Source: Blastococcus saxobsidens (GTDB lineage: Bacteria; Actinomycetota; Actinomycetes; Mycobacteriales; Geodermatophilaceae). Taken from it: DNA of 64,000 bases. The notes below the pieces were generated by a model, which saw only the letters and a program-made list of their open reading frames with translations, searched no databases and was not told the DNA's origin. This document shows positions 1-64,000 of the stretch, piece after piece; positions within the stretch are counted from its first letter, which is position 1; each line of letters begins with the position of its first letter. The stretch lies in assembly GCF_010682065.1 (NCBI RefSeq), contig NZ_JAAGWG010000027.1, positions 1 through 64,000 of the forward strand, read 5' to 3'. A program made the translations under genes and the position numbers.

Positions 1-2869
1 AGCGTGTTCACATCCGAGGTCGGATAGCCCAGCGGCCCGTTCTCCCAGCCCTGCGCCGCCCACCGGTCACGCACCGCCCCGGTCAGCACCCGCGCCCCGG
101 TCGCCTGCGTCCAGTAGATCGACCCGCCCTGGAAGTGCGCGTACCGCCCACCGGCGGCCAGGGCCTGCACGTCGGTGACCGGCAGCCCCAGGCTCCCGCC
201 CGGCCCGCCGGCCGCCTCGTACCGGTCACGCACCGCGCCGGTGAGCATCCGCGCCCCGGCAGCCTGGGTCCAGTAGACCGACCCACCCTGGAAGCGGGCG
301 AACTGCACACCGTCGGCCAGCACGGTCACATCCGAGGTCGGATAGCCCAGCGGCCCGTTCTCCCAGCCCTGCGCCGCCCACCGGTCACGCACCGCTCCGG
401 AGAGCACCCGCGCCCCGGTGGCCTGCGTCCAGTAGATCGACCCACCCTGGAAGTGGGCGAACTGCCCACCCCCGGGCAGGGTCGTCACACCCGTCATCGG
501 CCGGCCCAGCTCCCCGCCCAGCCCGCCGGCCGCCCGGTACCGGTCCAGCACCGCACCGGACAGCACCTGACCCGCCGCGGCAGTGGCGTGGACCTCTCCA
601 CCCTCGAACGTCGTCACCATCGACCGGCCATCAGCCGTGGGCACCGCGCCACTGGTCGGGTACCCCAGCGTCCCGCGCTCGCCGCCGGCCGCCCGCCACG
701 CCGCCACCACCGCGGTGGGCAGCACATGCGTGCCCGACTCCGGATGCCCGTAGACCGAGCCGCCCTGGAAGTCCCCGAACCGCGCCTCACCGTCGGCGGT
801 GGTCCCGGCATCGGCCACCGGCATGCCCAGTGCACCACCGTCACCACCGGCGGCCAGCCACGCGTCCCGCACCGGCCCATCGACCCGCCGCGCCCCGGTC
901 GCCTGCGACCAGTAGATCCAACCCCGCTCGAACTGCGCCATCTGCCCCTTGCCGCCCGGCGTGGCCACCAGCTCCGCCACCGGATAGCCCAGCGGACCAC
1001 CCTCCCAGCCCCACGCCGCCCACCGATCACGCACCGCAACCGGCAGCATCCGCGCACCCGTGGCCTGCGACCAATACACCGACCCACCCTGGAAATGGGC
1101 GAACGCCCCACCGGAGATCGCCGTCACGTCGGTCGTCGGATAACCCAACGACCCCGTCTCCCAGCCCTGCGCCGCCCATCGGTCCCGCACCACTCCGGAC
1201 AGCACCCGCGCCCCCGTGGCCTGCGACGAGTAGATCGACCCGCCCTGGAAGTGCGCGAACTGCCCACCGGGGATGGCCGTCACATCGGTCGTGGGATAGC
1301 CGAGCGAGCCGGTCTCCCAGCGCTGCGCCGCCCACCGGTCCAGCACCGCACCGGAGACCACCCGCGCACCGGTCGCCTGCGACCAGTACACCGAGCCACC
1401 CTGGAAACGCTGGAAACACCCACCGTCGCGAAGACCGCACACCGTGTCCGACACCGGATAACCGAGGGCGCCGGTCTCCCAGCCCTGCGCCGCCCACCGG
1501 TCGCGCACCGGACCGCGGATCACGTGCGCCGCGGTCTCGTACGAGGCGTAGATGGAGCCGTTGGCGTAGTGCGCGTAGGCACCGCCGCCGTCCGGCGTGC
1601 GCGCGGGCGTCGAGGTCACCGTGCCGAGCAGCCGCCGGGCCTCGGCATCGGAGGCGTAGCGCTGGTGCACCAGCGGGACCACCGCTCCGAGGATGCCGCT
1701 GGCCTTGCCCCGGATCTCGTCGAGGCGTGGGTAGCCGTACCGGCCCGGGCAGGCGGTGCTCCCGACGTCGCGGTGCCCGAAGATCGTGGGCACGGTGACG
1801 GCGACGCCGCTCGCGTACCTCGAGGTGCCGCCGCCGCCGGACACCAGCGTCGTGCTGCCGCGCGGGTCCACCCCGTACAGCGAGAACTTCCAGGCGATGA
1901 TCGCCGCGACCGAGTCGATCATCGACTGCGTGGTGTCGACGACGTCGTAGTTGCCCAGCATCGAGACGCCGAACGTCCCGGTGTTGAAGCCGCCGGCGTG
2001 CGCACCGATGACGGTGCTCGCCAGGCCGCCGGCGCGCCCCTCCCAGAGCCGGCCGAACTTGTCGACGATGACGTTGTAGCCGATGTCGCCCCAGCCCAGC
2101 TTCTGCGAGTGGTACGTGTAGATGTTGCGCATGATCTGCGGCACCTGGTCGGCCGTGTAGTTGTTCGAGTCCGCGGTGTGGTGCAGCGTCGCGGCCTTGA
2201 TCGTGGGCGCGTAGGCCGGGGCCCAGGTGCGGATCCGCTCGTCGGCGCCCCACTGCGCGCGGGAGTACACGTTCGGCATCGCCATCGAGGCGTCCGCGGT
2301 GTCCTGGATGTCCGGGGACCCCAGGGCGGTGTCCGCCGGGCTCACCGGGGAGCCGATCAGGTCGAGCTGCACGTCGGTGGGCGCCGCTCCCGACCGCGTC
2401 ACCAGCTCCACCTCGACGCCCGTGCTCGACCCCGTCCACAACGGCGCCGTGCCACCGCGGATCTCCTCGCCCCCGGGGCGCTGCTCCGGATCGGGGCCCG
2501 CGTCGTCCGTGCCCACCTCGGTCCACTCGCCCCACGCGCCGGCGGCGTCCTGCGTCCGGAGCTGCGCGCGGACGTCGGTGACGGCCGGGTCGTAGGCCCA
2601 CGTCACGCCGACCATGGAGAACTCCTCCACGTCCGTGCGGGCCACGGTGAGCACCGGCGCGGTGTCGCTCACGCCGTCGACCGGGGCGGTCGTCCCTCGC
2701 TGCACCTCGGCGGAACCGACCGGCGCCTCCAGGGACCCCAGCTCGATCTCGGAGCTGGCCACGGTCACGGGCACCGGCTCGGGTGCCGGCGCCGAGTACA
2801 CGGGCAGGACCAGCAGGAGGCCGGCTATGGCGACGAAGGCGATGAGTCCGGCGGTCAGTCGGCGCACGA
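1..2869 (-). CDS. Secreted PGRP/N-acetylmuramoyl-L-alanine amidase-like protein with LGFP repeats (C-terminus off the left edge)
   Basis: This gene runs off the left edge, so the C-terminus is missing. The GTG start at 2869 has a GGAGG nine bases upstream and opens a hydrophobic signal/anchor segment (VRRLTAGLIAFVAIAG, then LLLVLP). A spacer of about 170 residues follows. The peptidoglycan-recognition/amidase domain shows RAQWGADE, a zinc-type HHTADS motif and GHRDVGSTACPG, with conserved WGDIGYN between them. At least ten LGFP units of about 53 residues follow (GALGYPVSD, GSLGYPTTD, GPLGYPTSD and so on), alternating with FQGGSIYW segments. One linker carries a Cys pair (CGLRDGGC). LGFP repeats are thought to hold proteins at the wall of arabinogalactan-bearing actinobacteria, so a wall-located muropeptide amidase or recognition protein is likely. 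The mycobacterial relative is the Rv3811 type. Whether it is catalytically active cannot be told from sequence alone. Confidence 0.9.
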
Positions 2870-3266
2870 AAATTGTCCTCCGGTGGTGCGGTGGTCCGCG
2901 CCCGATCGGGGCGCAGTCGTCCACCTGGGAACATCGTCAGGCGCGGGGGCGACTTGAGTCGACACCCCGAGAAGTCGATGCGGTCCCGGGCAGGCTCTCT
3001 CGGTCCACGGTCGCACCCCGGACAGTGACCGGTGTGACGGGTGAGGCGCGTGCGGACGCGGGGGCCAGACGGTCTGCCGGGTTCCCGGGGTGGGTGTCGG
3101 AACCGGTCCGTCCCGGCCCGGCCTGACACGATCGAACCCGTCTGAAGCCCGTCGTCCGCCCGTTCCGGGCGCCGATCGACGGCGCCGAACCGGTCAGCGC
3201 CGATCGGCCACCGAGGCCGCGCCGACGCCCCCGTCGCGGGGCCGATCCCGTGAGTGAGGAACCCCC
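2870..3266. other. Divergent intergenic region between the LGFP amidase and the LCP gene
   Basis: This 397-base gap separates two divergent genes and should hold both promoters. I see ribosome binding sites at its two ends (GGAGG for the minus gene and GAGGA for the plus gene) but no hexamer pair I would defend as a promoter. No small coding frame with a credible start stands out. Confidence 0.5.
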
Positions 3267-4808
3267 GTGAGCCGAGACCGCCACCAGCAGGACGGCCCCG
3301 CCGGCCGCTCGCTGCCCGCGCGCCTCGACCCGCGAGCCGGCCTGCCGCCGCGCTCGCGCACCGACAGCGACGCCGGCGAGCCGCGCAGCCCCGGCCGTCG
3401 TGGCGGTCGCGCCGCGGTCACCGTCCGGGTGGTGGCCGGTCTCCTGTCGGCGGCCCTGCTCGCAGGTTCCGGGTGGGGCTGGTACCTCGGGCAGGTCGCC
3501 TCGGCGACCGTCAACCGCACCGATGCGATCCCGACCGACGGCAACGACGGCACCGGGAACGCCGGCGCGGCGATGAACCTGCTGCTGGTCGGCAACGACA
3601 GCCGCAGCTCGCTGTCCGAGGAGCAGCTGGCGCAGCTCAACGCCGGAACCGACTCGGGCGTCAACACCGACACGATGATCCTGGTGCACGTGCCCGCGGA
3701 CGGGTCCCGGGCATCGTTCGTCTCCTTCCCGCGCGACTCCTACGTCGACATCCCCGGCTACGGCAAGGACAAGCTCAACGCCGCCTACGCCTACGGCTAC
3801 GCCGAGGCCGACGACGAGGCCGCGGAGAACGCCAAGCAGGCCTCCGGCGCCCAGCTGCTGGTCCGCACGATCAGCCAGCTCACCGGGCTGAAGATCGACC
3901 ACTACGCCGAGGTCGACCTGCTCGGCTTCTTCAACCTGAGCTCTGTCGTGGGCGGGGTCGAGGTCAACCTCTGCCAGGCCGTCGACGACTCCTTCTACTC
4001 CGGCGCGGTGTTCGCCGCCGGGCCGCAGACGATCAGCGGCGCCGAGGCGCTGAAGTTCGTCCGCCAGCGCCACGAGCTCCCCCGCGGCGACTTCGACCGG
4101 ATCATCCGCCAGCAGGTGTTCATCGCCGGCGTGCTCCGCAAGATGCTCTCCGACGAGGTGCTGCTCGACCTGGGCAAGCAGCGCGAGCTGGTGCAGGCCG
4201 CCGCCGAGTCGCTCACCGTGGACAAGAACCTCGACCTGCTCCAGCTCGCCGAGCAGATGCAGTCGGTGACCGCGGGCAGCATCGAGTTCCAGACGATCCC
4301 CTACGTCGGCACCGACCGGGACTCGCAGAACCGGTCGATCATCCGGCTCGAGGACGAGGACACCCTGCACGACTTCTTCGCCGACCTCTCCGCGACGCCC
4401 GAGCCCGCGGCGCCGGTGACCACCGAGGCCCCGGCGACCGTCGCCCCCGCGCAGGTCCCGGTCGACATCTTCAACGGCTCGGGCACCTCGGGCCTCGCCG
4501 CCAAGGCGTCCAGCGCGCTCTCCGCCGCGGGCTTCCCGGTCGGCTCCACGGGCAACGCCGCCTCGATGGACTTCGAGCAGACCGAGATCCGCTACGTCGC
4601 CGGCGACGAGGACCTGGCCAACACCGTGGCCGCCGCCATCCCCGGCGCCGTGCTCAAGGAGAGCCAGGACCCCTCGAGCGGCACCGTGCAGGTGATCCTC
4701 GGCAGCGACTTCAACGGGGTCGGCCAGGCCGTCACCCCGGCCGCACCGGTCGCGGAGACCGAGGGCGCGGACGCCCGCACCGCGGCCGACACCACCTGCA
4801 TCAACTGA
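3267..4808 (+). CDS. LytR-CpsA-Psr (LCP) family cell-wall glycopolymer ligase with LytR_C domain
   Basis: LCP proteins transfer undecaprenyl- or decaprenyl-linked glycopolymers onto peptidoglycan. The 513-residue protein has a basic cytoplasmic N-terminus of about 45 residues, one membrane segment (VVAGLLSAALLAGSGWGWYL), then the LCP domain with TDTMILVHV, the Arg-containing SFPRDSYVDIP, and the later LKFVRQRHELPRGDFDRIIRQQ block. A C-terminal LytR_C domain starts near VPVDIFNGSGTSGLA (about residue 395). The GTG at 3267 follows a GAGGA five bases upstream of the C-run; a GTG at 3250 is a weaker option. It lies beside a surface-polysaccharide region, as expected for the enzyme that attaches such polymers. 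The protein resembles mycobacterial Rv3267 (CpsA), whose neighbour Rv3268 also has an orthologue here (17932-18750). Confidence 0.92.
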   Translation: MSRDRHQQDGPAGRSLPARLDPRAGLPPRSRTDSDAGEPRSPGRRGGRAAVTVRVVAGLLSAALLAGSGWGWYLGQVASATVNRTDAIPTDGNDGTGNAGAAMNLLLVGNDSRSSLSEEQLAQLNAGTDSGVNTDTMILVHVPADGSRASFVSFPRDSYVDIPGYGKDKLNAAYAYGYAEADDEAAENAKQASGAQLLVRTISQLTGLKIDHYAEVDLLGFFNLSSVVGGVEVNLCQAVDDSFYSGAVFAAGPQTISGAEALKFVRQRHELPRGDFDRIIRQQVFIAGVLRKMLSDEVLLDLGKQRELVQAAAESLTVDKNLDLLQLAEQMQSVTAGSIEFQTIPYVGTDRDSQNRSIIRLEDEDTLHDFFADLSATPEPAAPVTTEAPATVAPAQVPVDIFNGSGTSGLAAKASSALSAAGFPVGSTGNAASMDFEQTEIRYVAGDEDLANTVAAAIPGAVLKESQDPSSGTVQVILGSDFNGVGQAVTPAAPVAETEGADARTAADTTCIN

Positions 4809-4824
4809 CGACCGGGGCGGCCGG

Positions 4825-5502
4825 TCAGTCCGCCGCTGCCGCCACGACCGCCTCGCCCAGCGCCTCGCCGATGAGCGCAGCGGCGCGGGCGGTCGGGTGG
4901 ATGCCGTCGTCGGTCATGCCCGGGGCGTAGCGGTCGTCCTCGCGGACGTCCTCCATCGCGTCGACGAAGTCCCACCCCTCGTCGTCGGCCAGCTCGGCCA
5001 GCACCTCGTTGGTCGCCACCGCGATCTCCGGTGCGGGATCCCGCGGGGGTACCGCCGAGATCACCACCTGCTCGACACCCACGCGGTCCACGACGGCCCG
5101 GATGTTGTCGGCGGTCCCCTCGCCGGAGATCCCGGCGCGGGGGTCGTTGGTGCCGGCGAGGATCACCAGGACGTCCGCGTCGACCGGGGTGGCGGCGGCC
5201 AGCATGTCCTCGGTCGTCGCGCCGGCGCGGGCCCAACCGCCGGCGAAGCGCGCCCCCTGACCGGTGGCGGTGTCCAGCCAGGACGTCGGCCCGATCCTCC
5301 CGCGGGGGACGTCGCCGTCCGCCTGGGTGATGGAGTCGCCGATCACCGCGAGCCGGACGTCGGCGCCCGCGCCGGCCGCCGGTGCCGCGGGACCCGGGCC
5401 GGGGCCATCGCCGCCGGCGCACCCCGCGAGGAGCGTGCCGACGGCAGCGACGAGGACCGCACCGCGGCCGATGGTCAGAGGACGGGACGCGGTGCGGAAC
5501 AC
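4825..5502 (-). CDS. SGNH/GDSL-hydrolase lipoprotein
   Basis: A 225-residue exported hydrolase. The signal peptide ends in a lipobox (GTLLAGC, Cys about residue 28), so it should be lipid-anchored outside the membrane. Block I is VIGDSITQ with the nucleophilic Ser, block III is LAGTNDPRAG (Asn oxyanion residue), and the final block is DDGIHPT (catalytic Asp and His). These families are esterases or acyl-sugar deacetylases; the substrate is not evident. It is convergent with the LCP gene (16-base gap) and lies just downstream of, and on the same strand as, the YfhO-like gene. The start GTG at 5502 is preceded directly by GGAAGG. A paralogue of the same design lies at 18796-19488, so two such lipoproteins flank the polysaccharide region. 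Confidence 0.88.
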   Translation of the reverse strand: MFRTASRPLTIGRGAVLVAAVGTLLAGCAGGDGPGPGPAAPAAGAGADVRLAVIGDSITQADGDVPRGRIGPTSWLDTATGQGARFAGGWARAGATTEDMLAAATPVDADVLVILAGTNDPRAGISGEGTADNIRAVVDRVGVEQVVISAVPPRDPAPEIAVATNEVLAELADDEGWDFVDAMEDVREDDRYAPGMTDDGIHPTARAAALIGEALGEAVVAAAAD

Positions 5503-5556
5503 CCTTCCAGTGTCCCAGAGCGTCGGACACCGCCCGGGCCCGCCCGAGGGAGGGCG

Positions 5557-7911
5557 TCAGCCCGCGGAGCGGCCCGTCTCGGCCCGGCGGTCGCGACGCA
5601 GGCCCGGTACCAGCGCTCCCACGAGGAGGAGCGCGCCGAGCCCGGTGCACCACGGGAGCACGCGCGCACCGATCGGCTCGAAGAAGATCTCGAGCCGGCC
5701 GGAGTCCACGCCGGCGGGGAGCTCCACCTGCAGCACCGCGTCGGCGAAGGCCGACACCTCCACGGGGCGGCCGTCCAGGGTCGCCCGGAAGCCGTTCCAG
5801 TAGGGCGTCCGGAAGACCAGGCGGCCCTCGTCGTCACCGGTCGACACGGTGTAGCTCTCCAGCGGCCTGCCGAGCGTGGCCACGCCGTCGTTCGGTGCCG
5901 CGTCCTCCACGGAGACGCCTCCGGTCGGGGCCAGACCGACCCGGCCGGGCAGCGGCTCGCGTCGCACGTACTCCGTCCAGCCGTCGCGGGTCTCCCCCTG
6001 GTCCCAGTTCTTCGCGAAGTAGGTGCCGATCGACAGGGGCACCGCACCTTCGACACCGAGCAGGACGCGGTTCGACGACAGGAGGTCCACCCAGGGGACG
6101 TCCGCCCCCTCCGGGATGCGGAACCAGGCCCGCTGCTTCGGCTCCAGCGAGCTCTGGAAGTCGGCTCGGACGTATCGCTGGACCCCCTCGGGCCAGACCG
6201 CCAGCGAGCCGTACCCGGGTCGGAGGCCGGCCAGCAGGTTCAGGTTCCCGCCCAGCACCCCCTGTTCCCAGCCACGATCGTCGAAGTCGTCGAAGGCCCG
6301 GAAGGGGTAGACGGTGAGGGAGGTGTCGGTCGCGAAGGAGTTCCGCCGGAACTCCTCCACGGTCGTGCCGACGTCGTAGCCGCCGGACTGGGGCCGGTAG
6401 ATCGGCACCCCCTCCTGGTCCTCGTCCAGGACGATGAGCTCGTACCTCTCCTGGACGGTCGACTGCAGCGCGAGCTGCAGGGGCAGCGTCGACGCGCACA
6501 CCGCGAGCACCGTCGCGGCCGCTGCCGGCCGCACCCAGCGCCGCGAGGCGAACCGGAGAGGGGAAGCTCCGGGGCGCAGGAGGAGTACGACGGCCGCGAG
6601 GCCCGCCACCGCGAGCAGCAGGCCGATGACGTGCCAGCGCCAGAGGACCGGCGACCGCATCGTGGCGACGACCAGCTGCAGACCGATCAGCCCCGCGGCG
6701 ACGGCCACCCGGCGCCGGGTGAGCGTCGTCGCCGCGGTGAGGGCGAGGACCACGAGCAGCCCGAAGGCGACCTGCACGACCGAGAGCAGGCGGAACGGGA
6801 TGCGGAAGACCAGGAAGTAGTCGGGGAGCTGCGTCCACAGCACCGCGGCGATCCACAGGGCGGCGGCCGTGACCACACCCGGCCCGCGCACGGCCCGCCG
6901 CCAGTCGACCAGCGCCACCAGGGGCAGGGCGATGACCGTGGTGCTGAAGATGGGGAGGCTCGAGGCGTTCAGCAGGGTCGGGCCGCCGACCACGATGTCC
7001 AGCAGGTTGGTGCCGGTGCCGGCGGCCCCGATCGTCGCCGCGGGCGGCAGGCGCCACATCCAGGGCGCGACGTCGAGGGCGTTCACCAGCGTGGGTGCGC
7101 TGAGGACCGTCCCGGCCAGCAGCGCCAGGACGGTCGACCACGTCCGCCGCTCCCGGAGGACCGCACGGCCGCCGACGCGCCAGCGCTCGTAGGCCTGGCA
7201 GGCGACCAGGATCGGGAGCAGCGGCCAGATGTAGGGATTCCCCGCACCCACTGCCGCGGCGAACGCGAGCCCGACCCCCAGGACGCCGTACCAGCGCCGC
7301 GAGCTGAGCGAGGCCCACAGCCAGACGAGCGCGGCGAGGCTCCACATCGAGGGCGTCCAGGCCGGTCCGTACCAGATGAGGAACCCGCTGGTCGTCACCC
7401 CGAGCGCCGTGGCGACGGCCAGCGCGGGCCGTACGTGGTGGTTCAGCAGGAGCGCGAGGGCAGCCGCCCCCAGGACGAGCAGGCACACCCACCCGTGCAC
7501 GGTGGACACGAGGACCAGGTCCTGCTGATCCCCGGCCCACACCATGAATGGCCAGCGGAGGACGTCCAGCGTCCCGTTCTGCATGTCCGCGGTCAGGTTC
7601 CCGGCCATGCCCTGGTCCGGGTCCAGCAGCGGCAGGGAGCCGTCGCCCAGCTGCCGGCCGAGCCACCAGTACATGGGCATGAACTGGATCTGGGCGTCGT
7701 CGAACCAGAAGAAGCGCGGAGCCACGGCGCGCAGCACGGCCAGCAGGCACAGCTGCACGACCAGGTAGAGCGGGAACGCCCACAGCCCCGGTCGCCGACC
7801 GGTCCACGTCCTCCTCCCGTCCGGGTCCCGGACCGTCGGCACCGGGCCCGCCGCCCCGACGCCGGGCGCGTCGTCGGTCGGCGGCTCGGCGATCGGCCGG
7901 GACAGGCTCAT
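5557..7911 (-). CDS. YfhO-like polytopic membrane protein (putative GT-C type transferase), copy 1
   Basis: A 784-residue membrane protein with a first transmembrane helix near residue 50 (LWAFPLYLVVQLCLLAVLRAV) and about a dozen more, then an exposed C-terminal domain of some 280 residues. The first outer loop has RFFWFDDAQIQFMPMYWW; acidic residues here are typical of GT-C glycosyltransferases that use polyprenyl-phosphate sugars. The C-terminal domain ends with a beta-rich FRTPYWNGFRATLDGRPVEV block seen in YfhO-family proteins. ATG at 7911 has GGAG upstream. Its closest relative in the window is 15379-17793, with the same loop motif and C-terminal block. YfhO in Bacillus is linked to lipoteichoic acid glycosylation. 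The sugar and acceptor here are unknown. Confidence 0.85.
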   Translation of the reverse strand: MSLSRPIAEPPTDDAPGVGAAGPVPTVRDPDGRRTWTGRRPGLWAFPLYLVVQLCLLAVLRAVAPRFFWFDDAQIQFMPMYWWLGRQLGDGSLPLLDPDQGMAGNLTADMQNGTLDVLRWPFMVWAGDQQDLVLVSTVHGWVCLLVLGAAALALLLNHHVRPALAVATALGVTTSGFLIWYGPAWTPSMWSLAALVWLWASLSSRRWYGVLGVGLAFAAAVGAGNPYIWPLLPILVACQAYERWRVGGRAVLRERRTWSTVLALLAGTVLSAPTLVNALDVAPWMWRLPPAATIGAAGTGTNLLDIVVGGPTLLNASSLPIFSTTVIALPLVALVDWRRAVRGPGVVTAAALWIAAVLWTQLPDYFLVFRIPFRLLSVVQVAFGLLVVLALTAATTLTRRRVAVAAGLIGLQLVVATMRSPVLWRWHVIGLLLAVAGLAAVVLLLRPGASPLRFASRRWVRPAAAATVLAVCASTLPLQLALQSTVQERYELIVLDEDQEGVPIYRPQSGGYDVGTTVEEFRRNSFATDTSLTVYPFRAFDDFDDRGWEQGVLGGNLNLLAGLRPGYGSLAVWPEGVQRYVRADFQSSLEPKQRAWFRIPEGADVPWVDLLSSNRVLLGVEGAVPLSIGTYFAKNWDQGETRDGWTEYVRREPLPGRVGLAPTGGVSVEDAAPNDGVATLGRPLESYTVSTGDDEGRLVFRTPYWNGFRATLDGRPVEVSAFADAVLQVELPAGVDSGRLEIFFEPIGARVLPWCTGLGALLLVGALVPGLRRDRRAETGRSAG

Positions 7912-8317
7912 GAGGACTCCGTTCGGGGCGCACGCGCAAGGGAGCCGGACGACGGCGCGGGGCGTGGACGCTGTCCCCGGGCGGGCCCGGGCGACGCGGC
8001 TGCTTGCCGACGACGATAGCCAGGCGTCGCGAGGAGGCGCCCCGCACCGTGTCGCATGGGACGGACGGTGCAGGACCTTCTCCGAGTGTCTCGCCTCTCG
8101 TCACGATGGGTCCTTATCCGTCTCCGTTTCGTTACACTTCGGGTGAACAGCAGGTCGGGTGGACGCCGTCCGGGCGGCCGAGCGCCTCCTGTGGCGCCGC
8201 GACGAGCGGGCGATCCGGAGGGCTCCCGGCACGGGAGCGTCGGCGCCGGCGAGCGCCGCGAACCGATCGACGAGCACTTGGGCCGTGGGGCCCCCACGGA
8301 CGTGAGATGAGGGCAGC
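7912..8317. other. Divergent intergenic region between YfhO copy 1 and the acyltransferase
   Basis: This 406-base gap lies between divergent genes. On the plus strand TACACT at 8133-8138 fits a TANNNT -10 hexamer, which would give a leader of about 170 bases for the acyltransferase gene; I find no matching -35. On the minus strand TATCGT near 8010 is a possible -10 for the YfhO gene. No convincing small gene is visible. Confidence 0.4.
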
Positions 8318-10540
8318 GTGCCGGTTCACCGGGAGACGACCATCGAGCGAGGCACCGGCGAACAGATGCCGCCGGCGGACGACGTGACGGCCCGGATCGC
8401 CCCTGTCGGTGCCGGCCGGGCCCCCGCCCGGGCCGCCCGCCCCGCGCCGCGCGCCGAGGCGACGTCGGCTGTGCGCGTCGAGATCCAGGCGCTGCGCGCC
8501 CTGGCCGTCTCGCTGGTCGTCATCTACCACGTGGTGCCGCTGCGGATGCCCGGCGGCTACGTCGGCGTCGACGTCTTCTTCGTCGTCTCGGGCTTCCTCA
8601 TCTCCGCTCACCTCCTGCGGGAGGTGGAGCGGACGCAGCGCATCCAGCTGGCGAGGTTCTGGGCCCGCCGGGCCCGGCGGCTCCTCCCCGCATCGCTGTT
8701 CGTCCTGCTCGCCTCGGCCGCCGCCACGGTGCTCTGGGTCCCGCAGACCTACTGGCAGGGCTGGCTGCGCGAGATCGGCGCCTCGGCGATCTACCTGGAG
8801 AACTGGGTGCTGGCCTGGGACGCGGTCGACTACCTGGCCGCGCACAACGTCGCCTCGCCCGCGCAGCACTACTGGTCGCTGGCCACGGAGGAGCAGTTCT
8901 ACCTGCTCTGGCCGCTGCTGGTCGTCGGCTCGGTCTGGCTCGCGAGCCGGCTGCGGATCCACCGGCGCGCGGCGATCGCGGCGGTCTTCGGCGTGCTGAC
9001 CGTCGGCTCGTTCGCCTACTCCCTCTGGACCACCCAGACCTCCCCGCCGGACGCCTACTTCACCACTCCCGCACGCGCCTGGGAGTTCGGCCTCGGCGGT
9101 CTCCTCGCGGTGTGGGCGGCCACTCCCCCGGCGGGCCGGCACCGGCTCCGCTCGGTCGTCTCGTGGGCCGGTTTCGGCGCGATCGCCTACGCCGCGTTCG
9201 AGTACACCGCCGAGACGCCTTTCCCGGGGACGGCGGCCCTGCTCCCCGTGCTCGGCACCGTGGCGGTCATCTGGGCCGGCGCGCCGCAGGGCGACTGGAG
9301 CCCGACCAAGCTCGCCGACTTCGGCCCGGTCCGCTTCCTCGGCGACATCTCCTACTCGGCCTACCTGTGGCACTGGCCGCTGGTCGTGATCCTGCCGTTC
9401 GCGCTGGGCCACCCGCTCGGGACGACGTCGAAGGCGGGGATCATCGTGGCGACGCTGGTCGCCGCGTACGTCACGAAGATCTGGGTCGAGGACCCGGTGC
9501 GCACCGGAACCTTCCTGTCCCGGCGCGGAACGGGCACCACCTTCCTGGCCACGGCGGTCGCCACGGCTGCCGTCGTCGCCGTCGCCGCGGCCGGCTGGCT
9601 GCACGTGAGTAACTCCGTCGCGCAGGCCGAGGTGGCTGCGCAGGCGGCCGCCAGCAGCTCGGACCCCTGCTTCGGGGCCGGCGCGATGCTCCCGGGGCGG
9701 GACTGCGCCGATCCCTTCGCCAACCAGGGCGACGCGGCCAACCCGATCTTCGCCAAGTCCGACGCCTCGGATGGCCTGCAGTGCGCGCAGGGCGGCACCG
9801 ATACGACTCCCAGGACGTGTCGCTTCGGCAGTTCGACCCCCACGGAGACGGTCGCGCTCATCGGCGACTCGCACACCGCGAGCCTCTACGAGGCTCTCCA
9901 GCAGGTGGCCGAGGACCGCGACTGGGCGGTGGTCACCTACTTCAAGTTCGGCTGCCCGGCGCTCGGCACCGATCGCATGCTCGGGCCCGGCATGCCGCTG
10001 GACGAGGCAACCGCGTGCGGCGGCTGGTCGCAGAACGCACTCGAGCAGATCGCCCAGGACGAGTCGATCACCCGCGTGTTCACCAGCTACCGCAACGACA
10101 TCTACAAGTGGGCGGAGGACGACGGAACGCTGCTCGACGGCATCCCCGTCGAGGCAGCCCAGGCGCCGCTGCGGATGCTGGCCGAGGCCGGCAAGCAGGT
10201 GCACGTCGTCCGCGCCGTGCCCACGACCGGCGGTGTGCACCTGGGCGAGCTGAAGACCCTCGAGTTCAACGTCCCCGACTGCATCGCGACCGCCGTCGGA
10301 GCCGATGACCCCTGCGCCGGTCCTCGTGCGGTGCGCGTCGCTCCCGACCACCTCGCCGACGCCGCCCTCGCCATGAACGACGACCGGGTCTCGGTCCTCG
10401 ACCTGACCGACGCCTTCTGCGACGCGCAGACCTGCCACACGCTCATCGGCGGCGTGACCGTCTACTCCGACGGCAGCCACGTCACGAGCACGTTCTCGCG
10501 GACCCTGGGTCAGTTCCTGGACCGGCAGCTCCAGCGCTGA
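8318..10540 (+). CDS. OafA/YrhL-type membrane O-acyltransferase with fused SGNH domain
   Basis: A 740-residue acyltransferase-3 family protein that would O-acylate (usually acetylate) a cell-surface glycan. The AT3 membrane domain (about residues 50-420) opens with VEIQALRALAVSLVVIYH, giving the family R-X10-H motif, and has the GVDVFFVVSGFLI segment and RRARRLLPAS. The periplasmic SGNH domain (about 460-740) has LIGDSHTASLYEAL (Ser nucleophile) and YSDGSHVT (Asp/His). This two-domain layout is that of OafA: AT3 moves the acyl group across the membrane and SGNH completes the transfer. The GTG at 8318 follows GAGGGCAGC; the next in-frame Met is at residue 17. It faces the nucleotidyltransferase of the six-gene operon across a strong terminator, so it may decorate the glycan made by that operon. 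Confidence 0.92.
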   Translation: MPVHRETTIERGTGEQMPPADDVTARIAPVGAGRAPARAARPAPRAEATSAVRVEIQALRALAVSLVVIYHVVPLRMPGGYVGVDVFFVVSGFLISAHLLREVERTQRIQLARFWARRARRLLPASLFVLLASAAATVLWVPQTYWQGWLREIGASAIYLENWVLAWDAVDYLAAHNVASPAQHYWSLATEEQFYLLWPLLVVGSVWLASRLRIHRRAAIAAVFGVLTVGSFAYSLWTTQTSPPDAYFTTPARAWEFGLGGLLAVWAATPPAGRHRLRSVVSWAGFGAIAYAAFEYTAETPFPGTAALLPVLGTVAVIWAGAPQGDWSPTKLADFGPVRFLGDISYSAYLWHWPLVVILPFALGHPLGTTSKAGIIVATLVAAYVTKIWVEDPVRTGTFLSRRGTGTTFLATAVATAAVVAVAAAGWLHVSNSVAQAEVAAQAAASSSDPCFGAGAMLPGRDCADPFANQGDAANPIFAKSDASDGLQCAQGGTDTTPRTCRFGSSTPTETVALIGDSHTASLYEALQQVAEDRDWAVVTYFKFGCPALGTDRMLGPGMPLDEATACGGWSQNALEQIAQDESITRVFTSYRNDIYKWAEDDGTLLDGIPVEAAQAPLRMLAEAGKQVHVVRAVPTTGGVHLGELKTLEFNVPDCIATAVGADDPCAGPRAVRVAPDHLADAALAMNDDRVSVLDLTDAFCDAQTCHTLIGGVTVYSDGSHVTSTFSRTLGQFLDRQLQR

Positions 10541-10554
10541 GGCCCCACCGGGAA

Positions 10555-10581
10555 GGCCGGCTCCCGATGCGGGAGCCGGCC
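10555..10581. terminator. Bidirectional hairpin terminator
   Basis: A perfect 12-base-pair stem (GGCCGGCTCCCG and its complement) with the loop ATG sits between the stop codons of the convergent acyltransferase and nucleotidyltransferase genes. There is no U-tract, as is usual in very GC-rich actinobacteria. Confidence 0.8.
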
Positions 10582-10589
10582 GTACGCGT

Positions 10590-11330
10590 TCAGACGGGGC
10601 GGCCCGTGGCCTGGTAGGCGGCCAGCTCCTCCGGCGTCCCGAAGCAGTAGAAGTCACCGCGGACCAGGCCGACCCGGCGGCCGGAGGCGATGAGCTCGTT
10701 GAAGATCAGCGACACGTAGTACTCGGGCATGGCGGCGTCGATCTGCTTGGCCATCAGCCGGTCCGCCGCCTCCAGGAACACCCGGGCGGAGGTGAACGAG
10801 TAGACGCCCATGAGCGCGTCCGAGGAGATGGCCTGCTTCTCGGCGGTACGGACCACGAGACCGTCCTGACCCACCTCGGCGAAGCTGTACCGGGGCTCGG
10901 TGGAGCGGAAGGACAGCAGGAGACCGTCCAGGTCGCCCTGCTCGACCGCCTTGTCCAGCGCCGCGAAGTAGCCGGGGCTGTCGAACGCGATGTCGCAGTC
11001 CATGATCACCAGCGGCTGGTCCGGGTCGAGCCGGTCCCGGGCCTCCAGGCAGGTCTCGACGGCGCCGCGGGTGTTCTGCTGGAGCTGCACGATCCGCGCC
11101 CCGGGCTCGGCGGCGAGCACCTGCGGCGTGAGGCCGTGCTCGGCGTCGTCGTCCGCGCGGACGACGACCGTCACCGTCTTGTCGCCGGCCCAGGGGGCGA
11201 ACGAGCGGAGCGCGCGCTGGAACATCGGGCCCCCGTCGACCTCGATGAGCGGCTTGGGCGTGGTGATGCCGACCTTGCGGAACCGGGTGCCGAGCCCGCC
11301 CATCGGCATGAGCACCTGCAGGGTCGCCAT
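10590..11330 (-). CDS. Sugar-phosphate/polyol-phosphate nucleotidyltransferase family protein
   Basis: A 246-residue NTP-transferase. The signature LMPMGGLGTRFRKVG then TTPKPLIEVDG gives the nucleotide-binding loop and the Lys of the PKPL motif; VIMDCDIAF (about residue 115) supplies the metal-binding Asp. Such enzymes couple a phosphorylated small molecule to a nucleoside monophosphate. The likely start is the ATG at 11330, overlapping the stop of the glycosyltransferase gene (TGATG); an in-frame upstream start at 11402 would lie inside that gene and precede the conserved domain by 24 residues. It is the last gene of the six-gene operon. Together with the kinase domain encoded upstream it could form a phosphorylate-then-activate pair, as LicA and LicC do for choline. 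The substrate is not evident. Confidence 0.85.
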   Translation of the reverse strand: MATLQVLMPMGGLGTRFRKVGITTPKPLIEVDGGPMFQRALRSFAPWAGDKTVTVVVRADDDAEHGLTPQVLAAEPGARIVQLQQNTRGAVETCLEARDRLDPDQPLVIMDCDIAFDSPGYFAALDKAVEQGDLDGLLLSFRSTEPRYSFAEVGQDGLVVRTAEKQAISSDALMGVYSFTSARVFLEAADRLMAKQIDAAMPEYYVSLIFNELIASGRRVGLVRGDFYCFGTPEELAAYQATGRPV

Positions 11331-12100
11331 CACTGCACCTCGTCCCACTCGTAGTCGCGCGGCTCGGCCGGCGGCTCCGACGTGCGCCGGCCCACCCGCC
11401 ACTGGGCCAGGTTCACCAGCGCCGTCCGGAAGATGTTCCAGTTGCGCGCGTTGGACACCTGGTCCTCCTCGCGCCAGGTGATCGGCACGAAGGCGAACCG
11501 GACCTTGCGCGCCACGAGATCGAGGATGAGCTCGTAGTTGAACGTCAGCTTGTCGGCGAAGCGCAGGTAGGTGGTCGGGTCGAGGTCGCGCAGGGCGAAG
11601 AGGTTGAGCCCCGAGCCGAGGTCCTGCAGGGGGCGGAGGGCCACCGCGCTGTAGACGGTGTTGAGCACCCGGTTGCCCCAGACCCGCTTGGCGTCGTAGC
11701 CGTGCAGGTTCGACCTGCGGCTGAACCGCGAGCCGAGGACCGTCTGCGTGTCCGGGTGCGCCGCTGCGTGGTCCAGGAGCAGGGCCACCTCGTCGCTCGC
11801 GGCCTGGTTGTCGCCGTGCAGGATCACCACGTGGGTGTGGCCCGCGGCGCGGGCGTGCTCGAAGGCGACCTTGTGCGTGCCGCCGAGGCTGTTGTTCTGC
11901 CGGTTGCGGAACACCCGCAGGTTCGGCAACCGGCCGGTGCGGCGGTACTCGAGCGCCCGCTCGAGCGTGTCGTCGGTGCTGCGGTTGTCGATGACCCAGA
12001 TCTCGGCGACGCGGGCGGCAAGCTCGGGGGTGATCTCGTCGAGCACCCGGCCTATCTGCGGCGCGCAGTTGTAGGCCGGGATGGCGATCACGGTGTTCAC
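11330..12100 (-). CDS. GT2-family glycosyltransferase (dolichol/polyprenyl-phosphate sugar synthase-like)
   Basis: A 256-residue GT-A-fold enzyme of family 2. It starts VNTVIAIPAYNC, carries IWVIDNRSTDDT (about residue 37), LHGDNQA (metal-binding region), and ends with ITWREEDQVSNARNWNIFRTA. The order resembles DPM1/GtrB enzymes, which move a sugar from a nucleotide donor to a polyprenyl phosphate on the cytoplasmic face. I see no clear membrane helix, unlike GtrB. GTG at 12100 overlaps the TGA of the upstream gene (GTGA), and its own stop overlaps the next ATG. Alongside GtrA and a YfhO protein in the same operon it would be the GtrB-like member of a three-component glycosylation system. Confidence 0.85.
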   Translation of the reverse strand: MNTVIAIPAYNCAPQIGRVLDEITPELAARVAEIWVIDNRSTDDTLERALEYRRTGRLPNLRVFRNRQNNSLGGTHKVAFEHARAAGHTHVVILHGDNQAASDEVALLLDHAAAHPDTQTVLGSRFSRRSNLHGYDAKRVWGNRVLNTVYSAVALRPLQDLGSGLNLFALRDLDPTTYLRFADKLTFNYELILDLVARKVRFAFVPITWREEDQVSNARNWNIFRTALVNLAQWRVGRRTSEPPAEPRDYEWDEVQ

Positions 12101-14316
12101 CGGCTCAGTATCTCCTGGCGCCTCGGCGGCCCACCGACGGCCGCGCGGTCCTCGTCCTGGGCGGTCGGGTCGTACTGGTCGAGGAAGCCGTTGAGCGCCT
12201 GGATGCAGACGCCGTAGTACTTCAGCACCGTGCCCGCATTGATCGCCACGCGGTGGGTGAGCATGCGGCCGTAGAACAGGCCGACGTGGAAGAGCACCGC
12301 GCGCTGCTCGGCGACGGTGAGGTGCCGCGGCATGATCTCGGTCTCCACGTGATCGGCCAGCTCCGCGTAGCGGGCCGAACGGGCGTCCCGGTAGGTGATC
12401 TCGGGCAGGCCGTCCTGCTCGCCGAGCACGACGGGGTCGTCGTCGTCGTTGAGGAACTCGTAGCCGTACAGGAGCGACTGCATGTGCCGCGCGAAGTCGA
12501 TGACCGGCCCGCGCAGCTGGTTGTCGTCGGACGGGTCGATGATCAGCACGTCCCGGGCGGGCAGGTCCACGAGGATGTTGTCGACGGTGAGGTCGCCGTG
12601 GATCTGGGCCGACGAGCGGAACGTGGCCAGGTCGTTCCAGGCGATCTCGTGGCTCTGGATGCGGGCGAGCACCCGGTCGAAGTTGTCCAGCTCCTGGCCG
12701 TTGACCACGATCCGGTCGGCCTTGAGCGCCTCGGCCAGCGCGGGGTGCGACTCGGCGGCCGCGCGCACGCGCAGCACGAAGCGCTCGGTCACGTAGTCGT
12801 CGCGGACGTCGGGCCGGTTCTCGAGCTGCCCCAGGTCGTAGACCCGGCCGTACATGTACGCCCAGACCTCGCTGAGCTTGGCCGCGCTCTCGGCGAACGA
12901 GTTCTCGTGCACGTACTCGAACAGCGGCACGCTGCTGGGCCGGTACTCGAGGTCGATCGCGTAGTGGTCGGGTGCGTGCTGCTCGCGGAGCACCGTGACC
13001 AGCTCGCCGTGGTCGGCCCGCTCGGCCAGCCAGTCGTACTGGTTCTTCAGCCGGTGCGCGTACTCCGGGGGGACCATCTTCTTGACGAACAGCTCGCCGT
13101 CGCTGCTGGTGGCCAGCAGGGTGACGGCGTTGGAGCCGCCCTTGAAGAACCGGACCAGGCTGACGTTGCCGTCGACCTCGAGCCGGTGCATCACCTGACT
13201 GAGGCGCTGACGCTGGAAGTAGGCGTCGAGGAAATGGGTCATCGAACCGGAGATGTCCTGCTCGCGGCCCAGCTTGTTGGCGTAGCCGTCGGACGGCGCG
13301 AGCTCGGCACCAGCGATCGGGGCGCTGGTGCGCCGGGCCCAGTTGACGAACAGGGCGATCACCGCCACCACCAGCACCGGGATGGTGACCACTGCCCACG
13401 ACGCCGCGGCGAACAGCGCCACCGTGCCGACGTCGAGCGACGTGCTGCCGGCGAAGAAGCTCTGCACGTTCTCGGCATAGGTCCCCGGCGCGCCGTTGCC
13501 GATGCTGGGGCTGACCACCCCGGCCGGTGCGGCGGCGGCGACGAGCGCCGCCTGGCCACCGAGCACCGGGAAGACCGTGAACGCCGCCATCGCCGCGGCC
13601 GCCCCGTAACAGGCCCAGGAGGTCAGGGTGAGGACGGCGTAGCGGGCGAGCTGGCGCCGCTGGCGGAAGAACCGCTGGAAGCCGAAGATCACCGACCACA
13701 GCTTGAACCTGGCCCGGTTCTCGAGGTCGTGGTTCAGCCAGCTGGTCGCCTGCCAGGCCACCCGCATGAGCAGGGTGTTCTCCCGTACCAGCGCGGCGAA
13801 GGAGGCGATGAGCAGCACCGACACCGCCAGCGCCACCATCGCGGCGACCGGGACGACACCGAAGTCGGAGGTGCCGACGACCGCAAGCAGCACGAGGAAC
13901 GCCACCGAGACGAGCACGACGTCGATCAGTCGCTCGAGCACGACCGCCAGCAAGGTGTACAGAAAGCTGATCCGCAGCGTCTTGGCCACCAGGTAGGACC
14001 GGACGACCTCGCCGATCCGGAGCGGCCAGACGACGTTGAAGAGATATCCGATCGCCAGGTGCCGGAACTGACCGGCCAGGCTGCCCCGGCGGACGTTGTC
14101 GATCGGCACCTTCGTGCGCGCGGCGCGCAGGACGTGCCCGAGCAGCTGCACAGCGGAGGCCGCGAGCAGGACGCCCCAGCCGGCCCCGGAGAGCCCGGAG
14201 GACAGCCGCTGCCACATGTCGCTCAGAGATGGCCAGGTGAAGGCCACGAAGCCGGCGAGGGACAGCAGCGCGACGACGATGAGGGCCAGCCGGCCGCGGG
14301 AGTAGCGGGGGAACAT
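12097..14316 (-). CDS. Fusion of LPG_synthase_TM (UPF0104) flippase-like domain with an APH-like kinase domain
   Basis: A 739-residue two-domain protein. Residues 1-330 form the polytopic UPF0104/LPG_synthase_TM domain (related to MprF flippase and AglD), with FNVVWPLRIGEVVRSYLV carrying the family R-x-GE element and a final helix near 309-327. Residues about 350-739 look like an aminoglycoside/choline-kinase fold: glycine-rich FKGGSNAVTLLA (391-402), Lys in LFVKKM (412/413), catalytic QIHGDLTVDNIL (His573, Asp575, Asn580) and metal-binding LIIDP (Asp594), then PVIDFARHMQSLL. All key kinase residues are present. ATG at 14316 overlaps the HAD stop, and its own stop overlaps the GT2 GTG. I infer phosphorylation of a small molecule at the membrane, possibly coupled with lipid-carrier movement. 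An inactive kinase fold acting as a sensor is an alternative. Confidence 0.8.
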   Translation of the reverse strand: MFPRYSRGRLALIVVALLSLAGFVAFTWPSLSDMWQRLSSGLSGAGWGVLLAASAVQLLGHVLRAARTKVPIDNVRRGSLAGQFRHLAIGYLFNVVWPLRIGEVVRSYLVAKTLRISFLYTLLAVVLERLIDVVLVSVAFLVLLAVVGTSDFGVVPVAAMVALAVSVLLIASFAALVRENTLLMRVAWQATSWLNHDLENRARFKLWSVIFGFQRFFRQRRQLARYAVLTLTSWACYGAAAAMAAFTVFPVLGGQAALVAAAAPAGVVSPSIGNGAPGTYAENVQSFFAGSTSLDVGTVALFAAASWAVVTIPVLVVAVIALFVNWARRTSAPIAGAELAPSDGYANKLGREQDISGSMTHFLDAYFQRQRLSQVMHRLEVDGNVSLVRFFKGGSNAVTLLATSSDGELFVKKMVPPEYAHRLKNQYDWLAERADHGELVTVLREQHAPDHYAIDLEYRPSSVPLFEYVHENSFAESAAKLSEVWAYMYGRVYDLGQLENRPDVRDDYVTERFVLRVRAAAESHPALAEALKADRIVVNGQELDNFDRVLARIQSHEIAWNDLATFRSSAQIHGDLTVDNILVDLPARDVLIIDPSDDNQLRGPVIDFARHMQSLLYGYEFLNDDDDPVVLGEQDGLPEITYRDARSARYAELADHVETEIMPRHLTVAEQRAVLFHVGLFYGRMLTHRVAINAGTVLKYYGVCIQALNGFLDQYDPTAQDEDRAAVGGPPRRQEILSR

Positions 14317-14918
14317 CAGAAGTGCGGCACCTCGAGGACGGACAGGCCGGCTGCCAGGGCTGCCTGGCGACCGGTCTCGGAGTCCTCGAAGGCCAAGCCG
14401 TCGGCAGCGTCCACGCCGAGCCCGGCCAGCGCCTTCCGGTAACCCTCCGGATCCGGCTTGCTACGGGCGACGTCGTCCCCCCAGACGACGACGTCGAAGA
14501 GCTCCCGGAGCCCGTGCGCCGCCAGGATCTGCTCCCCGTTGCCGGATTTCGCGGTGCTGACCAGGGCGGTCCGGTGGCTGGGAGCCACCAGCCGCAGGAA
14601 CGCGACGAGCGCGGTGTTCACCGTGGTGCGGTCGAGCAGATCGGCGTACAGCACGCTCTTGGCGGCTCGGATGGAGTCCACGGCCGCGCCGTCGATCCCG
14701 GGCAGCAGGTCGGGGATGAAGTCCCGCGAGTCCCGTCCCCACGTCGTCTCGAACTGCTCGGGGGTCAGCTCGTGCCCAGCGCCGGCGAAGGCGCCGCGGT
14801 AGGCCTGGTAGTTGGCCTCCCGTGTGTCCACGAGCGTGCCGTCCAGGTCGAACAGCAGTGCCCGGACGGTGCTCACGTACCTGCTCATGTCCCGCTCCCC
14901 CACCATCGCGCTCGTCAC
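14316..14918 (-). CDS. HAD-superfamily (subfamily IA) phosphatase
   Basis: A 200-residue HAD hydrolase. Motif I is LLFDLDGTLVDT (nucleophile Asp), motif II is ALVSTAKSG, and motifs III/IV are RSKPDPEGYRKAL and AFEDSETGRQAA. The helical cap between motifs I and II is of the beta-phosphoglucomutase/phosphoglycolate-phosphatase kind. The GTG at 14918 overlaps the GtrA stop (GTGA) and has GGGAGGGG upstream; an ATG at 14888, also behind a purine-rich stretch, is possible. The C-terminus overlaps the flippase-kinase start. In an operon with a kinase and a nucleotidyltransferase it is expected to dephosphorylate or isomerise an intermediate, for example when a phosphorylated precursor must be processed before activation. 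Confidence 0.87.
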   Translation of the reverse strand: MTSAMVGERDMSRYVSTVRALLFDLDGTLVDTREANYQAYRGAFAGAGHELTPEQFETTWGRDSRDFIPDLLPGIDGAAVDSIRAAKSVLYADLLDRTTVNTALVAFLRLVAPSHRTALVSTAKSGNGEQILAAHGLRELFDVVVWGDDVARSKPDPEGYRKALAGLGVDAADGLAFEDSETGRQAALAAGLSVLEVPHF

Positions 14919-15382
14919 CGAGTCCCCTCCCTGACCTCGACCACGTCCCGGCCCGCGAGGGGACCGTCGGTCGGGGACTCCGCCGGGCGCCCGGAACGCC
15001 GGAAGATCACTCTGCTGAACACGAAGTTGGCAGCGAAGGACAGGGGCAACGAGGCCAACTTACAGATGAAGGGCAGCCATCCCGTGGTGTCGTGCAGGAT
15101 CTGGATGACGACGGAGAAGGCAGCGATCGAGACGGCGTAGTAGGCGACGAACACCGCGAACGACGTCCGTGACCGTTCGGCCCGGAAGACGTACCTCGTC
15201 ACCACGGCATACATCACCACGACGGCGCAGCCGGAGCTCACCACGTTGGCGACGCCCGGCGGAGCGCCCAGCCGCACGCCGGCCTCGAACACCGCCAGGT
15301 CGACCGTGAGGCCGATGCAGGTACCGACCAGGAAGCGGAGGACCTCGAGCGCGAGGGAGCCCAACCGCTGTCGCCCGTTCAC
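14915..15382 (-). CDS. GtrA-family membrane protein (putative lipid-linked sugar flippase)
   Basis: A 155-residue protein with four membrane helices in the GtrA pattern: FLVGTCIGLTVDLAVFEAG, VVSSGCAVVVMYAVVTRYVF, FVAYYAVSIAAFSVVIQIL and KLASLPLSFAANFVFSRVIF. GtrA proteins are proposed to flip polyprenyl-phosphate sugars to the outer face. The C-terminal tail (after RRSGRPAES) is polar. GTG at 15382 overlaps the stop of the YfhO gene (GTGA) and its stop overlaps the HAD GTG. It is one of two GtrA genes in the window; this one is embedded in the glycosylation operon, whereas 22493-22984 sits alone in the conserved purK neighbourhood. Confidence 0.9.
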   Translation of the reverse strand: MNGRQRLGSLALEVLRFLVGTCIGLTVDLAVFEAGVRLGAPPGVANVVSSGCAVVVMYAVVTRYVFRAERSRTSFAVFVAYYAVSIAAFSVVIQILHDTTGWLPFICKLASLPLSFAANFVFSRVIFRRSGRPAESPTDGPLAGRDVVEVREGTR

Positions 15383-17793
15383 CGCCCCCCACCCGCCAAC
15401 AGCACGGCGCGCCGGCGCCCGGTCCCGCGCTCCACGATGGCCACGGCGCAGCTCGCGAGCACGATGACGAGCAGGCCGAGGACCACTGCCGGCGTCATCA
15501 GCGCGACGCCGATCGGGCGGAACGAGACCTCCAGACGGCCGTCCGTCACCTGCGCCGGCACCTCGATCGCCAGGGCCGCGCCCTCGATGCTGGTGACCTC
15601 GACCGGCCGGCCGTCGAGGGTGGCCTCGATGCCGGGGTAGTACGGGGTGCGGAAGGCGAGCCGGCCCGGCTCGCTGCCGGTGGAGACCGCGTAGCTGTCC
15701 ATCGGCTCGTCCATCCGGGCCAGGTCAGAGCGCCAGCCCTCCATGGAGACCGTGACGCCGGCGGCGGCGGTGATGCGACCAGGCAGCACGTCGTCCCGCT
15801 GGTACTCCGTCCAGGCGCCGTCGGTCCCGGCAGTCCGCCAGCCGGAGTCGAAGTGCTCGCGGATCTCCGGCGGCGCATCGTCGTCGAGCAGCACCGTGTC
15901 CGAGGCCAGGAGCTCCAGCCATGACACACCGGTGTCCCCGGCCGGAGCGAGCAGCTGGGCCGGCGTGGAGCAGGTGGCGCCCTGGTAGTTGCGGCACCAC
16001 TTCTCGTTGATCCCGTCGTGCCAGACGGCGAGGGAGCCGAAACCCGGACGCAGACCGGCCGGCAGGTTCGCGTTGCCCACGAGGACACCGGAGTCCCAGC
16101 CCCAGTCCGGATCGATGCCGAAGGTGACCACCGTCGCCGCCGTGTCGGTCCGGACCGACCGCTCCCGGTAGTCGTCGGTCCGGGTGCCCACCCAGTAGCC
16201 GTTGGCCAGGGCCCGGAAGGGCTGACCGTCGCTGTCGGTCCCCTCGATGGCGTCCACCCGCTCCTGCACGGCGACCATCATGTGCACGCTCACCAGCGGC
16301 GCGATGGTGACCAGCAGGGCGACCAGCACCCCGGCCTCGCGCCGGAACCGGGGACCGGCGAGGTGGACGACGAGAGCCGCCAGGCCTGCCGCGGCCACCA
16401 CGCCGGCGACCACGTGCCACTTGTAGAACACCGGCGCGCGGAAGCAGGCCAGGAGGAACTGGGCGAGCACGATGCCCGCGGCCACGCGGACCCGTGTGCG
16501 CGTGATCCTCCGCGCGGCGACGAGGGCGATGAGCGCCAGCGCCGGCAGGAACACCTCGGCCACGACGAGGTAGCGCACCGGGTACCGGAACACCGCCACG
16601 GTGGTCGGCAGCTGGGTGGCCACCACGGCGGCGAGGTACACCAGGCCGGCCGTCACGACGCCCGGGGCGGCCAGGGCGCGCCGCCAGTCGACGAGGGCGA
16701 GCGCCGGCAGCGCCACGAGCATGGTGGCCATGGCCGGGACCAGCCCGATGTTCCCGCTCCAGGCGTTGGTCTGGCCCATCAGCGTCGCCCCGCCGAGCAG
16801 CACATCGGCGAAGTTCGTCACGGCGAAGCCGATGTTGCCGATCAACGGGTCGCCCTCGGGCCGGCCCATGACGCTCGAGAGCTGCAGGGCCGTCAGCAGG
16901 GTGGGGAGCGCGACGATGCAGCCCCCGACCGCGGAGACGGTGCGGATGACCAGGACCCGGTCCACCACGCCGCGCCAGCCGCCGGCCGACCGGCGGCGTT
17001 CCACGAGGTGGCCGGCGACCAGCACGACGACGAAGAAGAGGACGTAGGGGTTCCCCGAGGTCAGCAGCGCCCAGCTGGACACCCCGATCGCGAGCACCGC
17101 AGGTGCGCCACGGCCCACCAGCCCGAACCAGAACCACGGCAGCCAGGCAACGCTCCACAGCAGCGGCCACCACGAGCTGCCGTACCAGAGGAAGAACCCG
17201 CTGGACGCCATGCCGACGGCGCCGGCGACGGCCAGCACCACGGGCACCCGGTGGGTGAGCAGGATCGCCAGCGACCCGAGTCCCAGCCACGTGACCGAAA
17301 CCGCGCCGAACAGGAAGGAGATGAGGAGGAAGTCCCCGGAGGTCGCGGCGAGGGCCTGCATGACCCAGTGCAGCGGATCCAGAGCGCCGTACTGGATGTC
17401 GCCGAGGAAGTTGCCGCCCATGCCCTGCTCGGGGTCGAGGATCGGCGGGCGACCGCCCTCGGCGTTGCGCCCCAGCCACCACATCATGGGCAGGAACTGC
17501 GCCAGGGAGTCATCGAGGTAGAAGAAGCGCGGCGCGCTGCGGGCCAGCTCCAGGAGCACGAGCGCCTGGAGCGCCAGGTAGGCGCCGACCGCGACCAGCA
17601 CGCCCCGCGCGTCCGGGCGCCGGGGAACGGGCGGGACTGCTGCAGCCCGGGAAGCCACCGGGACATCGTCCCGCTCTGCGGCAGACACGTCGAGCACGTC
17701 GTGCGACCTCTCGTAGTGGGACAAGGCGAGCCTCCGTCGGGGCCCACCCGGGCCGGCCGGCGAGCCCTCCGGGACATCCGTCACCCGATGCAT
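15379..17793 (-). CDS. YfhO-like polytopic membrane protein (putative GT-C type transferase), copy 2, first gene of the six-gene operon
   Basis: About 804 residues from the preferred ATG at 17793, which has GAGG five bases upstream; in-frame starts at 17814 and 17940 exist but are less supported, the latter colliding with the divergent gene. After a polar N-terminus of about 55 residues comes a first helix (GVLVAVGAYLALQALVLLELA) and the outer-loop motif RFFYLDDSLAQFLPMMWW, parallel to copy 1. Further helices run to about residue 525, then a C-terminal domain with FRTPYYPGIEATLDGRPVEV, and a last helix near the C-terminus. In a Gtr-like system this would be the outer-face transferase that moves the flipped sugar to its acceptor. 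The stop overlaps the GtrA start. Confidence 0.85.
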   Translation of the reverse strand: MHRVTDVPEGSPAGPGGPRRRLALSHYERSHDVLDVSAAERDDVPVASRAAAVPPVPRRPDARGVLVAVGAYLALQALVLLELARSAPRFFYLDDSLAQFLPMMWWLGRNAEGGRPPILDPEQGMGGNFLGDIQYGALDPLHWVMQALAATSGDFLLISFLFGAVSVTWLGLGSLAILLTHRVPVVLAVAGAVGMASSGFFLWYGSSWWPLLWSVAWLPWFWFGLVGRGAPAVLAIGVSSWALLTSGNPYVLFFVVVLVAGHLVERRRSAGGWRGVVDRVLVIRTVSAVGGCIVALPTLLTALQLSSVMGRPEGDPLIGNIGFAVTNFADVLLGGATLMGQTNAWSGNIGLVPAMATMLVALPALALVDWRRALAAPGVVTAGLVYLAAVVATQLPTTVAVFRYPVRYLVVAEVFLPALALIALVAARRITRTRVRVAAGIVLAQFLLACFRAPVFYKWHVVAGVVAAAGLAALVVHLAGPRFRREAGVLVALLVTIAPLVSVHMMVAVQERVDAIEGTDSDGQPFRALANGYWVGTRTDDYRERSVRTDTAATVVTFGIDPDWGWDSGVLVGNANLPAGLRPGFGSLAVWHDGINEKWCRNYQGATCSTPAQLLAPAGDTGVSWLELLASDTVLLDDDAPPEIREHFDSGWRTAGTDGAWTEYQRDDVLPGRITAAAGVTVSMEGWRSDLARMDEPMDSYAVSTGSEPGRLAFRTPYYPGIEATLDGRPVEVTSIEGAALAIEVPAQVTDGRLEVSFRPIGVALMTPAVVLGLLVIVLASCAVAIVERGTGRRRAVLLAGGGR

Positions 17794-17861
17794 CCGGACC
17801 TCGGTCGGCGGCATCAGCCGCCCGCCACACCCACGCGGCACCACATGCGTGCCGGTGAGCA

Positions 17862-17911
17862 CTCGGCCAAACTGTAACCGCGGAATCACCGTGCGGGGAC
17901 GTTTGGCCGAG
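17862..17911. promoter_or_regulatory. 11-bp inverted repeat and -10 element in the divergent promoter region
   Basis: CTCGGCCAAAC at 17862-17872 and its exact reverse complement at 17901-17911 flank 28 bases between the YfhO operon and the TIGR03089 gene. On the minus strand TACAGT (17876-17871) fits a TANNNT -10 hexamer for the six-gene operon, giving a leader of about 70 bases. One repeat arm overlaps this hexamer by two bases, so it could be an operator. The -35 is not clear. Confidence 0.45.
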
Positions 17912-17931
17912 GAGGGTGCCACCCTCATCCC

Positions 17932-18750
17932 GTGGCGCACATCGACCCCACGGGTCCCAACATCACGAATCCGGTCGCACTGCTGGACGCTTCCCTGCGG
18001 AGGAACGCGGCCGCACCGCTGATCACCTACTACGACGACGCGTCAGGCGAACGGACGGAACTGTCCGCTGCCACCCTCGCCAATTGGGTGGCCAAGACGG
18101 CCAATCTGCTCCAGGACGAGTTCGACGTCACCGCGGGCAGCACGGTGGCCGTCGCACTCCCGGTGCACTGGCAGACCGCGGCGGTCCTCCTGGCCGTGTG
18201 GGGCTGCGGTGCCACGGTGCTCGACACCGCGGCTCAGGACGACGGACGGCTGAGCGGCGCCGACGTCGTCCTCGCGTCGCAGGACCGTCTGGCCCCGCTC
18301 GAGGAGCTGGACGTCCCGGAACTGCTGGGCCTCTCCCTGCACCCGCTGGGCATGGGAATGGCCGGCTACTCCGGCCCGGCTCGGGACTTCGCGCTGGAGG
18401 TACGGACGCACGGCGACCACTTCGCGCCCTGGCAGCGACCGGATCCGGTCGCACCGGGCCTGCGCGTCGGTGAGCTCGAGCTGACGCTCGGTGGCCTGGT
18501 CGAAGCCGCCTCGGAACTGGCCCGGCGGATGGGGCTCGGCGCCGGCGACCGTGTGCTCGTCGATGCCCGCGTGGCGGCCGAGGCCGGTCCCGTCGCCTGG
18601 CTGCTCGCGCCGCTGGCAGCCGGCGCGTCCATGGTCCTGGTGAGCTCGGCGGAGGTGTCCGGGCTCGCGCAGCGGGCGGCGAGCGAGCGGGTGACGGCAA
18701 CCTTCGGCCACCGGCTCGACGGCATCCGCGAGCTGGGCCGCGACGCCTGA
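17932..18750 (+). CDS. TIGR03089 family protein (AMP-ligase N-terminal-like, Rv3268 type)
   Basis: A 272-residue protein resembling the N-terminal part of acyl-CoA synthetases/AMP-binding enzymes, with an early LITYYDDASGERTELS segment, NWVAKTANLLQDE, and a LLAPLAAGASMVLV segment, but without the P-loop STSGTTG motif or the C-terminal subdomain. This matches the TIGR03089 family of actinobacteria, typified by Rv3268 next to the LCP gene Rv3267. The truncated fold lacks the residues needed for adenylation, so a binding or regulatory role is more likely than ligase activity. The GTG at 17932 gives a start agreeing with the family. It is divergent from the six-gene glycosylation operon. Confidence 0.8.
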   Translation: MAHIDPTGPNITNPVALLDASLRRNAAAPLITYYDDASGERTELSAATLANWVAKTANLLQDEFDVTAGSTVAVALPVHWQTAAVLLAVWGCGATVLDTAAQDDGRLSGADVVLASQDRLAPLEELDVPELLGLSLHPLGMGMAGYSGPARDFALEVRTHGDHFAPWQRPDPVAPGLRVGELELTLGGLVEAASELARRMGLGAGDRVLVDARVAAEAGPVAWLLAPLAAGASMVLVSSAEVSGLAQRAASERVTATFGHRLDGIRELGRDA

Positions 18751-18795
18751 CCGAGCGGGCGCCGTCGTTCCCGGGCGGCGGTCGTGCGCTCGCGC

Positions 18796-19488
18796 TCAGG
18801 CCGCGGGGACCAGTTCGCGGAGGGCCGCCGCCAGCCGCTCGGCCATCTCGTCGTAGCCGGCCTGGTTCGGGTGGATGCCGTCCTCCGTGAACAGCCCGTC
18901 CGGGCGCCTCAGCCAGTCCTCGGCCACGGGGTCCACGAACGGCAGCCCGGCACCCTCGGCAGCTCTCGCCACGGCGTCCCGGACCGCACGCACCTCCTCG
19001 ACGGGGATGCCCGGCGGGGCCACCGGGCCGACCACCACGACCGAGGCGGCCGGCAGCGCTTCGGCCAGGTCCGCGTACAGCTGGGCGGCAGCCGCGCTCA
19101 CCTCGGGGGGAGCGGCACCCGCGTCGTTCGTGCTGCCCTGGACGACGACGACGTCCGGCCGGTGCGCCGCCACGTCGTCGACGCGCTCGCCATATGCCTG
19201 CTGGCCCGCCACGCCGCTGGGGTTGACGTACCCGGTGCCGGACTGCCCCTCCGCGACGCCGGACCAGCCGAGCGCCCGTGCCGTGCGCTCGACGTAGCCC
19301 TCACCACCCAGGCCGACGGTGTAGGAATCGCCCAGGAAGACCGCGACGTCCACGTCCTCGTCCTCGTCCAGCGGCTCCCCGGCCGGGGGAGCACTGGACA
19401 CCGGGGCGGACACCGGGGGCGGGGAGGCGCACGCACCGAGCGCCAGGCAGGCGGCCAGCGACAGGACAGCGGCGGCGAGTGGCTTCAC
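18796..19488 (-). CDS. SGNH/GDSL-hydrolase lipoprotein, second copy
   Basis: A 230-residue lipoprotein. GTG at 19488 starts [20 protein letters not shown], a signal peptide with lipobox (ALGAC). The SGNH blocks are [14 protein letters not shown] (Ser), a Gly in [19 protein letters not shown] (Asn) and [10 protein letters not shown] (Asp/His). It is similar in plan to 4825-5502 but the two share little outside the motifs, so they are not a recent duplication. It lies between the TIGR03089 gene, which converges on it, and the acyl-CoA dehydrogenase, in which direction it is co-oriented with a 23-base gap. An extracellular esterase or deacylase is likely; the substrate is unknown. Confidence 0.88.
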
Positions 19489-19511
19489 CCCGCGAGTATC
19501 GCCGTCGCCGG

Positions 19512-20669
19512 CTACCGCAGGAGGCTCCGGGCGATCACCATGCGCTGCACCTGGTTGGTGCCCTCGTAGATCTGGGTGATCTTGGCGTCGCGCATCATCC
19601 GCTCGACCGGGAAGTCCTGGGTGTAGCCGGCGCCGCCGAACAGCTGGACGGCGTCGGTGGTCACCTGCATCGCCACGTCGGAGGCGAAGGCCTTGGCCGA
19701 GGCGGAGACCCGGGTGACGTCGGGCCGGCCCTGCTCCCCCGCCGCCGCGGCGACGTACACCAGGTGGCGGGCCGCCTCGATCTTCATCTCCATGTCGGCG
19801 AGCATGAACTGCACGCCCTGGAAGCTGCCGATGCTCGTGCCGAACTGCTTGCGCTCCTTGACGTAGGCGACCGAGGCGTCCAATGCGCCCTGGGCCACGC
19901 CGACGGCCTGCGCGCCGATCGTCGGCCGGGTGAAGTCCAGCGTCCGCAGCGCCGTCTTGAAGCCGGTGCCGGGCTCGCCGATGATCCGGTCGGCCGGGAT
20001 GGTGCAGTCGGTGAAGTAGAGCTCGCAGGTGGGCGAGCCCTTGATCCCCATCTTGCGTTCCTTGGGGCCGACGGCGAAGCCCGGGTCGTCGCGGTGCACG
20101 GCGAACGCGGAGATGCCGTTGGCCTTCTTCTCCGGGTCGGTGACGGCCATGACCGTGTACCACTCGGAGACGCCGGAATTGGTGATCCAGGCCTTGGTGC
20201 CGTTGAGCACCCAGGTGTCGCCCTCGCGGCGGGCCCGGGTCGTCATAGCGGCGGCGTCGGAGCCGGCCTCGCGCTCGGAGAGCCCGTAGCTGATCATCGC
20301 GTCCCCGGAGGCGATCGAGGGCAGCACCTTCTGCTTCACGTCCTCCGACGCCGACAGGATGATCGGCATCGAGCCGAGCTTGTTCACCGCCGGGATCAGC
20401 GAGGCGCTGACGTCGACCCGGGCGACCTCCTCGATCACGATGCACGTCGCGATCGCGTCGGCGCCCTCGCCGCCGTACTGCTCGGGGATGTGGGTGGCGT
20501 GGAAACCGGCGGCGGTCAGGGCCTTCAGGGCCTCGACCGGGAACCGCGAGTCGGCGTCGACCTCGGCCGCGTACGGGGCGATCTCCCGCTCGGCGATGTC
20601 GCGGACGGCGGCGCGGATGGCCTCGTGCTCCTCGGTCAGGGCGTAGAGCCCCGCAGCGTCGTTACCCAC
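19512..20669 (-). CDS. Acyl-CoA dehydrogenase (FadE25-like)
   Basis: A 385-residue FAD-dependent acyl-CoA dehydrogenase that introduces an alpha,beta double bond in an acyl-CoA. It shows [15 protein letters not shown] (FAD and substrate binding), [52 protein letters not shown], and [15 protein letters not shown] where the Glu is the catalytic base of short/medium-chain enzymes. The position beside purE-purK is the same as for mycobacterial fadE25 (Rv3274c). The GTG at 20669 lies seven bases behind a TACGAT hexamer, so the mRNA is probably leaderless. Length is typical of the family. Confidence 0.93.
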
Positions 20670-20676
20670 GGGCGCA

Positions 20677-20682
20677 ATCGTA
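20677..20682 (-). promoter_or_regulatory. -10 hexamer of the acyl-CoA dehydrogenase gene, leaderless transcript
   Basis: TACGAT (TANNNT) on the minus strand lies seven bases before the GTG start at 20669, which places the transcription start at or next to the start codon. Confidence 0.6.
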
Positions 20683-20692
20683 GGACGTCCGA

Positions 20693-21199
20693 CTACCCGC
20701 CGGTAGCGAGGCGCTCCTGCAGGGTGAGGTCGCGGGCGACGACGCTCTCGGCGAGCTCGGCCTGGAACCGCTCGACCCGGCCGCGCAGCTCGGCGTCGGC
20801 CGCGGCGAGGATGCGCACCGCGAGCAGGCCGGCGTTCCGGCCGCCCCCGATGCCGACCGTGGCCACCGGCACGCCCGCGGGCATCTGCACGATCGACAGC
20901 AGGCTGTCCAGGCCGTCGAGCCGGTCCAGCGGCCGGGGCACGCCGATGACGGGCAGCGGCGTCGCGGCGGCCACCATCCCGGGCAGGTGCGCGGCACCTC
21001 CGGCGCCGGCGACGATCACCCGCAAGCCGCGACCGGCCGCGGCCTCGGCGTAGTCGAGCATCCGGCGGGGCGTGCGGTGCGCGGAGAGGACGTGCGCCTC
21101 CCAGGCGACGTCGAACTCCGCGAGCGCCTCGGCGGCCGGTTGCATCATCGGCCAGTCCGAGTCGCTGCCCATGACGATGCCGACGACCGGGTCGCTCAT
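20693..21199 (-). CDS. purE: N5-carboxyaminoimidazole ribonucleotide mutase (PurE)
   Basis: A 168-residue class I PurE that converts N5-CAIR to CAIR in purine synthesis. It carries [12 protein letters not shown] (phosphate-binding), [11 protein letters not shown] (catalytic His), [50 protein letters not shown] and [12 protein letters not shown]. The ATG at 21199 (MSDPVVG) with GGAG upstream is preferred; a longer reading from 21349 would run into purK and adds no conserved sequence. It starts 10 bases after the purK stop, so the pair is cotranscribed, as in mycobacteria (Rv3275c-Rv3276c). Confidence 0.97.
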
Positions 21200-21209
21200 G
21201 CCCTGCTCC

Positions 21210-22421
21210 TCAGTGCTCGTGGTCGTGCGCGAAGGCGAAGACCGGATCGACGACGCCGTCGGCCAGGTAGCGGGCGGCGGCCACGGCCCGCGCCCGGACC
21301 TCGGCGAGGTCCTCGCCCAGCGCGGTGACGTGCCCGAGCTTGCGACCACGCCGCTGCCCCTTGCCGTACCAGTGCAGCTTCACGTCGGGCCAGTGCGCCA
21401 TGAAGTGGTGGATCCGCTCGTCCAGCGCGGGCCCGGACCAGTCGTCGTCGGCCGCGGCGCCGCCGAGGACGTTGGCCATCACCACGACCGGGGCGGTCAT
21501 CGCCGTGGCGCCCAGCGGGTAGTCGAGGACGGCCCGCAGGTGCTGCTCGAACTGGCTGGTGCGCGCGCCCTCGATGGTCCAGTGCCCCGAGTTGTGCGGG
21601 CGCATGGCGAGCTCGTTGACCAGCACGCCGTCCTCGGTCTGGAAGAGCTCCACGGCCAGCATGCCGACGACGCCGAGCCGGTCGGCGATGCGCACGGCCA
21701 GCTCCTGCGCCGCGGTGGCCAGCTCGTCGGAGAGCCCGGGGGCGGGTGCGTAGACCTCGGCGCAGACGCCGTCGCGCTGCACGGTCTCCACCACCGGCCA
21801 CACCGCGACCTGGCCGAACGGCGACCGCGCCACCTGCGCCGACAGCTCCCGCACCATGGCCACCCGCTCCTCGGCCAGCAGCACGCCGTGCCGCTCCAGC
21901 AGGGCGCCGGCCTCGGCCTCGTCGCCGACGACGAAGACGCCCTTGCCGTCGTAGCCGCCGCGGGGGGTCTTGAGGACGACGGGCCAGCCGTGGTCGCCGG
22001 CGAACGCCGCGACGTCGGCCACCGACCCGACCTCCGCCCACGCCGGCTGCGGCTCCCCCGCGGCTGCGAGCGCCCGGCGGAGAACCAGCTTGTCCTGGGC
22101 GTGCACCAGCGCGGTGGGCGGCGGGGCGACCCGGGTGCCAGCGATCTCGAGCGCCTCGAGGTGGGCGGTGGGCACGTGCTCGTGGTCGAAGGTGAGCACG
22201 GTGGCCCCGTCGGCGAGGTCGCGGAGCGCGTCCAGGTCGTCGTGGTTCCCGATGCGGACGTCGGCGGCGACGAGCGCGGCGGACTCGGCAGGACCGGCGG
22301 AGAGCACGCGCAGCGACTGGCCCAGCGCCACGGCGGCCTGGTGGGTCATGCGGGCCAGCTGGCCGCCGCCGACCATGGCGACCACGGGCAGGCCGGTGTG
22401 CGGGTGCAGGGAGGCGGGCAC
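21210..22421 (-). CDS. purK: 5-(carboxyamino)imidazole ribonucleotide synthase (PurK)
   Basis: A 403-residue ATP-grasp enzyme that forms N5-CAIR from AIR, bicarbonate and ATP, feeding PurE. It has [16 protein letters not shown] at the N-terminus, TFDHEHVP, the ATP-grasp segment [16 protein letters not shown], and [28 protein letters not shown] with the metal-binding Glu and Asn and the PurK-specific HNSGH element. The GTG at 22421 is favoured over the longer frame to 22508 because TAGCCT lies eight bases upstream and the extra N-terminus is not PurK-like. It is divergent from the GtrA gene; the two promoters face away from each other within 72 bases. Confidence 0.96.
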
Positions 22422-22429
22422 GGTCCCGA

Positions 22430-22435
22430 AGGCTA
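22430..22435 (-). promoter_or_regulatory. -10 hexamer of purK, leaderless transcript
   Basis: TAGCCT on the minus strand ends eight bases before the purK GTG at 22421 and there is no Shine-Dalgarno sequence, which supports a leaderless purK-purE mRNA. Confidence 0.6.
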
Positions 22436-22479
22436 GCCGGGCGCCCGGTCGCGGGCCGGGCGTGGGGCGCCGCCCTCCG

Positions 22480-22485
22480 TAGACT
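22480..22485 (+). promoter_or_regulatory. -10 hexamer of the second GtrA gene, leaderless transcript
   Basis: TAGACT on the plus strand ends seven bases before the GTG at 22493; no ribosome binding site fits between them. Confidence 0.6.
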
Positions 22486-22492
22486 GCCTTTC

Positions 22493-22984
22493 GTGGGACT
22501 CCTCGCACGGCTGCGCAGCCTCCTGCGCGGGAGCCACGGCCGGCTGGCCCGGGAGCTCGGCGCCTTCGGCGTCGTGGGCGCGGCGTGCTTCGTGCTCGAC
22601 CTCGCCGTCTTCCAGCTGCTGTACGCGCACGGTGGTCTGGAAGCCGTCACGTCGAAGCTGCTGGCGAGCTGCGTCTCGACCACCGCTGCTTTCGTGGGCC
22701 ACCGGTTCTGGTCCTTCGCGGCGCGGGCCCGCACGGGCCTGCGCCGCGAGTACCCGCTGTTCCTCGCGATCAACGGCGCGACGCTACTGCTCAGCCTGGG
22801 CATCGTGGCCCTGGTCCGCTACCCGCTGGGGCAGGAGGATGCGCTCGTGCTCCAGGCGGCCAACGTGTTCTCGATCATCACGGGCACCGTCGTCCGCTTC
22901 ACGGCGTACCGCCGCTGGGTCTTCCTCGATCCGGCTGCGCGACCGCCCTGGGTGCAGCGACAGGCCGGCGACCTGGCCCGCTGA
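22493..22984 (+). CDS. GtrA-family membrane protein (Rv3277 type)
   Basis: A 163-residue protein with four membrane helices: LGAFGVVGAACFVLDLAVFQLL, SKLLASCVSTTAAFVGHRFW, PLFLAINGATLLLSLGIVAL and LQAANVFSIITGTVVRFTAY, ending YRRWVFLDP, a typical GtrA finish. It probably moves a polyprenyl-linked sugar across the membrane. Its place beside purK matches Rv3277 of mycobacteria. The GTG at 22493 is set by the TAGACT hexamer just upstream. Unlike the GtrA at 14915-15382 it has no glycosyltransferase partner in its own transcript; dprE/ubiA products further right (31105-34194) make a polyprenyl-phosphate arabinose that a flippase would need to move, though that link is only conjecture. Confidence 0.9.
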   Translation: MGLLARLRSLLRGSHGRLARELGAFGVVGAACFVLDLAVFQLLYAHGGLEAVTSKLLASCVSTTAAFVGHRFWSFAARARTGLRREYPLFLAINGATLLLSLGIVALVRYPLGQEDALVLQAANVFSIITGTVVRFTAYRRWVFLDPAARPPWVQRQAGDLAR

Positions 22985-23041
22985 CCGGACACGTCCGGCG
23001 GGGCTCCCGCGCCGGTCGCCGAGCCCGCATCGAGTCGAACC

Positions 23042-23062
23042 GGGCGGCTGATCCAGCCGTCC
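23042..23062. terminator. Candidate hairpin terminator between convergent genes
   Basis: A nine-base-pair stem with one G-U pair (GGGCGGCTG against CAGCCGTCC) and a three-base loop ATC lies in the 117-base gap between the convergent GtrA and coiled-coil genes. Confidence 0.4.
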
Positions 23063-23101
23063 GCCTCGCCGAGCTCCCTCGCGGACGGGCGGAACGGCCG
23101 G

Positions 23102-23518
23102 TCAGCGGTCCGCCGGGGAGGTGGTGACGTCGCCACCCGATGCGGGACCGACCGAGGCGAGCCGGTCGAACACCAGGTCGGCCAGTTGCGCGACGCGCAG
23201 TGACAGCCGCCGGGACTCCTGGAGATCGGTCGTGACCTCGTCCAGCCGCCGCTCGAGAACCTCGAGCCGCTCGATGATCCGGGCGATCGCGTCGTCGGCC
23301 AGCCCGCCGCGCCGCCGCGCGTCCTCGAGCACCTCGGCGAGCGCGGCGAGGTCTCGGGCGCCGGCCGCGATGCGGGTGTCGAAGTCGCGGCTCTGCGCCT
23401 CGGAGCCGGCGCTCAGCCGGTCCACCTCCTGCCGCAGCCGGGAGACGTCGTCGAGCCGGGCGATCGTGCCGGGGGCGATCCTGCGGAACGCCCGGACGAG
23501 GGCTTCCCGAGGGCTCAT
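23102..23518 (-). CDS. Small coiled-coil protein, partner of the LicD-methyltransferase gene
   Basis: A 138-residue soluble protein without signal peptide or membrane segment. After MSPREALVRAFRRIAPGTIARLDD it is almost wholly heptad-like helix: VSRLRQEVDRLSAG, LAALAEVLEDARR, IARIIERLEVLERRLDEVTTDLQESRRLSLRVAQLADLVFDRL. The ATG at 23518 overlaps the stop of the upstream gene (ATGA), so the two are translationally coupled; an in-frame extension to 23764 is only the shadow of that gene. I do not recognise a family. The tight coupling suggests that it binds the LicD-methyltransferase protein or oligomerises with it. In the O-antigen terminator WbdD a coiled coil attached to the methyltransferase measures chain length; a similar role here is speculation. 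Confidence 0.75.
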   Translation of the reverse strand: MSPREALVRAFRRIAPGTIARLDDVSRLRQEVDRLSAGSEAQSRDFDTRIAAGARDLAALAEVLEDARRRGGLADDAIARIIERLEVLERRLDEVTTDLQESRRLSLRVAQLADLVFDRLASVGPASGGDVTTSPADR

Positions 23519-25086
23519 GCCGAGCCCCTGACGCGGAGCCGGCCGACCCAGGGGTTCTCGTCGCGGTAGGGGGCGAGGTCCTGGCCGTGCACGCGCTCCA
23601 CCACCTCGATCCCGTGCTCGGCCAGCTCGTCCGTGACCTGCTCGGGTGACAGGTAACGCCGGAAGTGCTCGCCGAAGACGTGCGTGGCGTCCTGGTCCTC
23701 GGAGGTTCGGAACTCGAACCAGCACTCGCCTCCGCGGCGAGCAACGGCGCCGGCCAACGTCCACAGGTTGGCCCGGGCGGTGTCGTCGATGGCGTGCAGG
23801 AGGAAGCGTGCGTACAGGTGCCAGTCGACCGTGCCGTCGAGGTCGGCCACCAGGTCGCCCACGGAGGTCAGGTCACCGAGGTTGACGACGCGGAAATCGG
23901 CGGACCAGCCCTCCTGGGCCGCCAGACCGCGGGCGCGCTCGATGGCGGCCGAGGAGTAGTCGATCCCGAGGACCCGCCGTCCCTCGCGGGCGAAGAAGCG
24001 CGCGTCGCGGGCGGTGCCGGTGCCGATGTCGAGCACCCCGGCCCCCTCGGGCAGCCGCTCGGCGACCCAGCCGGCGAACGTGGACTCCGTCGCGGGCACC
24101 CGGTCGACACCGGGGCTCTGATAGAAGTCCTGCCAGTAGTCACGCGCCATGTTGAACTCTCCGATCCATGTGCTGAGCCGAGACCTCACTCGAGGAGGCG
24201 TGGTGAAGGTGAAGGACGGGTCGGGCACCCGCCAGCCGGGGCCATAGGTGGCCGCGAGCAGCGCGTCACTGTTCGCCGGCGCCGGGTACGACCGCCCCCG
24301 CAGCGACAGCTGCTCCCGCTCCCGCAGGTCCAGTTCCTCGTCGCCCACCTGGAAGCACAGGTAGGTCCGGCCCTCGACCCGGAAAGCGGTGAAGATGTCG
24401 ATGTAGTGGTCCTGCCCCGCACCGGGGTCGGCAAAGGTGATCTGCAGATGCCCCCCGCTGTGCCGGAGGACGGAGTACCCGCGGGCGACCAAGGCCCTGC
24501 TGAGCCGCAAATTCTCCCACACCACGTCCGCGGGGTCTTCGTGGCGCGACAGGTACCCGAGGTCGGCGTCGTCATCGTGCGGGATGAGGTCCCCGTCCCT
24601 CACGGCGCCGAGCAGCGTGCCGTAGCAGATGAACGGTTCCACACCGAGGGCCTCGAGCTCGGCCTGCAGCTCCGCGAGCCTGTCGAGCAGCCGGTCCTGC
24701 AGCGCCGCCGCGGCGTCCGGTTCCAGTCCGTCGAAGCTCGGCGCCAGTCGGCCCCACTTGTTGACCGACAGCCATCTCCCGGCGGGATCCCGGAGATCGA
24801 GCAGGTTGGTCGAGGAGCCGAGCACGACCTCCGCCGTCCCCAGGGGTCGCTTGTCGGCGGCGTCCCGGAGCAGGATGGTGGCCCGGCCCGACAGGGCCTG
24901 GGCCAGGGCGGGAGGCCATGCGAAGGTGATCCGCCGCTCACCGGACGCAGACACCGTCTCGGTCGCAGCCGTCACCGGGAAGGAGACCGTTCGCCGCCCT
25001 TCCAGGAGGACGTCGAACACCGCCGGGACGTCCGCCTCCGGCGGGAACTCGAGGTCCAGCGAGGTCGCGTCTGCCGTGAGCCTCAC
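23515..25086 (-). CDS. LicD-like phosphotransferase fused to a SAM-dependent methyltransferase
   Basis: A 523-residue cytoplasmic protein with three parts. Residues 1-95 are beta-rich with no family I recognise. Residues about 125-300 form a LicD-type nucleotidyltransferase-fold domain: FICYGTLLGAVRDGDLIPHDDDAD, with the YGTLLGAVR loop and acidic DDD (171-173), plus HYIDIFTAF. LicD enzymes transfer phosphocholine or similar groups from a CDP-linked donor to a glycan. Residues about 310-510 are a class I methyltransferase with GVLDIGTGTARDARFFA (SAM loop, 350-365), VLGIDYSS, and DWHLYARFLLHAID as motif IV/V. The GTG at 25086 has no strong Shine-Dalgarno. The stop overlaps the next ATG. I infer addition of a phospho-substituent and a methyl group to the same glycan, for example at a chain end. 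Donor and acceptor are unknown. Confidence 0.8.
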   Translation of the reverse strand: MRLTADATSLDLEFPPEADVPAVFDVLLEGRRTVSFPVTAATETVSASGERRITFAWPPALAQALSGRATILLRDAADKRPLGTAEVVLGSSTNLLDLRDPAGRWLSVNKWGRLAPSFDGLEPDAAAALQDRLLDRLAELQAELEALGVEPFICYGTLLGAVRDGDLIPHDDDADLGYLSRHEDPADVVWENLRLSRALVARGYSVLRHSGGHLQITFADPGAGQDHYIDIFTAFRVEGRTYLCFQVGDEELDLREREQLSLRGRSYPAPANSDALLAATYGPGWRVPDPSFTFTTPPRVRSRLSTWIGEFNMARDYWQDFYQSPGVDRVPATESTFAGWVAERLPEGAGVLDIGTGTARDARFFAREGRRVLGIDYSSAAIERARGLAAQEGWSADFRVVNLGDLTSVGDLVADLDGTVDWHLYARFLLHAIDDTARANLWTLAGAVARRGGECWFEFRTSEDQDATHVFGEHFRRYLSPEQVTDELAEHGIEVVERVHGQDLAPYRDENPWVGRLRVRGSA

Positions 25087-25413
25087 GAGCGGCTGGACCG
25101 CACGTCGACCGCAGGCTGCGGCGAAGCTGCGGTCCGGGCGGGCATTGCTCCGGGAGGGTCGCCGGCGGCTGGTCGGCCCGACCGGTCGCGACCGACCGTG
25201 CCGCCTCGATCACTACGCAGCATGCTCACCCACTCCTCCATGCAGACCGGCGCCCCCCCCCACCCGCTGTGGGGTCATGCCGGCGGAACCCCCACGACGG
25301 CCAGGTTCGAAGCTACCTCGCCGTCCGGGCGTGGCCTTCGCCGGTGAACGAGCGGGAACCGCCTCGCCCGCTCCAGACCACCGCCCTCCGTGGGACTCGG
25401 GCCCCACCCGCCG
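25087..25413. other. Intergenic region between sbcC and the LicD-methyltransferase gene
   Basis: This 327-base gap is the longest same-strand gap in the window. It holds a run of nine C residues (25253-25261) followed closely by GTGGGG, and open frames with no family resemblance. A promoter for the LicD-methyltransferase gene should be here, but I see no good TANNNT hexamer near the start. Confidence 0.45.
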
Positions 25414-28374
25414 TCACCCCGCCAGGCGCGATCCGTTCCGGCCGGCGATGACCTCCAGCCGCGTGGGGATCCGGGTTCGCAGCTCCTCCAGGTGGCTGAT
25501 CACCCCGACCGTGCGGCCTCCGCGACGGAGCTCGTCGAGCACCGTCATCACCGAGTCCAGTGCCTGCGCGTCGAGCGTCCCGAACCCCTCGTCGACGAAC
25601 AGCGTGTCGATGCGCACCCCGCCGGTCTCGGCTGTGACGACGTCGGCGAGGCCCAGGGCCAGGGCCAGGGAGGCCATGAAGCTCTCCCCGCCGGAGAGGG
25701 TCTTGGTGGGCCGGCGCATGCCGGTGTACTCGTCGAATACGTCCAGGCCCAGTCCACCGCGTGCACCGTTGCGCCCTTGCGCGTCGCTGTGCAGGAACGT
25801 GTACCGGCCCCCCGACATGTCCAGCAGCCGCCGGCTGGCGACCTCGGCCACCTGCTCCAGGCGCGCCGCGAGCACGAAGGATTGCAACCGCATTCGCCGA
25901 CTGTTGGCCCCGCGGCCGTGCGCGAGGTCGGCCAGCGCAGTGACCTGGTCGGCCCGGTCGCGGTGCTCGGCGAGCTGGAGCTCGGCCGCCGTGACCCGGC
26001 CGACGAGGTCGGCCAGCGCGCTGGTGCAGCGGCGCGCCTGCTCGAGCTCCGCGACCGCCTCCTCGCGGCGCCGGGTGCTCCCCGCGCACCGGTCCTCGAG
26101 CAGCGCCGTGTCAGGCGGGGAGCGCAGGTCGGCGAGCTCCGGGTCGGCCAGCCGGTCGCGCAGCAGCGCCGTCCGCTGGTCGTGCTGGTCGAGCTGCCGG
26201 TCGAGGGCGGCCAGCCGGCCGGGCTCGAGCAGGGCCGCCGCGGCGTCGAGCACGTCGTCGAAGCCCGCTGCCTCTGCCCGCTCCTCGACGACCCGGCGGG
26301 CGGAGTCGGCCTGAACCCGGGCGCGCAGCTCGTCGACCTCGGCGGTCAGCACCGCATCGCAGGCGTCCGCGGCGGCGGAGAGCCGGGCGACGCGGGAGGG
26401 CAGGTCGGCGTCCTCGCCGCGGCGGGAGGCGAGCCGGTCGAGCAGCTCGGCCAGCCCTGAGGCGAGCGCCTCGCGCTCGGCGCTGCGGGCGCGCAGCTCC
26501 TCCCTGTCGACGGCGAGCCGGGCCGCTGCCTCGTCGCGGTCCGCGCCCAGCTGCCGCAGCAGCGCCTCGGCTGGGCCGAGGTCGGTGGCCGGCTCCTCGA
26601 TGGCGCGGACGCTCGCGGTCAGTTCGGCGACCCGCGCGGCCTGGCCGTCGACGGGCAGGTCACCGGCCTTCGCACGCAGGCCGGCGAGCTCCCGCTCGGC
26701 GGCCTCGAGCTGTCCGACGAGCTCGGCGAGCGCGGCCTCCTCGGCATCGGCGACGGCGTGCGCGGCGTCCTCGTCCGCGGCCGTGACGAGGCCGCCGTCG
26801 TGGGCCACGGGTCGCGGGTGCTCGGTGGCCCCGCAGACAGGGCAGTCGGCGCCGTCGACCAGAGCGGCGGCCAGCTCTGCGGCCATCCCGTCGAGCCGCC
26901 GGCTGCGCAGGTCCAACCAGCGCTCGCGCGCGTCGCCCCAGCTGTCCCGGCGGGCACGCACCCCGTCGCGCAGGCCGACCAGCCGGCGCTCCAGCTGATC
27001 GGCGGACCGGCCGGCGGCCAGAGCCGCCTGGGCGGCCTCGAGGGCCGCGCGCAGCGCGGGCAGCTCACCCGCGGCGGCGCGCGCCCACCCCAGCCGTTCC
27101 TCGGCCTCGGCGAGCCGGTCCGGGAACCCCGCGGCGGCCCGCTCCCCCGCGGCGGTGCGCTCGGTCAGCGCCCGCAGCTCCCGGTCCAGCGCCGCCACCG
27201 AACGCTCGACCGCAGCCGCGCGGTCGACCTCGGGCAGCAGGGCGCGCGCCTCGGCGGCACTGTCCCGCAGCGACCGGACCAGGGTCGTGGACGCGTCCTG
27301 CCCCTCGGAGACGGGTACCCAGGCACCCCGGGCCGCGGTGAGCGCGGCAGCGGCGCGCTCAGCGACGACCGCGGCGGCGCCGGCAGCCTGCAACGTGTCC
27401 CGCAGCGGCTCGGCCCGCCGGCCGGCGTCGCGCTCGGCCCGCAGGGGCGCGAGCGCGGGCTCCTGCTCGTCCAGCACGGCGAGTTCCCGGACCGCCTGGT
27501 CACGGCGGGCGTGCCGCTCCGCGACCACCCGGGCCTCGGCCAGCTCGGCGTCCACGACCGCCACCTCGGCGGCCGCGGCCTCGGCCCGCGCCGTCGCCGC
27601 CGTCAGCCGTCCGGCCGCCGCGGCACGGACCTGGTCGACCCACGGGAGCACACGGGCGCCCGGTGCGGCGCCGACCAGCTCGGGGGCGAGCTCCTCCGGC
27701 ACGTCGATGTCGGCGATCTGCGCCACCCGTGCCAGCAGGGTGCTCAGCTCGGCCCGGTGGGCCGCGGTCCGCTCCCGGGCGGCGCTGCGCTCCTCGGCCA
27801 GCCACTCCTCGGCGCGCGCGAAGCGGTCGACGTCGAAGAGGGTGCGCAGCAGCTCGGCCCGGTACTCGGGCTCGGCGCGCAGGAACCGGGCGAAGTCACC
27901 CTGCGGCAGCAGCACCACCTGGCAGAACTGGTGGACGTCGAGCCCCAATCGGGTGCGCAGGTGCTCCGAGCCCTCGTCGATCCGCGTGCTGACCGGCTCC
28001 CATCCGCCGTCGGTGAGACGGGAGACCACGAGCTTGGCCTGCTCGGTGGCCCAGCCCTCCCCCCGCTTCTTCGGACGCTGCTGTTCCGGCCGCCGGACCA
28101 CGCGCAGCCGCTCCTCGCCCAGGGTCAGCTCACAGGTGACCTCGGTGCGGATGCCGTCGCCGGCGTGGTCGCTGCGCAGCCGCTTCTCCTCGCCCCGCGC
28201 GCCGGGCACCCGGCCGTACAGGGCGAAGACGACGGCATCGAGCAGCGTGGTCTTGCCCGCACCGGTGGGGCCCCACAGCAGGAAGAGGCCGTCGCGACCG
28301 ACCTCGTCCAGATCCACCTCGACCGTGTCGGCGAACGGGCCGAAGGCGGTGACCGACAACCGGTGCAGCCTCAT
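25414..28374 (-). CDS. sbcC: Exonuclease subunit SbcC (Rad50-like ATPase)
   Basis: A 986-residue SMC-like ATPase which, with SbcD, cuts DNA hairpins and protein-blocked ends. Walker A is LWGPTGAGKTTLLDAV (residues about 34-49). Two long coiled coils flank a zinc hook, GADCPVCGATEHP, in the middle of the protein. The C-terminal half carries the ABC signature KTLSGGESFMASLALALGLAD and Walker B IDTLFVDEGFGTLD. Length fits the family. The ATG at 28374 overlaps the sbcD stop (ATGA), so the pair is translationally coupled. This pair is inserted relative to the mycobacterial order between Rv3277 and Rv3278c orthologues. Confidence 0.97.
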   Translation of the reverse strand: MRLHRLSVTAFGPFADTVEVDLDEVGRDGLFLLWGPTGAGKTTLLDAVVFALYGRVPGARGEEKRLRSDHAGDGIRTEVTCELTLGEERLRVVRRPEQQRPKKRGEGWATEQAKLVVSRLTDGGWEPVSTRIDEGSEHLRTRLGLDVHQFCQVVLLPQGDFARFLRAEPEYRAELLRTLFDVDRFARAEEWLAEERSAARERTAAHRAELSTLLARVAQIADIDVPEELAPELVGAAPGARVLPWVDQVRAAAAGRLTAATARAEAAAAEVAVVDAELAEARVVAERHARRDQAVRELAVLDEQEPALAPLRAERDAGRRAEPLRDTLQAAGAAAVVAERAAAALTAARGAWVPVSEGQDASTTLVRSLRDSAAEARALLPEVDRAAAVERSVAALDRELRALTERTAAGERAAAGFPDRLAEAEERLGWARAAAGELPALRAALEAAQAALAAGRSADQLERRLVGLRDGVRARRDSWGDARERWLDLRSRRLDGMAAELAAALVDGADCPVCGATEHPRPVAHDGGLVTAADEDAAHAVADAEEAALAELVGQLEAAERELAGLRAKAGDLPVDGQAARVAELTASVRAIEEPATDLGPAEALLRQLGADRDEAAARLAVDREELRARSAEREALASGLAELLDRLASRRGEDADLPSRVARLSAAADACDAVLTAEVDELRARVQADSARRVVEERAEAAGFDDVLDAAAALLEPGRLAALDRQLDQHDQRTALLRDRLADPELADLRSPPDTALLEDRCAGSTRRREEAVAELEQARRCTSALADLVGRVTAAELQLAEHRDRADQVTALADLAHGRGANSRRMRLQSFVLAARLEQVAEVASRRLLDMSGGRYTFLHSDAQGRNGARGGLGLDVFDEYTGMRRPTKTLSGGESFMASLALALGLADVVTAETGGVRIDTLFVDEGFGTLDAQALDSVMTVLDELRRGGRTVGVISHLEELRTRIPTRLEVIAGRNGSRLAG

Positions 28375-29519
28375 CGGGCGGCCTCCGCGCGGTCCGCGGC
28401 GCCGAGTGCCCGCGCGAGCAGTTCGCGCTCCGCGGGGCTGGCCGGCACGCCGCGGACATGGCTGACGAACTCGCCCGCGACGTCGAGGGCGCTGCGGCCC
28501 CGCATCCGCTCCTGGTAGCTGCCGCTCTCCGAGGGGGCGACCGACCCCGTCCAGTCCAGGTGGACGCAGAACGGGAAGCGGCTCTGCAGCCGCCGCATGG
28601 GATCGGCCGGGCGGACGGCGTCGGTGAGCCGGGCGGAGACGAAGTGCTGCTCGGCCCCGGCGTGGACCGGGTCGGCGAGCAGGTCCTCCAGCGTGCCGAT
28701 GAGCACGCTGAGCGGGCGGGGCGTGGGCAGCGGCACCGCGCGCACCTCACCGAGGCCACCGGCGTCCAGCTCGACCAGCCAGGCCTGCTTCTGCTGCCCG
28801 GCCTCCCCGAAGGAGTAGGCCAGCGGCGAACCGCTGTAGCGGATGCGGGCGCTGAGCGTCTGCGGCCGGTGCAGGTGACCGAGGGCCACGTAGTCGACCT
28901 CGTCGAACACCGACGCCGGGACGAGGTCCACGCCGCCGACGCAGATGTCGCGCTCGCTCTCGCTGGCGACCCCGCCGCCCACGAAGGCGTGCGCGAGCAC
29001 CACCGACCGCACCCCCGGGCGGAGGAAGAGATCGGCGCGCACCCGGTCCATGGCCTCTCGCAGCACCGCCTCGTGCCCGCGGGCGGCCGGGATGCCGAGC
29101 TCGTGACGGGCCACCTCCGGCTCCAGGTAGGGGATGCCGTAGATGGCCACCTCGCCGTGCTCGTCGGCCAGGAGCACCGGCTCGTCCAGGAGCGGGGTGG
29201 CCGCGCGCACGTGCAGGCCCGCGGCGCTCAGCAGGCCGGAGAACGTGCCGAGCCGCCGGGCCGAGTCGTGGTTGCCGGGGGTGAGCACGACGCGTGCGCC
29301 GGTCGCGAGCAGCCGGCCGACCACCCGGTCGAGCACCGCGGTGGCATCCGCCGAGGGGACGGCCCGGTCGTAGACGTCACCGGCGACCACGACGACGTCG
29401 ACCCCCTCGGCGGTCACGACCGAGGCCAGGCCGCCGAGCACCGCCTCCTGCTCGGCGAGCAGGTCGGTGCCGTGCAGCGTCCGACCGATGTGCCAGTCGG
29501 AGGTGTGCAGCAGCCGCAT
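28371..29519 (-). CDS. sbcD: Exonuclease subunit SbcD (Mre11-like nuclease)
   Basis: A 382-residue metallophosphoesterase-type nuclease. It has the di-metal motifs SDWHIGR (start of the protein), VVAGDVYDRAVP, LTPGNHDSARRLG, and later VVLAHAFVGG and YVALGHLHRPQ. It is the 3'-5' exonuclease and endonuclease partner of SbcC. The ATG at 29519 lies seven bases after a TACCTT hexamer, so the sbcDC mRNA is probably leaderless. The stop codon overlaps the sbcC ATG. Confidence 0.97.
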   Translation of the reverse strand: MRLLHTSDWHIGRTLHGTDLLAEQEAVLGGLASVVTAEGVDVVVVAGDVYDRAVPSADATAVLDRVVGRLLATGARVVLTPGNHDSARRLGTFSGLLSAAGLHVRAATPLLDEPVLLADEHGEVAIYGIPYLEPEVARHELGIPAARGHEAVLREAMDRVRADLFLRPGVRSVVLAHAFVGGGVASESERDICVGGVDLVPASVFDEVDYVALGHLHRPQTLSARIRYSGSPLAYSFGEAGQQKQAWLVELDAGGLGEVRAVPLPTPRPLSVLIGTLEDLLADPVHAGAEQHFVSARLTDAVRPADPMRRLQSRFPFCVHLDWTGSVAPSESGSYQERMRGRSALDVAGEFVSHVRGVPASPAERELLARALGAADRAEAAR

Positions 29520-29526
29520 GAGCGCG

Positions 29527-29532
29527 AAGGTA
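29527..29532 (-). promoter_or_regulatory. -10 hexamer of sbcD, leaderless transcript
   Basis: TACCTT on the minus strand is followed by seven bases and then the sbcD ATG. Confidence 0.6.
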
Positions 29533-29597
29533 GGGAGGGGGTACGACAGAACGGCTCAGGCGCGCCGTGACGGACCCGTCACATCCCGTTCCCGAGG

Positions 29598-30215
29598 TCA
29601 GAGGACGGCGGTCGGCCGCCAGCCGTCCTCGGGCGGATGGCCGTACCCGTCGTACCGGTCGTCGTACCGGTCGTCGTACCCGTCGTCGTACCCGTCGTCG
29701 GCGTGTCCGGGCCCCCGGACGCGGCGGTCGGCGTCCTCCTCGATCATGTGCGCGAGCAGCTGCTGCACCCCGGCGGTGTCGGGGATCTGCCGCAGCACCG
29801 TGGCCCCGCCGTCACCGGCCGTCTCCACGGTGAGCGTGCCCGACCGGATGATCCGCTCCCACAGGGTCTGGGTGTAGGAGACGTCGGTGATCCGGGACAG
29901 CCCCAGATCCCGCCCGCGGCGGGCCAGGATGCCCTCGCGGAACAGCAGGCGGTGCGTGGTCACGACGTAGTGCGTGCATCGCCAGCGCAGCAGCGGGACG
30001 AGGACGAACACGACCAGCAGCAGCACCGACAGCACCACGATGCCCAGCCGGAACATCCCCTGCTGGCGGCCCGGCGGCACGACCGCGGCACCGAAGGAGG
30101 CGCCGCCGACGACCAGCAGGAGGAGGACCACCGGCCAGAAGACGGTCAGCCAGTGCGGGTGCAGGTGGCGGACGACCTCTTCGTCGTCGGCGAGCAGCTT
30201 GTCGGGGTAGGGCAC
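29598..30215 (-). CDS. PH (YdbS/bPH2-like) domain membrane protein, Rv3278c type
   Basis: A 205-residue protein with two membrane helices (WLTVFWPVVLLLLVVGGASFG and LGIVVLSVLLLVVFVLVPLL) followed by a bacterial PH domain: YVVTTHRLLFREGILARRGRDLGLSRITDVSYTQTLWERI. The last 40 residues are unusual, made of repeated Asp-Gly-Tyr/Asp-Arg-Tyr units (DGYDDGYDDRYDDRYDGYG), encoded by a 12-base tandem repeat. Function is not known; the mycobacterial orthologue Rv3278c has the same place next to birA. GTG at 30215 is preceded by GGCGGG. It follows birA on the same strand with a 31-base gap and may be read from the birA promoter. Confidence 0.88.
   Translation of the reverse strand: MPYPDKLLADDEEVVRHLHPHWLTVFWPVVLLLLVVGGASFGAAVVPPGRQQGMFRLGIVVLSVLLLVVFVLVPLLRWRCTHYVVTTHRLLFREGILARRGRDLGLSRITDVSYTQTLWERIIRSGTLTVETAGDGGATVLRQIPDTAGVQQLLAHMIEEDADRRVRGPGHADDGYDDGYDDRYDDRYDGYGHPPEDGWRPTAVL
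29650..29700. repeat. 12-bp tandem repeat inside the PH-protein gene
   Basis: About four copies of a CGTCGTACCSGT unit (S is C or G) encode the Asp/Tyr-rich tail of the PH-domain protein. Copy number may vary between strains. Confidence 0.8.
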
Positions 30216-30246
30216 CCCGCCAGGATGACGGAGCCGAGGGCGCCCG

Positions 30247-31083
30247 TCATGCCTCCGCGGGGCGTGTCCGGACGTGCCGCACGTCGCCGGAGGCCAGCTC
30301 CACCGTGCCCTCGGGCGTGTCCACGACCAGGCGCCCGTCCCAGTCCACCGCCCGGGCGGTCCCGAGGAGCGTGGAGCCGTCCGGCATCGTCACCTCAACG
30401 GCGCTGCCGACGGTCGAGGACCACGCCAGGTAGTCGCGCGCCAGCCCGGACAGCACCGGGTCCCCCAGCGAGGTCACCCAGCCGCGGTAGCGCCGCTCGA
30501 CCGCCCGCAGGAACGCCAGCAGCACCGGCGCCCGGTCGACGGTCGCCCCGGTGACCACCGACAGCGACGTCCCCGTACCGGGCAGCTCCGCCTCCGACGT
30601 GGAGACGTTGAGCCCCACGCCGACGACGACGGCCCCGCTGGACGCCTCGGCCAGGATCCCGGCCAGCTTCCGGCCGTCCCGGGCCAGCAGGTCGTTGGGC
30701 CACTTGACGGAGGCGAGCACGCCGGTGACCTCGCCGACCGCCTCGGCCAGCGCGACACCGGTGAGCAGCGGGAGCCACCCCCGGCGGGCGGCCGGCACGT
30801 CGGGCCGCAGCAGGAACGAGACGGTCAGCCCCGCCCGCGGCGGGGAGGCCCACACGCGGTCCAGCCGGCCCCGGCCGGTGACCTGGTGCTCGGCCACCAG
30901 GACCGCACCCTCGGCGGCGCCGTCCGCCGCCGCGGCGGCGAGCGCGGCGTTGGTCGAACCGATCTCGTCCACGACCTCGACCGAGCGCCACAGCGCGCTG
31001 TCCCGGGTCAGGGCGGACTGCAGCGCGGCCGCGTCGAGCGCCGGGCGCGAGAGGTCGGAGAAGCGGGCGGGGTCGTCGGGCAC
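30247..31083 (-). CDS. birA: Biotin--[acetyl-CoA-carboxylase] ligase (BirA), monofunctional
   Basis: A 278-residue biotin protein ligase that forms biotinyl-5'-AMP and biotinylates the carboxyl-carrier Lys of AccA3, encoded 8 kb away. It shows IGSTNAAL, the GRGRLDRVW biotin/AMP loop, SVKWPNDLLARDGRKLAGIL and VVGVGLNV, with the C-terminal SH3-like domain (LLGTARAVDWDGRLVV). There is no N-terminal DNA-binding domain, so it is not a biotin operon repressor. I place the start at the GTG at 31083, seven bases after a TAGCGT hexamer; the GTG at 31092 would overlap that hexamer. It lies 21 bases after dprE2 and has its own promoter there. Confidence 0.95.
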   Translation of the reverse strand: MPDDPARFSDLSRPALDAAALQSALTRDSALWRSVEVVDEIGSTNAALAAAAADGAAEGAVLVAEHQVTGRGRLDRVWASPPRAGLTVSFLLRPDVPAARRGWLPLLTGVALAEAVGEVTGVLASVKWPNDLLARDGRKLAGILAEASSGAVVVGVGLNVSTSEAELPGTGTSLSVVTGATVDRAPVLLAFLRAVERRYRGWVTSLGDPVLSGLARDYLAWSSTVGSAVEVTMPDGSTLLGTARAVDWDGRLVVDTPEGTVELASGDVRHVRTRPAEA

Positions 31084-31090
31084 GGGCCCC

Positions 31091-31096
31091 ACGCTA
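31091..31096 (-). promoter_or_regulatory. -10 hexamer of birA, leaderless transcript
   Basis: TAGCGT on the minus strand in the 21-base gap behind dprE2 lies seven bases before GTG 31083. This decides the birA start against the in-frame GTG at 31092. Confidence 0.6.
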
Positions 31097-31104
31097 GCCA
31101 GCGC

Positions 31105-31860
31105 TCAGAAGGGCAGCCGCCGGAACACCGCGCGGGGGGTGTGCCGCAGGCCGCTCATCACCCAGCGCATGGCTCCCGGCACCCAGACCGTGTGCCGGCC
31201 GCCGCGGACGCCGGCGACGATCGCCTCGGCCACCGCCTCCGGCGTGGTGGAGAGCGGGGCGTCGGGCAGGCCCTCGGTCATCTTGGAGCGCACGAACCCG
31301 GGGCGGACGACGAGCACGGACACCCCGCTGCCGGCCAGCGAGTCGCCGAGGCCCGAGTAGAAGCCGTCCATGCCGGCCTTGGTGGAGCCGTACACGTAGT
31401 TCGCCTTGCGCACCCGCTCCCCCGCGACGGAGGACAGCGCCACGACGACGCCGTGGCCCTGCGCCCGCAGGCGGACGGCCAGCTCGGTGCCGACCGCCAC
31501 GGCGGCCACGTAGTTGACCTGCGCCAGGTGCGCCGCGGCCGCGCTGTCGGTGCGCAACCGGTCGGCGTCGCCCAGCTGGCCGAAGGCGACCACCGCGACG
31601 TCGATGTCGCCGCCCGCGGCCGCGGCGGCGACCATCCGCGCCGGGGAGCCGGGGTCGTCGGCGTCGAAGTCGACGACCTCCACCTGCCCGCCGGCCGCCC
31701 GGAGCTCCTCGGCGACGGCCGCGCGGCGCGGCGTCTCCCGAGCGGCGAGGACGATGCGCAGCGGCCGCTCCGCGAGGTAGCGGCGGGCGGTGGCGACGGC
31801 GATGTCGGACGTGCCGCCGACGAGCAGCAGCGAGCCGACGGAACCGAGGGCGTCGATCAC
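31105..31860 (-). CDS. dprE2: Decaprenylphospho-beta-D-erythro-pentofuranosid-2-ulose reductase (DprE2)
   Basis: A 251-residue short-chain dehydrogenase. It completes the epimerisation of decaprenyl-phosphoryl ribose to arabinose by reducing the 2-keto intermediate made by DprE1. The nucleotide-binding start is LLLVGGTSDIAVATARRYL, with the VALSSVAGERVRKANYVYGSTKAG segment giving the Ser, Tyr and Lys of the SDR active site and VLVVRPGFVRSKMTEGL following. The GTG at 31860 overlaps the dprE1 stop (GTGA). The three genes ubiA-dprE1-dprE2 form one transcript and make the sole known donor for wall arabinan. Confidence 0.93.
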   Translation of the reverse strand: MIDALGSVGSLLLVGGTSDIAVATARRYLAERPLRIVLAARETPRRAAVAEELRAAGGQVEVVDFDADDPGSPARMVAAAAAGGDIDVAVVAFGQLGDADRLRTDSAAAAHLAQVNYVAAVAVGTELAVRLRAQGHGVVVALSSVAGERVRKANYVYGSTKAGMDGFYSGLGDSLAGSGVSVLVVRPGFVRSKMTEGLPDAPLSTTPEAVAEAIVAGVRGGRHTVWVPGAMRWVMSGLRHTPRAVFRRLPF

Positions 31861-33221
31861 AGGGAGAGCCTCCTGGCCAGGTCGGAGGTGAGGACGCCCG
31901 CGGGGTCCACGCGCCTGCGCACGTCCCGGAACGCCTCCAGTCGGGGGTACATCCGCTCGAACACCTCGGGGCGGACGCGGGGGTCCTTGGCGAGGTAGAC
32001 CCGGCCGCCGGCGTCGGCGACGAGCTCGTCCAGCTCGTCGAGGAGGGCCGCCAGGCCACCGACGACCGGGATGTCCAGCGCCAGGGTCCAGCCCGGCATC
32101 GGGAACGACAGCATCCCCGGGTTGCCGGCGCCGAACCGCTTGAGGACCGCGAGGAAGGAGGCGTGCCCGGAGCGGCTGATCCGTTCCAGCGCCCGCCGCA
32201 TCGTCTCCTCACCGCCGTCGGGGACGACGAACTGGTACTGGACGAACCCGCGGGGGCCGTACACGCGGTTCCAGTTCCGCACGCCGTCGAGCGGGTGGAA
32301 GAAGGCGCCGATGCTCTGCAGCTGGTCCCGCTTCCGGCGGGGCGACTTCCGGTACCAGACCTCGTTGAAGGCGGCGACCGTCGCCGGGTTCAGCAGCCCG
32401 GGCGGGAACAGGTCGGGTGCGCCGAGCTTCACCGAGCCGGCGTAGCGAAGCGGGTCGGCCTGCTGCGCCTGCGGCAGCTCGCCGCGGCGGGCGAACCGCC
32501 CCCGGGTGAGGACCGACCGCCCCATGCGTGTGCCCCGGGCCACGCAGTCGATCCAGGCCACCGAGTAGTCGTAGAGGTGGTCGGTCCCGGCGAGCAGCGA
32601 CAGAAGGGAGTCGAGGTCGGGCGTGCGGTCGGTGTCGACGAGGATCCGGGACGACTCGATGCGCGTCATCCGCACGCGGGCGCGCAGGATCACGCCGGTC
32701 AGGCCCATGCCGCCGGCGGTGGCCCAGAACAGCTCCGGGTCGCTGTCGGGGCCGATCCGCCGGACCTCGCCGTCCGCGGTGAGCAGGTCGAGGTGGACCA
32801 CGTGCTCGGAGAACGTGCCGGCGACGTGGTGGTTCTTGCCGTGGATGTCCGCGGCGACCGCCCCGCCGACGGTGACGTAGCGGGTGCCCGGGGTGACCGG
32901 GACGAACAGACCCAGCGGGACGAGGAGGTCCATCAACCGGTCGAGGGAGATCCCGGCCTCCACCTCGATCTCGCCGGTGGCCAGGTCGACGTCGAGCACC
33001 CGGTCGGCCGAGGTCATGTCCAGCACGTGCCCACCGGCGTTCTGGGCCGCGTCGTTGTAGCTGCGCGCCAGCCCCCGGGCGACGACGCCCCGCGGGGTGG
33101 CCGCCCGCAGGACCGCGGCCGCGTCGTCGGCAGTGCGGACCGGGACCACGGTCGCCGGCGTGGCCGCCGTGCGACCCCAGCCGGTCAGCGGGACCGGAGC
33201 CGGCTCCCCGTGCTCAGCCAC
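31857..33221 (-). CDS. dprE1: Decaprenylphosphoryl-beta-D-ribose 2-oxidase (DprE1)
   Basis: A 454-residue FAD enzyme of the VAO family that oxidises the 2-OH of decaprenyl-phosphoryl ribose. It has ARGLARSYNDAAQ (FAD/substrate), VTVGGAVAADIHGKNHH (FAD-binding with the family His), WATAGGMGLTGVI, and the C-terminal YLAKDPR with the substrate-contacting Lys and SDLARRLSL end. At the site of the covalently modified Cys387 of M. tuberculosis (motif WNICVDF) this protein has WTLALDI, with Ala381 (codon 32079-32081). Such Ala/Ser replacements confer natural resistance to benzothiazinones in some mycobacteria. GTG at 33221 lies inside the ubiA end (8-base overlap). Confidence 0.95.
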   Translation of the reverse strand: MAEHGEPAPVPLTGWGRTAATPATVVPVRTADDAAAVLRAATPRGVVARGLARSYNDAAQNAGGHVLDMTSADRVLDVDLATGEIEVEAGISLDRLMDLLVPLGLFVPVTPGTRYVTVGGAVAADIHGKNHHVAGTFSEHVVHLDLLTADGEVRRIGPDSDPELFWATAGGMGLTGVILRARVRMTRIESSRILVDTDRTPDLDSLLSLLAGTDHLYDYSVAWIDCVARGTRMGRSVLTRGRFARRGELPQAQQADPLRYAGSVKLGAPDLFPPGLLNPATVAAFNEVWYRKSPRRKRDQLQSIGAFFHPLDGVRNWNRVYGPRGFVQYQFVVPDGGEETMRRALERISRSGHASFLAVLKRFGAGNPGMLSFPMPGWTLALDIPVVGGLAALLDELDELVADAGGRVYLAKDPRVRPEVFERMYPRLEAFRDVRRRVDPAGVLTSDLARRLSL

Positions 33222-34194
33222 CGAAGACCCCCGCCCCCACGGTCGCGGCCCACACCAGGCCGAGGGCGAGCAGGGTGCGGTCCCGGAGGACGATCTCCTC
33301 GGGTGCGCCGGCGGTGCCCTTGTCCACGTCGACGGCGTACCGCAGGACGCCCAGCACGAACGGGGCGATCGACAGCGTCGCCCACGGGATGCCGGGCCGG
33401 GTCTCGCCCATCTCGAACGCCCAGAGGCTGTAGGCGGTGCAGGCCACCCCCGCCGAGAGTCCCCAGACGAAGCGCAGGTAGCTGGCCGAGTACTCCTGCA
33501 GCGTGCGGCGGGTCTGGGCGGCGTCCCCCACCAGGACCAGCTCGGAGTACCGCTTGCCCGCCACCATGAACAGCGAGCCGAACGAGGCGACGAGCAGGAA
33601 CCACTGGGACAACGGCAGCCCGGCGGCGACCCCGCCGGCCACCGCGCGCAGCAGGAAGCCCGAGGCGACGACGGCGAGGTCGAGCACCGCCTGGTTCTTC
33701 AGGCCCAGGCAGTACGCCAGCTGCACCACGACGTAGGTCGCCAGCACCCAGGCCAGCGCCGGCCGGGTCAGGAGCACCGCAGCGGTCAGGGCGACGGTGG
33801 CGAGGACGACGGCGACGACCACGGCGACCGGCCGGGGCACGGTCCCCGCCGCGATCGGCCGCAGCCGCTTGCGCGGGTGCCGGCGATCCTCCTCGACGTC
33901 GATGACGTCGTTGACCAGGTACACCGCCCCCGACACCAGGCAGAACAGCACGAAGGCCAGCAGCGTGGGCCCGAGCACCTCGACGTCGGCGATCCGGCCG
34001 GCGGCCAGCGGCGCGGCCAGCACCAGCGCGTTCTTGACCCACTGCCGGGGCCGCACCGCGCGCACGAGCCCGCCGACGACCGACCCCCGCGGGCCGGGGG
34101 GCGGTGCCGACGGTCCGGCGTCCCCGGCCGCGACCGGTGCGGGCGCCGCACCGGCGTAGCGGGCCGGCGGGACGGGCGCTGCCGCGTCGGTCAT
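33214..34194 (-). CDS. ubiA: Decaprenyl-phosphate phosphoribosyltransferase (UbiA family)
   Basis: A 326-residue UbiA-type prenyltransferase that transfers 5-phosphoribose from PRPP to decaprenyl phosphate, the first committed step to decaprenyl-phosphoryl arabinose. After a Pro/Ala-rich tail of about 40 residues comes [20 protein letters not shown], the first Asp motif [41 protein letters not shown], and at least eight helices. The Lys-Asn after the first Arg-rich stretch and the linkage to dprE1/dprE2 separate it from quinone-pathway UbiA proteins. ATG at 34194 has GGAGAGGG upstream. Gene order is as in the mycobacterial arabinan region, but here the cassette lies between birA and accD5. 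Confidence 0.93.
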
Positions 34195-34486
34195 CGTCTG
34201 CCCTCTCCGTCCGCATCGGGTGGAACCACGGACGCCCCGCCGACCGCGACGCGGGACCCGGTCGCCCGGATGGATAGTGCACTGCCCATCGGGCAGGCGA
34301 CAGCCGACGTACCCCCGCGGAGGTGGACGCCGCGGATCACCCGGACGGCGGACGGCGGGACACCGGCAGGAAGGCCGCCGGCGACTCCCCTACGCTACGT
34401 ACCCCGTGGCCCGGGTACGCGAGGTCACGGGCAACAGCAGTGCCGCTGCGGCGGCCGACGAGCGCCAGCGAGGAGACCGAGGACGC
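34195..34486. other. Divergent region between ubiA and accD5
   Basis: This 292-base gap separates divergent genes. TACGCT at 34391-34396 on the plus strand is a possible accD5 -10 element. The accD5 frame stays open upstream, including a GTG at 34406, but the family N-terminus begins at 34487. Confidence 0.4.
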
Positions 34487-36115
34487 GTGAGTGCCGCCGA
34501 ACTGCAGAGCGCCGGGGAGAACGTCCCCGACGACGTCGACATCCACACGACCGCCGGGAAGCTCGCCGACTTCGAGCGACGGGTCCAGGAGGCCCAGCAC
34601 GCGGGCTCCGAGCGGGCCGTGGAGAAGCAGCACGCCGCGGGGAAGATGACCGCCCGCGAGCGGATCGAGGCGCTGCTGGACCCGGGCTCGTTCACCGAGT
34701 TCGACGAGTTCGCCCGGCACCGGTCGACGAACTTCGGGATGGGTGACAAGCGGCCCTTCGGCGACGGCGTCGTCACCGGCTACGGCACGGTCGACGGACG
34801 GCCGGTGGCGATCTTCTCCCAGGACGTCACCGTCTTCGGCGGCAGCCTCGGCGAGGTCTACGGCGAGAAGATCGTCAAGGTCCAGGACTTCGCGATCAAG
34901 AGCGGCTGCCCCGTCATCGGCATCAACGAGGGCGGTGGCGCCCGGATCCAGGAGGGCGTGGTCTCCCTCGGCCTCTACGGCGAGATCTTCCAGCGCAACG
35001 TGCACGCCTCCGGCGTCATCCCGCAGATCTCCCTGGTGATGGGCCCGGCGGCCGGCGGGCACGTCTACTCCCCCGCGCTCACCGACTTCATCGTCATGGT
35101 CGACAAGACCAGCCAGATGTTCATCACCGGCCCCGACGTCGTGAAGACCGTGACCGGCGAGGACGTCACGCTCGAGGAGCTCGGCGGGGCCCGGACGCAC
35201 AACACCAAGTCCGGGGTCGCCCACTACCTGGCCGAGGACGAGAACGACGCCCTCGACTACGTCAAGGCGCTGCTGTCCTACCTGCCGAGCAACAACCTCG
35301 ACCCGCTGCCCGCCGTCGAGGTGGCGCCGGTCGAGACGGTCCTCCCCGACGCGCTCACCGCCGACGACCTCGAGCTCGACACGTTCATCCCGGACTCGGC
35401 GAACACGCCCTACGACATGCACACCGTGATCGAGCACGTGCTCGACGACGGCGAGTTCCTCGAGGTGCAGCCGCTGTTCGCCCCGAACATCCTCATCGGC
35501 TTCGGCCGGGTCGAGGGCCGCCCGGTGGGCGTCGTCGCCAACCAGCCCACGCAGTTCGCCGGGACGCTGGACATCGACGCCAGCGAGAAGGCCTCGCGCT
35601 TCGTGCGCACCTGCGACGCCTTCAACATCCCGGTCCTGACCTTCGTCGACGTCCCCGGCTTCCTGCCCGGGACGTCGCAGGAGTGGGACGGCATCATCCG
35701 CCGCGGCGCCAAGCTGATCTACGCCTACGCCGAGGCCACCGTCCCGCTGATCACGGTCATCACCCGCAAGGCCTACGGCGGCGCCTACGACGTCATGGGC
35801 TCCAAGCACCTGGGTGCCGACGTGAACCTCGCCTGGCCGACGGCGCAGATCGCCGTCGTCGGCGCGCAGGGCGCGGTCGGGATCCTCTACCGCAAGGAGC
35901 TCGCCGCGGCCGAGGACCCCGAGGCTCGCCGCGCGGAGCTCATCGCGGAGTACGAGGACACGCTCGCCAACCCCTACATCGCCGCCGACCGCGGATACGT
36001 GGACGCGGTGATCCCGCCGTCGCACACCCGCGTGCAGGTGACCAAGGCGCTGCGCGTGCTGGCCAACAAGCGGCAGACCCTGCCGCCGAAGAAGCACGGG
36101 AACATCCCGCTGTGA
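34487..36115 (+). CDS. accD5: Acyl-CoA carboxylase carboxyltransferase (beta) subunit AccD5
   Basis: A 542-residue carboxyltransferase of the propionyl/acetyl-CoA carboxylase type. It moves CO2 from carboxybiotin on AccA3 to propionyl-CoA (methylmalonyl-CoA) or acetyl-CoA. It shows [15 protein letters not shown] near the start, [23 protein letters not shown] (acyl-CoA oxyanion hole), [36 protein letters not shown] (biotin site) and the C-terminal [14 protein letters not shown] at 34487 has GAGG upstream and gives a length close to M. tuberculosis AccD5 (548). Its stop overlaps accE (GTGA), and accE overlaps maf, so the three are coupled. The methylmalonyl-CoA product links to mutA-mutB at 49041-53203. 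Confidence 0.96.
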
Positions 36116-36327
36116 CCGAGGACCAGGTGCCGCTGCTGCGCGTCGTCCGCGGGGAGCCGTCCGCGGAGGAGCTGGCCGCGCTCACCGTCGTCGTCGCCGC
36201 GCTCTCGCAGCGCCGCAGCCGCAGGCGCGCCACCCCCGTGGGGGCGTGGGCGTCCTTCGGCCGCACGCACCGCCGTCCGCTGCACCCCGGTGCCGGCGGC
36301 TGGCGTTCCGCGGGGAGCCCGGCGTGA
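36112..36327 (+). CDS. accE: Acyl-CoA carboxylase epsilon subunit (AccE/PccE)
   Basis: A 71-residue protein that stabilises the AccA3-AccD5 holoenzyme in actinobacteria. It starts [24 protein letters not shown], matching the family pattern of a short strand with GxPs/tAEELAAL followed by a helix ([11 protein letters not shown]), and then a basic tail. The GTG at 36112 overlaps the accD5 stop and the TGA at 36325-36327 overlaps the maf start, both as GTGA. The same three genes in the same order occur in mycobacteria (Rv3280-Rv3282). It is short enough to be missed by length filters. Confidence 0.9.
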
Positions 36328-36932
36328 GCGCCGACCGCAGGCTGGTGCTCGGTTCCGCGTCCCCCGCGCGGCTCTCCCTGCTCCGCCAGGCCGGGCTGGC
36401 GCCGGAGGTCGTGGTCAGCGACGTGGACGAGTCGTCGGTCACCGCCCCGCGGGTGGCCGAGCAGGTCGCCCTGCTGGCCGCCGCCAAGGCCGCCGCGGTG
36501 GCCAAGCAGGAGACCGACGCGCTGGTCATCGGTGCGGACTCGCTGCTGGAGTTCGGCGGCAAGCCCCAGGGCAAGCCGGCCGACGCCGCGGAGGCCCGGG
36601 ACCGGTGGCGGCGGATGGCCGGGCGCTCCGGCGTCCTGCACACCGGTCAGGCGCTCTTCGACGTCCGCGACGGCGGAGTGGTCAGCCGGGACATCGCGGT
36701 CGCCTCGACCGTCGTCTACTTCGCCGACCCCACCCCGGCCGAGGTCGAGGCCTATCTCGCCACCGGCGAGCCGCTGGCCGTGGCCGGGGCCTTCACCCTC
36801 GACGGGCTGGGGGCGCCCTTCGTCCGCCGGGTCGAGGGCGATCCGGCGGCCGTGGTGGGGCTGTCCCTGACGGTCCTGCGGACCCAGCTGTCCAAGCGGG
36901 GTCTGACCATCACCGATCTCTGGCGCCGCTGA
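36324..36932 (+). CDS. maf: Maf/nucleoside triphosphate pyrophosphatase
   Basis: A 202-residue Maf-family pyrophosphatase, which hydrolyses non-canonical or canonical (d)NTPs/UTP to monophosphates. The start [25 protein letters not shown] carries the nucleotide-binding S-x-SPAR motif; VVSDVDESS, LLAAAKAAAVAK and VIGADSLLEFGG supply catalytic Glu, Lys and Asp; GAFTLDGLGAPFVRRVEGD and VVGLSL follow. The GTG at 36324 overlaps the accE stop and gives the usual family length; an in-frame extension to 36246 is only shadow. Confidence 0.95.
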   Translation: MSADRRLVLGSASPARLSLLRQAGLAPEVVVSDVDESSVTAPRVAEQVALLAAAKAAAVAKQETDALVIGADSLLEFGGKPQGKPADAAEARDRWRRMAGRSGVLHTGQALFDVRDGGVVSRDIAVASTVVYFADPTPAEVEAYLATGEPLAVAGAFTLDGLGAPFVRRVEGDPAAVVGLSLTVLRTQLSKRGLTITDLWRR

Positions 36933-36999
36933 GGCCTCACAAGTCCCGAAACCGACCGTTCTCCGTGAGAGGGTGAAGGTCTCGTCACGGGGGTGTGAG

Positions 37000-38988
37000 A
37001 TGACCAAGCGCTGGATGCGCGTCCTCGTCGCCGCAGCGCTGGGCATCGTGCTCGTGCTGCCGGGCGGCGCCGCGAGAGCCGATTCCTGGCAGGACCGGGT
37101 CTGGGCCGGAAGCAACTTCGCCGGCAGCCGCGGCACCACCGTCGCCATCGCGATGCTCGACCAGCGCACCGGCGAATACCGCAACAACGGTGCGGCCGCG
37201 ACGACGAGGATCGAGTCCGCCTCGGTGATGAAGGTGTTCATCGCCGAGCACCTGCTCCGTCGGCGCGACCTCGGGCAGATCCACCTGTCCGCGACCGACA
37301 TGAACGACATGGCGGCGATGCTGCGCGACTCCGCCAACGCGCCGGCCAACCGGTTCTGGAGCGCGTACGGGGCCAATGGCATCGTGCAGGACGTCATCAA
37401 CCGCTACGGGCTGACCCAGACCGGCCTGACGTCGAACCCGCGCTACTGGGGCAACACGCTCATCACCGCGCACGACATGGTCGTCTTCTACCGTCGGCTG
37501 ATGGACGGGTCCGGTGGCCTGTCCGCCGGTTCCCGCGACTGGATCGTCGACCAGATGCGCCAGTCCACGATGTACGGCGACGGTGGACGGCAGTTCTTCG
37601 GCCTGCACGACGGGCTGCCCCGGGAAGGGGCGATCGCCCAGAAGCAGGGCTGGATGTGCTGCGTCGACGGCGACATCTTCCGGCACTCCTCCGGCTTCGT
37701 CGGCCCGGACAACCGTTACATCCTGGTCGTGCTGAGCCGTGAGCCCTCCTCGCGCGGCGGCGCGCACATCGAGGAGTCGATCAGCGGGGCCGTGCGGGCG
37801 ATGTTCCCCGAGGGCCTCATCCCCCGCGTGCAGGGGACCATCGGTGAGCACTGGTACGCGATGGGGGGCACCTCCGGCCGGCTCGGTTACCCGACCAGCG
37901 ACGAGATCGGCCTGGCGGCCGGAGCCCTCAGCCGCTTCGAGGGCGGCTACATCTACTGGTCGCCGGGCACCGGTACGCACGCCGTATGGGGAGCGATCCT
38001 CGACACCTACGCCGCGCAGCGCTGGGAGCTCGGCCCGCTCGGGTATCCGACGAGCGACGAGATCGGCCTGCCCGGAGGAGCCCTGAGCCGCTTCCAGGGG
38101 GGCTACATCTACTGGTCCCCGGCCACCGGCGCCCACTCGGTGCGCGGGCCCATCCTCGACACCTACGGTGCACAGCGCTGGGAGAACGGCCCCCTGGGCT
38201 ACCCCACCAGCAGCACGATCGCCCTGCGCGACAACGGATCGCTCAACCGCTTCCAGGGCGGCTACATCTACGCCTCCCCCGCGACCGGCGCCCACTCGGT
38301 GAGCGGGCCCATCCTCGACACCTACGGTGCACAGCGCTGGGAGACCGGCCCCCTGGGCTACCCCACCAGCAGCCGCATCGCCCTGCGCGAGGGCGGAGCG
38401 CTCAACCGCTTCCAGGGCGGCTACATCTACGCCTCCCCCACGACCGGCGCACACTCGGTGAGCGGCCCGATCCTGGACGCCTACGGCGCCCAGCGCTGGG
38501 AGAACGGCCCCCTGGGCTACCCCACCAGCAGCCGCATCGCCCTGCGCGAGGGCGGAGCGCTCAACCGCTTCCAGGGCGGCTACATCTACTGGTCACCGGC
38601 CACCGGCGCGCGCACCGTCAGCGGACCCGTCCTGGACGCCTACGGCGCCCAGCGCTGGGAGACCGGCCCCCTGGGCTACCCCACCAGCGACCCCTACGTG
38701 GTGGACGGGGTGGGCACCCGGACCGACTTCGAGCACGGCTTCCTCACACTCACCTCCGGCGGCACGGTGGTCACCGAGCTCGATCCCCCGCCGACCGCTC
38801 CTGCGACGCCGGACGAGCCGGCGGCGCGCCGGTCCGCCCCCGCGCCGACCTCCACCCCCGCTCCCACCTCCACCCCCGCTCCGAACACCGCCCCGGCTCC
38901 CACCTCGGCACCGGCGGCGACGTCGGCTCCGGCGACCGGGACAAGGACGACCGAGGCGCCCGGACCGACGCCGGGCCCGACCCCGTGA
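37000..38988 (+). CDS. Secreted class-A beta-lactamase-like serine hydrolase with six LGFP repeats
   Basis: A 662-residue exported protein. ATG at 37000 opens a signal peptide (MTKRWMRVLVAAALGIVLV then LPGGAARA); a GTG at 36973 would add nine residues with a poorer ribosome site. Residues about 30-275 form a beta-lactamase/penicillin-interacting fold with SASVMKVFIAEHL (SxxK, nucleophile Ser), MLRDSANAPAN (SxN-like) and GAIAQKQGWMCC in the KTG position (KQG). Six LGFP units of about 52 residues follow (GRLGYPTSD, GPLGYPTSD twice or more, GPLGYPTSS three times), then a Pro/Ala/Thr tail. The altered KTG triad argues for a wall-remodelling or penicillin-binding role more than antibiotic hydrolysis. 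Repeats 3-5 are nearly identical in DNA. Its stop overlaps the next GTG. Confidence 0.9.
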   Translation: MTKRWMRVLVAAALGIVLVLPGGAARADSWQDRVWAGSNFAGSRGTTVAIAMLDQRTGEYRNNGAAATTRIESASVMKVFIAEHLLRRRDLGQIHLSATDMNDMAAMLRDSANAPANRFWSAYGANGIVQDVINRYGLTQTGLTSNPRYWGNTLITAHDMVVFYRRLMDGSGGLSAGSRDWIVDQMRQSTMYGDGGRQFFGLHDGLPREGAIAQKQGWMCCVDGDIFRHSSGFVGPDNRYILVVLSREPSSRGGAHIEESISGAVRAMFPEGLIPRVQGTIGEHWYAMGGTSGRLGYPTSDEIGLAAGALSRFEGGYIYWSPGTGTHAVWGAILDTYAAQRWELGPLGYPTSDEIGLPGGALSRFQGGYIYWSPATGAHSVRGPILDTYGAQRWENGPLGYPTSSTIALRDNGSLNRFQGGYIYASPATGAHSVSGPILDTYGAQRWETGPLGYPTSSRIALREGGALNRFQGGYIYASPTTGAHSVSGPILDAYGAQRWENGPLGYPTSSRIALREGGALNRFQGGYIYWSPATGARTVSGPVLDAYGAQRWETGPLGYPTSDPYVVDGVGTRTDFEHGFLTLTSGGTVVTELDPPPTAPATPDEPAARRSAPAPTSTPAPTSTPAPNTAPAPTSAPAATSAPATGTRTTEAPGPTPGPTP

Positions 38989-39482
38989 GCCGACCGAGGA
39001 TCCTCCGGGCGGCGGTCCTGGCGCCGGCCCTGGTGCCGGTGCTGCTCGTCGCGACCGGCTGCACCGATGACGAGGGGGCAGCCGCGGGCGGCAGCGCGAC
39101 GGCCGGGCCGACCACGGCGCCCGAGCTCGCCGGCGTCGAGGAGGCCGAGCTGCTCGGCACGCTGCCGGAGGGGCCGGCCACGGGTACGGCTGTGCTCAGC
39201 TACATCGGGGTGGGCGAGCTCCGAGCGCCGTTCCTCGGCGAGTGCGTGACCTCCGGGAACACGGTCCGTCTGGAGGGAATGGCCGACACCGCCCGTATCC
39301 GGGTCGACGTCGCCCCCGACGGCCTGGAGCTCACCCTGGACGACGTCGGGTTGTCGATGGTGGCCGACCTCACGACCGGCCAGTACGACGTCACCGGGAA
39401 CCACCTCTCCCTGCAGGCGGGGCTGGCTCACGACGGCGAGCCGGTCGGCTCGGCGGACCTGGAGATCGACTGCGGGGCCTGA
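38985..39482 (+). CDS. Small lipoprotein, LpqH-like
   Basis: A 165-residue lipoprotein coupled by GTGA overlap to the LGFP hydrolase. The signal peptide ends LLVATGC (lipobox ATG-C, about residue 26), followed by an Ala/Gly/Thr-rich linker. The mature domain has two Cys ([14 protein letters not shown] and LEIDCGA at the very end) bracketing a beta-rich stretch with [13 protein letters not shown]. This plan, with a Cys pair and a final Cys strand, resembles the LpqH (19 kDa) lipoprotein family of mycobacteria; the match is by pattern only. Cotranslation suggests a shared role at the wall with the preceding hydrolase. Confidence 0.7.
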
Positions 39483-39519
39483 GTGCCGACCTGCCGCCGC
39501 CCCGCGGTGCCGCACTGGC

Positions 39520-39525
39520 TAGGCT
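39520..39525 (+). promoter_or_regulatory. -10 hexamer of accA3
   Basis: TAGGCT fits TANNNT and lies 31 bases before the accA3 GTG, with a GAGAGGGAG ribosome site between, so this transcript has a short leader. No clear -35 is seen. Confidence 0.5.
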
Positions 39526-39556
39526 CCGTCCGGTTCAGACGAGAGGGAGTGCACCG

Positions 39557-41320
39557 GTGCAGAAGGTCCTCATCGCCAACCGTGGCGAGATCGCGGTCCG
39601 CGTGGCCCGCGCGTGCAAGGACGCGGGTCTGACCAGCGTGGCGGTCTACGCCGACCCCGACCGCGACGCGCTGCACGTGCGCGTCGCCGACGAGGCGTTC
39701 GCGCTCGGCGGCACCACGCCCGGTGACTCCTACCTGGTCATCGACAAGATCCTCGACGCCGCAAAGCAGTCCGGCGCCGACGCGATCCACCCCGGCTACG
39801 GCTTCCTGTCGGAGAACGCCGACTTCGCCCAGGCCGTTCTCGACGCCGGCCTCACCTGGATCGGCCCCTCCCCCGAGGCGATCATCGCTCTCGGCGACAA
39901 GGTCCAGGCCCGGCACATCGCCACCAAGGCCGGCGCTCCCCTGGTGCCCGGCACCAAGGACCCGGTCGGCGGCGCCGACGAGATCGTGGCGTTCGCCGAG
40001 GAGCACGGCCTCCCGGTCGCCATCAAGGCGGCGTTCGGTGGTGGCGGCCGCGGTCTGAAGGTCGCCCGCACCATGGAGGAGATCCCCGAGCTGTTCGACT
40101 CCGCCGTCCGCGAGGCGGTCTCCGCCTTCGGCCGCGGCGAGTGCTTCGTGGAGCGCTTCCTCGACAAGCCCCGGCACGTCGAGGCCCAGGTGCTCGCCGA
40201 CCAGCACGGCAACGTGATCGTCGTCGGCACCCGGGACTGCTCCCTGCAGCGCCGCAACCAGAAGCTGGTCGAGGAGGCCCCGGCGCCGTTCCTCACCGAC
40301 GAGCAGCGCGAGCGGATCCACTCCTCGGCCAAGGCGATCTGCGCCGAGGCCGGCTACCACGGCGCCGGCACCGTCGAGTACCTCGTCGGCGCCGACGGCT
40401 CGATCTCCTTCCTCGAGGTCAACACCCGCCTGCAGGTGGAGCACCCGGTGTCGGAGGAGACCAGCGGCATCGACCTGGTCCGGCAGCAGTTCCGCATCGC
40501 CGACGGCCTCCCGCTGGAGATCACCGAGGACCCGACGCCGCGCGGCCACAGCATCGAGTTCCGGATCAACGCCGAGGACGCCGGCCGCAACTTCATGCCG
40601 GCCCCCGGCCCGGTGAACCGCCTGGAGATCCCTCAGGGCCCGGGCGTGCGCTGGGACTCCGGCGTGGAGACCGGCGGCGAGGTGGCCGGCGCGTTCGACT
40701 CCATGCTGGCCAAGCTCATCGTCACCGGCGCCACCCGCGAGGAGGCGCTGCAGCGCGCTGCCCGCGCCCTGGACGAGCTGGTCGTCGAGGGCATGCCCAC
40801 CGTGATCCCGTTCCACCGCGCGGTCGTCCGCGACGAGGCGTTCACCACCGAGCCCTTCACGGCGCACACCCGTTGGATCGAGACCGAGTGGGACAACCAG
40901 GTCCCGCCCTACGACGCCGCCCCGGCCGAGGCCGACGAGGACGCCCCGCGGCAGACCGTCGTCGTCGAGGTGGGTGGCCGCCGGCTCGAGGTCTCGCTGC
41001 CGGCCGGGCTGGCCACCGGCGGAGGGGGCGCCGCTCCCGGTGCGGCCGCCAAGCCGCGCAAGCGCGGTGGTGGCGGCGGCGGCTCCGCGGCCTCGGGTGA
41101 TTCCCTCACCTCGCCGATGCAGGGCACGATCGTCAAGGTCGCCGTCGAGGACGGCGCCACGGTCGCGGCCGGGGACCTGGTGGTCGTCCTCGAGGCGATG
41201 AAGATGGAGCAGCCGATCACCGCGCACAAGGCCGGGACGATCTCCGGCCTGTCGGCCGAGGTGGGCGCCTCGGTCACCAGCGGCGCGGTCATCTGCACCA
41301 TCGCCGACGCCGCCGAATAG
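39557..41320 (+). CDS. accA3: Acyl-CoA carboxylase alpha subunit: biotin carboxylase plus biotin carrier (AccA3)
   Basis: A 587-residue protein that carboxylates its own biotin with ATP and bicarbonate and serves AccD subunits. The biotin carboxylase part starts [20 protein letters not shown] and has the ATP-grasp glycine loop [29 protein letters not shown] and [16 protein letters not shown]. After an Ala/Gly/Lys linker the biotin carrier domain has [12 protein letters not shown], whose Lys is the biotin site for BirA (30247-31083). GTG at 39557 follows GAGAGGGAG. Length compares with M. tuberculosis AccA3 (600). Confidence 0.97.
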
Positions 41321-41332
41321 GCACGGCTGTCG

Positions 41333-41373
41333 GGCAAGGGCTCGCCACCGCTGCACGGTGGCGAGCCCTTGCC
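41333..41373. terminator. Strong bidirectional hairpin terminator
   Basis: A perfect 18-base-pair stem (GGCAAGGGCTCGCCACCG and its complement) with a five-base loop CTGCA sits between the convergent accA3 and protease genes. It is the longest perfect hairpin I found in the window. Confidence 0.88.
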
Positions 41374-41374
41374 T

Positions 41375-44128
41375 TCAGAGGCGCTGGATCCGGCCGCTGC
41401 GGTAGTCCCACCGCAGCGTTCCCCCCTGGAACCGCTGCGACTCACCGTCGCGGAAGTAGAGCCGGCCCTCCACCGGGTAGCCGAGCGAGCCACCCTCCCA
41501 CCCGGTGGCCGCCCAGGCGTCGCGTGTCCAGCCCATGACGACGTGGGTCCCGCTCTCGGGCGACGTGTACACCGACCCACCCTGGAAGTGGACGAAGCAC
41601 CCGCCCCGGGGGAGCCCGCACCGCTGGTCGGTCACCGGGAAACCGAGCACGCCGTTCTCCCACCCGGTCGACGCCCAGACGCCCCGCGTCGCGACGTCGA
41701 CCAGCCAGGATCCGGTGCCCGGCGACCAGTAGACGGAGCCGCGCTGGAAGTGCTGGAAGCAGCCGCCGTCCCGCAGCCCGCAGGAGGTGCCGGTGGTCGG
41801 GTAGCCCAGCACCCCGCCCTCCCACCCGGCCCTGGACCACGCGTCCCGGATGACCAACGAGACGTCGTGCACGCCCGTGGCGGCCGAGGCGTAGACCGAC
41901 CCCCGCTGGAAGTGGACGAAGCAGCCTGCGTCACGGAGCCCGCAGACCTGGTCCGAGGTCGGGTAGCCCAGGGGCCCGTTCTCCCAGCCCGTCCCGCCCC
42001 ACCGCGACCGGATGGCGGTGCCCACCAGCCGGACGCCCGTCGACGCGGACAGGTAGATCGACCCGGACTGGAAGTGCTGGAAGCACCCCCCGTCACGCAG
42101 GCCGCAAGTGGTGTCCGTCGTCGGGAACCCCATCGATCCGTTCTCCCACCCCGAGGCCGCCCACCGGTCGCGGGTCCGCCCCTGGACGACGTAGGCGCGC
42201 GCCTGGGCGCCGGTGGCGTACAGGGACCCACCCCGGAAGTGCTGGTAGCACCCGCCGTCGCGCAGCGTGCACACGGTGTCGGACACCGGGTAGCCGAGGC
42301 TGCCGTTCTCCCAGCCCGAGCTCGCCCAGCGGTCCCGGAGCGAGTGCTGGACGCTGCGCGCCCCGGTGGACGGCGACCAGTAGATCGATCCGCCTTCGTA
42401 GTGGTTGAAGCACCCGCCGTCGCGCAGCCCGCACGTGAGGGTCCGGGTCGCGACCCCGAGAGGACCCCCGCTCCCGCCGCGCGCCTCGTGGGCGACGGTG
42501 ACGGGGTGGTGGGTGAGGTCGGCGACGGCCTCCCCGCTCAGTGCCGAGGTGCGCCCGAGGGAGTCCACGGCCCGCAGCTGCCAGCGCGTCGGCTGGTCGG
42601 GCATCGCATCGATGATGAACGTGCGATTCGCCGGCGTCGCGTTCAGGGTCAGGCCATAGGTGCCCAGGCTCAAGCCGTCTCGCACCAGGGAGTACCTGCC
42701 GGTGTCCGTCCCGGGGGTGGACGCGGACAGGGTGACCGACGGCCTGCCACCGGTGACGCCCAACGTGGCGACCGACCTCAGCGTCGGGGCGGCCGGCGCC
42801 GCGGGGCCCACGGTCGCCAGGACGGGCGCGCTGCGGACGTCGTTGCTCGGCTGGACGTCGACTGCGACCTGCTGGCCGTCGAGCAGCCCGGGGATCGTGG
42901 CGCTGGTGCCGGTCACGGTGGCCCGGACGACGCCGTCGACCCGCACCGTGTAGCCCGTCGCGCCGATGACCGCGGACCACGCGACGCTGATCGAGCCGCT
43001 CGACGGAGTGACGGTCGGTGCGTCGCCGGTGCGCCCGGCGGCCGCGACGGCAGCCCCCATGGTCAGCCGGCCGGCACCCCAGGCCCGGTCCCAGGCCGAG
43101 CTGTCCACGCCTGCCTGCAGCGCGGCCTGGACCTCTTCCGGGGTGATCCCCGGGTGGCTGCTGCGGAGCAGGGCCACCGCCCCGGCGACCGCCGGGGCGG
43201 AGAAGGAGGTGCCCCGCGCCTTGATGTAGTCACCGCCGAGGTAGGGCAGCACCACCTGCTCGCCGACGGTGGCGATGTCCACCTGCCAGCCGTGCTGGGC
43301 CCACGGCGCAGGAACACCCGCGGGCGTCGTCGCGGAGACGGCTATGACGCCGCTGTTGGCCGCCGGGTACATCACCTCGTTGCCGGTGTCCCCGGAGTTG
43401 CCGGCCGACGCGACGACCGAGATGCCCCTGTCCAACGCGTACTGGATCGCCGCGGCGGTGACGTCGGAGTACCCGGCGCCCGCCAACGACATGTTGATGA
43501 CGTCGGCGCCGTGGTCGGCGGCCCAGAGCACGCCTCGTGCGACGGCCGCCGACGAGCAACCGAAGTCCTCGGTGCAGGCCCGGATCGGCATGATCCGGGC
43601 CTCCGGCGCCATGCCGGCGCTGCCTTCACCGTTGTCGGCGCGCGCGGCGATGACACCGGCCACCCCCGTGCCGTGCCACTCAGCGGCGTCTGCTGCCATT
43701 CCGGTCGTGTCCGTCCCGGGTACGAAGGCTCCGGCGAGGTCGGGATGGGTGGTGTCCACCGCGGTGTCGAGGACCGCCACGACCTGGCCGGCACCCCGGG
43801 TGCTCGGCCAGACGTCCAGGACGGAGCTCACCGCCTGCGGGTCGTCCACCTCCCAGTACGGGTCCGCCGGGGCCTGCACGCGGTAGCTGACCGCCGGGGA
43901 GGCATGGACGACGTCGGCCCGGGCCTCGAGCGAGGCCTCGGTCGAGTCGGCACTCCGGGCCGACACGGTGACCGTCTCGACCACGTACTCACCGTCGACG
44001 ACCCGCAGCACGTCCAGCGTGACCGGATCGCCGGCCGCGAGGGCCGGCGGCGCGTGGAGCAGCAGCGCGGACGCGAGGGCGGCGGTGAGGGCCGCGCCGA
44101 AACGCTGAGGGGTCGATACGGGCGGCAT
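41375..44128 (-). CDS. Secreted subtilisin-like (S8) protease with FnIII-like domain and LGFP repeats
   Basis: A 917-residue exported protease (ATG 44128; a GTG at 44167 is also in frame; neither has a good Shine-Dalgarno). Signal peptide to about AAGDP. A short propeptide-like region leads to the S8 domain with VVAVLDTAVDTTHPDLAG (Asp), EWHGTGVAGVIAA (His), VVASAGNSGD (oxyanion Asn) and ARGTSFSAPAVAGAVAL (Ser): the triad is complete. A fibronectin-III-like segment (ISVAWSAVIGATGYTVRV) follows, then six good LGFP units and one degenerate one. The linkers carry a repeated C-x5-C or C-x6-C pair, mostly CGLRDGGC, before each unit; this differs from the Cys-free repeats of the hydrolase at 37000. 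A wall-retained protease is likely. Confidence 0.92.
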   Translation of the reverse strand: MPPVSTPQRFGAALTAALASALLLHAPPALAAGDPVTLDVLRVVDGEYVVETVTVSARSADSTEASLEARADVVHASPAVSYRVQAPADPYWEVDDPQAVSSVLDVWPSTRGAGQVVAVLDTAVDTTHPDLAGAFVPGTDTTGMAADAAEWHGTGVAGVIAARADNGEGSAGMAPEARIMPIRACTEDFGCSSAAVARGVLWAADHGADVINMSLAGAGYSDVTAAAIQYALDRGISVVASAGNSGDTGNEVMYPAANSGVIAVSATTPAGVPAPWAQHGWQVDIATVGEQVVLPYLGGDYIKARGTSFSAPAVAGAVALLRSSHPGITPEEVQAALQAGVDSSAWDRAWGAGRLTMGAAVAAAGRTGDAPTVTPSSGSISVAWSAVIGATGYTVRVDGVVRATVTGTSATIPGLLDGQQVAVDVQPSNDVRSAPVLATVGPAAPAAPTLRSVATLGVTGGRPSVTLSASTPGTDTGRYSLVRDGLSLGTYGLTLNATPANRTFIIDAMPDQPTRWQLRAVDSLGRTSALSGEAVADLTHHPVTVAHEARGGSGGPLGVATRTLTCGLRDGGCFNHYEGGSIYWSPSTGARSVQHSLRDRWASSGWENGSLGYPVSDTVCTLRDGGCYQHFRGGSLYATGAQARAYVVQGRTRDRWAASGWENGSMGFPTTDTTCGLRDGGCFQHFQSGSIYLSASTGVRLVGTAIRSRWGGTGWENGPLGYPTSDQVCGLRDAGCFVHFQRGSVYASAATGVHDVSLVIRDAWSRAGWEGGVLGYPTTGTSCGLRDGGCFQHFQRGSVYWSPGTGSWLVDVATRGVWASTGWENGVLGFPVTDQRCGLPRGGCFVHFQGGSVYTSPESGTHVVMGWTRDAWAATGWEGGSLGYPVEGRLYFRDGESQRFQGGTLRWDYRSGRIQRL

Positions 44129-44206
44129 GTCAGGTGTATCGGCAGTTGCCCCGGCTCGATGTATCACCTGGAGGGGGAACTCGCACTCGCCCGGGTGCGG
44201 GCATTC

Positions 44207-45907
44207 TCAGGGCCGACGACGACGCAGCTGGCGCGCGCGGACCAGCCACACACCGGCGAACGACAGGACGGCGCCGGGCACGACCAGCACCGCGGCGATC
44301 GGGCCGGAGCTGTCCGCGACCGGGTCGAGCTCGACCTGGTCCGGGGCGACCGTGCCGCGCGCCGCGAACGGCGGGACCGGCGGCACCCAGGACACCTGCT
44401 CGGGGGTGAGCGCCGTCGCGGACTCGGCGGCCGTGTCGGCGGCGATCGTGGTGCCGCGGCCCGCGCCCCCCCGCGCGCTCGCCACCGACCGGGGTGCGGC
44501 CGCCGCCTGGGTGCCCCGCGCCGCCGGGACGAGCTGGAGCACCGCACCGGCGCCGTCGACCTGCTGCACCGTGACCGTGATGTCGCCGCCGGAGAGGGGG
44601 ACGGCGGCACCGACCGGGAGGGCGGACTGCAGGTCGTCGTCCCAGCGCGACGCCGGGCTCGGCGTGCCGTCGAGCAGGAGCGTGGTGTCGGGGAACTGCC
44701 CTGCACGGCGCAGCAGCACCCCGGAGTCCAGCCGGTACACGTTGTCGCGGGTGCCCAGCCAGGCATCCTGACCCGTCGCGGCGCGCAGCTCCAGCCAGTA
44801 CTCGACGCCCTCGGCGTCGACCAGCCGGACGGCGCGCACGGCGCCGTCCCCGGCCAGGGGGCCCAGCGTCACGCTGGTCGCGGCGCCGCCGACCGAGACC
44901 GTCCGGACCGCCGCCTCGGGGAGCACCCCCAGGGCCGCGGCCTGACCGGCGTTGAGCGCACCGAGCTGCGCCCAGGAGGCGCCCATGACGTCGTACAGGT
45001 CCCGGTACCCGCTGGTGCGGCAGGAGCCGCCCTCCACCGACGCGTCGCACTGCGCCGCCGAGGAGTGGCCGAGGCCGAAGTTGTGGCCCAGCTCGTGGGC
45101 GATCACGGCGGGCAGATCCTCGCGGACGTAGAGGTAGCCGCCGGACGCGGGCTCGGCGCCCACCTGAGCGAGGGCGTAGGAGCACCCGGGCTGGGTGGCG
45201 GTCTGGCCGCTCAGGCGGAGCAGGAGGTGCTTGCGCGGGCCGGGCACGAACCCGATCTCCGCGGCCACCTCGGTCCACAGCGCGTTCGGGTCGGCGCAGC
45301 CTGCGGTGGTGGACACCCAGGGGCTGGAGGCCACGACACCGATCTGGATGGCCCCGCCGGTCTGCTTCGCCCAGAAGTCGGCGACCGTGCCGTCGACGGT
45401 GCGGACGACGTCGGCCAGCTGCGTCCCGTCGGGGGCCGTGCCGGCCGGCGCGACGAGGACGACCGTCACCTCGTTGGTCAGCCCTCCGCGGGGCGCCGGC
45501 ACCGGCGTGCTGCCCGTGGTGGAGGGCGGGGAGAGCACCTCGCTCTCCAGGACGTCGCGGGCCGGGTCACCGCCGTCCTCGCTGTGGTCGTCCTCGACCG
45601 TGCCACCGACGGTGACCTCGACGGTCGCGCCGGCCGGGACGTCCGTCATCTGCCCGGTGGGCACCCGCACCGCGCCGTCCACGGTGTCCACCCAGCTCAG
45701 CATCGCGTCGTGCCCGTGCCCGTGCGCGGCGCCGGGCTCGCCCTCGGCGTAGGCCTGGACGAACTCACCGACGACCGTCGTGCCGCTGTCCGCGGCGGCG
45801 ACGGCCGGGACGGCGACGGCGGACGCGGTCAGCGCGCCGGCCAGCGCCACGGCGCGCAGCAGACGACGGGGGCCGCGGGGACGACGGAGGTCCAGGTCAG
45901 GAGACAT
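44207..45907 (-). CDS. Exported metzincin-type zinc metalloprotease with C-terminal membrane anchor
   Basis: A 566-residue protein. The signal peptide (LLRAVALAGALTASAVAVPAVA) is followed by a His/Asp-rich propeptide-like region. The catalytic helix is VIAHELGHNFGLGHSS, giving HExxHxxGxxH as in metzincins, with a downstream DLYDVMGASW as the Met-turn. The pattern resembles gametolysin-like (M11) peptidases; assignment to that family is tentative. The C-terminus has a helix (GPIAAVLVVPGAVLSFAGVWLV) followed by RARQLRRRRP, so the enzyme is probably held in the membrane with the active site outside. It lies 78 bases upstream of the S8 protease on the same strand; together they form a pair of extracellular proteases. 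Confidence 0.87.
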   Translation of the reverse strand: MSPDLDLRRPRGPRRLLRAVALAGALTASAVAVPAVAAADSGTTVVGEFVQAYAEGEPGAAHGHGHDAMLSWVDTVDGAVRVPTGQMTDVPAGATVEVTVGGTVEDDHSEDGGDPARDVLESEVLSPPSTTGSTPVPAPRGGLTNEVTVVLVAPAGTAPDGTQLADVVRTVDGTVADFWAKQTGGAIQIGVVASSPWVSTTAGCADPNALWTEVAAEIGFVPGPRKHLLLRLSGQTATQPGCSYALAQVGAEPASGGYLYVREDLPAVIAHELGHNFGLGHSSAAQCDASVEGGSCRTSGYRDLYDVMGASWAQLGALNAGQAAALGVLPEAAVRTVSVGGAATSVTLGPLAGDGAVRAVRLVDAEGVEYWLELRAATGQDAWLGTRDNVYRLDSGVLLRRAGQFPDTTLLLDGTPSPASRWDDDLQSALPVGAAVPLSGGDITVTVQQVDGAGAVLQLVPAARGTQAAAAPRSVASARGGAGRGTTIAADTAAESATALTPEQVSWVPPVPPFAARGTVAPDQVELDPVADSSGPIAAVLVVPGAVLSFAGVWLVRARQLRRRRP

Positions 45908-46013
45908 CGACTCCTGAATCGGCGGCCCGCGCGGCCGTCGGCACCGTCGGCGCGAAGTTGAGCCGAACTCCCGTCACATCCGCCGCAGGCGCCCCGGCGC
46001 CCCCGGCGGCTCC

Positions 46014-47426
46014 TCAGGCGAGGTCGTCGGCGCCCATCAGCCGGCGCCCGGCCTCGGTGATGGAGCCCGACAGCGACGGGTAGATCGCGAACGTCTGCGC
46101 CAGGTCGGCCACGGTCAGGCCCTTGGTGACCGCGAGCGCGATGGGCAGCACCAGCTCCGAGGCCCCCGGGGAGACGACGACGCCGCCGACGATGACGCCG
46201 GTCGAGCGGCGAGCGAAGAGCTTCACGAAGCCGGCGCGCAGGTCGCTCATCTTGGCGCGGGCGTTGGTGGCCAGCGGCAGCCGCACGACCTCGACGTCGG
46301 AGTCGTCGGCCAGCGACTTCTCCTGGACGCCGACGGTGGCGATCTCGGGGTGGGTGAAGACGTTGGCGGCGACGGTCTTCAGCTTGATCGGCGCCACGGC
46401 CTCGCCCAGGGCGTGCCACATGGCGATCCGGCCCTGCATGGCCGCCACCGACGCCAGCTGGAACACCCCGGTGACGTCGCCGGCGGCGTAGATGCCCGGA
46501 ACCGACGTGCGGGAGACCCGGTCGACCACCACGTGGCCGGACCCGGTGACCTGGACGCCGTGGGACTCCAGGTTCAGCCCGCTGGTGTTGGGCACGGTGC
46601 CGACGGTCATCAGGGCGTGCGACCCCTCGACGGTGTGCCCGCCGGTCAGCTCGACCACGATGCCCTTCTCGGTGCGCCGCACGCCTGCCGCCCGCCCTCG
46701 TTCGAGCCGGCCGCCCCGGGACTGGAAGACCTCCTCCAGCACCTCGGCGGCGTCGGAGTCCTCGCCGGGCAGCACGCGCTCGCGGCTGGAGACCAGGGTG
46801 ACCGGGACGCCGGCCTCGAGGTAGCCGGAGGCGAACTCGGCCCCGGTGACGCCGGAACCCACGACGACGAGGTGCTGCGGCGGCTCCTGCAGCTCGTAGA
46901 CGTCGCGCCAGTCCAGGATGCGCTCGTGGTCGGGCTCGGCGCCGGGCAGCACCCGCGGGTCGGCGCCGGTGGCGATGAGGACGACGTCGCCCTCGATCTC
47001 GTCGACGACGGTGCCGTTGTCGTCCAGGATCTCGACCTCGTGCGTGGCCAGCCCGGGGACGTCGTCGGCGAGCCGCCCCTGGCCGCGGACGATCCGCACC
47101 CCCTCGCCCTCCAGGCGGGCGTGGATGTCGGCCGACTGGGCCATCGACAGGTTCTTCACCCGCTGGTTGGCGGCCGGAAGGTCCAGGCTCACCGTCGCCA
47201 GCTCCGCGCCGTGCACCCCCAGGACGGCCGAGTCGCGCACCGACGTCATGGCGCCGGCCGCCGCGATCAGCGCCTTGGAGGGCACGCAGTCGGTGAGCAC
47301 GCTGGCTCCCCCGATGCCGTCGCGCTCGATGACGGTGACCTCGGCACCGAGCTGTGCGGCGACCAGGGCGGCCTCGTAGCCGGCCGGGCCACCACCGATG
47401 ATCACGATGCGGGTCATGGGGTCCAT
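46014..47426 (-). CDS. lpdA: Flavoprotein NAD(P)H-quinone reductase LpdA
   Basis: A 470-residue member of the disulfide-reductase family. It has FAD loop IVIIGGGPAGYEAALVAAQLGAEVTVIE, NAD(P) loop HLVVVGSGVTGAEFASGYLE and IYAAGDVTG. At the redox site it has GGASVLTDCVPSK: the first Cys of the usual CxxxxC pair is Ser/absent, and the C-terminal HPT/HPTxxE motif is replaced by IYPSLSGS. That is the pattern of mycobacterial LpdA (Rv3303c), which reduces quinones rather than lipoamide. The start is ATG 47426, or 47417 (MTRIVII). It is divergent from the cyclotransferase gene. Nothing nearby encodes lipoamide complexes. Confidence 0.9.
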   Translation of the reverse strand: MDPMTRIVIIGGGPAGYEAALVAAQLGAEVTVIERDGIGGASVLTDCVPSKALIAAAGAMTSVRDSAVLGVHGAELATVSLDLPAANQRVKNLSMAQSADIHARLEGEGVRIVRGQGRLADDVPGLATHEVEILDDNGTVVDEIEGDVVLIATGADPRVLPGAEPDHERILDWRDVYELQEPPQHLVVVGSGVTGAEFASGYLEAGVPVTLVSSRERVLPGEDSDAAEVLEEVFQSRGGRLERGRAAGVRRTEKGIVVELTGGHTVEGSHALMTVGTVPNTSGLNLESHGVQVTGSGHVVVDRVSRTSVPGIYAAGDVTGVFQLASVAAMQGRIAMWHALGEAVAPIKLKTVAANVFTHPEIATVGVQEKSLADDSDVEVVRLPLATNARAKMSDLRAGFVKLFARRSTGVIVGGVVVSPGASELVLPIALAVTKGLTVADLAQTFAIYPSLSGSITEAGRRLMGADDLA

Positions 47427-47519
47427 CTTTCGTCGCCGAGCGGTCCGTCGGGGCCCATTGTCCCCGGTGCGGGCCCGGTTCCGTGCGACCGCCCTGCCCC
47501 GGCCAGCCCCGCCGCTGGT

Positions 47520-47525
47520 TAGTCT
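47520..47525 (+). promoter_or_regulatory. -10 hexamer of the cyclotransferase gene, leaderless transcript
   Basis: TAGTCT ends eight bases before the ATG at 47534 and there is no ribosome binding site in the gap. Confidence 0.6.
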
Positions 47526-47533
47526 CGCCCCCG

Positions 47534-47986
47534 ATGGGCCTCTACGCCGCCTACGGGTCGAACATGGATCCCGCGCAGATGCTGCGCCGCTGTCCGTCGT
47601 CGCCGCACACCGGGACCGGCTGGATCCGCGGCTGGCGGCTGACCTTCGGCGGCGAGGAGCTGGGGTGGGAGGGGGCGCTGGCGACCCTCGTCCCGGACGA
47701 GCGGTCCCCGGGCATCTTCGTGGCGCTCTACGACCTCACCGAGGCCGACGAGCGGTCGCTGGACGCGTGGGAGGGCGCCGACCACGGCCTCTACCGCCGA
47801 GTGCACCTGCGGGCGCACGCGCTGTCGAGTGACGTCGTCGCCTACGTGTACGTGCTCGACGCCTTCGAGGGCGGGCTGCCGTCGGCCCGCCACCTCGGGG
47901 CGATCGCCGACGCCGCCGAGGCCGCCGGCGCGCCCGACGACTACGTCCGCGAACTCCGCGGCCGCCCCTGCCGCACCGCCTTCTGA
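47534..47986 (+). CDS. Gamma-glutamylcyclotransferase-like (AIG2/GGCT) protein
   Basis: A 150-residue GGCT-fold protein. It starts MGLYAAYGSNMDPAQM, with the YGSN loop of the fold, and has WEGALATLVPDE, FVALYDLTEADERSLDAWEG (with the conserved Asp/Glu region) and YRRVHLRA. Known relatives cleave gamma-glutamyl amino acids to 5-oxoproline; many in bacteria have unknown substrates. ATG 47534 is supported by the TAGTCT hexamer just upstream; an in-frame start at 47483 would lie before that promoter. It converges with meaB across 24 bases. Confidence 0.82.
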   Translation: MGLYAAYGSNMDPAQMLRRCPSSPHTGTGWIRGWRLTFGGEELGWEGALATLVPDERSPGIFVALYDLTEADERSLDAWEGADHGLYRRVHLRAHALSSDVVAYVYVLDAFEGGLPSARHLGAIADAAEAAGAPDDYVRELRGRPCRTAF

Positions 47987-48010
47987 ACCACCGCCCGTCC
48001 GTCGTGGGGG

Positions 48011-48997
48011 TCAGTCGGAGCGGAAGGTCTCGAGGATTCGCTGGGCGGCCAGCGCCGGGGTGAGCTCCCCGGCCAGCACCTGCTGCTCCAGGTCCGGGAC
48101 GACGGTGCGCACGCCCGGGTGCGCCCGCAACGCGTGCTCCAGCCCGTCACGGACCAACTGCCACGTCCAGCGGACCTGCTGGGTGCGACGGCGCTCGTCG
48201 AACGCACCCGACACCTTGGCCCGCTCCTGGTGCTCGACCAGCTTGGCCCAGACCTCGTCCATGCCCTCGCCGGTCAGCCCGGCGCAGGTCAGCACCGGCA
48301 CGTCCCACGGCTCTCCGCGCCCGCGCAGCATCCGGATGGCCGAGGAGAGCTCGCGCGCGGCCTTGCGGGCGTCGGCGGCGGCCGGGCCGTCGGCCTTGTT
48401 GACGGCGATGACGTCGGCGATCTCGAGGATGCCGCGCTTGATGCCCTGCAACTGGTCGCCGGTGCGGGCGATGGTCAGGAACAGGAACGAGTCGACCATC
48501 TCGGCGACGGTGATCTCCGACTGCCCGACGCCCACGGTCTCCACCAGCACGACGTCGTAGCCGGCGGCCTCGACCACGACCATCGACTCCCGGGTCGCCT
48601 GGGCCACCCCGCCGAGCGTGCCGGAGGTCGGCGAGGGCCGGATGAAGGCGTTCTCGTCGACGGCGAGCCGGGCCATGCGGGTCTTGTCGCCCAGGATCGA
48701 GCCGCCGGAGCGGGCCGACGACGGGTCGACGGCGAGCACCGCCACCTTCGAGCCGGCCGCGGTCAGCGTCACGCCCAGCTGGTCGATGAAGGTGGACTTG
48801 CCCACGCCGGGGACCCCGCTGATGCCGATCCGGCGCGCTCCCCCGGCGTGCGGCAGCAGCTCGACCAGCAGCTCCTGCGCCCTCTCCCGGTGGTCGGCCC
48901 GGCGGGACTCCACCAGCGTGATGGCTCGCGCCATCACCCGGCGGTCCCCGGCCAGCACCCCTTCGACCAGGGCCGGGACGTCGATCTCCCGGCTCAC
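48011..48997 (-). CDS. meaB: Methylmalonyl-CoA mutase-associated GTPase MeaB
   Basis: A 328-residue P-loop GTPase that protects and reloads the B12 of methylmalonyl-CoA mutase. P-loop GISGVPGVGKSTFID, AVDPSSARSGGSILGDKTRM, VVLVETVGVGQSE (switch/Walker B) and VNKADG (base recognition) are all present. The GTG at 48997 has GGGAGG upstream; a reading from 49129 would run into mutB. It is the last gene of an operon with mutA and mutB. A 24-base palindrome lies between mutB and its start (49011-49034). Confidence 0.95.
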   Translation of the reverse strand: MSREIDVPALVEGVLAGDRRVMARAITLVESRRADHRERAQELLVELLPHAGGARRIGISGVPGVGKSTFIDQLGVTLTAAGSKVAVLAVDPSSARSGGSILGDKTRMARLAVDENAFIRPSPTSGTLGGVAQATRESMVVVEAAGYDVVLVETVGVGQSEITVAEMVDSFLFLTIARTGDQLQGIKRGILEIADVIAVNKADGPAAADARKAARELSSAIRMLRGRGEPWDVPVLTCAGLTGEGMDEVWAKLVEHQERAKVSGAFDERRRTQQVRWTWQLVRDGLEHALRAHPGVRTVVPDLEQQVLAGELTPALAAQRILETFRSD

Positions 48998-49010
48998 CGC
49001 ACCCTCCCCC

Positions 49011-49034
49011 GGGCCAAAGTGGCCACTTTGGCCC
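49011..49034. repeat. 24-bp perfect palindrome between mutB and meaB
   Basis: GGGCCAAAGTGG followed directly by its exact reverse complement, with no spacer. It lies in the 43-base gap between mutB and meaB. The core AAAGTGGCCACTTT is AT-richer than its surroundings. It may be an operator, an attenuating hairpin or a dispersed repeat. Confidence 0.85.
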
Positions 49035-49040
49035 TTCTCA

Positions 49041-51262
<2,222 letters not shown>

Positions 51263-51266
<4 letters not shown>

Positions 51267-53203
51267 GCCTGCACTCCTTCGAGACCCAGCTGCTCGTGGA
51301 CCGTCCGCAGCGCCGCGAGGGCGTCGCACCCGGCGTGCACGTACCCGTCGACGCCGTCCACGGCGAGATCGGGCTTGCCGGCCAGCCACACCTGGGTGGC
51401 GCCGGCCTCCTTGAGCTCCTTCGCCAGACCGGCGGCGGTCTCGGCGTAGTCCTTGTCGGTGCCGCAGATGCAGGCGACGGTGGTCCCGGCCTCGGACAGC
51501 CCGCTCGCCCCGTCCCCGGACGGCGTCGCCAGCCCGCCGGCCTGGAACAGGTTGCCGGCGAAGGACGCCCGCGCGGTGTGCCGGGCGATCGGGCCGATCG
51601 TGGCCAGGTAGACGCTCGGCCGGGTGGTCGCGGCGTCGGCCGCGTCGCGCAGCGCCTCGTACTCCTGCGCTGCCCGGACGCGGGGCAGTCCGCCGGTCGG
51701 GTGCAGGTCCGCCGCGGGCCGGCGCTCGGGCAGCTTCTCCGCCAGGTTCGGGAACTCGCTGACGCCGGTGAGGGCGTCGGCGCGGGTGGCGAGCCGCTTC
51801 GCGCGGGCGTCCCAGGCCTGCGCGATCCGGTCCCGCACGAGCCCGGAGGCCAGCGCGGCCGACAGCCCGCCGGCCCGCTCGATCTCGGTGAACCAGTCCC
51901 AGGCGGCGCGGGCGAGGTCGTCGGTCAGCGACTCGACGTACCAGGAGCCACCGGCCGGGTCGAGGACGCGGCCGAGGTGCCCCTCCTCGACCAGCAGGCT
52001 CTGGGTGTTGCGGGCGATCCGCCGGGAGAACGAGTCGGGCAGGCCGAGCGCGGCGTCGAAGGGCTGCACGGTGACGGCGTCGGCGCCGCCCACGCCGGCG
52101 GCGAAGCAGGCCACCGTGGTGCGCAGCATGTTGACCCACGGGTCGCGCTTCGTCGTCATCACCGAGGAGGTGACCGCGTGCTGGCGCTGGCCGCGGGCCT
52201 CGGCCGAGGCGCCGCTGACCTCGCCGACCCGGTCCCACAGCCGGCGGGCGGCGCGCAGCGCGGCGATCGTCGCGAACTGGTCGGCGGAGGCGGAGTAGCG
52301 GAACTCCAGCTGGGCGACGGCCTCGTCGACCGACAGCCCGGCCCCGGTGAGCGCCCGCAGGTAGGCGACCCCGGCCGCCATCGAGCAGCCCAGCTCCTCC
52401 ACGACCGAGGCGCCGGCGTCGGCGAAGACGGTGCCGTCGACGACGACGGTGCGCAGCCCGCGATGCGCGGCGGCGCGACGGGCGACGTCGGCCAGCCCGG
52501 AGAGGTCCTGCTGCTCCCCGGAGGCGGCCTCGAGGCCGAGCGGGTCCAGGCCGAGCGAGCCACCGGGCGCCAGGTCGGTCCGGCCCTCCACCAGCTGCAG
52601 GAACGCCTCGGCGGCCGGCACCCCGCCCTGCACGCTGACCGGCGCCAGGTCGAGGAAGACGTCGGAGAGCACGTCGCCGAGGGAGTCGACCGGGACGGCG
52701 CCGTCGCCGACCACCAGCCACAGCGAGGTGACGCCGTTCTCCAGGTCGGCCGCGATGGCCTCCTTGGTGGTGGCGACGTCGGGGTGCGCGTGGCGCTGGC
52801 GGACGTCCCAGCCGCCCGACGCGCCGCCGTCGGCCCCACCCGCGGCGGTCACGTCGGCCGAACCGGCCGGGCCGCCAGCGGGGCGGGAGCCGCGCACGAA
52901 CGGCGGCAGGCCGGGGACACCGACGCCGGCACTCAGGCCGGCGGCGTCCTCGGCGGTGTAGAGCGGGGCGACGGTCACGCCGGGCGCGACCGGACGGCGC
53001 AGCGCGTCCTCGACCGGCTCGGGGAGCTCTTCGCGGCCGGCCTTGCGGAGCACTCCGGCGACCAGGTCCCGCCACTGGTCGCGGGTGACCGCGTCGAACT
53101 CGCCGGCGAGCGCGAGGTCCTCGGGGACCTCGTGCTCGGCCGGGACGTCTGCGTCGGCCGCTGTCCGCGCCGGACCGCTGGCCTGCTGGTCGGTGGAACT
53201 CAT
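51263..53203 (-). CDS. mutA: Methylmalonyl-CoA mutase small subunit
   Basis: A 646-residue non-catalytic partner of MutB. It keeps the mutase fold ([81 protein letters not shown]) but lacks the DxHxxG cobalt ligand in its C-terminal region, as small subunits do. ATG 53203 overlaps the amidohydrolase stop, and its stop overlaps mutB, so all are coupled. The substrate is fed by AccA3-AccD5 in the carboxylation direction or drained by mutase to the citric-acid cycle. Confidence 0.97.
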
Positions 53204-54489
53204 CGTCGGTGGCTCTCCTCAACAGACGGGCGGCCAGAAGTGTCTCCGGGCGCGGGGCGGCGCGTGCGAGGGGGTGCCGGGGAGCCGGTGGGGGCCGGCT
53301 CGGCGTCGGCCTCGAGCGCCAGCAGCGCGGTGCGGGCCATCAGCCGGACGCCGATCCCGATGGCCCGCTCGTCGACGTCGAAGGTGCCCCGGTGCAGGTC
53401 CAGGGGGGCGCCGCCGCCGTGGGTGCCCAGGCGGGCGAGCGCGATCGGCATGACGTCGGCGAACCAGCCGAAGTCCTCCCCGCCCATGCTCTGCGCGGAC
53501 AGCACGACGTTGTCCCCGCCGACGGTGCCGATTGCGGCCGACCGGAGCAGGGCCACGGCGCGCGGGTCGTTGACCACCGGGGGCACCCCGCGGATGTAGT
53601 CGACGCCGACCTCGGCGCCGGTCGTCGCGGCCACCCGCTCGACCAGCGAGCGCAGCAGCTCCTCCGCGCCCTTCCACGCGTCGCGGTCGAGCACCCGGAC
53701 CGTGCCACGCAGGGTGCCGCGCTGCGGGATGGCGTTGGCGGCCACCCCGGCGTTGACCGCACCCCAGACCAGGCTCATCCCGGAGCGCGGATCGACCTGC
53801 CGGGAGAGCAGGCCGGGCAGGTCGGTGATGAGCCGGCCCAGGGCGTCGACCAGGTCGACGGTCATCTGCGGCCGCGCCGTGTGCCCGCCGGGCCCGGTGA
53901 GCGTCACGTCCATCCGGTCGCAGGCGGCGGTGATCGCGCCGGTGCGCAGCCCGACCCGGCCGACCGGCACCGAGGGGTCGCAGTGCAGCGCGAAGGCGCG
54001 CGAGGCGCCGTCGAGGACGCCGGAGGCGACGACCTCGGTCGCCCCGCCGGGCACCGTCTCCTCGGCCGGCTGGAACACCAGCCGCACCCGGCCGGGCAGC
54101 CCGTCGAGCTCGGCCAGGGCGAGGGCGACCCCGAGCGCCACCGTGGTGTGCACGTCGTGGCCGCAGGCGTGGCACAGGCCCTCGCGGGTGGAGGCGTAGG
54201 GAGCGTCCTTGAGGTCGGCGAGCGGCAGCGCGTCGATGTCCGCGCGCAGCACCACCGTCGGCCCCTCGCCGGCGCCGACCTCGCAGACCAGGCCGGTGCC
54301 GGTCGGGAGCCGGCGCGGCTTGAGGCCGGCCGCGCGCAACCGCTGCTCGATGAAGGACGTGGTCTCGAACTCGGCGTAGGCCAGCTCGGGGTGGGCGTGC
54401 AGGTGCCGGCGGATGGACACCAGGTCGCCGTGGTGGGCGCCGGTCCACTCGTCGACGGCCACCGCCAGCTTCTCCACGACCGGGGTCAT
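53200..54489 (-). CDS. M20-family amidohydrolase (AmiA1-like)
   Basis: A 429-residue metallopeptidase of the M20D group (hippuricase/IAA-amino-acid hydrolase type). It shows [29 protein letters not shown] (metal Asp), [15 protein letters not shown] (metal Cys/His), [13 protein letters not shown] (catalytic Glu) and [11 protein letters not shown]. Substrate is unknown; the group removes N-acyl groups from amino acids or dipeptides. A Pro/Thr/Arg-rich tail of about 35 residues is dispensable-looking. The ATG at 54489 overlaps ybdK and the stop overlaps mutA. Mycobacterial amiA1 (Rv3305c) lies in the same part of the order, near deoD. Confidence 0.92.
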
Positions 54490-55691
54490 GCCGCGTGCCC
54501 GCCCGCGCACTCGGCCGGTCCGGGCACCGGACCGGACGGCCGTCCCGCCGGGCCGTCCTGGGGAAGACCGTCGCGCAGTTCGGCCAGCAGGCTGTCGACG
54601 ACCGGCACCAGTTCGCCGTCGTGCGCCAGCGCCACCGCTCGCTGCCGCTGGTAGGACGCGCCCACCGCCAGGATGCGCAGGACGTCGTCCAGCTCGGTCT
54701 CGCACTCCAGCCGCTTGGCGGTGGGCCGTAGCTCCTCCACCAGCTCGCTGATCGCCTCGCGGACCGGCCGCACCACCCCGGTCTCGTCGACGACGATCTC
54801 GGCGTCCAGCCCGTAGCGGGCCGCGCGCCACTTGTTCTCCCGCACCACCCACTCGGCCGGGCTGGGCAGGGTGTAGCCGCGGTCGAGCTGGGTGTCGAAC
54901 TGCTCGACCAGGCACTGGGCGAGGGCGGCGATGGCGCCGATCTCGTCGAGGGTGGGCAGGCCGTCGCAGATGCGCAGCTCCACGGTGCCGAAGTCGGGGT
55001 GCGGGCGGATGTCCCACCACACCTCGCGCACGCTCTCGATGGCGCCCGCGTCGATGAGCGTCTCCATGTAGTCCTCGAACGCCTCCCAGTCGGCGAGCCG
55101 GAACGGCAGGCCGGCGGTGGGCATCCCCTCGAAGATCTTGGTGCGGGCCGACGCGAGCCCGGTGTCGCAGCCGACCCAGAACGGGGAGGACGACGACAGC
55201 GCCAGGAAGTGCGGCACGTACTGGCACAGCGCGTTGACCACCGGGATCACCTTCTCCGGCGCCCGGACGCCGACGTGCACGTGCACGCCGAAGATCTGCA
55301 TGCGGCGAGCCAGCCACTGCATGCGCTCGACGAGCTGCGCGTACCGCTCCTTGGGCGAGATCTCCTGCGTCTGCCAGTCGGTGAACGGGTGCGTGCCGGC
55401 GCACATCAGCCCCAGGCCCCGCTGGTCGGCCGCGGCGACGACCTCGGCCAGCGTGCCGGCCAGGTCGGCCTTGGCCTCGCCGACCGTGCTGCAGATGCCG
55501 GTGATGATCTCGACGGTCGACTGCAGCAGCTCGTGCTTGGCCTTGGGGTGCTCCTCGGCGCCCTCGGGCCGGAGCTCCTCGAGGATCTCGACGGCGCCGG
55601 GCGACAGCTCCCGGGTCTCCCGGTCGACGAGCTGCAGCTCCCACTCCACACCGAGGCTGGCGCGTTCCGAGCTACGGAAGGGGATCTCCAC
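54486..55691 (-). CDS. ybdK: Carboxylate-amine ligase YbdK (glutamate-cysteine ligase type 2)
   Basis: A 401-residue GCS2-family protein. It starts MEIPFRSSERASLGVEWELQLVD with the ATP/glutamate Glu-x-Glu motif, then KHELLQSTVEIITGIC, CAGTHPFTDW, MQIFGVHVHVGV, ALSSSSPFWVGCDTG and WWDIRPHPDFGTVELRICDGLP. YbdK has weak gamma-glutamylcysteine synthetase activity in E. coli; it is common in actinobacteria that use mycothiol, so glutathione synthesis is not implied. GTG at 55691 lies seven bases after a TAGACT hexamer, so the five-gene operon ybdK-amidohydrolase-mutA-mutB-meaB is probably read from a leaderless promoter here. The C-terminal tail is Gly/Pro-rich. Confidence 0.92.
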   Translation of the reverse strand: MEIPFRSSERASLGVEWELQLVDRETRELSPGAVEILEELRPEGAEEHPKAKHELLQSTVEIITGICSTVGEAKADLAGTLAEVVAAADQRGLGLMCAGTHPFTDWQTQEISPKERYAQLVERMQWLARRMQIFGVHVHVGVRAPEKVIPVVNALCQYVPHFLALSSSSPFWVGCDTGLASARTKIFEGMPTAGLPFRLADWEAFEDYMETLIDAGAIESVREVWWDIRPHPDFGTVELRICDGLPTLDEIGAIAALAQCLVEQFDTQLDRGYTLPSPAEWVVRENKWRAARYGLDAEIVVDETGVVRPVREAISELVEELRPTAKRLECETELDDVLRILAVGASYQRQRAVALAHDGELVPVVDSLLAELRDGLPQDGPAGRPSGPVPGPAECAGGHAA

Positions 55692-55698
55692 CTCCCGG

Positions 55699-55704
55699 AG
55701 TCTA
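55699..55704 (-). promoter_or_regulatory. -10 hexamer of the ybdK operon, leaderless transcript
   Basis: TAGACT on the minus strand lies seven bases before GTG 55691; the purines between could also act as a weak ribosome site. Confidence 0.6.
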
Positions 55705-55758
55705 GGGACGCCGCCGCCACCCCACCCGGCGGCGGAGCGAGATCACTCCCTCGGTGGA

Positions 55759-56307
55759 TCAGCCGGCCCCGTCGGCGGCCAGCCGGGCGTAGAGGACGAC
55801 GTCGCCCGGCCGGCCGCGGTGCAGGAACCGCTGGCGGATCGTGCCCTCGGCGATGAAGCCCGCCGCCTCGGCGACCCGCCGGGAGCCGGTGTTGGCCGGG
55901 TCGACGAGGAGCTCCACCCGGTGCACCCGGTCCAGGGCCCAGCCGGCGAGCATCCCCAGCGCCGCGGCGGTCAGCCCGCGGCCGCGGTGCGCGGGGGCGG
56001 TCCAGTAGCCGGCCTCGCCGACGCCGTCCCGCGGCGGGAAGAGCCCGATGCTGCCGACGAGCGCGCTGCCGTCGAGCGGCTCGACGGCGAACAGCGCGCC
56101 ACCCTCGGCCCAGGTCCGGGGCGCGATGCTCCCGACGAAGTCCTGCGCGTGCTCCGGGGCGTAGGGCACCGGGACCTGCGTCCACCGCTGGATCTCGGAG
56201 TCCTGGCAGGCGGCCAGCACGTCGGCGGCGTCGTCGGCGCGCCAGGGGCGCAGCCGCACCCGGGCTCCGATCAGGGTCGGCTGCGCGCTCCGTCCGGTCC
56301 CGCTCAC
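55759..56307 (-). CDS. GNAT-family N-acetyltransferase (RimJ/RimL type)
   Basis: A 182-residue GNAT. It has the RimJ-like opening TLIGARVRLRPWRADDAADV, a central GSIGLFPPRDGVGEAGYWTAP, the acetyl-CoA loop HRGRGLTAAALGML and VELLVDPANTGSRRVAEAAGF. It probably acetylates a protein N-terminus or a small amine. GTG 56307 is chosen because the longer frame to 56433 would cross the divergent deoD promoter. It is divergent from deoD. Confidence 0.87.
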   Translation of the reverse strand: MSGTGRSAQPTLIGARVRLRPWRADDAADVLAACQDSEIQRWTQVPVPYAPEHAQDFVGSIAPRTWAEGGALFAVEPLDGSALVGSIGLFPPRDGVGEAGYWTAPAHRGRGLTAAALGMLAGWALDRVHRVELLVDPANTGSRRVAEAAGFIAEGTIRQRFLHRGRPGDVVLYARLAADGAG

Positions 56308-56363
56308 CGGCCCATCGTGTCCCAGGGCGGCGGCGGGGATCCATCGCTTTCCCCGCACTGCGC

Positions 56364-56369
56364 TAGCGT
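56364..56369 (+). promoter_or_regulatory. -10 hexamer of deoD, leaderless transcript
   Basis: TAGCGT ends six bases before the deoD GTG at 56376, with no ribosome binding site between. Confidence 0.6.
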
Positions 56370-56375
56370 CCCCGC

Positions 56376-57185
56376 GTGAGCGAGCACCCTGGCACCGACC
56401 CCTCCACCCTGGCCGCGCAGGCCGCCGAAGCACTGACCGGCGCCCTCGGCGGAGCGCACGACGTCGCCGTCGTCATGGGCTCCGGGTGGGCCCCCGCGGC
56501 CGACGCGTTCGGCGAGCCGGCCGGCTCGGTGGCGATCGGCGACCTGCCCGGGTTCGCGGCCCCCACGGCCGTCGGGCACGGCGGCGAGGTCCGGTCGGTG
56601 CGCGTCGGCGACCGCTCGGTGCTGCTGTTCCTGGGGCGCACCCACTTCTACGAGGGCCGGGGCGTCGAGCCCGTCGTCCACGGCGTGCGCACCGCCGCCG
56701 CCGCGGGCGTCAAGACGGTCGTCCTCACCAACGCCGCCGGTGGCCTGGCGCCCGAGCACCGGGTGGGTCAGGCCGTGGTCATCTCCGACCACCTGAACCT
56801 GACGGCCCGCTCGCCGTTGGTCGGCGCGGACTTCGTCGACCTCACCGACCTCTACTCCTCGCGGCTGCGCGCGCTGGCCCGCGAGCTCGACCCGTCCCTG
56901 GTCGAGGGCGTGTACGCCCAGCTGCCCGGCCCGCACTACGAGACGCCGGCGGAGATCCGGATGCTGCGCACCATGGGCGCGGACCTCGTGGGCATGTCCA
57001 CGGCGCTGGAGGCGATCGCCGCCCGGGCCGCCGGGGTCGAGGTGTTCGGCCTGTCGATGGTCACGAACGCCGCGGCCGGCATCACCGGCGAGGTGCTCGA
57101 CCACCAGGAGGTGCTGGCGGCGGGCAAGGCCGCGGCCGGCCGGCTGGGCGAGTTCCTGGTGCAGTTCATCGGGCGGCTGCCGTGA
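56376..57185 (+). CDS. deoD: Purine-nucleoside phosphorylase (trimeric type)
   Basis: A 269-residue enzyme that splits purine (deoxy)nucleosides with phosphate in salvage. It shows VVMGSGWAP (phosphate loop), [60 protein letters not shown] (purine Glu and ribose Met) and [12 protein letters not shown]. The Asn in VTNAAAG is typical of enzymes that prefer 6-oxopurines. It matches Rv3307 in place and family. The symbol deoD follows mycobacterial usage although the fold is that of PunA. GTG 56376 has a -10 element six bases upstream. Confidence 0.95.
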
Positions 57186-57262
57186 GCGGACAGGACCGTG
57201 AGCATCGCAGCGAGGAACGAGCGAGGAGCGGAGCGGTCCGCGGCAGCGAACCAGGAGGCACC

Positions 57263-58093
57263 GTGAGCGGACAGGTGAGCGGCCCGGTCCTGGTGACCGG
57301 CGCCGCCGGGCGCATCGGCACCGTCCTGCGCGGCGGCCTGCCCGAGCGCGGGTGGGCGCTGCGCTCCCTCGACGTCGTGCCGTTGGTCGACGTCCGCCCG
57401 GGCGAGGAGCACCTGGTCGCCGACGTCACCGACCTCGACGCGATGGTGGACGCCGCCCGCGGCGCCTCGGCGATCGTGCACCTGGCCGGGATCTCCGGTG
57501 AGTCGACCTGGCCGGCGATCTCGCAGGCCAACATCGAGGGCACCTACTGCGCGCTCGAGGCCGCCCGCCGGGCCGGCGTCCCGCGGGTGGTGCTGGCCAG
57601 CAGCAACCACGCCACCGGGTACACGCCCCGGCCGGAGGACGGCCTGCTGCGGGAGGAGGACGCCCCGCCGCGGCCGGACACGTACTACGGCGTCTCCAAG
57701 GTGGCGATGGAGGCGCTCGGCTCGCTGTACGTCGACCGCTACGGCCTCGACGTCGTCTGCCTGCGCATCGGCAGCGCGTTCCCCGAGCCGACGACCACCC
57801 GCCAGCTGGCCACCTGGCTCTCCCCCGCCGACACCGTCTCCCTCGTCGACGCCGCTCTCACCGCGCCGGCCCCCGGCTTCGCGGTGGTGTGGGGCGTGTC
57901 GGACAACACCCGCCGCTGGTGGGACCTCTCGGCCGCCGAGGCGCTCGGGTATCGATCGGTCGACGACGCCGAGCCCTACGCCACGGCGCTGGTCGAGGCA
58001 CACGGCGAGCCCGACCCGACCGACCCGGTGCACTCCCGGGTGGGCGGGGAGTACACGACGGCCGACTTCGACGCGGAGAACTTCTCCGCATGA
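57263..58093 (+). CDS. NAD-dependent uronate dehydrogenase-like SDR
   Basis: A 276-residue extended-type short-chain dehydrogenase. It has VLVTGAAGRIGTVLR, HLAGISGESTW, VVLASSNHATGYTPR, YYGVSKVAMEAL (Tyr and Lys), CLRIGSAFPEPTTTRQLATWLS and VVWGVSDNTRRWWDLSAAEALGY. These last blocks match Agrobacterium uronate dehydrogenase (EC 1.1.1.203), which oxidises galacturonate and glucuronate to aldaro-lactones. GTG 57263 has AGGAGG upstream. Its stop overlaps the pmmB ATG. It is not part of the mycobacterial deoD-pmmB pair, so it is an insertion here. No other uronate-pathway gene is in the window. Confidence 0.8.
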   Translation: MSGQVSGPVLVTGAAGRIGTVLRGGLPERGWALRSLDVVPLVDVRPGEEHLVADVTDLDAMVDAARGASAIVHLAGISGESTWPAISQANIEGTYCALEAARRAGVPRVVLASSNHATGYTPRPEDGLLREEDAPPRPDTYYGVSKVAMEALGSLYVDRYGLDVVCLRIGSAFPEPTTTRQLATWLSPADTVSLVDAALTAPAPGFAVVWGVSDNTRRWWDLSAAEALGYRSVDDAEPYATALVEAHGEPDPTDPVHSRVGGEYTTADFDAENFSA

Positions 58094-59721
58094 CGCAGGA
58101 CCTGCTCGCCACCGCCCGGTCCTGGGCCGCGGCCGACCCGCACGAGGGTGACCGCGCGGAGATCCTCGCACTGGCCGACGCCGGGGACACCGCGGAGCTG
58201 GAGCGCCGGTTCGCCGGCCCGCTGACCTTCGGGACCGCGGGGCTGCGCGGTCCGCTGCGCGCCGGCCCGGCGGGGATGAACGCCGCGGTGGTGACGCGCG
58301 CGGCCGCGGGCCTGGGTGCCTGGCTGGCCTCCGCCGGCCACACGGGTGGCGGCGTGGTCATCGGCTTCGACGCCCGCCGCCGGTCCGACGAGTTCGCCCG
58401 GGTCTCCGCCGAGGTGCTCAGCGCCGCCGGCTTCGCCGTCCAGGTGCTGCCCCGGCCGCTGCCCACCCCGGTGCTGGCCTTCGCCGTCCGGCACCTGGGC
58501 GCGGTGGCCGGTGTCATGGTGACCGCCAGCCACAACCCGCCCGACGACAACGGCTACAAGGTCTACCTGGGCGACGGCGCGCAGCTCGTGCCGCCGGCCG
58601 ACCGGGAGATCGAGGCGGCCATCGCCGCCACCGGCCCGGCACGCGAGGTGCCGCGCTCCGACGACTGGGGCACCCTCGGCGACGACATCGAGACCGACTA
58701 CGTCGACGCCGTCGTCCGGGCCCTGGACCCGGGGCGGGTGCCGGCGGCCGATCGCTCGGCGCTCACCGTGGCCTACACCGCTCTGCACGGGGTGGGCGCG
58801 GGGACGACCCGCCGGGTCTTCGCCGCCGCCGGGTTCGGCGAGCCGGCGAGCGTGCCCGAGCAGGACGCGCCCGACCCGGCCTTCCCGACGGTCGCCTTCC
58901 CCAACCCGGAGGAGCCCGGCGCGGTGGACCTGCTGCTGGCCCTGGCCGAGCGGGTGGGCGCGGACGTGGCGATCGCCGAGGATCCCGACGCCGACCGCTG
59001 CTCGGTGGTGTGCGGCGGTCGCCAGCTGACCGGCGACGAGGTGGGCGCGCTGCTGGCCGACTGGCTGCTGCGGCGCGGGGTGCGCGGCACGTACGCGTCG
59101 TCCCTGGTCAGCGGCTCGCTCATGCACGCGATCGCCGAGGCGCACGGCGTCGTCTCGGCGGAGACGCCGACGGGCTTCAAGTGGATCATGCGGGCCGGTA
59201 CGGACGCGGCGCCGCTGGTGTACGGCTACGAGGAGGCGCTCGGGTACTCGGTGGCCCCGTCGGTCGTGCGGGACAAGGACGGGATCTCCGCGGCGCTCGG
59301 CGTCGCACTGCTGGCCGCCGAGCTCAAGGCCGGAGGCCGCACGGTGCTCGACCGGCTGGACGAGCTGGCGCGGGAGCACGGGCTGTTCGTGACCGGGCAG
59401 CTGTCGGTACGGGTCGAGGACCTCACGCTGATCTCCGACGCGATGGCGCGGCTGCGCTCGGCGCCCCCGGCCACGCTGCTCGGCCGCCCGGTGGAGTTCG
59501 CCGACCTCGCGCTGGAGGACCCGCCGGTCGACGCCGTCCGGCTGCTCGGCGACGGGGTGCGGGCGATCGTGCGGCCGAGCGGCACCGAGCCGAAGCTCAA
59601 GGCCTACCTGGAGACCGTGGTCCCGGTGCACGACGACGCCGGGATCATCGCCGCCCGCGGCCGGGGCGCCGACGAGCTCGACCAGCTCCGGGCGGAGATG
59701 GCCTCGGCGCTGGGCCTGTAG
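58090..59721 (+). CDS. pmmB: Phosphomannomutase/phosphoglucomutase (PmmB)
   Basis: A 543-residue alpha-D-phosphohexomutase. It has the four active-site loops: GVMVTASHNPPDDNGYK (phospho-Ser), AEDPDADRCS (metal), YGYEEALGYSV (sugar) and VRPSGTEPKLKAYLE (phosphate). With deoD upstream it could act on (deoxy)ribose-1-phosphate released by the phosphorylase; family members of this length include phosphopentomutases. The name follows the mycobacterial orthologue Rv3308. ATG 58090 overlaps the uronate dehydrogenase stop (ATGA). Confidence 0.93.
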   Translation: MTQDLLATARSWAAADPHEGDRAEILALADAGDTAELERRFAGPLTFGTAGLRGPLRAGPAGMNAAVVTRAAAGLGAWLASAGHTGGGVVIGFDARRRSDEFARVSAEVLSAAGFAVQVLPRPLPTPVLAFAVRHLGAVAGVMVTASHNPPDDNGYKVYLGDGAQLVPPADREIEAAIAATGPAREVPRSDDWGTLGDDIETDYVDAVVRALDPGRVPAADRSALTVAYTALHGVGAGTTRRVFAAAGFGEPASVPEQDAPDPAFPTVAFPNPEEPGAVDLLLALAERVGADVAIAEDPDADRCSVVCGGRQLTGDEVGALLADWLLRRGVRGTYASSLVSGSLMHAIAEAHGVVSAETPTGFKWIMRAGTDAAPLVYGYEEALGYSVAPSVVRDKDGISAALGVALLAAELKAGGRTVLDRLDELAREHGLFVTGQLSVRVEDLTLISDAMARLRSAPPATLLGRPVEFADLALEDPPVDAVRLLGDGVRAIVRPSGTEPKLKAYLETVVPVHDDAGIIAARGRGADELDQLRAEMASALGL

Positions 59722-59728
59722 CCCTGCT

Positions 59729-60139
59729 CTACCGGTCGACGTGGGGCTCGGCGCTGTCGCGCACCGGTGTCGGCCCGTACCGGTTCGGCACGGGGTGACC
59801 GGGCAGGAAGCCGACTTGGATGAGCAGCACGATCCAGCCCACGACGGGCAGGAGCAACCAGAGCAGCGGCCACGCCGAGTAGCCGCGGTCGTGCAGGCGA
59901 GCCACCGTGCTGGTGACCGACGGTACGAGGGTGAGGAAGGCGACGAGCGAGCCGACCGGGCCGCCGTACCAGTCGAGGAAGCCGGTCGGCTCCTCGGGGA
60001 CGAGGAACCCGGGGTGGCCGAGGGCGGTGTCGACCACGGCCGCCAGCGCCCCGAGCGTGACGACGACCGCGACGTAGTGCAGCCACCACGTCCGCCGGGT
60101 GATCCGGCCCCGGGCCACGTACCACTGCGCGAGGGTCAC
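59729..60139 (-). CDS. DUF805 membrane protein, copy 1
   Basis: A 136-residue DUF805 protein with three or four helices. It starts VTLAQWYVARGRITRRTWWLHYVAVVVTLGAL, then LVAFLTLVPSVTSTVARLHDRGYSAWPLLWLLLPVVGWIVLL, with the family's RLHD(R)G element, and ends PNRYGPTPV. Function is unknown. GTG 60139 has a purine-rich GGGGAC upstream; the longer frame to 60226 adds nothing family-like. It is convergent with pmmB and 124 bases downstream of copy 2, from which it may have arisen by duplication. Confidence 0.82.
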   Translation of the reverse strand: MTLAQWYVARGRITRRTWWLHYVAVVVTLGALAAVVDTALGHPGFLVPEEPTGFLDWYGGPVGSLVAFLTLVPSVTSTVARLHDRGYSAWPLLWLLLPVVGWIVLLIQVGFLPGHPVPNRYGPTPVRDSAEPHVDR

Positions 60140-60263
60140 GGCGTCCCCGTCCGTCCGTGCGCCCCGCCCGGAGCGCGGCGCCCAGGATGCCGCCTGGCTG
60201 GTCCCCCCTGCCGCCGACACGCGCACGGCCCGGGTCGGGTTCCCGGCGTGTGGGCGGATCCCG

Positions 60264-60683
60264 TCAGGGTGGCGGCGGGCCGTACCGGTTGGGGTGCGGC
60301 TGGCTGCCCAGGAAACCCAGCGTGATCAGCAGGACGAGCCAGCCGATGCCCGGCACCAGGTTCCACAGCAGCCACCAGGCCGAGTGGTCCCGGTCGTGCA
60401 GGCGGGTGACCATCGCCGCGACGTTCGGCACGAGCAGGACCAGCGCCATGATCGCGGTGACCGGTCCGCCGGAGTCCGGGAACGGCCAGAGGAGGTCGAA
60501 GTCGTCGCCCCGATCGATGCGCGGGTAGGCGTCGGGGAACCAGGTCGCGTCGATCGAGGTGGCGGCCACGCCCACCAGGGCGATCACCAGCACGTAGTGC
60601 ACCCACCAGACCCGCCGTCGGATGCGCCCGGTCGGCACGAACCACGCCCCGGGCGTGGTCCGCTGCGCCGTCGGGAGGGTCAT
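60264..60683 (-). CDS. DUF805 membrane protein, copy 2
   Basis: A 139-residue DUF805 protein: MTLPTAQRTTPGAWFVPTGRIRRRVWWVHYVLVIALVG, then LVLLVPNVAAMVTRLHDRDHSAWWLLWNLVPGIGWLVLLI and PHPNRYGPPPP. The plan and several motifs match copy 1. ATG 60683 overlaps the stop of the oxidoreductase gene (ATGA), so it is the last gene of the upp-oxidoreductase-DUF805 transcript. Function unknown. Confidence 0.84.
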   Translation of the reverse strand: MTLPTAQRTTPGAWFVPTGRIRRRVWWVHYVLVIALVGVAATSIDATWFPDAYPRIDRGDDFDLLWPFPDSGGPVTAIMALVLLVPNVAAMVTRLHDRDHSAWWLLWNLVPGIGWLVLLITLGFLGSQPHPNRYGPPPP

Positions 60684-61570
60684 GCGCCGACGGTCTCGCG
60701 GCAGCCGGAGTCGAGCGCCCGCTGGGCGGCGGCCAGCACGGCGACGACGTCCCGGCCGAAGCCGACGTCGCACGGGTGCACCCCGCCGATCAGCGCCGCG
60801 GCACGGAGCTCGTCGACGGCCACCGCGTAGGCCTCCGGCGCCACTCCGTCCTCCGGCAGCAGCACCAGCCGGCCGGCGTCCCCGTGGACGAAGAACTCGT
60901 TGCCCACCGACATCGGCGCCACCGTGTGCGAGAGCGTGACGGTCGAGGCGGTACCCGACTCGTGCCCGAGCACCAGGTGAACGGTGTCGCCGAGCCCGGC
61001 GCCCGCCTGCACGGTCGCCACGGGTCCGAGCGCCGGCACCAGCAGCGAGAGCGCGTGCGGGCCGATGTCCCACAGGGCCCCGCGCTCCTGGCGCCACGGC
61101 GAGGAGCCGAACGGCGTGCCCGCGAGCGATGACAGCCAGGATCCGTGCCCGCCGGCCAGGGTCGTCCGGGCCGCCTGCTCGAGCCACGTCGCCGTCGCCG
61201 GGCGGAACCGGAAGGTGAAGAAGACGACCGAGGCCACTCCGGCGGCCCGCACGGCGTCGGCGACGCGGTCGGCGCCGGCGACGTCCAGGGCGATCGGCTT
61301 CTCCAGCAGCAGGTGCTTGCCGGCCTCGGCGGCCCGGATGGCCAGCGGGGCCTGGACGTCGGGCGGCAGGGCGATCGAGACGGCGTCGACCTGCGCCAGG
61401 AGTTCGTCGACGTCGGCGAAGCCGGGGACGTCGAACTCCGCGCCGACCGCCTTCGCCTTGGCGAGGTCGCGTCCCCACACGCCGACCAGTTCCGCGTCGG
61501 GGTGCGCCGCGAGCGCGGTCGCGTGGATCTCCTTGGCCCAGAAGCCGGTGCCCAGCACCCCGAAGCGCAC
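60680..61570 (-). CDS. Gfo/Idh/MocA-family NAD(P)-dependent oxidoreductase
   Basis: A 296-residue oxidoreductase. It has the Rossmann start VRFGVLGTGFWAKEIHATAL, the family EKPIAL motif (HLLLEKPIAL, with the catalytic Lys), FFTFRFRPATATW and WDIGPHALSLLVPAL (His in the active site region). These enzymes oxidise sugars, inositols or other polyols; the substrate is not evident. GTG 61570 lies two bases after the upp stop, indicating translational coupling; its stop overlaps the DUF805 copy 2 ATG. Confidence 0.88.
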   Translation of the reverse strand: MRFGVLGTGFWAKEIHATALAAHPDAELVGVWGRDLAKAKAVGAEFDVPGFADVDELLAQVDAVSIALPPDVQAPLAIRAAEAGKHLLLEKPIALDVAGADRVADAVRAAGVASVVFFTFRFRPATATWLEQAARTTLAGGHGSWLSSLAGTPFGSSPWRQERGALWDIGPHALSLLVPALGPVATVQAGAGLGDTVHLVLGHESGTASTVTLSHTVAPMSVGNEFFVHGDAGRLVLLPEDGVAPEAYAVAVDELRAAALIGGVHPCDVGFGRDVVAVLAAAQRALDSGCRETVGA

Positions 61571-61572
61571 GG

Positions 61573-62196
61573 TCAGACCGCGCCGAACTGGCGGTCGCCG
61601 GCGTCGCCCAGCCCCGGGACGATGTAGGCCTTGTCGTTCAGGCCCTCCTCGAGGCTGGCGGTGAACACCCGCAGCGGCAGGCCGCTCTCCTCCAGCCGGC
61701 GGATGCCCTCCGGCGCGGCCAGCGCGCAGAGCACGGTGATCGACGTCGTGCCGCGGGCGACGAGCAGCTCGCAGCAGTGCACCAGCGAGCCGCCGGTGGC
61801 CAGCATCGGGTCGAGCACGAAGACGTCGCGGCCGACGAGCGACTCCGGCAGCGAGGCCATGTAGGCCTCCGGCTGGAACGTCTCCTCGTTGCGGGCGAGC
61901 CCGACGAATCCCATCTGCGACTCCGGCAGCATCCCGTGCGCGGTGTCGGCCATGCCGAGGCCGGCCCGCAGCACCGGGACGATCAGCGGCGGTGCGGCCA
62001 GCCGGTAGCCGGTCGTCGTCGTCACCGGCGTGGTGATCTGCTCCTCGGCCACCGTCAGGTCGCGGGTGGCCTCGTAGACCAGCATCTGCGTGAGCTCGCG
62101 CAGGGCGGCACGGAACATGGCGTTGTCCGTGCGCTCGTCCCGCATGCGGGAGAGGCGGGCACGGGCCAACGGGTGGTCGACGACGGTCAGCTGCAC
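61573..62196 (-). CDS. upp: Uracil phosphoribosyltransferase
   Basis: A 207-residue enzyme that makes UMP from uracil and PRPP. It shows [19 protein letters not shown] at the start, [43 protein letters not shown] (PRPP loop) and the C-terminal [16 protein letters not shown] (uracil loop). GTG 62196 is preferred over 62220: it gives the same length as M. tuberculosis Upp and lies seven bases after a TACCGT hexamer. It is the first gene of a three-gene transcript. Confidence 0.96.
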
Positions 62197-62203
62197 GCGG
62201 CAC

Positions 62204-62209
62204 ACGGTA
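62204..62209 (-). promoter_or_regulatory. -10 hexamer of upp, leaderless transcript
   Basis: TACCGT on the minus strand is followed by seven bases and then GTG 62196. This decides the upp start. Confidence 0.6.
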
Positions 62210-62241
62210 TCGGCCGCCACCAGGACCGGCGGGGTCCCGCC

Positions 62242-63822
62242 TCACGCGACCAGCGCCGGCCCACCCCGCGCCTCGGCCGCCAGCCGTCGCCGCAGGTCGC
62301 GGTTGCCCATCAGCACGCCGACGACCCACGCGAGGTCCATCCGTTCGCCGTTCACGTGCATCCCTTCGGGCAGCACCGGCGACCCGTCGGGGAAGAGCAG
62401 CGACTCCAGGTCACCGATCGGGAACTCTCCATGGGCGGGCGCCGACGCGGACGCCGTGGCCGACTCCGGCTGCCACCGGACCGGCCCAGCACCCGGGCGT
62501 CGGCCGGCCGGCTCGTCGATCGGGTGGATCCCGGCGAACGGCTCGGCCGATCCGGCCGGGGCGTCCCCGACGTCATCCGGGCGGAGGACCACCCCGCCGA
62601 GCCCGCCGGCGAAGGCGGCGTCGGCGGCTCCCCACACCCGTCGGCCGTCCGGGGCGAGGGCGATCAACCTGCCGTCCCGCCTGGTCAGGACCAGATCGAG
62701 GTCGTGCACCAGCCCGTGGTCGACGTCGCACAGCAGCACCAGGTTGTCCAGGTCGGTGCCGCCGCCGAAGAGCCAGTGCCGCATGTGGTGGGCGTGCAAC
62801 CGTTCGATCCGCGTCTCGGTGCACCCCGACCGCGCGCAGCCACCGTCCCGCCGGAGCAGCGCCCGCCGCTGCGGGCCGGTCGCCCGCCGACGCCGGCGAC
62901 CCACGCCGAGGACCTCCCGGCCGGACTCGAGCATCGTCACGACCGTCGCCTCGCAGAGCATCCGCCGGACCTGGGCGGGGTGCAGCGCCGGCCCACCGTC
63001 GAGGTACGCCTGCCCCGCCGCGGCGTCGTCGGCCAGCACCGCCGCGTCGACGTGCACCACCACTTCCCGGCGGGGTGGATCGCCCGGTCGCCGGTCCGCG
63101 TCGCGGGCGGCGAGGGCGAGCCGGGCCACCGCTGCACACCGGCGGGCAGCGGTGCGCTCCCGGGCGCAGGCCAGCTCGTCCTGCTCGACCCCGTCCGGAT
63201 CGGCCCCGTCGCTCTGGTGGCCAGGTAGTGCTCCTGCTTCCACGGAGGCAACGGCCCGCTTGGCCGCGGCTCGGTCACGGCGGGCCTCGCGCTCGGCGAT
63301 CGAGTCGACCGCGGCGAGGAAGTGCGCCCCCTCCTCGGAATCCATGCGCATGCGGACGACGAGCATGCCGTCGTCGTCCCACCAGTGCTCGAACTGCCGC
63401 TTCAGCGCGATCGTCGTCGCGTCGATCCGCTCGGCCCGGCGCCAGCCACGCACCAGCCGTTCGGTCTGCGCCGCCGTGGCTTCGATCGCCGTCTCCAGGA
63501 GCGCCTGTTCGGAATCCGGCTCCGCGATGCGGGTCAGCGCCCGCACCTTGGAGTAGGAGAGGCGCCCCTCGGCGAAGGCGCCGGAGATGAGGGGCAGCGC
63601 CTCCAGGGCCCGGGCCACGCGGACGTGCTCCCGGGCTGTGCCGGGCGCGACGCCGCACTGCCAGGACAGCCAGTGAGCGCAGGACAGGATGCCGACTCCG
63701 GACCACCCTTCCCGGCGGTCGAACTCAGCGACCAGGCGCAGCCATGCCGCGGTGGCGGCGGCGAGCCGCACGGCGCCGGACGTGATCTCGCGCGCCAGAT
63801 CCGAGAGGGTCAGCTCCGCCAC
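62242..63822 (-). CDS. DUF222 / HNH-endonuclease protein (13E12 type), SOS-controlled
   Basis: A 526-residue protein. The DUF222 domain (about residues 1-330) has WLRLVAEFDRREGW, LSCAHWLSWQCGVAPGTAREHVRVARAL and LSYSKVRALTRIA. The HNH domain has CARSGCTETRIERLHAHHMRHWLFGGGTDLDNLVLLCDVDHGLVH, with the Cys pair and HHM as the metal/catalytic part. This is the layout of the 13E12 repeat family of mycobacteria. GTG 63822 is chosen because AAGGAG lies five bases upstream and a LexA-type box (63833-63848) lies just before it; a frame open to 63990 would run through that operator and begins with low-complexity Cys/Trp/Arg. It is expected to be induced by DNA damage. Its exact role is unknown. Confidence 0.9.
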   Translation of the reverse strand: MAELTLSDLAREITSGAVRLAAATAAWLRLVAEFDRREGWSGVGILSCAHWLSWQCGVAPGTAREHVRVARALEALPLISGAFAEGRLSYSKVRALTRIAEPDSEQALLETAIEATAAQTERLVRGWRRAERIDATTIALKRQFEHWWDDDGMLVVRMRMDSEEGAHFLAAVDSIAEREARRDRAAAKRAVASVEAGALPGHQSDGADPDGVEQDELACARERTAARRCAAVARLALAARDADRRPGDPPRREVVVHVDAAVLADDAAAGQAYLDGGPALHPAQVRRMLCEATVVTMLESGREVLGVGRRRRRATGPQRRALLRRDGGCARSGCTETRIERLHAHHMRHWLFGGGTDLDNLVLLCDVDHGLVHDLDLVLTRRDGRLIALAPDGRRVWGAADAAFAGGLGGVVLRPDDVGDAPAGSAEPFAGIHPIDEPAGRRPGAGPVRWQPESATASASAPAHGEFPIGDLESLLFPDGSPVLPEGMHVNGERMDLAWVVGVLMGNRDLRRRLAAEARGGPALVA

Positions 63823-63832
63823 GACTTCTCCT

Positions 63833-63848
63833 TCGAACGTGTGTTCGG
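63833..63848 (-). promoter_or_regulatory. LexA/SOS box of the HNH gene
   Basis: TCGAACGTGTGTTCGG matches the actinobacterial SOS box TCGAAC-N4-GTTCGA at 11 of 12 defined bases. It lies ten bases before the HNH GTG start and next to the -10 element at 63849-63854, so LexA would block the transcription start. Confidence 0.78.
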
Positions 63849-63854
63849 AAGCTA
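63849..63854 (-). promoter_or_regulatory. -10 hexamer of the HNH gene
   Basis: TAGCTT on the minus strand fits TANNNT and directly abuts the SOS box, the usual promoter/operator arrangement. A -35 is not evident. Confidence 0.5.
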
Positions 63855-63930
63855 CGACGGGCGTCTGACATTCCTGAACCTCCGGTGGGCGTACGGAACG
63901 GCGCCGAGCGGCGAGCCGACCGGCCCGCGA

Positions 63931-63966
63931 GCACCGGCACCGGCACCGGCACCAGCACCAGCACCA
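63931..63966. repeat. Hexanucleotide microsatellite
   Basis: Six tandem GCACCR units (three GCACCG then three GCACCA) lie upstream of the HNH gene near the right edge. No gene covers 63855-64000 that I can support. Confidence 0.8.
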
Positions 63967-64000
63967 GCGACGTCCGACCACCCGCCACACGTTCCCGCGG

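Follow-up and report, generated by a model that had tools for sequence, protein, structure and literature searches.

The question raised by this locus of Blastococcus saxobsidens is whether six tightly packed genes encode a Gtr-like glycosylation system with its own substrate-activation module, as the original prediction had proposed. The locus was analyzed within a 64,000-nucleotide stretch of DNA (the window) and compared with related loci from the same family and from distant bacteria.

A conserved six-gene operon in a genomic island

The six genes lie on the minus strand at positions 10590 to 17793. In order, they encode a YfhO-like GT-C-type membrane protein named by topology and motif (804 aa; 15379..17793), a GtrA protein with about four hydrophobic segments (155 aa; 14915..15382; PF04138, 4.9e-12, over the cut-off), a HAD hydrolase (14316..14918; PF13419 HAD_2, 1.7e-25), a fusion of a flippase-like domain (PF03706) to an APH-type kinase assigned by Pfam (739 aa; 12097..14316), a soluble GT2 (256 aa; 11330..12100; PF00535, 4.5e-16), and a sugar-1-phosphate nucleotidyltransferase-like protein, NTPT (246 aa; 10590..11330; PF12804, 1.7e-10; PF00483, 1e-8). 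As predicted, the open reading frame coordinates give an overlap at all five junctions, which from YfhO to NTPT read GTGA, GTGA, TGATG, GTGA, and TGATG when the upstream-most HAD start is used.

Of 13 further loci retrieved from the Geodermatophilaceae, 12 contain all six genes in the same order; the exception, Trujillonella (L033/L052), lacks YfhO. Because gene order is kept in these loci, the arrangement is real and not due to chance, and the expected co-occurrence of the six families was borne out within the family. With start codons picked by script, HAD, fusion, GT2, and NTPT were spaced -1/-4/-1 in 10 of the 13 family loci (exceptions: -1/-13/-1 in L011, -1/+20/-1 in L027, and -1/-4/-4 in L033). 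The GtrA-HAD junction was loose: in 11 of 13 loci, a gap of +1 to +110 bp separated the two genes, and an overlap occurred in L007 and L033 only. Two rows of the YfhO alignment (L007/L040 and L028/L044) begin at a non-start codon.

The gene set is conserved but patchy. Of 397 genomes from the order, 14 contained the kinase half. Among 60 relatives, six contained the fusion, and the same six contained NTPT and GT2. Distance correlations among GT2 and the predicted activation arm (kinase, HAD, and NTPT) were 0.95 to 0.98 over 13 chosen taxa, with L062, L063, and others left out. These data agree with the prediction of such an arm in that it is inherited together with GT2; a correlation of this kind is expected for co-inherited genes and is not proof of one pathway.

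The operon sits inside a 13.1-kb island bounded on the left by a LytR-CpsA-Psr (LCP) gene (3267..4808, plus strand) and on the right by an AMP-binding-like gene (17932..18750, plus strand). These two genes abut in three of four relatives that lack the module, and in one relative (L102) the same site is occupied by other genes. The island also carries a GDSL/SGNH hydrolase gene (4825..5502, minus strand), a second YfhO-like gene whose product is 44% identical to the first (5557..7911, minus strand), and a gene for a SucT-like acyltransferase-3/SGNH protein (8318..10540, plus strand; 278 bits against a cut-off of 1275) that was matched in 9 of the 13 fetched family loci, in one at only 35% identity. 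Elsewhere in the window, outside the operon, are a LicD match at 23518-25086 (31.0 bits against a cut-off of 22.6) and a UbiA-family gene at 33214-34194.

Membrane components

The YfhO-like protein matched PF09586 only at E=0.51, with 9 bits against a cut-off of 28.5, and did not reach the gathering score. It has about 15 hydrophobic segments, an Asp-Asp pair after TM1 (D94-D95; 17509-17514) that is invariant in 16/16 aligned sequences, and a large loop (residues ~512-755) ahead of the last TM segment. Both the loop motif and the topology match the description of YfhO in the available text of PMC5836110, the source of the rule applied here. Thus, by sequence the YfhO name is weak, while topology and the Asp-Asp pair support a YfhO-like GT-C. 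The proposal that this protein is the outer-face transferase is supported in that a GT-C-type membrane protein is present.

The N-terminal half of the fusion matched PF03706 over residues 16-274 (9e-17; 61.9 bits against a cut-off of 33.4). The operon therefore has two candidate flippases, this domain and GtrA, of which one is redundant or misassigned. The identification of GtrA stands on PF04138; for the predicted role of flippase, it is one of two candidates.

Catalytic components

The kinase half of the fusion (residues ~347-739, with HGD at 12592-12600) scored barely above the cut-off for PF01636 APH (5.5e-5; 23.5 bits versus 23.2). Its GGSN motif, K413, HGD575, N580, and D594 were invariant in 25/25 aligned members, and in every one of these the kinase is joined to a flippase-like membrane domain. 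When seven distant kinase halves were compared with the APH family, L055, L058, and L059 passed, L063 fell at the cut-off, and L057, L061, and L062 fell below it. No relative of the kinase among solved structures was found below E=0.03.

The HAD protein, in which D24, D26, K154, E178, and D179 were invariant in 15/15 aligned sequences, was closest in NCBIfam to the beta-PGM/YqaB subfamily (101 bits against a cut-off of 153). Its best solved match was TM_1254, a phosphorylated-carbohydrate phosphatase, and many beta-PGM chains were among its PDB matches. NTPT retained G12, R16, K26, D111, D113, E164, and K165 in 16/16 aligned sequences and was closest to 4evw, followed by GlmU and heptose-pathway enzymes. 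NCBIfam scores for both NTPT and GT2 were far under equivalog cut-offs.

GT2 had been predicted to be a GtrB-like maker of polyprenyl-phosphate sugar. Its best NCBIfam neighbor, AglJ, favors that role; PpgS was also matched, as was ArnC in relatives, all under curated cut-offs. Against it, hydropathy gave no TM segment, so the protein lacks a membrane anchor of its own, and enzymes without a lipid-loading role (HpsE, GpgS, TuaG, PgaC, and GlfT1) appear in the NCBIfam lists as well, with chondroitin synthase and GpgS among the PDB matches.

A four-gene core recurs in distant bacteria

HAD, flippase-kinase, GT2, and NTPT were found together in Actinomycetota, Myxococcus, and Saccharibacteria, and the core with an NTPT-HAD fusion was found in one deltaproteobacterial and one elusimicrobial MAG. 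Among 24 loci with the kinase, recovered by a scan with two short patterns that misses relatives lacking them, tblastn placed HAD, GT2, and NTPT on the same locus in 22/24 each, with misses counted before contig ends were considered. L057 and L061 are cut off by contig edges; in their genomes, the GT2-NTPT pair lies on another contig (L072 and L073). L062 and L063 have no separate HAD gene; their NTPT (profile E values of 9e-11 and 3e-18) is extended by a weak C-terminal HAD-like domain, and in L063 GT2 is on the opposite strand. In L080, one strand carries a PF00459 phosphatase family gene, GT2, NTPT, two GT-C-like genes, HAD, flippase-kinase, and GtrA.

The remaining two families were less constant. 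A GtrA profile search found no match in the fetched stretches of L056, L058 to L060, L062, L063, and L081, and in L047 the upstream sequence is too short for YfhO to be seen. The Saccharibacteria loci carry a GT-C-like protein in place of YfhO. By hhalign, this protein had no detectable relation to the YfhO-like protein (probability, 0.6%) or detectable homology to the Myxococcus membrane protein (0.1%), and homology was rejected for both pairs; because the underlying alignments are shallow, the proteins may nonetheless share a fold. The distant loci also ruled out a system restricted to Actinobacteria, and those without a GtrA match ruled out GtrA as an obligatory part. The core of the system is thus HAD, flippase-kinase, GT2, and NTPT, recurring from Actinomycetota to Saccharibacteria, and GtrA and YfhO are replaceable parts. 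The predicted grouping holds as co-occurrence, and the recurring unit is four genes rather than six.

Matches to the kinase profile were found in 2/396 genomes of the phylum, 3/147 of the Saccharibacteria class, 2/117 of the Myxococcus phylum, and 1/198 of the Elusimicrobia phylum, the center genome included in each count. The GT2 profile at E<=1e-40 matched the window's own genome alone among 296 genomes of the class. The system is therefore rare among the genomes examined. A parallel set in one relative, G024, comprises two YfhO-like genes, HAD, a membrane-protein/kinase fusion, GT2, GtrA, and a double NTPT. By Pfam, its kinase belongs to the PRK/uridine-kinase family and is unrelated to the operon kinase; it, too, is joined to a membrane protein. 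G024 gave one weak NTPT match (5.6e-12) and no flippase-kinase fusion. YfhO-like proteins without that fusion also occur in G006 and G055.

Comparison with described systems

Trios of GT2, GtrA, and YfhO are known from CsbB-GtcA-YfhO and related three-component systems (available portions of PMC5836110 and PMC8035078). According to those portions, they share with the operon a GT2, a GtrA, and a GT-C-type protein bearing a D-rich loop, as well as the logic of a lipid-linked sugar that is flipped and then transferred outside; in the cases described, the sugar added is Gal, Glc, or GlcNAc, and by locus tags the three genes are not all together. The operon differs in the PF03706/kinase fusion, in its soluble GT2, and in that HAD, NTPT, and the kinase appear to supply the donor. 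A GT2 membrane anchor is usual in Gtr/CsbB systems, and a separate membrane partner is a variant described in the same portions.

In the accessible sections of PMC5371407, MupP-AmgK-MurU, a MurNAc salvage route, likewise places a HAD_2 phosphatase, an anomeric kinase, and a nucleotidyltransferase in series. By analogy, the operon trio appears to have the logic, not the sequence, of this route; the operon kinase carries a fused membrane domain, and the trio would feed a lipid carrier rather than a peptidoglycan precursor. The window NTPT gave no match to the MurU equivalog at 1e-3, the NTPTs of two relatives scored 22 bits against its cut-off of 250, and HAD scored 27.9 bits against the MupP cut-off of 359, ruling out membership in either. 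The ADP/GDP-heptose pathway also makes an unusual donor with a kinase, a HAD phosphatase, and a nucleotidyltransferase; its kinase fold and HAD subgroup differ from those of the operon, and it is not known to have a lipid-carrier arm.

The Citrobacter O1/O2 pentofuranose three-component system, as excerpted from PMC11127046, resembles the operon in its HAD domain, lipid-linked sugar, flippase, and GT-C. Neither its polyprenyl phosphoribose synthase nor its MATE flippase is encoded by the six genes. No UbiA-type phosphoribosyl transferase is among the six, which ruled this system out. Hence, the GT2-GtrA-YfhO trio is already known, while no description of an activation arm with a flippase-kinase, or of the six-gene set, was found in the open-licence literature, in line with the claim that the exact set is undescribed.

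Proposed pathway and alternatives

As judged from sequence, the operon probably serves extracytoplasmic glycosylation and brings its own arm for donor activation. In the route that we infer, as to individual reactions and their order as well as to sugar and acceptor, HAD would dephosphorylate (less likely isomerize) a sugar phosphate, and the membrane-tethered APH-type kinase would phosphorylate the free sugar, probably at C1. NTPT would then make an NDP-sugar, with which the soluble GT2 would load polyprenyl phosphate. Translocation of the lipid-linked sugar across the membrane would fall to the PF03706 domain and/or GtrA, and the YfhO-like GT-C would add the sugar outside to a wall glycan or glycoprotein. 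What was observed is the order, conservation, and co-inheritance of the genes, the intactness of the catalytic motifs, and the soluble or membrane character of the proteins. The LCP gene adjoining the island was counted in favor of envelope glycosylation; the missing YfhO in Trujillonella, the barely passing kinase, and the anchorless GT2 were counted against it.

APH-fold kinases and MobA-like NTPTs also serve phospho-alcohol routes. The operon kinase might accordingly act on a non-sugar alcohol (glycerol, inositol, or choline-like), after which NTPT would form a CDP-alcohol in the manner of LicA/LicC, for decoration of the wall polymer with the substituent. A Bacteroides cluster of NTPT, HAD, and a CDP-alcohol transferase, proposed for CDP-inositol in the available part of PMC9246714, is a precedent, and a gene of the PF00459 inositol-phosphatase family precedes GT2 in L079 and L080. 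The operon itself, however, contains neither LicD nor a CDP-alcohol transferase, the best neighbor of GT2 makes a lipid-linked sugar, and NTPT is closest to sugar-1-phosphate enzymes; we regard this route as unlikely. The invariant fusion of kinase to flippase-like domain, and the similar fusion of the unrelated G024 kinase, would fit a kinase and HAD that act on the lipid-linked sugar or polyprenol carrier, with phosphorylation and then dephosphorylation during transport or recycling, and in ribofuranose systems the phosphate is removed from the loaded sugar by a HAD domain (excerpts of PMC11127046). That order of events is quite unlikely: a separate NTPT inherited with kinase and HAD points to nucleotide-sugar making, and in two loci NTPT is extended by a HAD-like domain.

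The proximity of HAD to beta-PGM/YqaB, under the cut-off, and the many beta-PGM chains in its PDB matches would suit a kinase that yields a sugar-6-phosphate and a HAD that, as a beta-phosphosugar mutase, converts it to the beta-1-phosphate for NTPT and GT2. This is improbable given that the top PDB match is a phosphatase and that the subfamily includes phosphatases too. Use of the site by other genes in L102 could mean that the genes are merely neighbors in a hot spot for envelope genes, with no shared pathway. We consider this highly improbable, as the families remain clustered in distant phyla, where surroundings and orders differ.

The recurrence of the four genes in distant bacteria makes a glycosylation system with its own activation arm look like a real variant, not described before, of a familiar type of surface glycosylation. 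More tentatively, and with some doubt, we propose a horizontally spread envelope-glycosylation system, itself undescribed and marked by the flippase-kinase fusion, that would combine sugar salvage (phosphatase, kinase, and NTPT) with polyprenyl-phosphate loading and export. The fused kinase would couple phosphorylation to membrane transport, and the system would span soil actinobacteria, Myxococcus, and the genome-reduced Saccharibacteria, with GT-C, GtrA, and, in the G024 form, the kinase fold swapped. The operon would help to test the separate roles of PF03706 and GtrA proteins and, by combining donor synthesis with outer-face transfer, would be useful for finding new sugars. The flippase-kinase fusion would serve as a marker for an unrecognized modification of glycans in distant bacteria, Saccharibacteria among them.

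The six-gene operon and its relatives

The six genes (10590-17793) were confirmed on the minus strand: YfhO-like, GtrA, HAD, flippase-kinase fusion, GT2, and nucleotidyltransferase (NTPT), with junction overlaps of 4, 4, 1, 4, and 1 bases, in order. Pfam matched GtrA, HAD_2, PF03706 (flippase-like half of the fusion), GT2, and the MobA/NTP-transferase domain; APH (the kinase half) was barely supported. The YfhO label is based on shape, not score: PF09586 gave an E value of 0.51, whereas hydrophobic segments number about 15, the last of them preceded by a large loop, and the first transmembrane segment is followed by two adjacent Asp residues, invariant in 16/16 aligned members. PMC5836110 describes such topology and loop features for B. 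subtilis YfhO and for GT-C enzymes.

The closest fusion copy, 95% identical, lies in a same-genus genome. The fusion was present in 6 of 60 relatives, and across the order its last 447 residues were matched in 14 of 397 genomes; both counts include the window's own genome. Among the 60, the six with the fusion were also the only ones with NTPT and GT2, apart from one weak NTPT match in G024, a family member lacking the fusion. Among 13 other family loci fetched at 18 to 20 kb, 12 kept all six genes in order; the remaining locus, from Trujillonella (L033), lacks YfhO. The original prediction, of a Gtr-like set that is conserved and brings an activation arm of its own, was borne out.

A four-gene core with replaceable membrane parts

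A kinase alignment, used to scan genome contigs, matched 24 loci: 15 from Blastococcus, Geodermatophilus, Modestobacter, and Trujillonella, 3 from Myxococcus, 1 from Pseudokineococcus, 2 from Saccharibacteria metagenome-assembled genomes (MAGs), and 1 each from Actinomycetota, deltaproteobacterial, and Elusimicrobia MAGs. By tblastn with the window proteins, HAD, GT2, and NTPT were each found at 22 loci, GtrA at 16, and YfhO-like at 15; Pfam added GtrA in the Saccharibacteria loci L057 and L061. These two stop at contig ends, and their genomes hold GT2 adjoining NTPT elsewhere. L062 and L063 lack a separate HAD gene; their NTPTs (L062:11116-12177 and L063:11080-12141; profile E values, 9e-11 and 3e-18) end in a HAD-like domain that scores below Pfam cut-offs and belongs to a different HAD subgroup. 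Loci were also obtained from two extra genomes of the Saccharibacteria class. In one (L080), a single strand encodes PF00459, GT2, NTPT, two GT-C-like proteins, HAD, flippase-kinase, and GtrA; in the other (L079), these families are spread across both strands of a stretch of about 13 kb. Another Myxococcus-phylum genome (L081) carries HAD, fusion, NTPT, and GT2. Pairwise distances correlated for all six gene pairs (r, 0.95 to 0.98; 13 chosen taxa). The core of the system is HAD, flippase-kinase, GT2, and NTPT. The predicted six-gene grouping was conserved; the evidence shifts its center to this flippase-kinase module, which is spread well beyond Actinobacteria.

The GT2-NTPT pair lies beside a PF01182 sugar-phosphate isomerase/lactonase-family gene in the L057 and L061 genomes (L072:6571-7263 and L073:1014-1736) and neighbors a PF00459 phosphatase-family gene in the two extra genomes (L080:8036-8971 and L079:18505-19401). 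These neighbors, each in two genomes, are possible clues to the sugar.

GtrA and the YfhO-like protein are the changeable parts of the set. A profile made from nine GtrAs recovered every GtrA already known from the distant loci, but the fetched stretches of L056, L058-L060, L062, L063, and L081 gave no match. The module-adjacent membrane protein of Saccharibacteria has about 14 hydrophobic segments and, after TM1, an invariant Glu (5/5) followed by Asp in 4/5; the Myxococcus neighbor, on the opposite strand, has about 11. The Saccharibacteria protein had no detectable sequence relation to either the YfhO-like protein or the Myxococcus neighbor. Topology suggests that both are GT-C proteins.

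Predicted activities and mechanism

The kinase residues (GGSN, K413, HGD575, N580, and D594) and those of the PF03706 half (P98, R100, G102, E103, R106, E128, R129, and D132) were invariant in 25/25 fusions. Likewise invariant were HAD D24, D26, K154, E178, and D179 (15/15) and NTPT G12, R16, K26, D111, D113, E164, and K165 (16/16), and D97 of the GT2 HGDxQ motif was retained in 15/16 (exception, L062). Given the roles of these kinase, HAD, NTPT, and GT2 motifs, the enzymes look active.

In the proposed pathway, HAD would remove a 6-phosphate, the APH-type kinase would phosphorylate C1, and NTPT would add the nucleotide. This trio of HAD phosphatase, APH-type kinase, and sugar-1-phosphate-type NTPT follows the same logic as MupP-AmgK-MurU, for which PMC5371407 describes 6-phosphate removal, C1 phosphorylation, and nucleotide addition. 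Because the trio's MurU and MupP scores lie far under cut-off, this is likeness to that pathway, not membership in it. GT2 would then load the sugar on polyprenyl phosphate, as its neighbors point to: AglJ (the best), PpgS, and, in relatives, ArnC and dolichyl-phosphate hexose transferase, in lists that also contain non-lipid glycosyltransferases. Since GT2 is soluble, it may be anchored by GtrA or by the membrane half of the fusion, besides or in place of their flipping the product. The YfhO-like protein would transfer the sugar on the outer face, for which the CsbB-GtcA-YfhO model, with outer-face transfer by YfhO (PMC8035078), serves as the template.

Genomic site

In the window, 13,123 bases separate an LCP gene (3267-4808) from an AMP-binding-like gene (from 17932). 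Four module-less relatives were examined at this site. In three (L101, L103, and L104) the edge genes abut, their tblastn matches lying 2, 17, and 20 bases apart; L102 has other genes between them. Also encoded in the island are a GDSL hydrolase, an acyltransferase-3/SGNH protein, and another YfhO-like protein. The adjacent LCP gene fits an envelope role for the island, since LCP enzymes link glycans to the cell wall.

Short-chain dehydrogenase, FAD/ALO oxidase, and UbiA genes (31105-34194) resemble those of the decaprenyl-phosphate arabinose pathway, and there is a further GtrA gene at 22493-22984; wall arabinan synthesis may be encoded close to the island. A protein at 23515-25086 combines a methyltransferase domain with a short match to LicD, and an ORF between the L102 edge genes looks similar to it by eye.

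A parallel cluster in G024

The fusion-less G024 carries a cluster (L098:4138-15081) of two YfhO-like proteins, HAD of another subgroup, a membrane-kinase fusion, GT2, GtrA, and a double NTPT (563 amino acids, two NTPT stretches). This fusion has 697 residues; its C-terminal portion matches the phosphoribulokinase/uridine kinase family (8.8e-28), and its N-terminal portion bears a weak resemblance to membrane enzymes of the GT87/ALG3 type. The same gene company thus surrounds a kinase from an unrelated family, here too joined to a membrane protein; this supports a logic common to both sets, comprising kinase, HAD, NTPT, GT2, GtrA, and YfhO-like protein.
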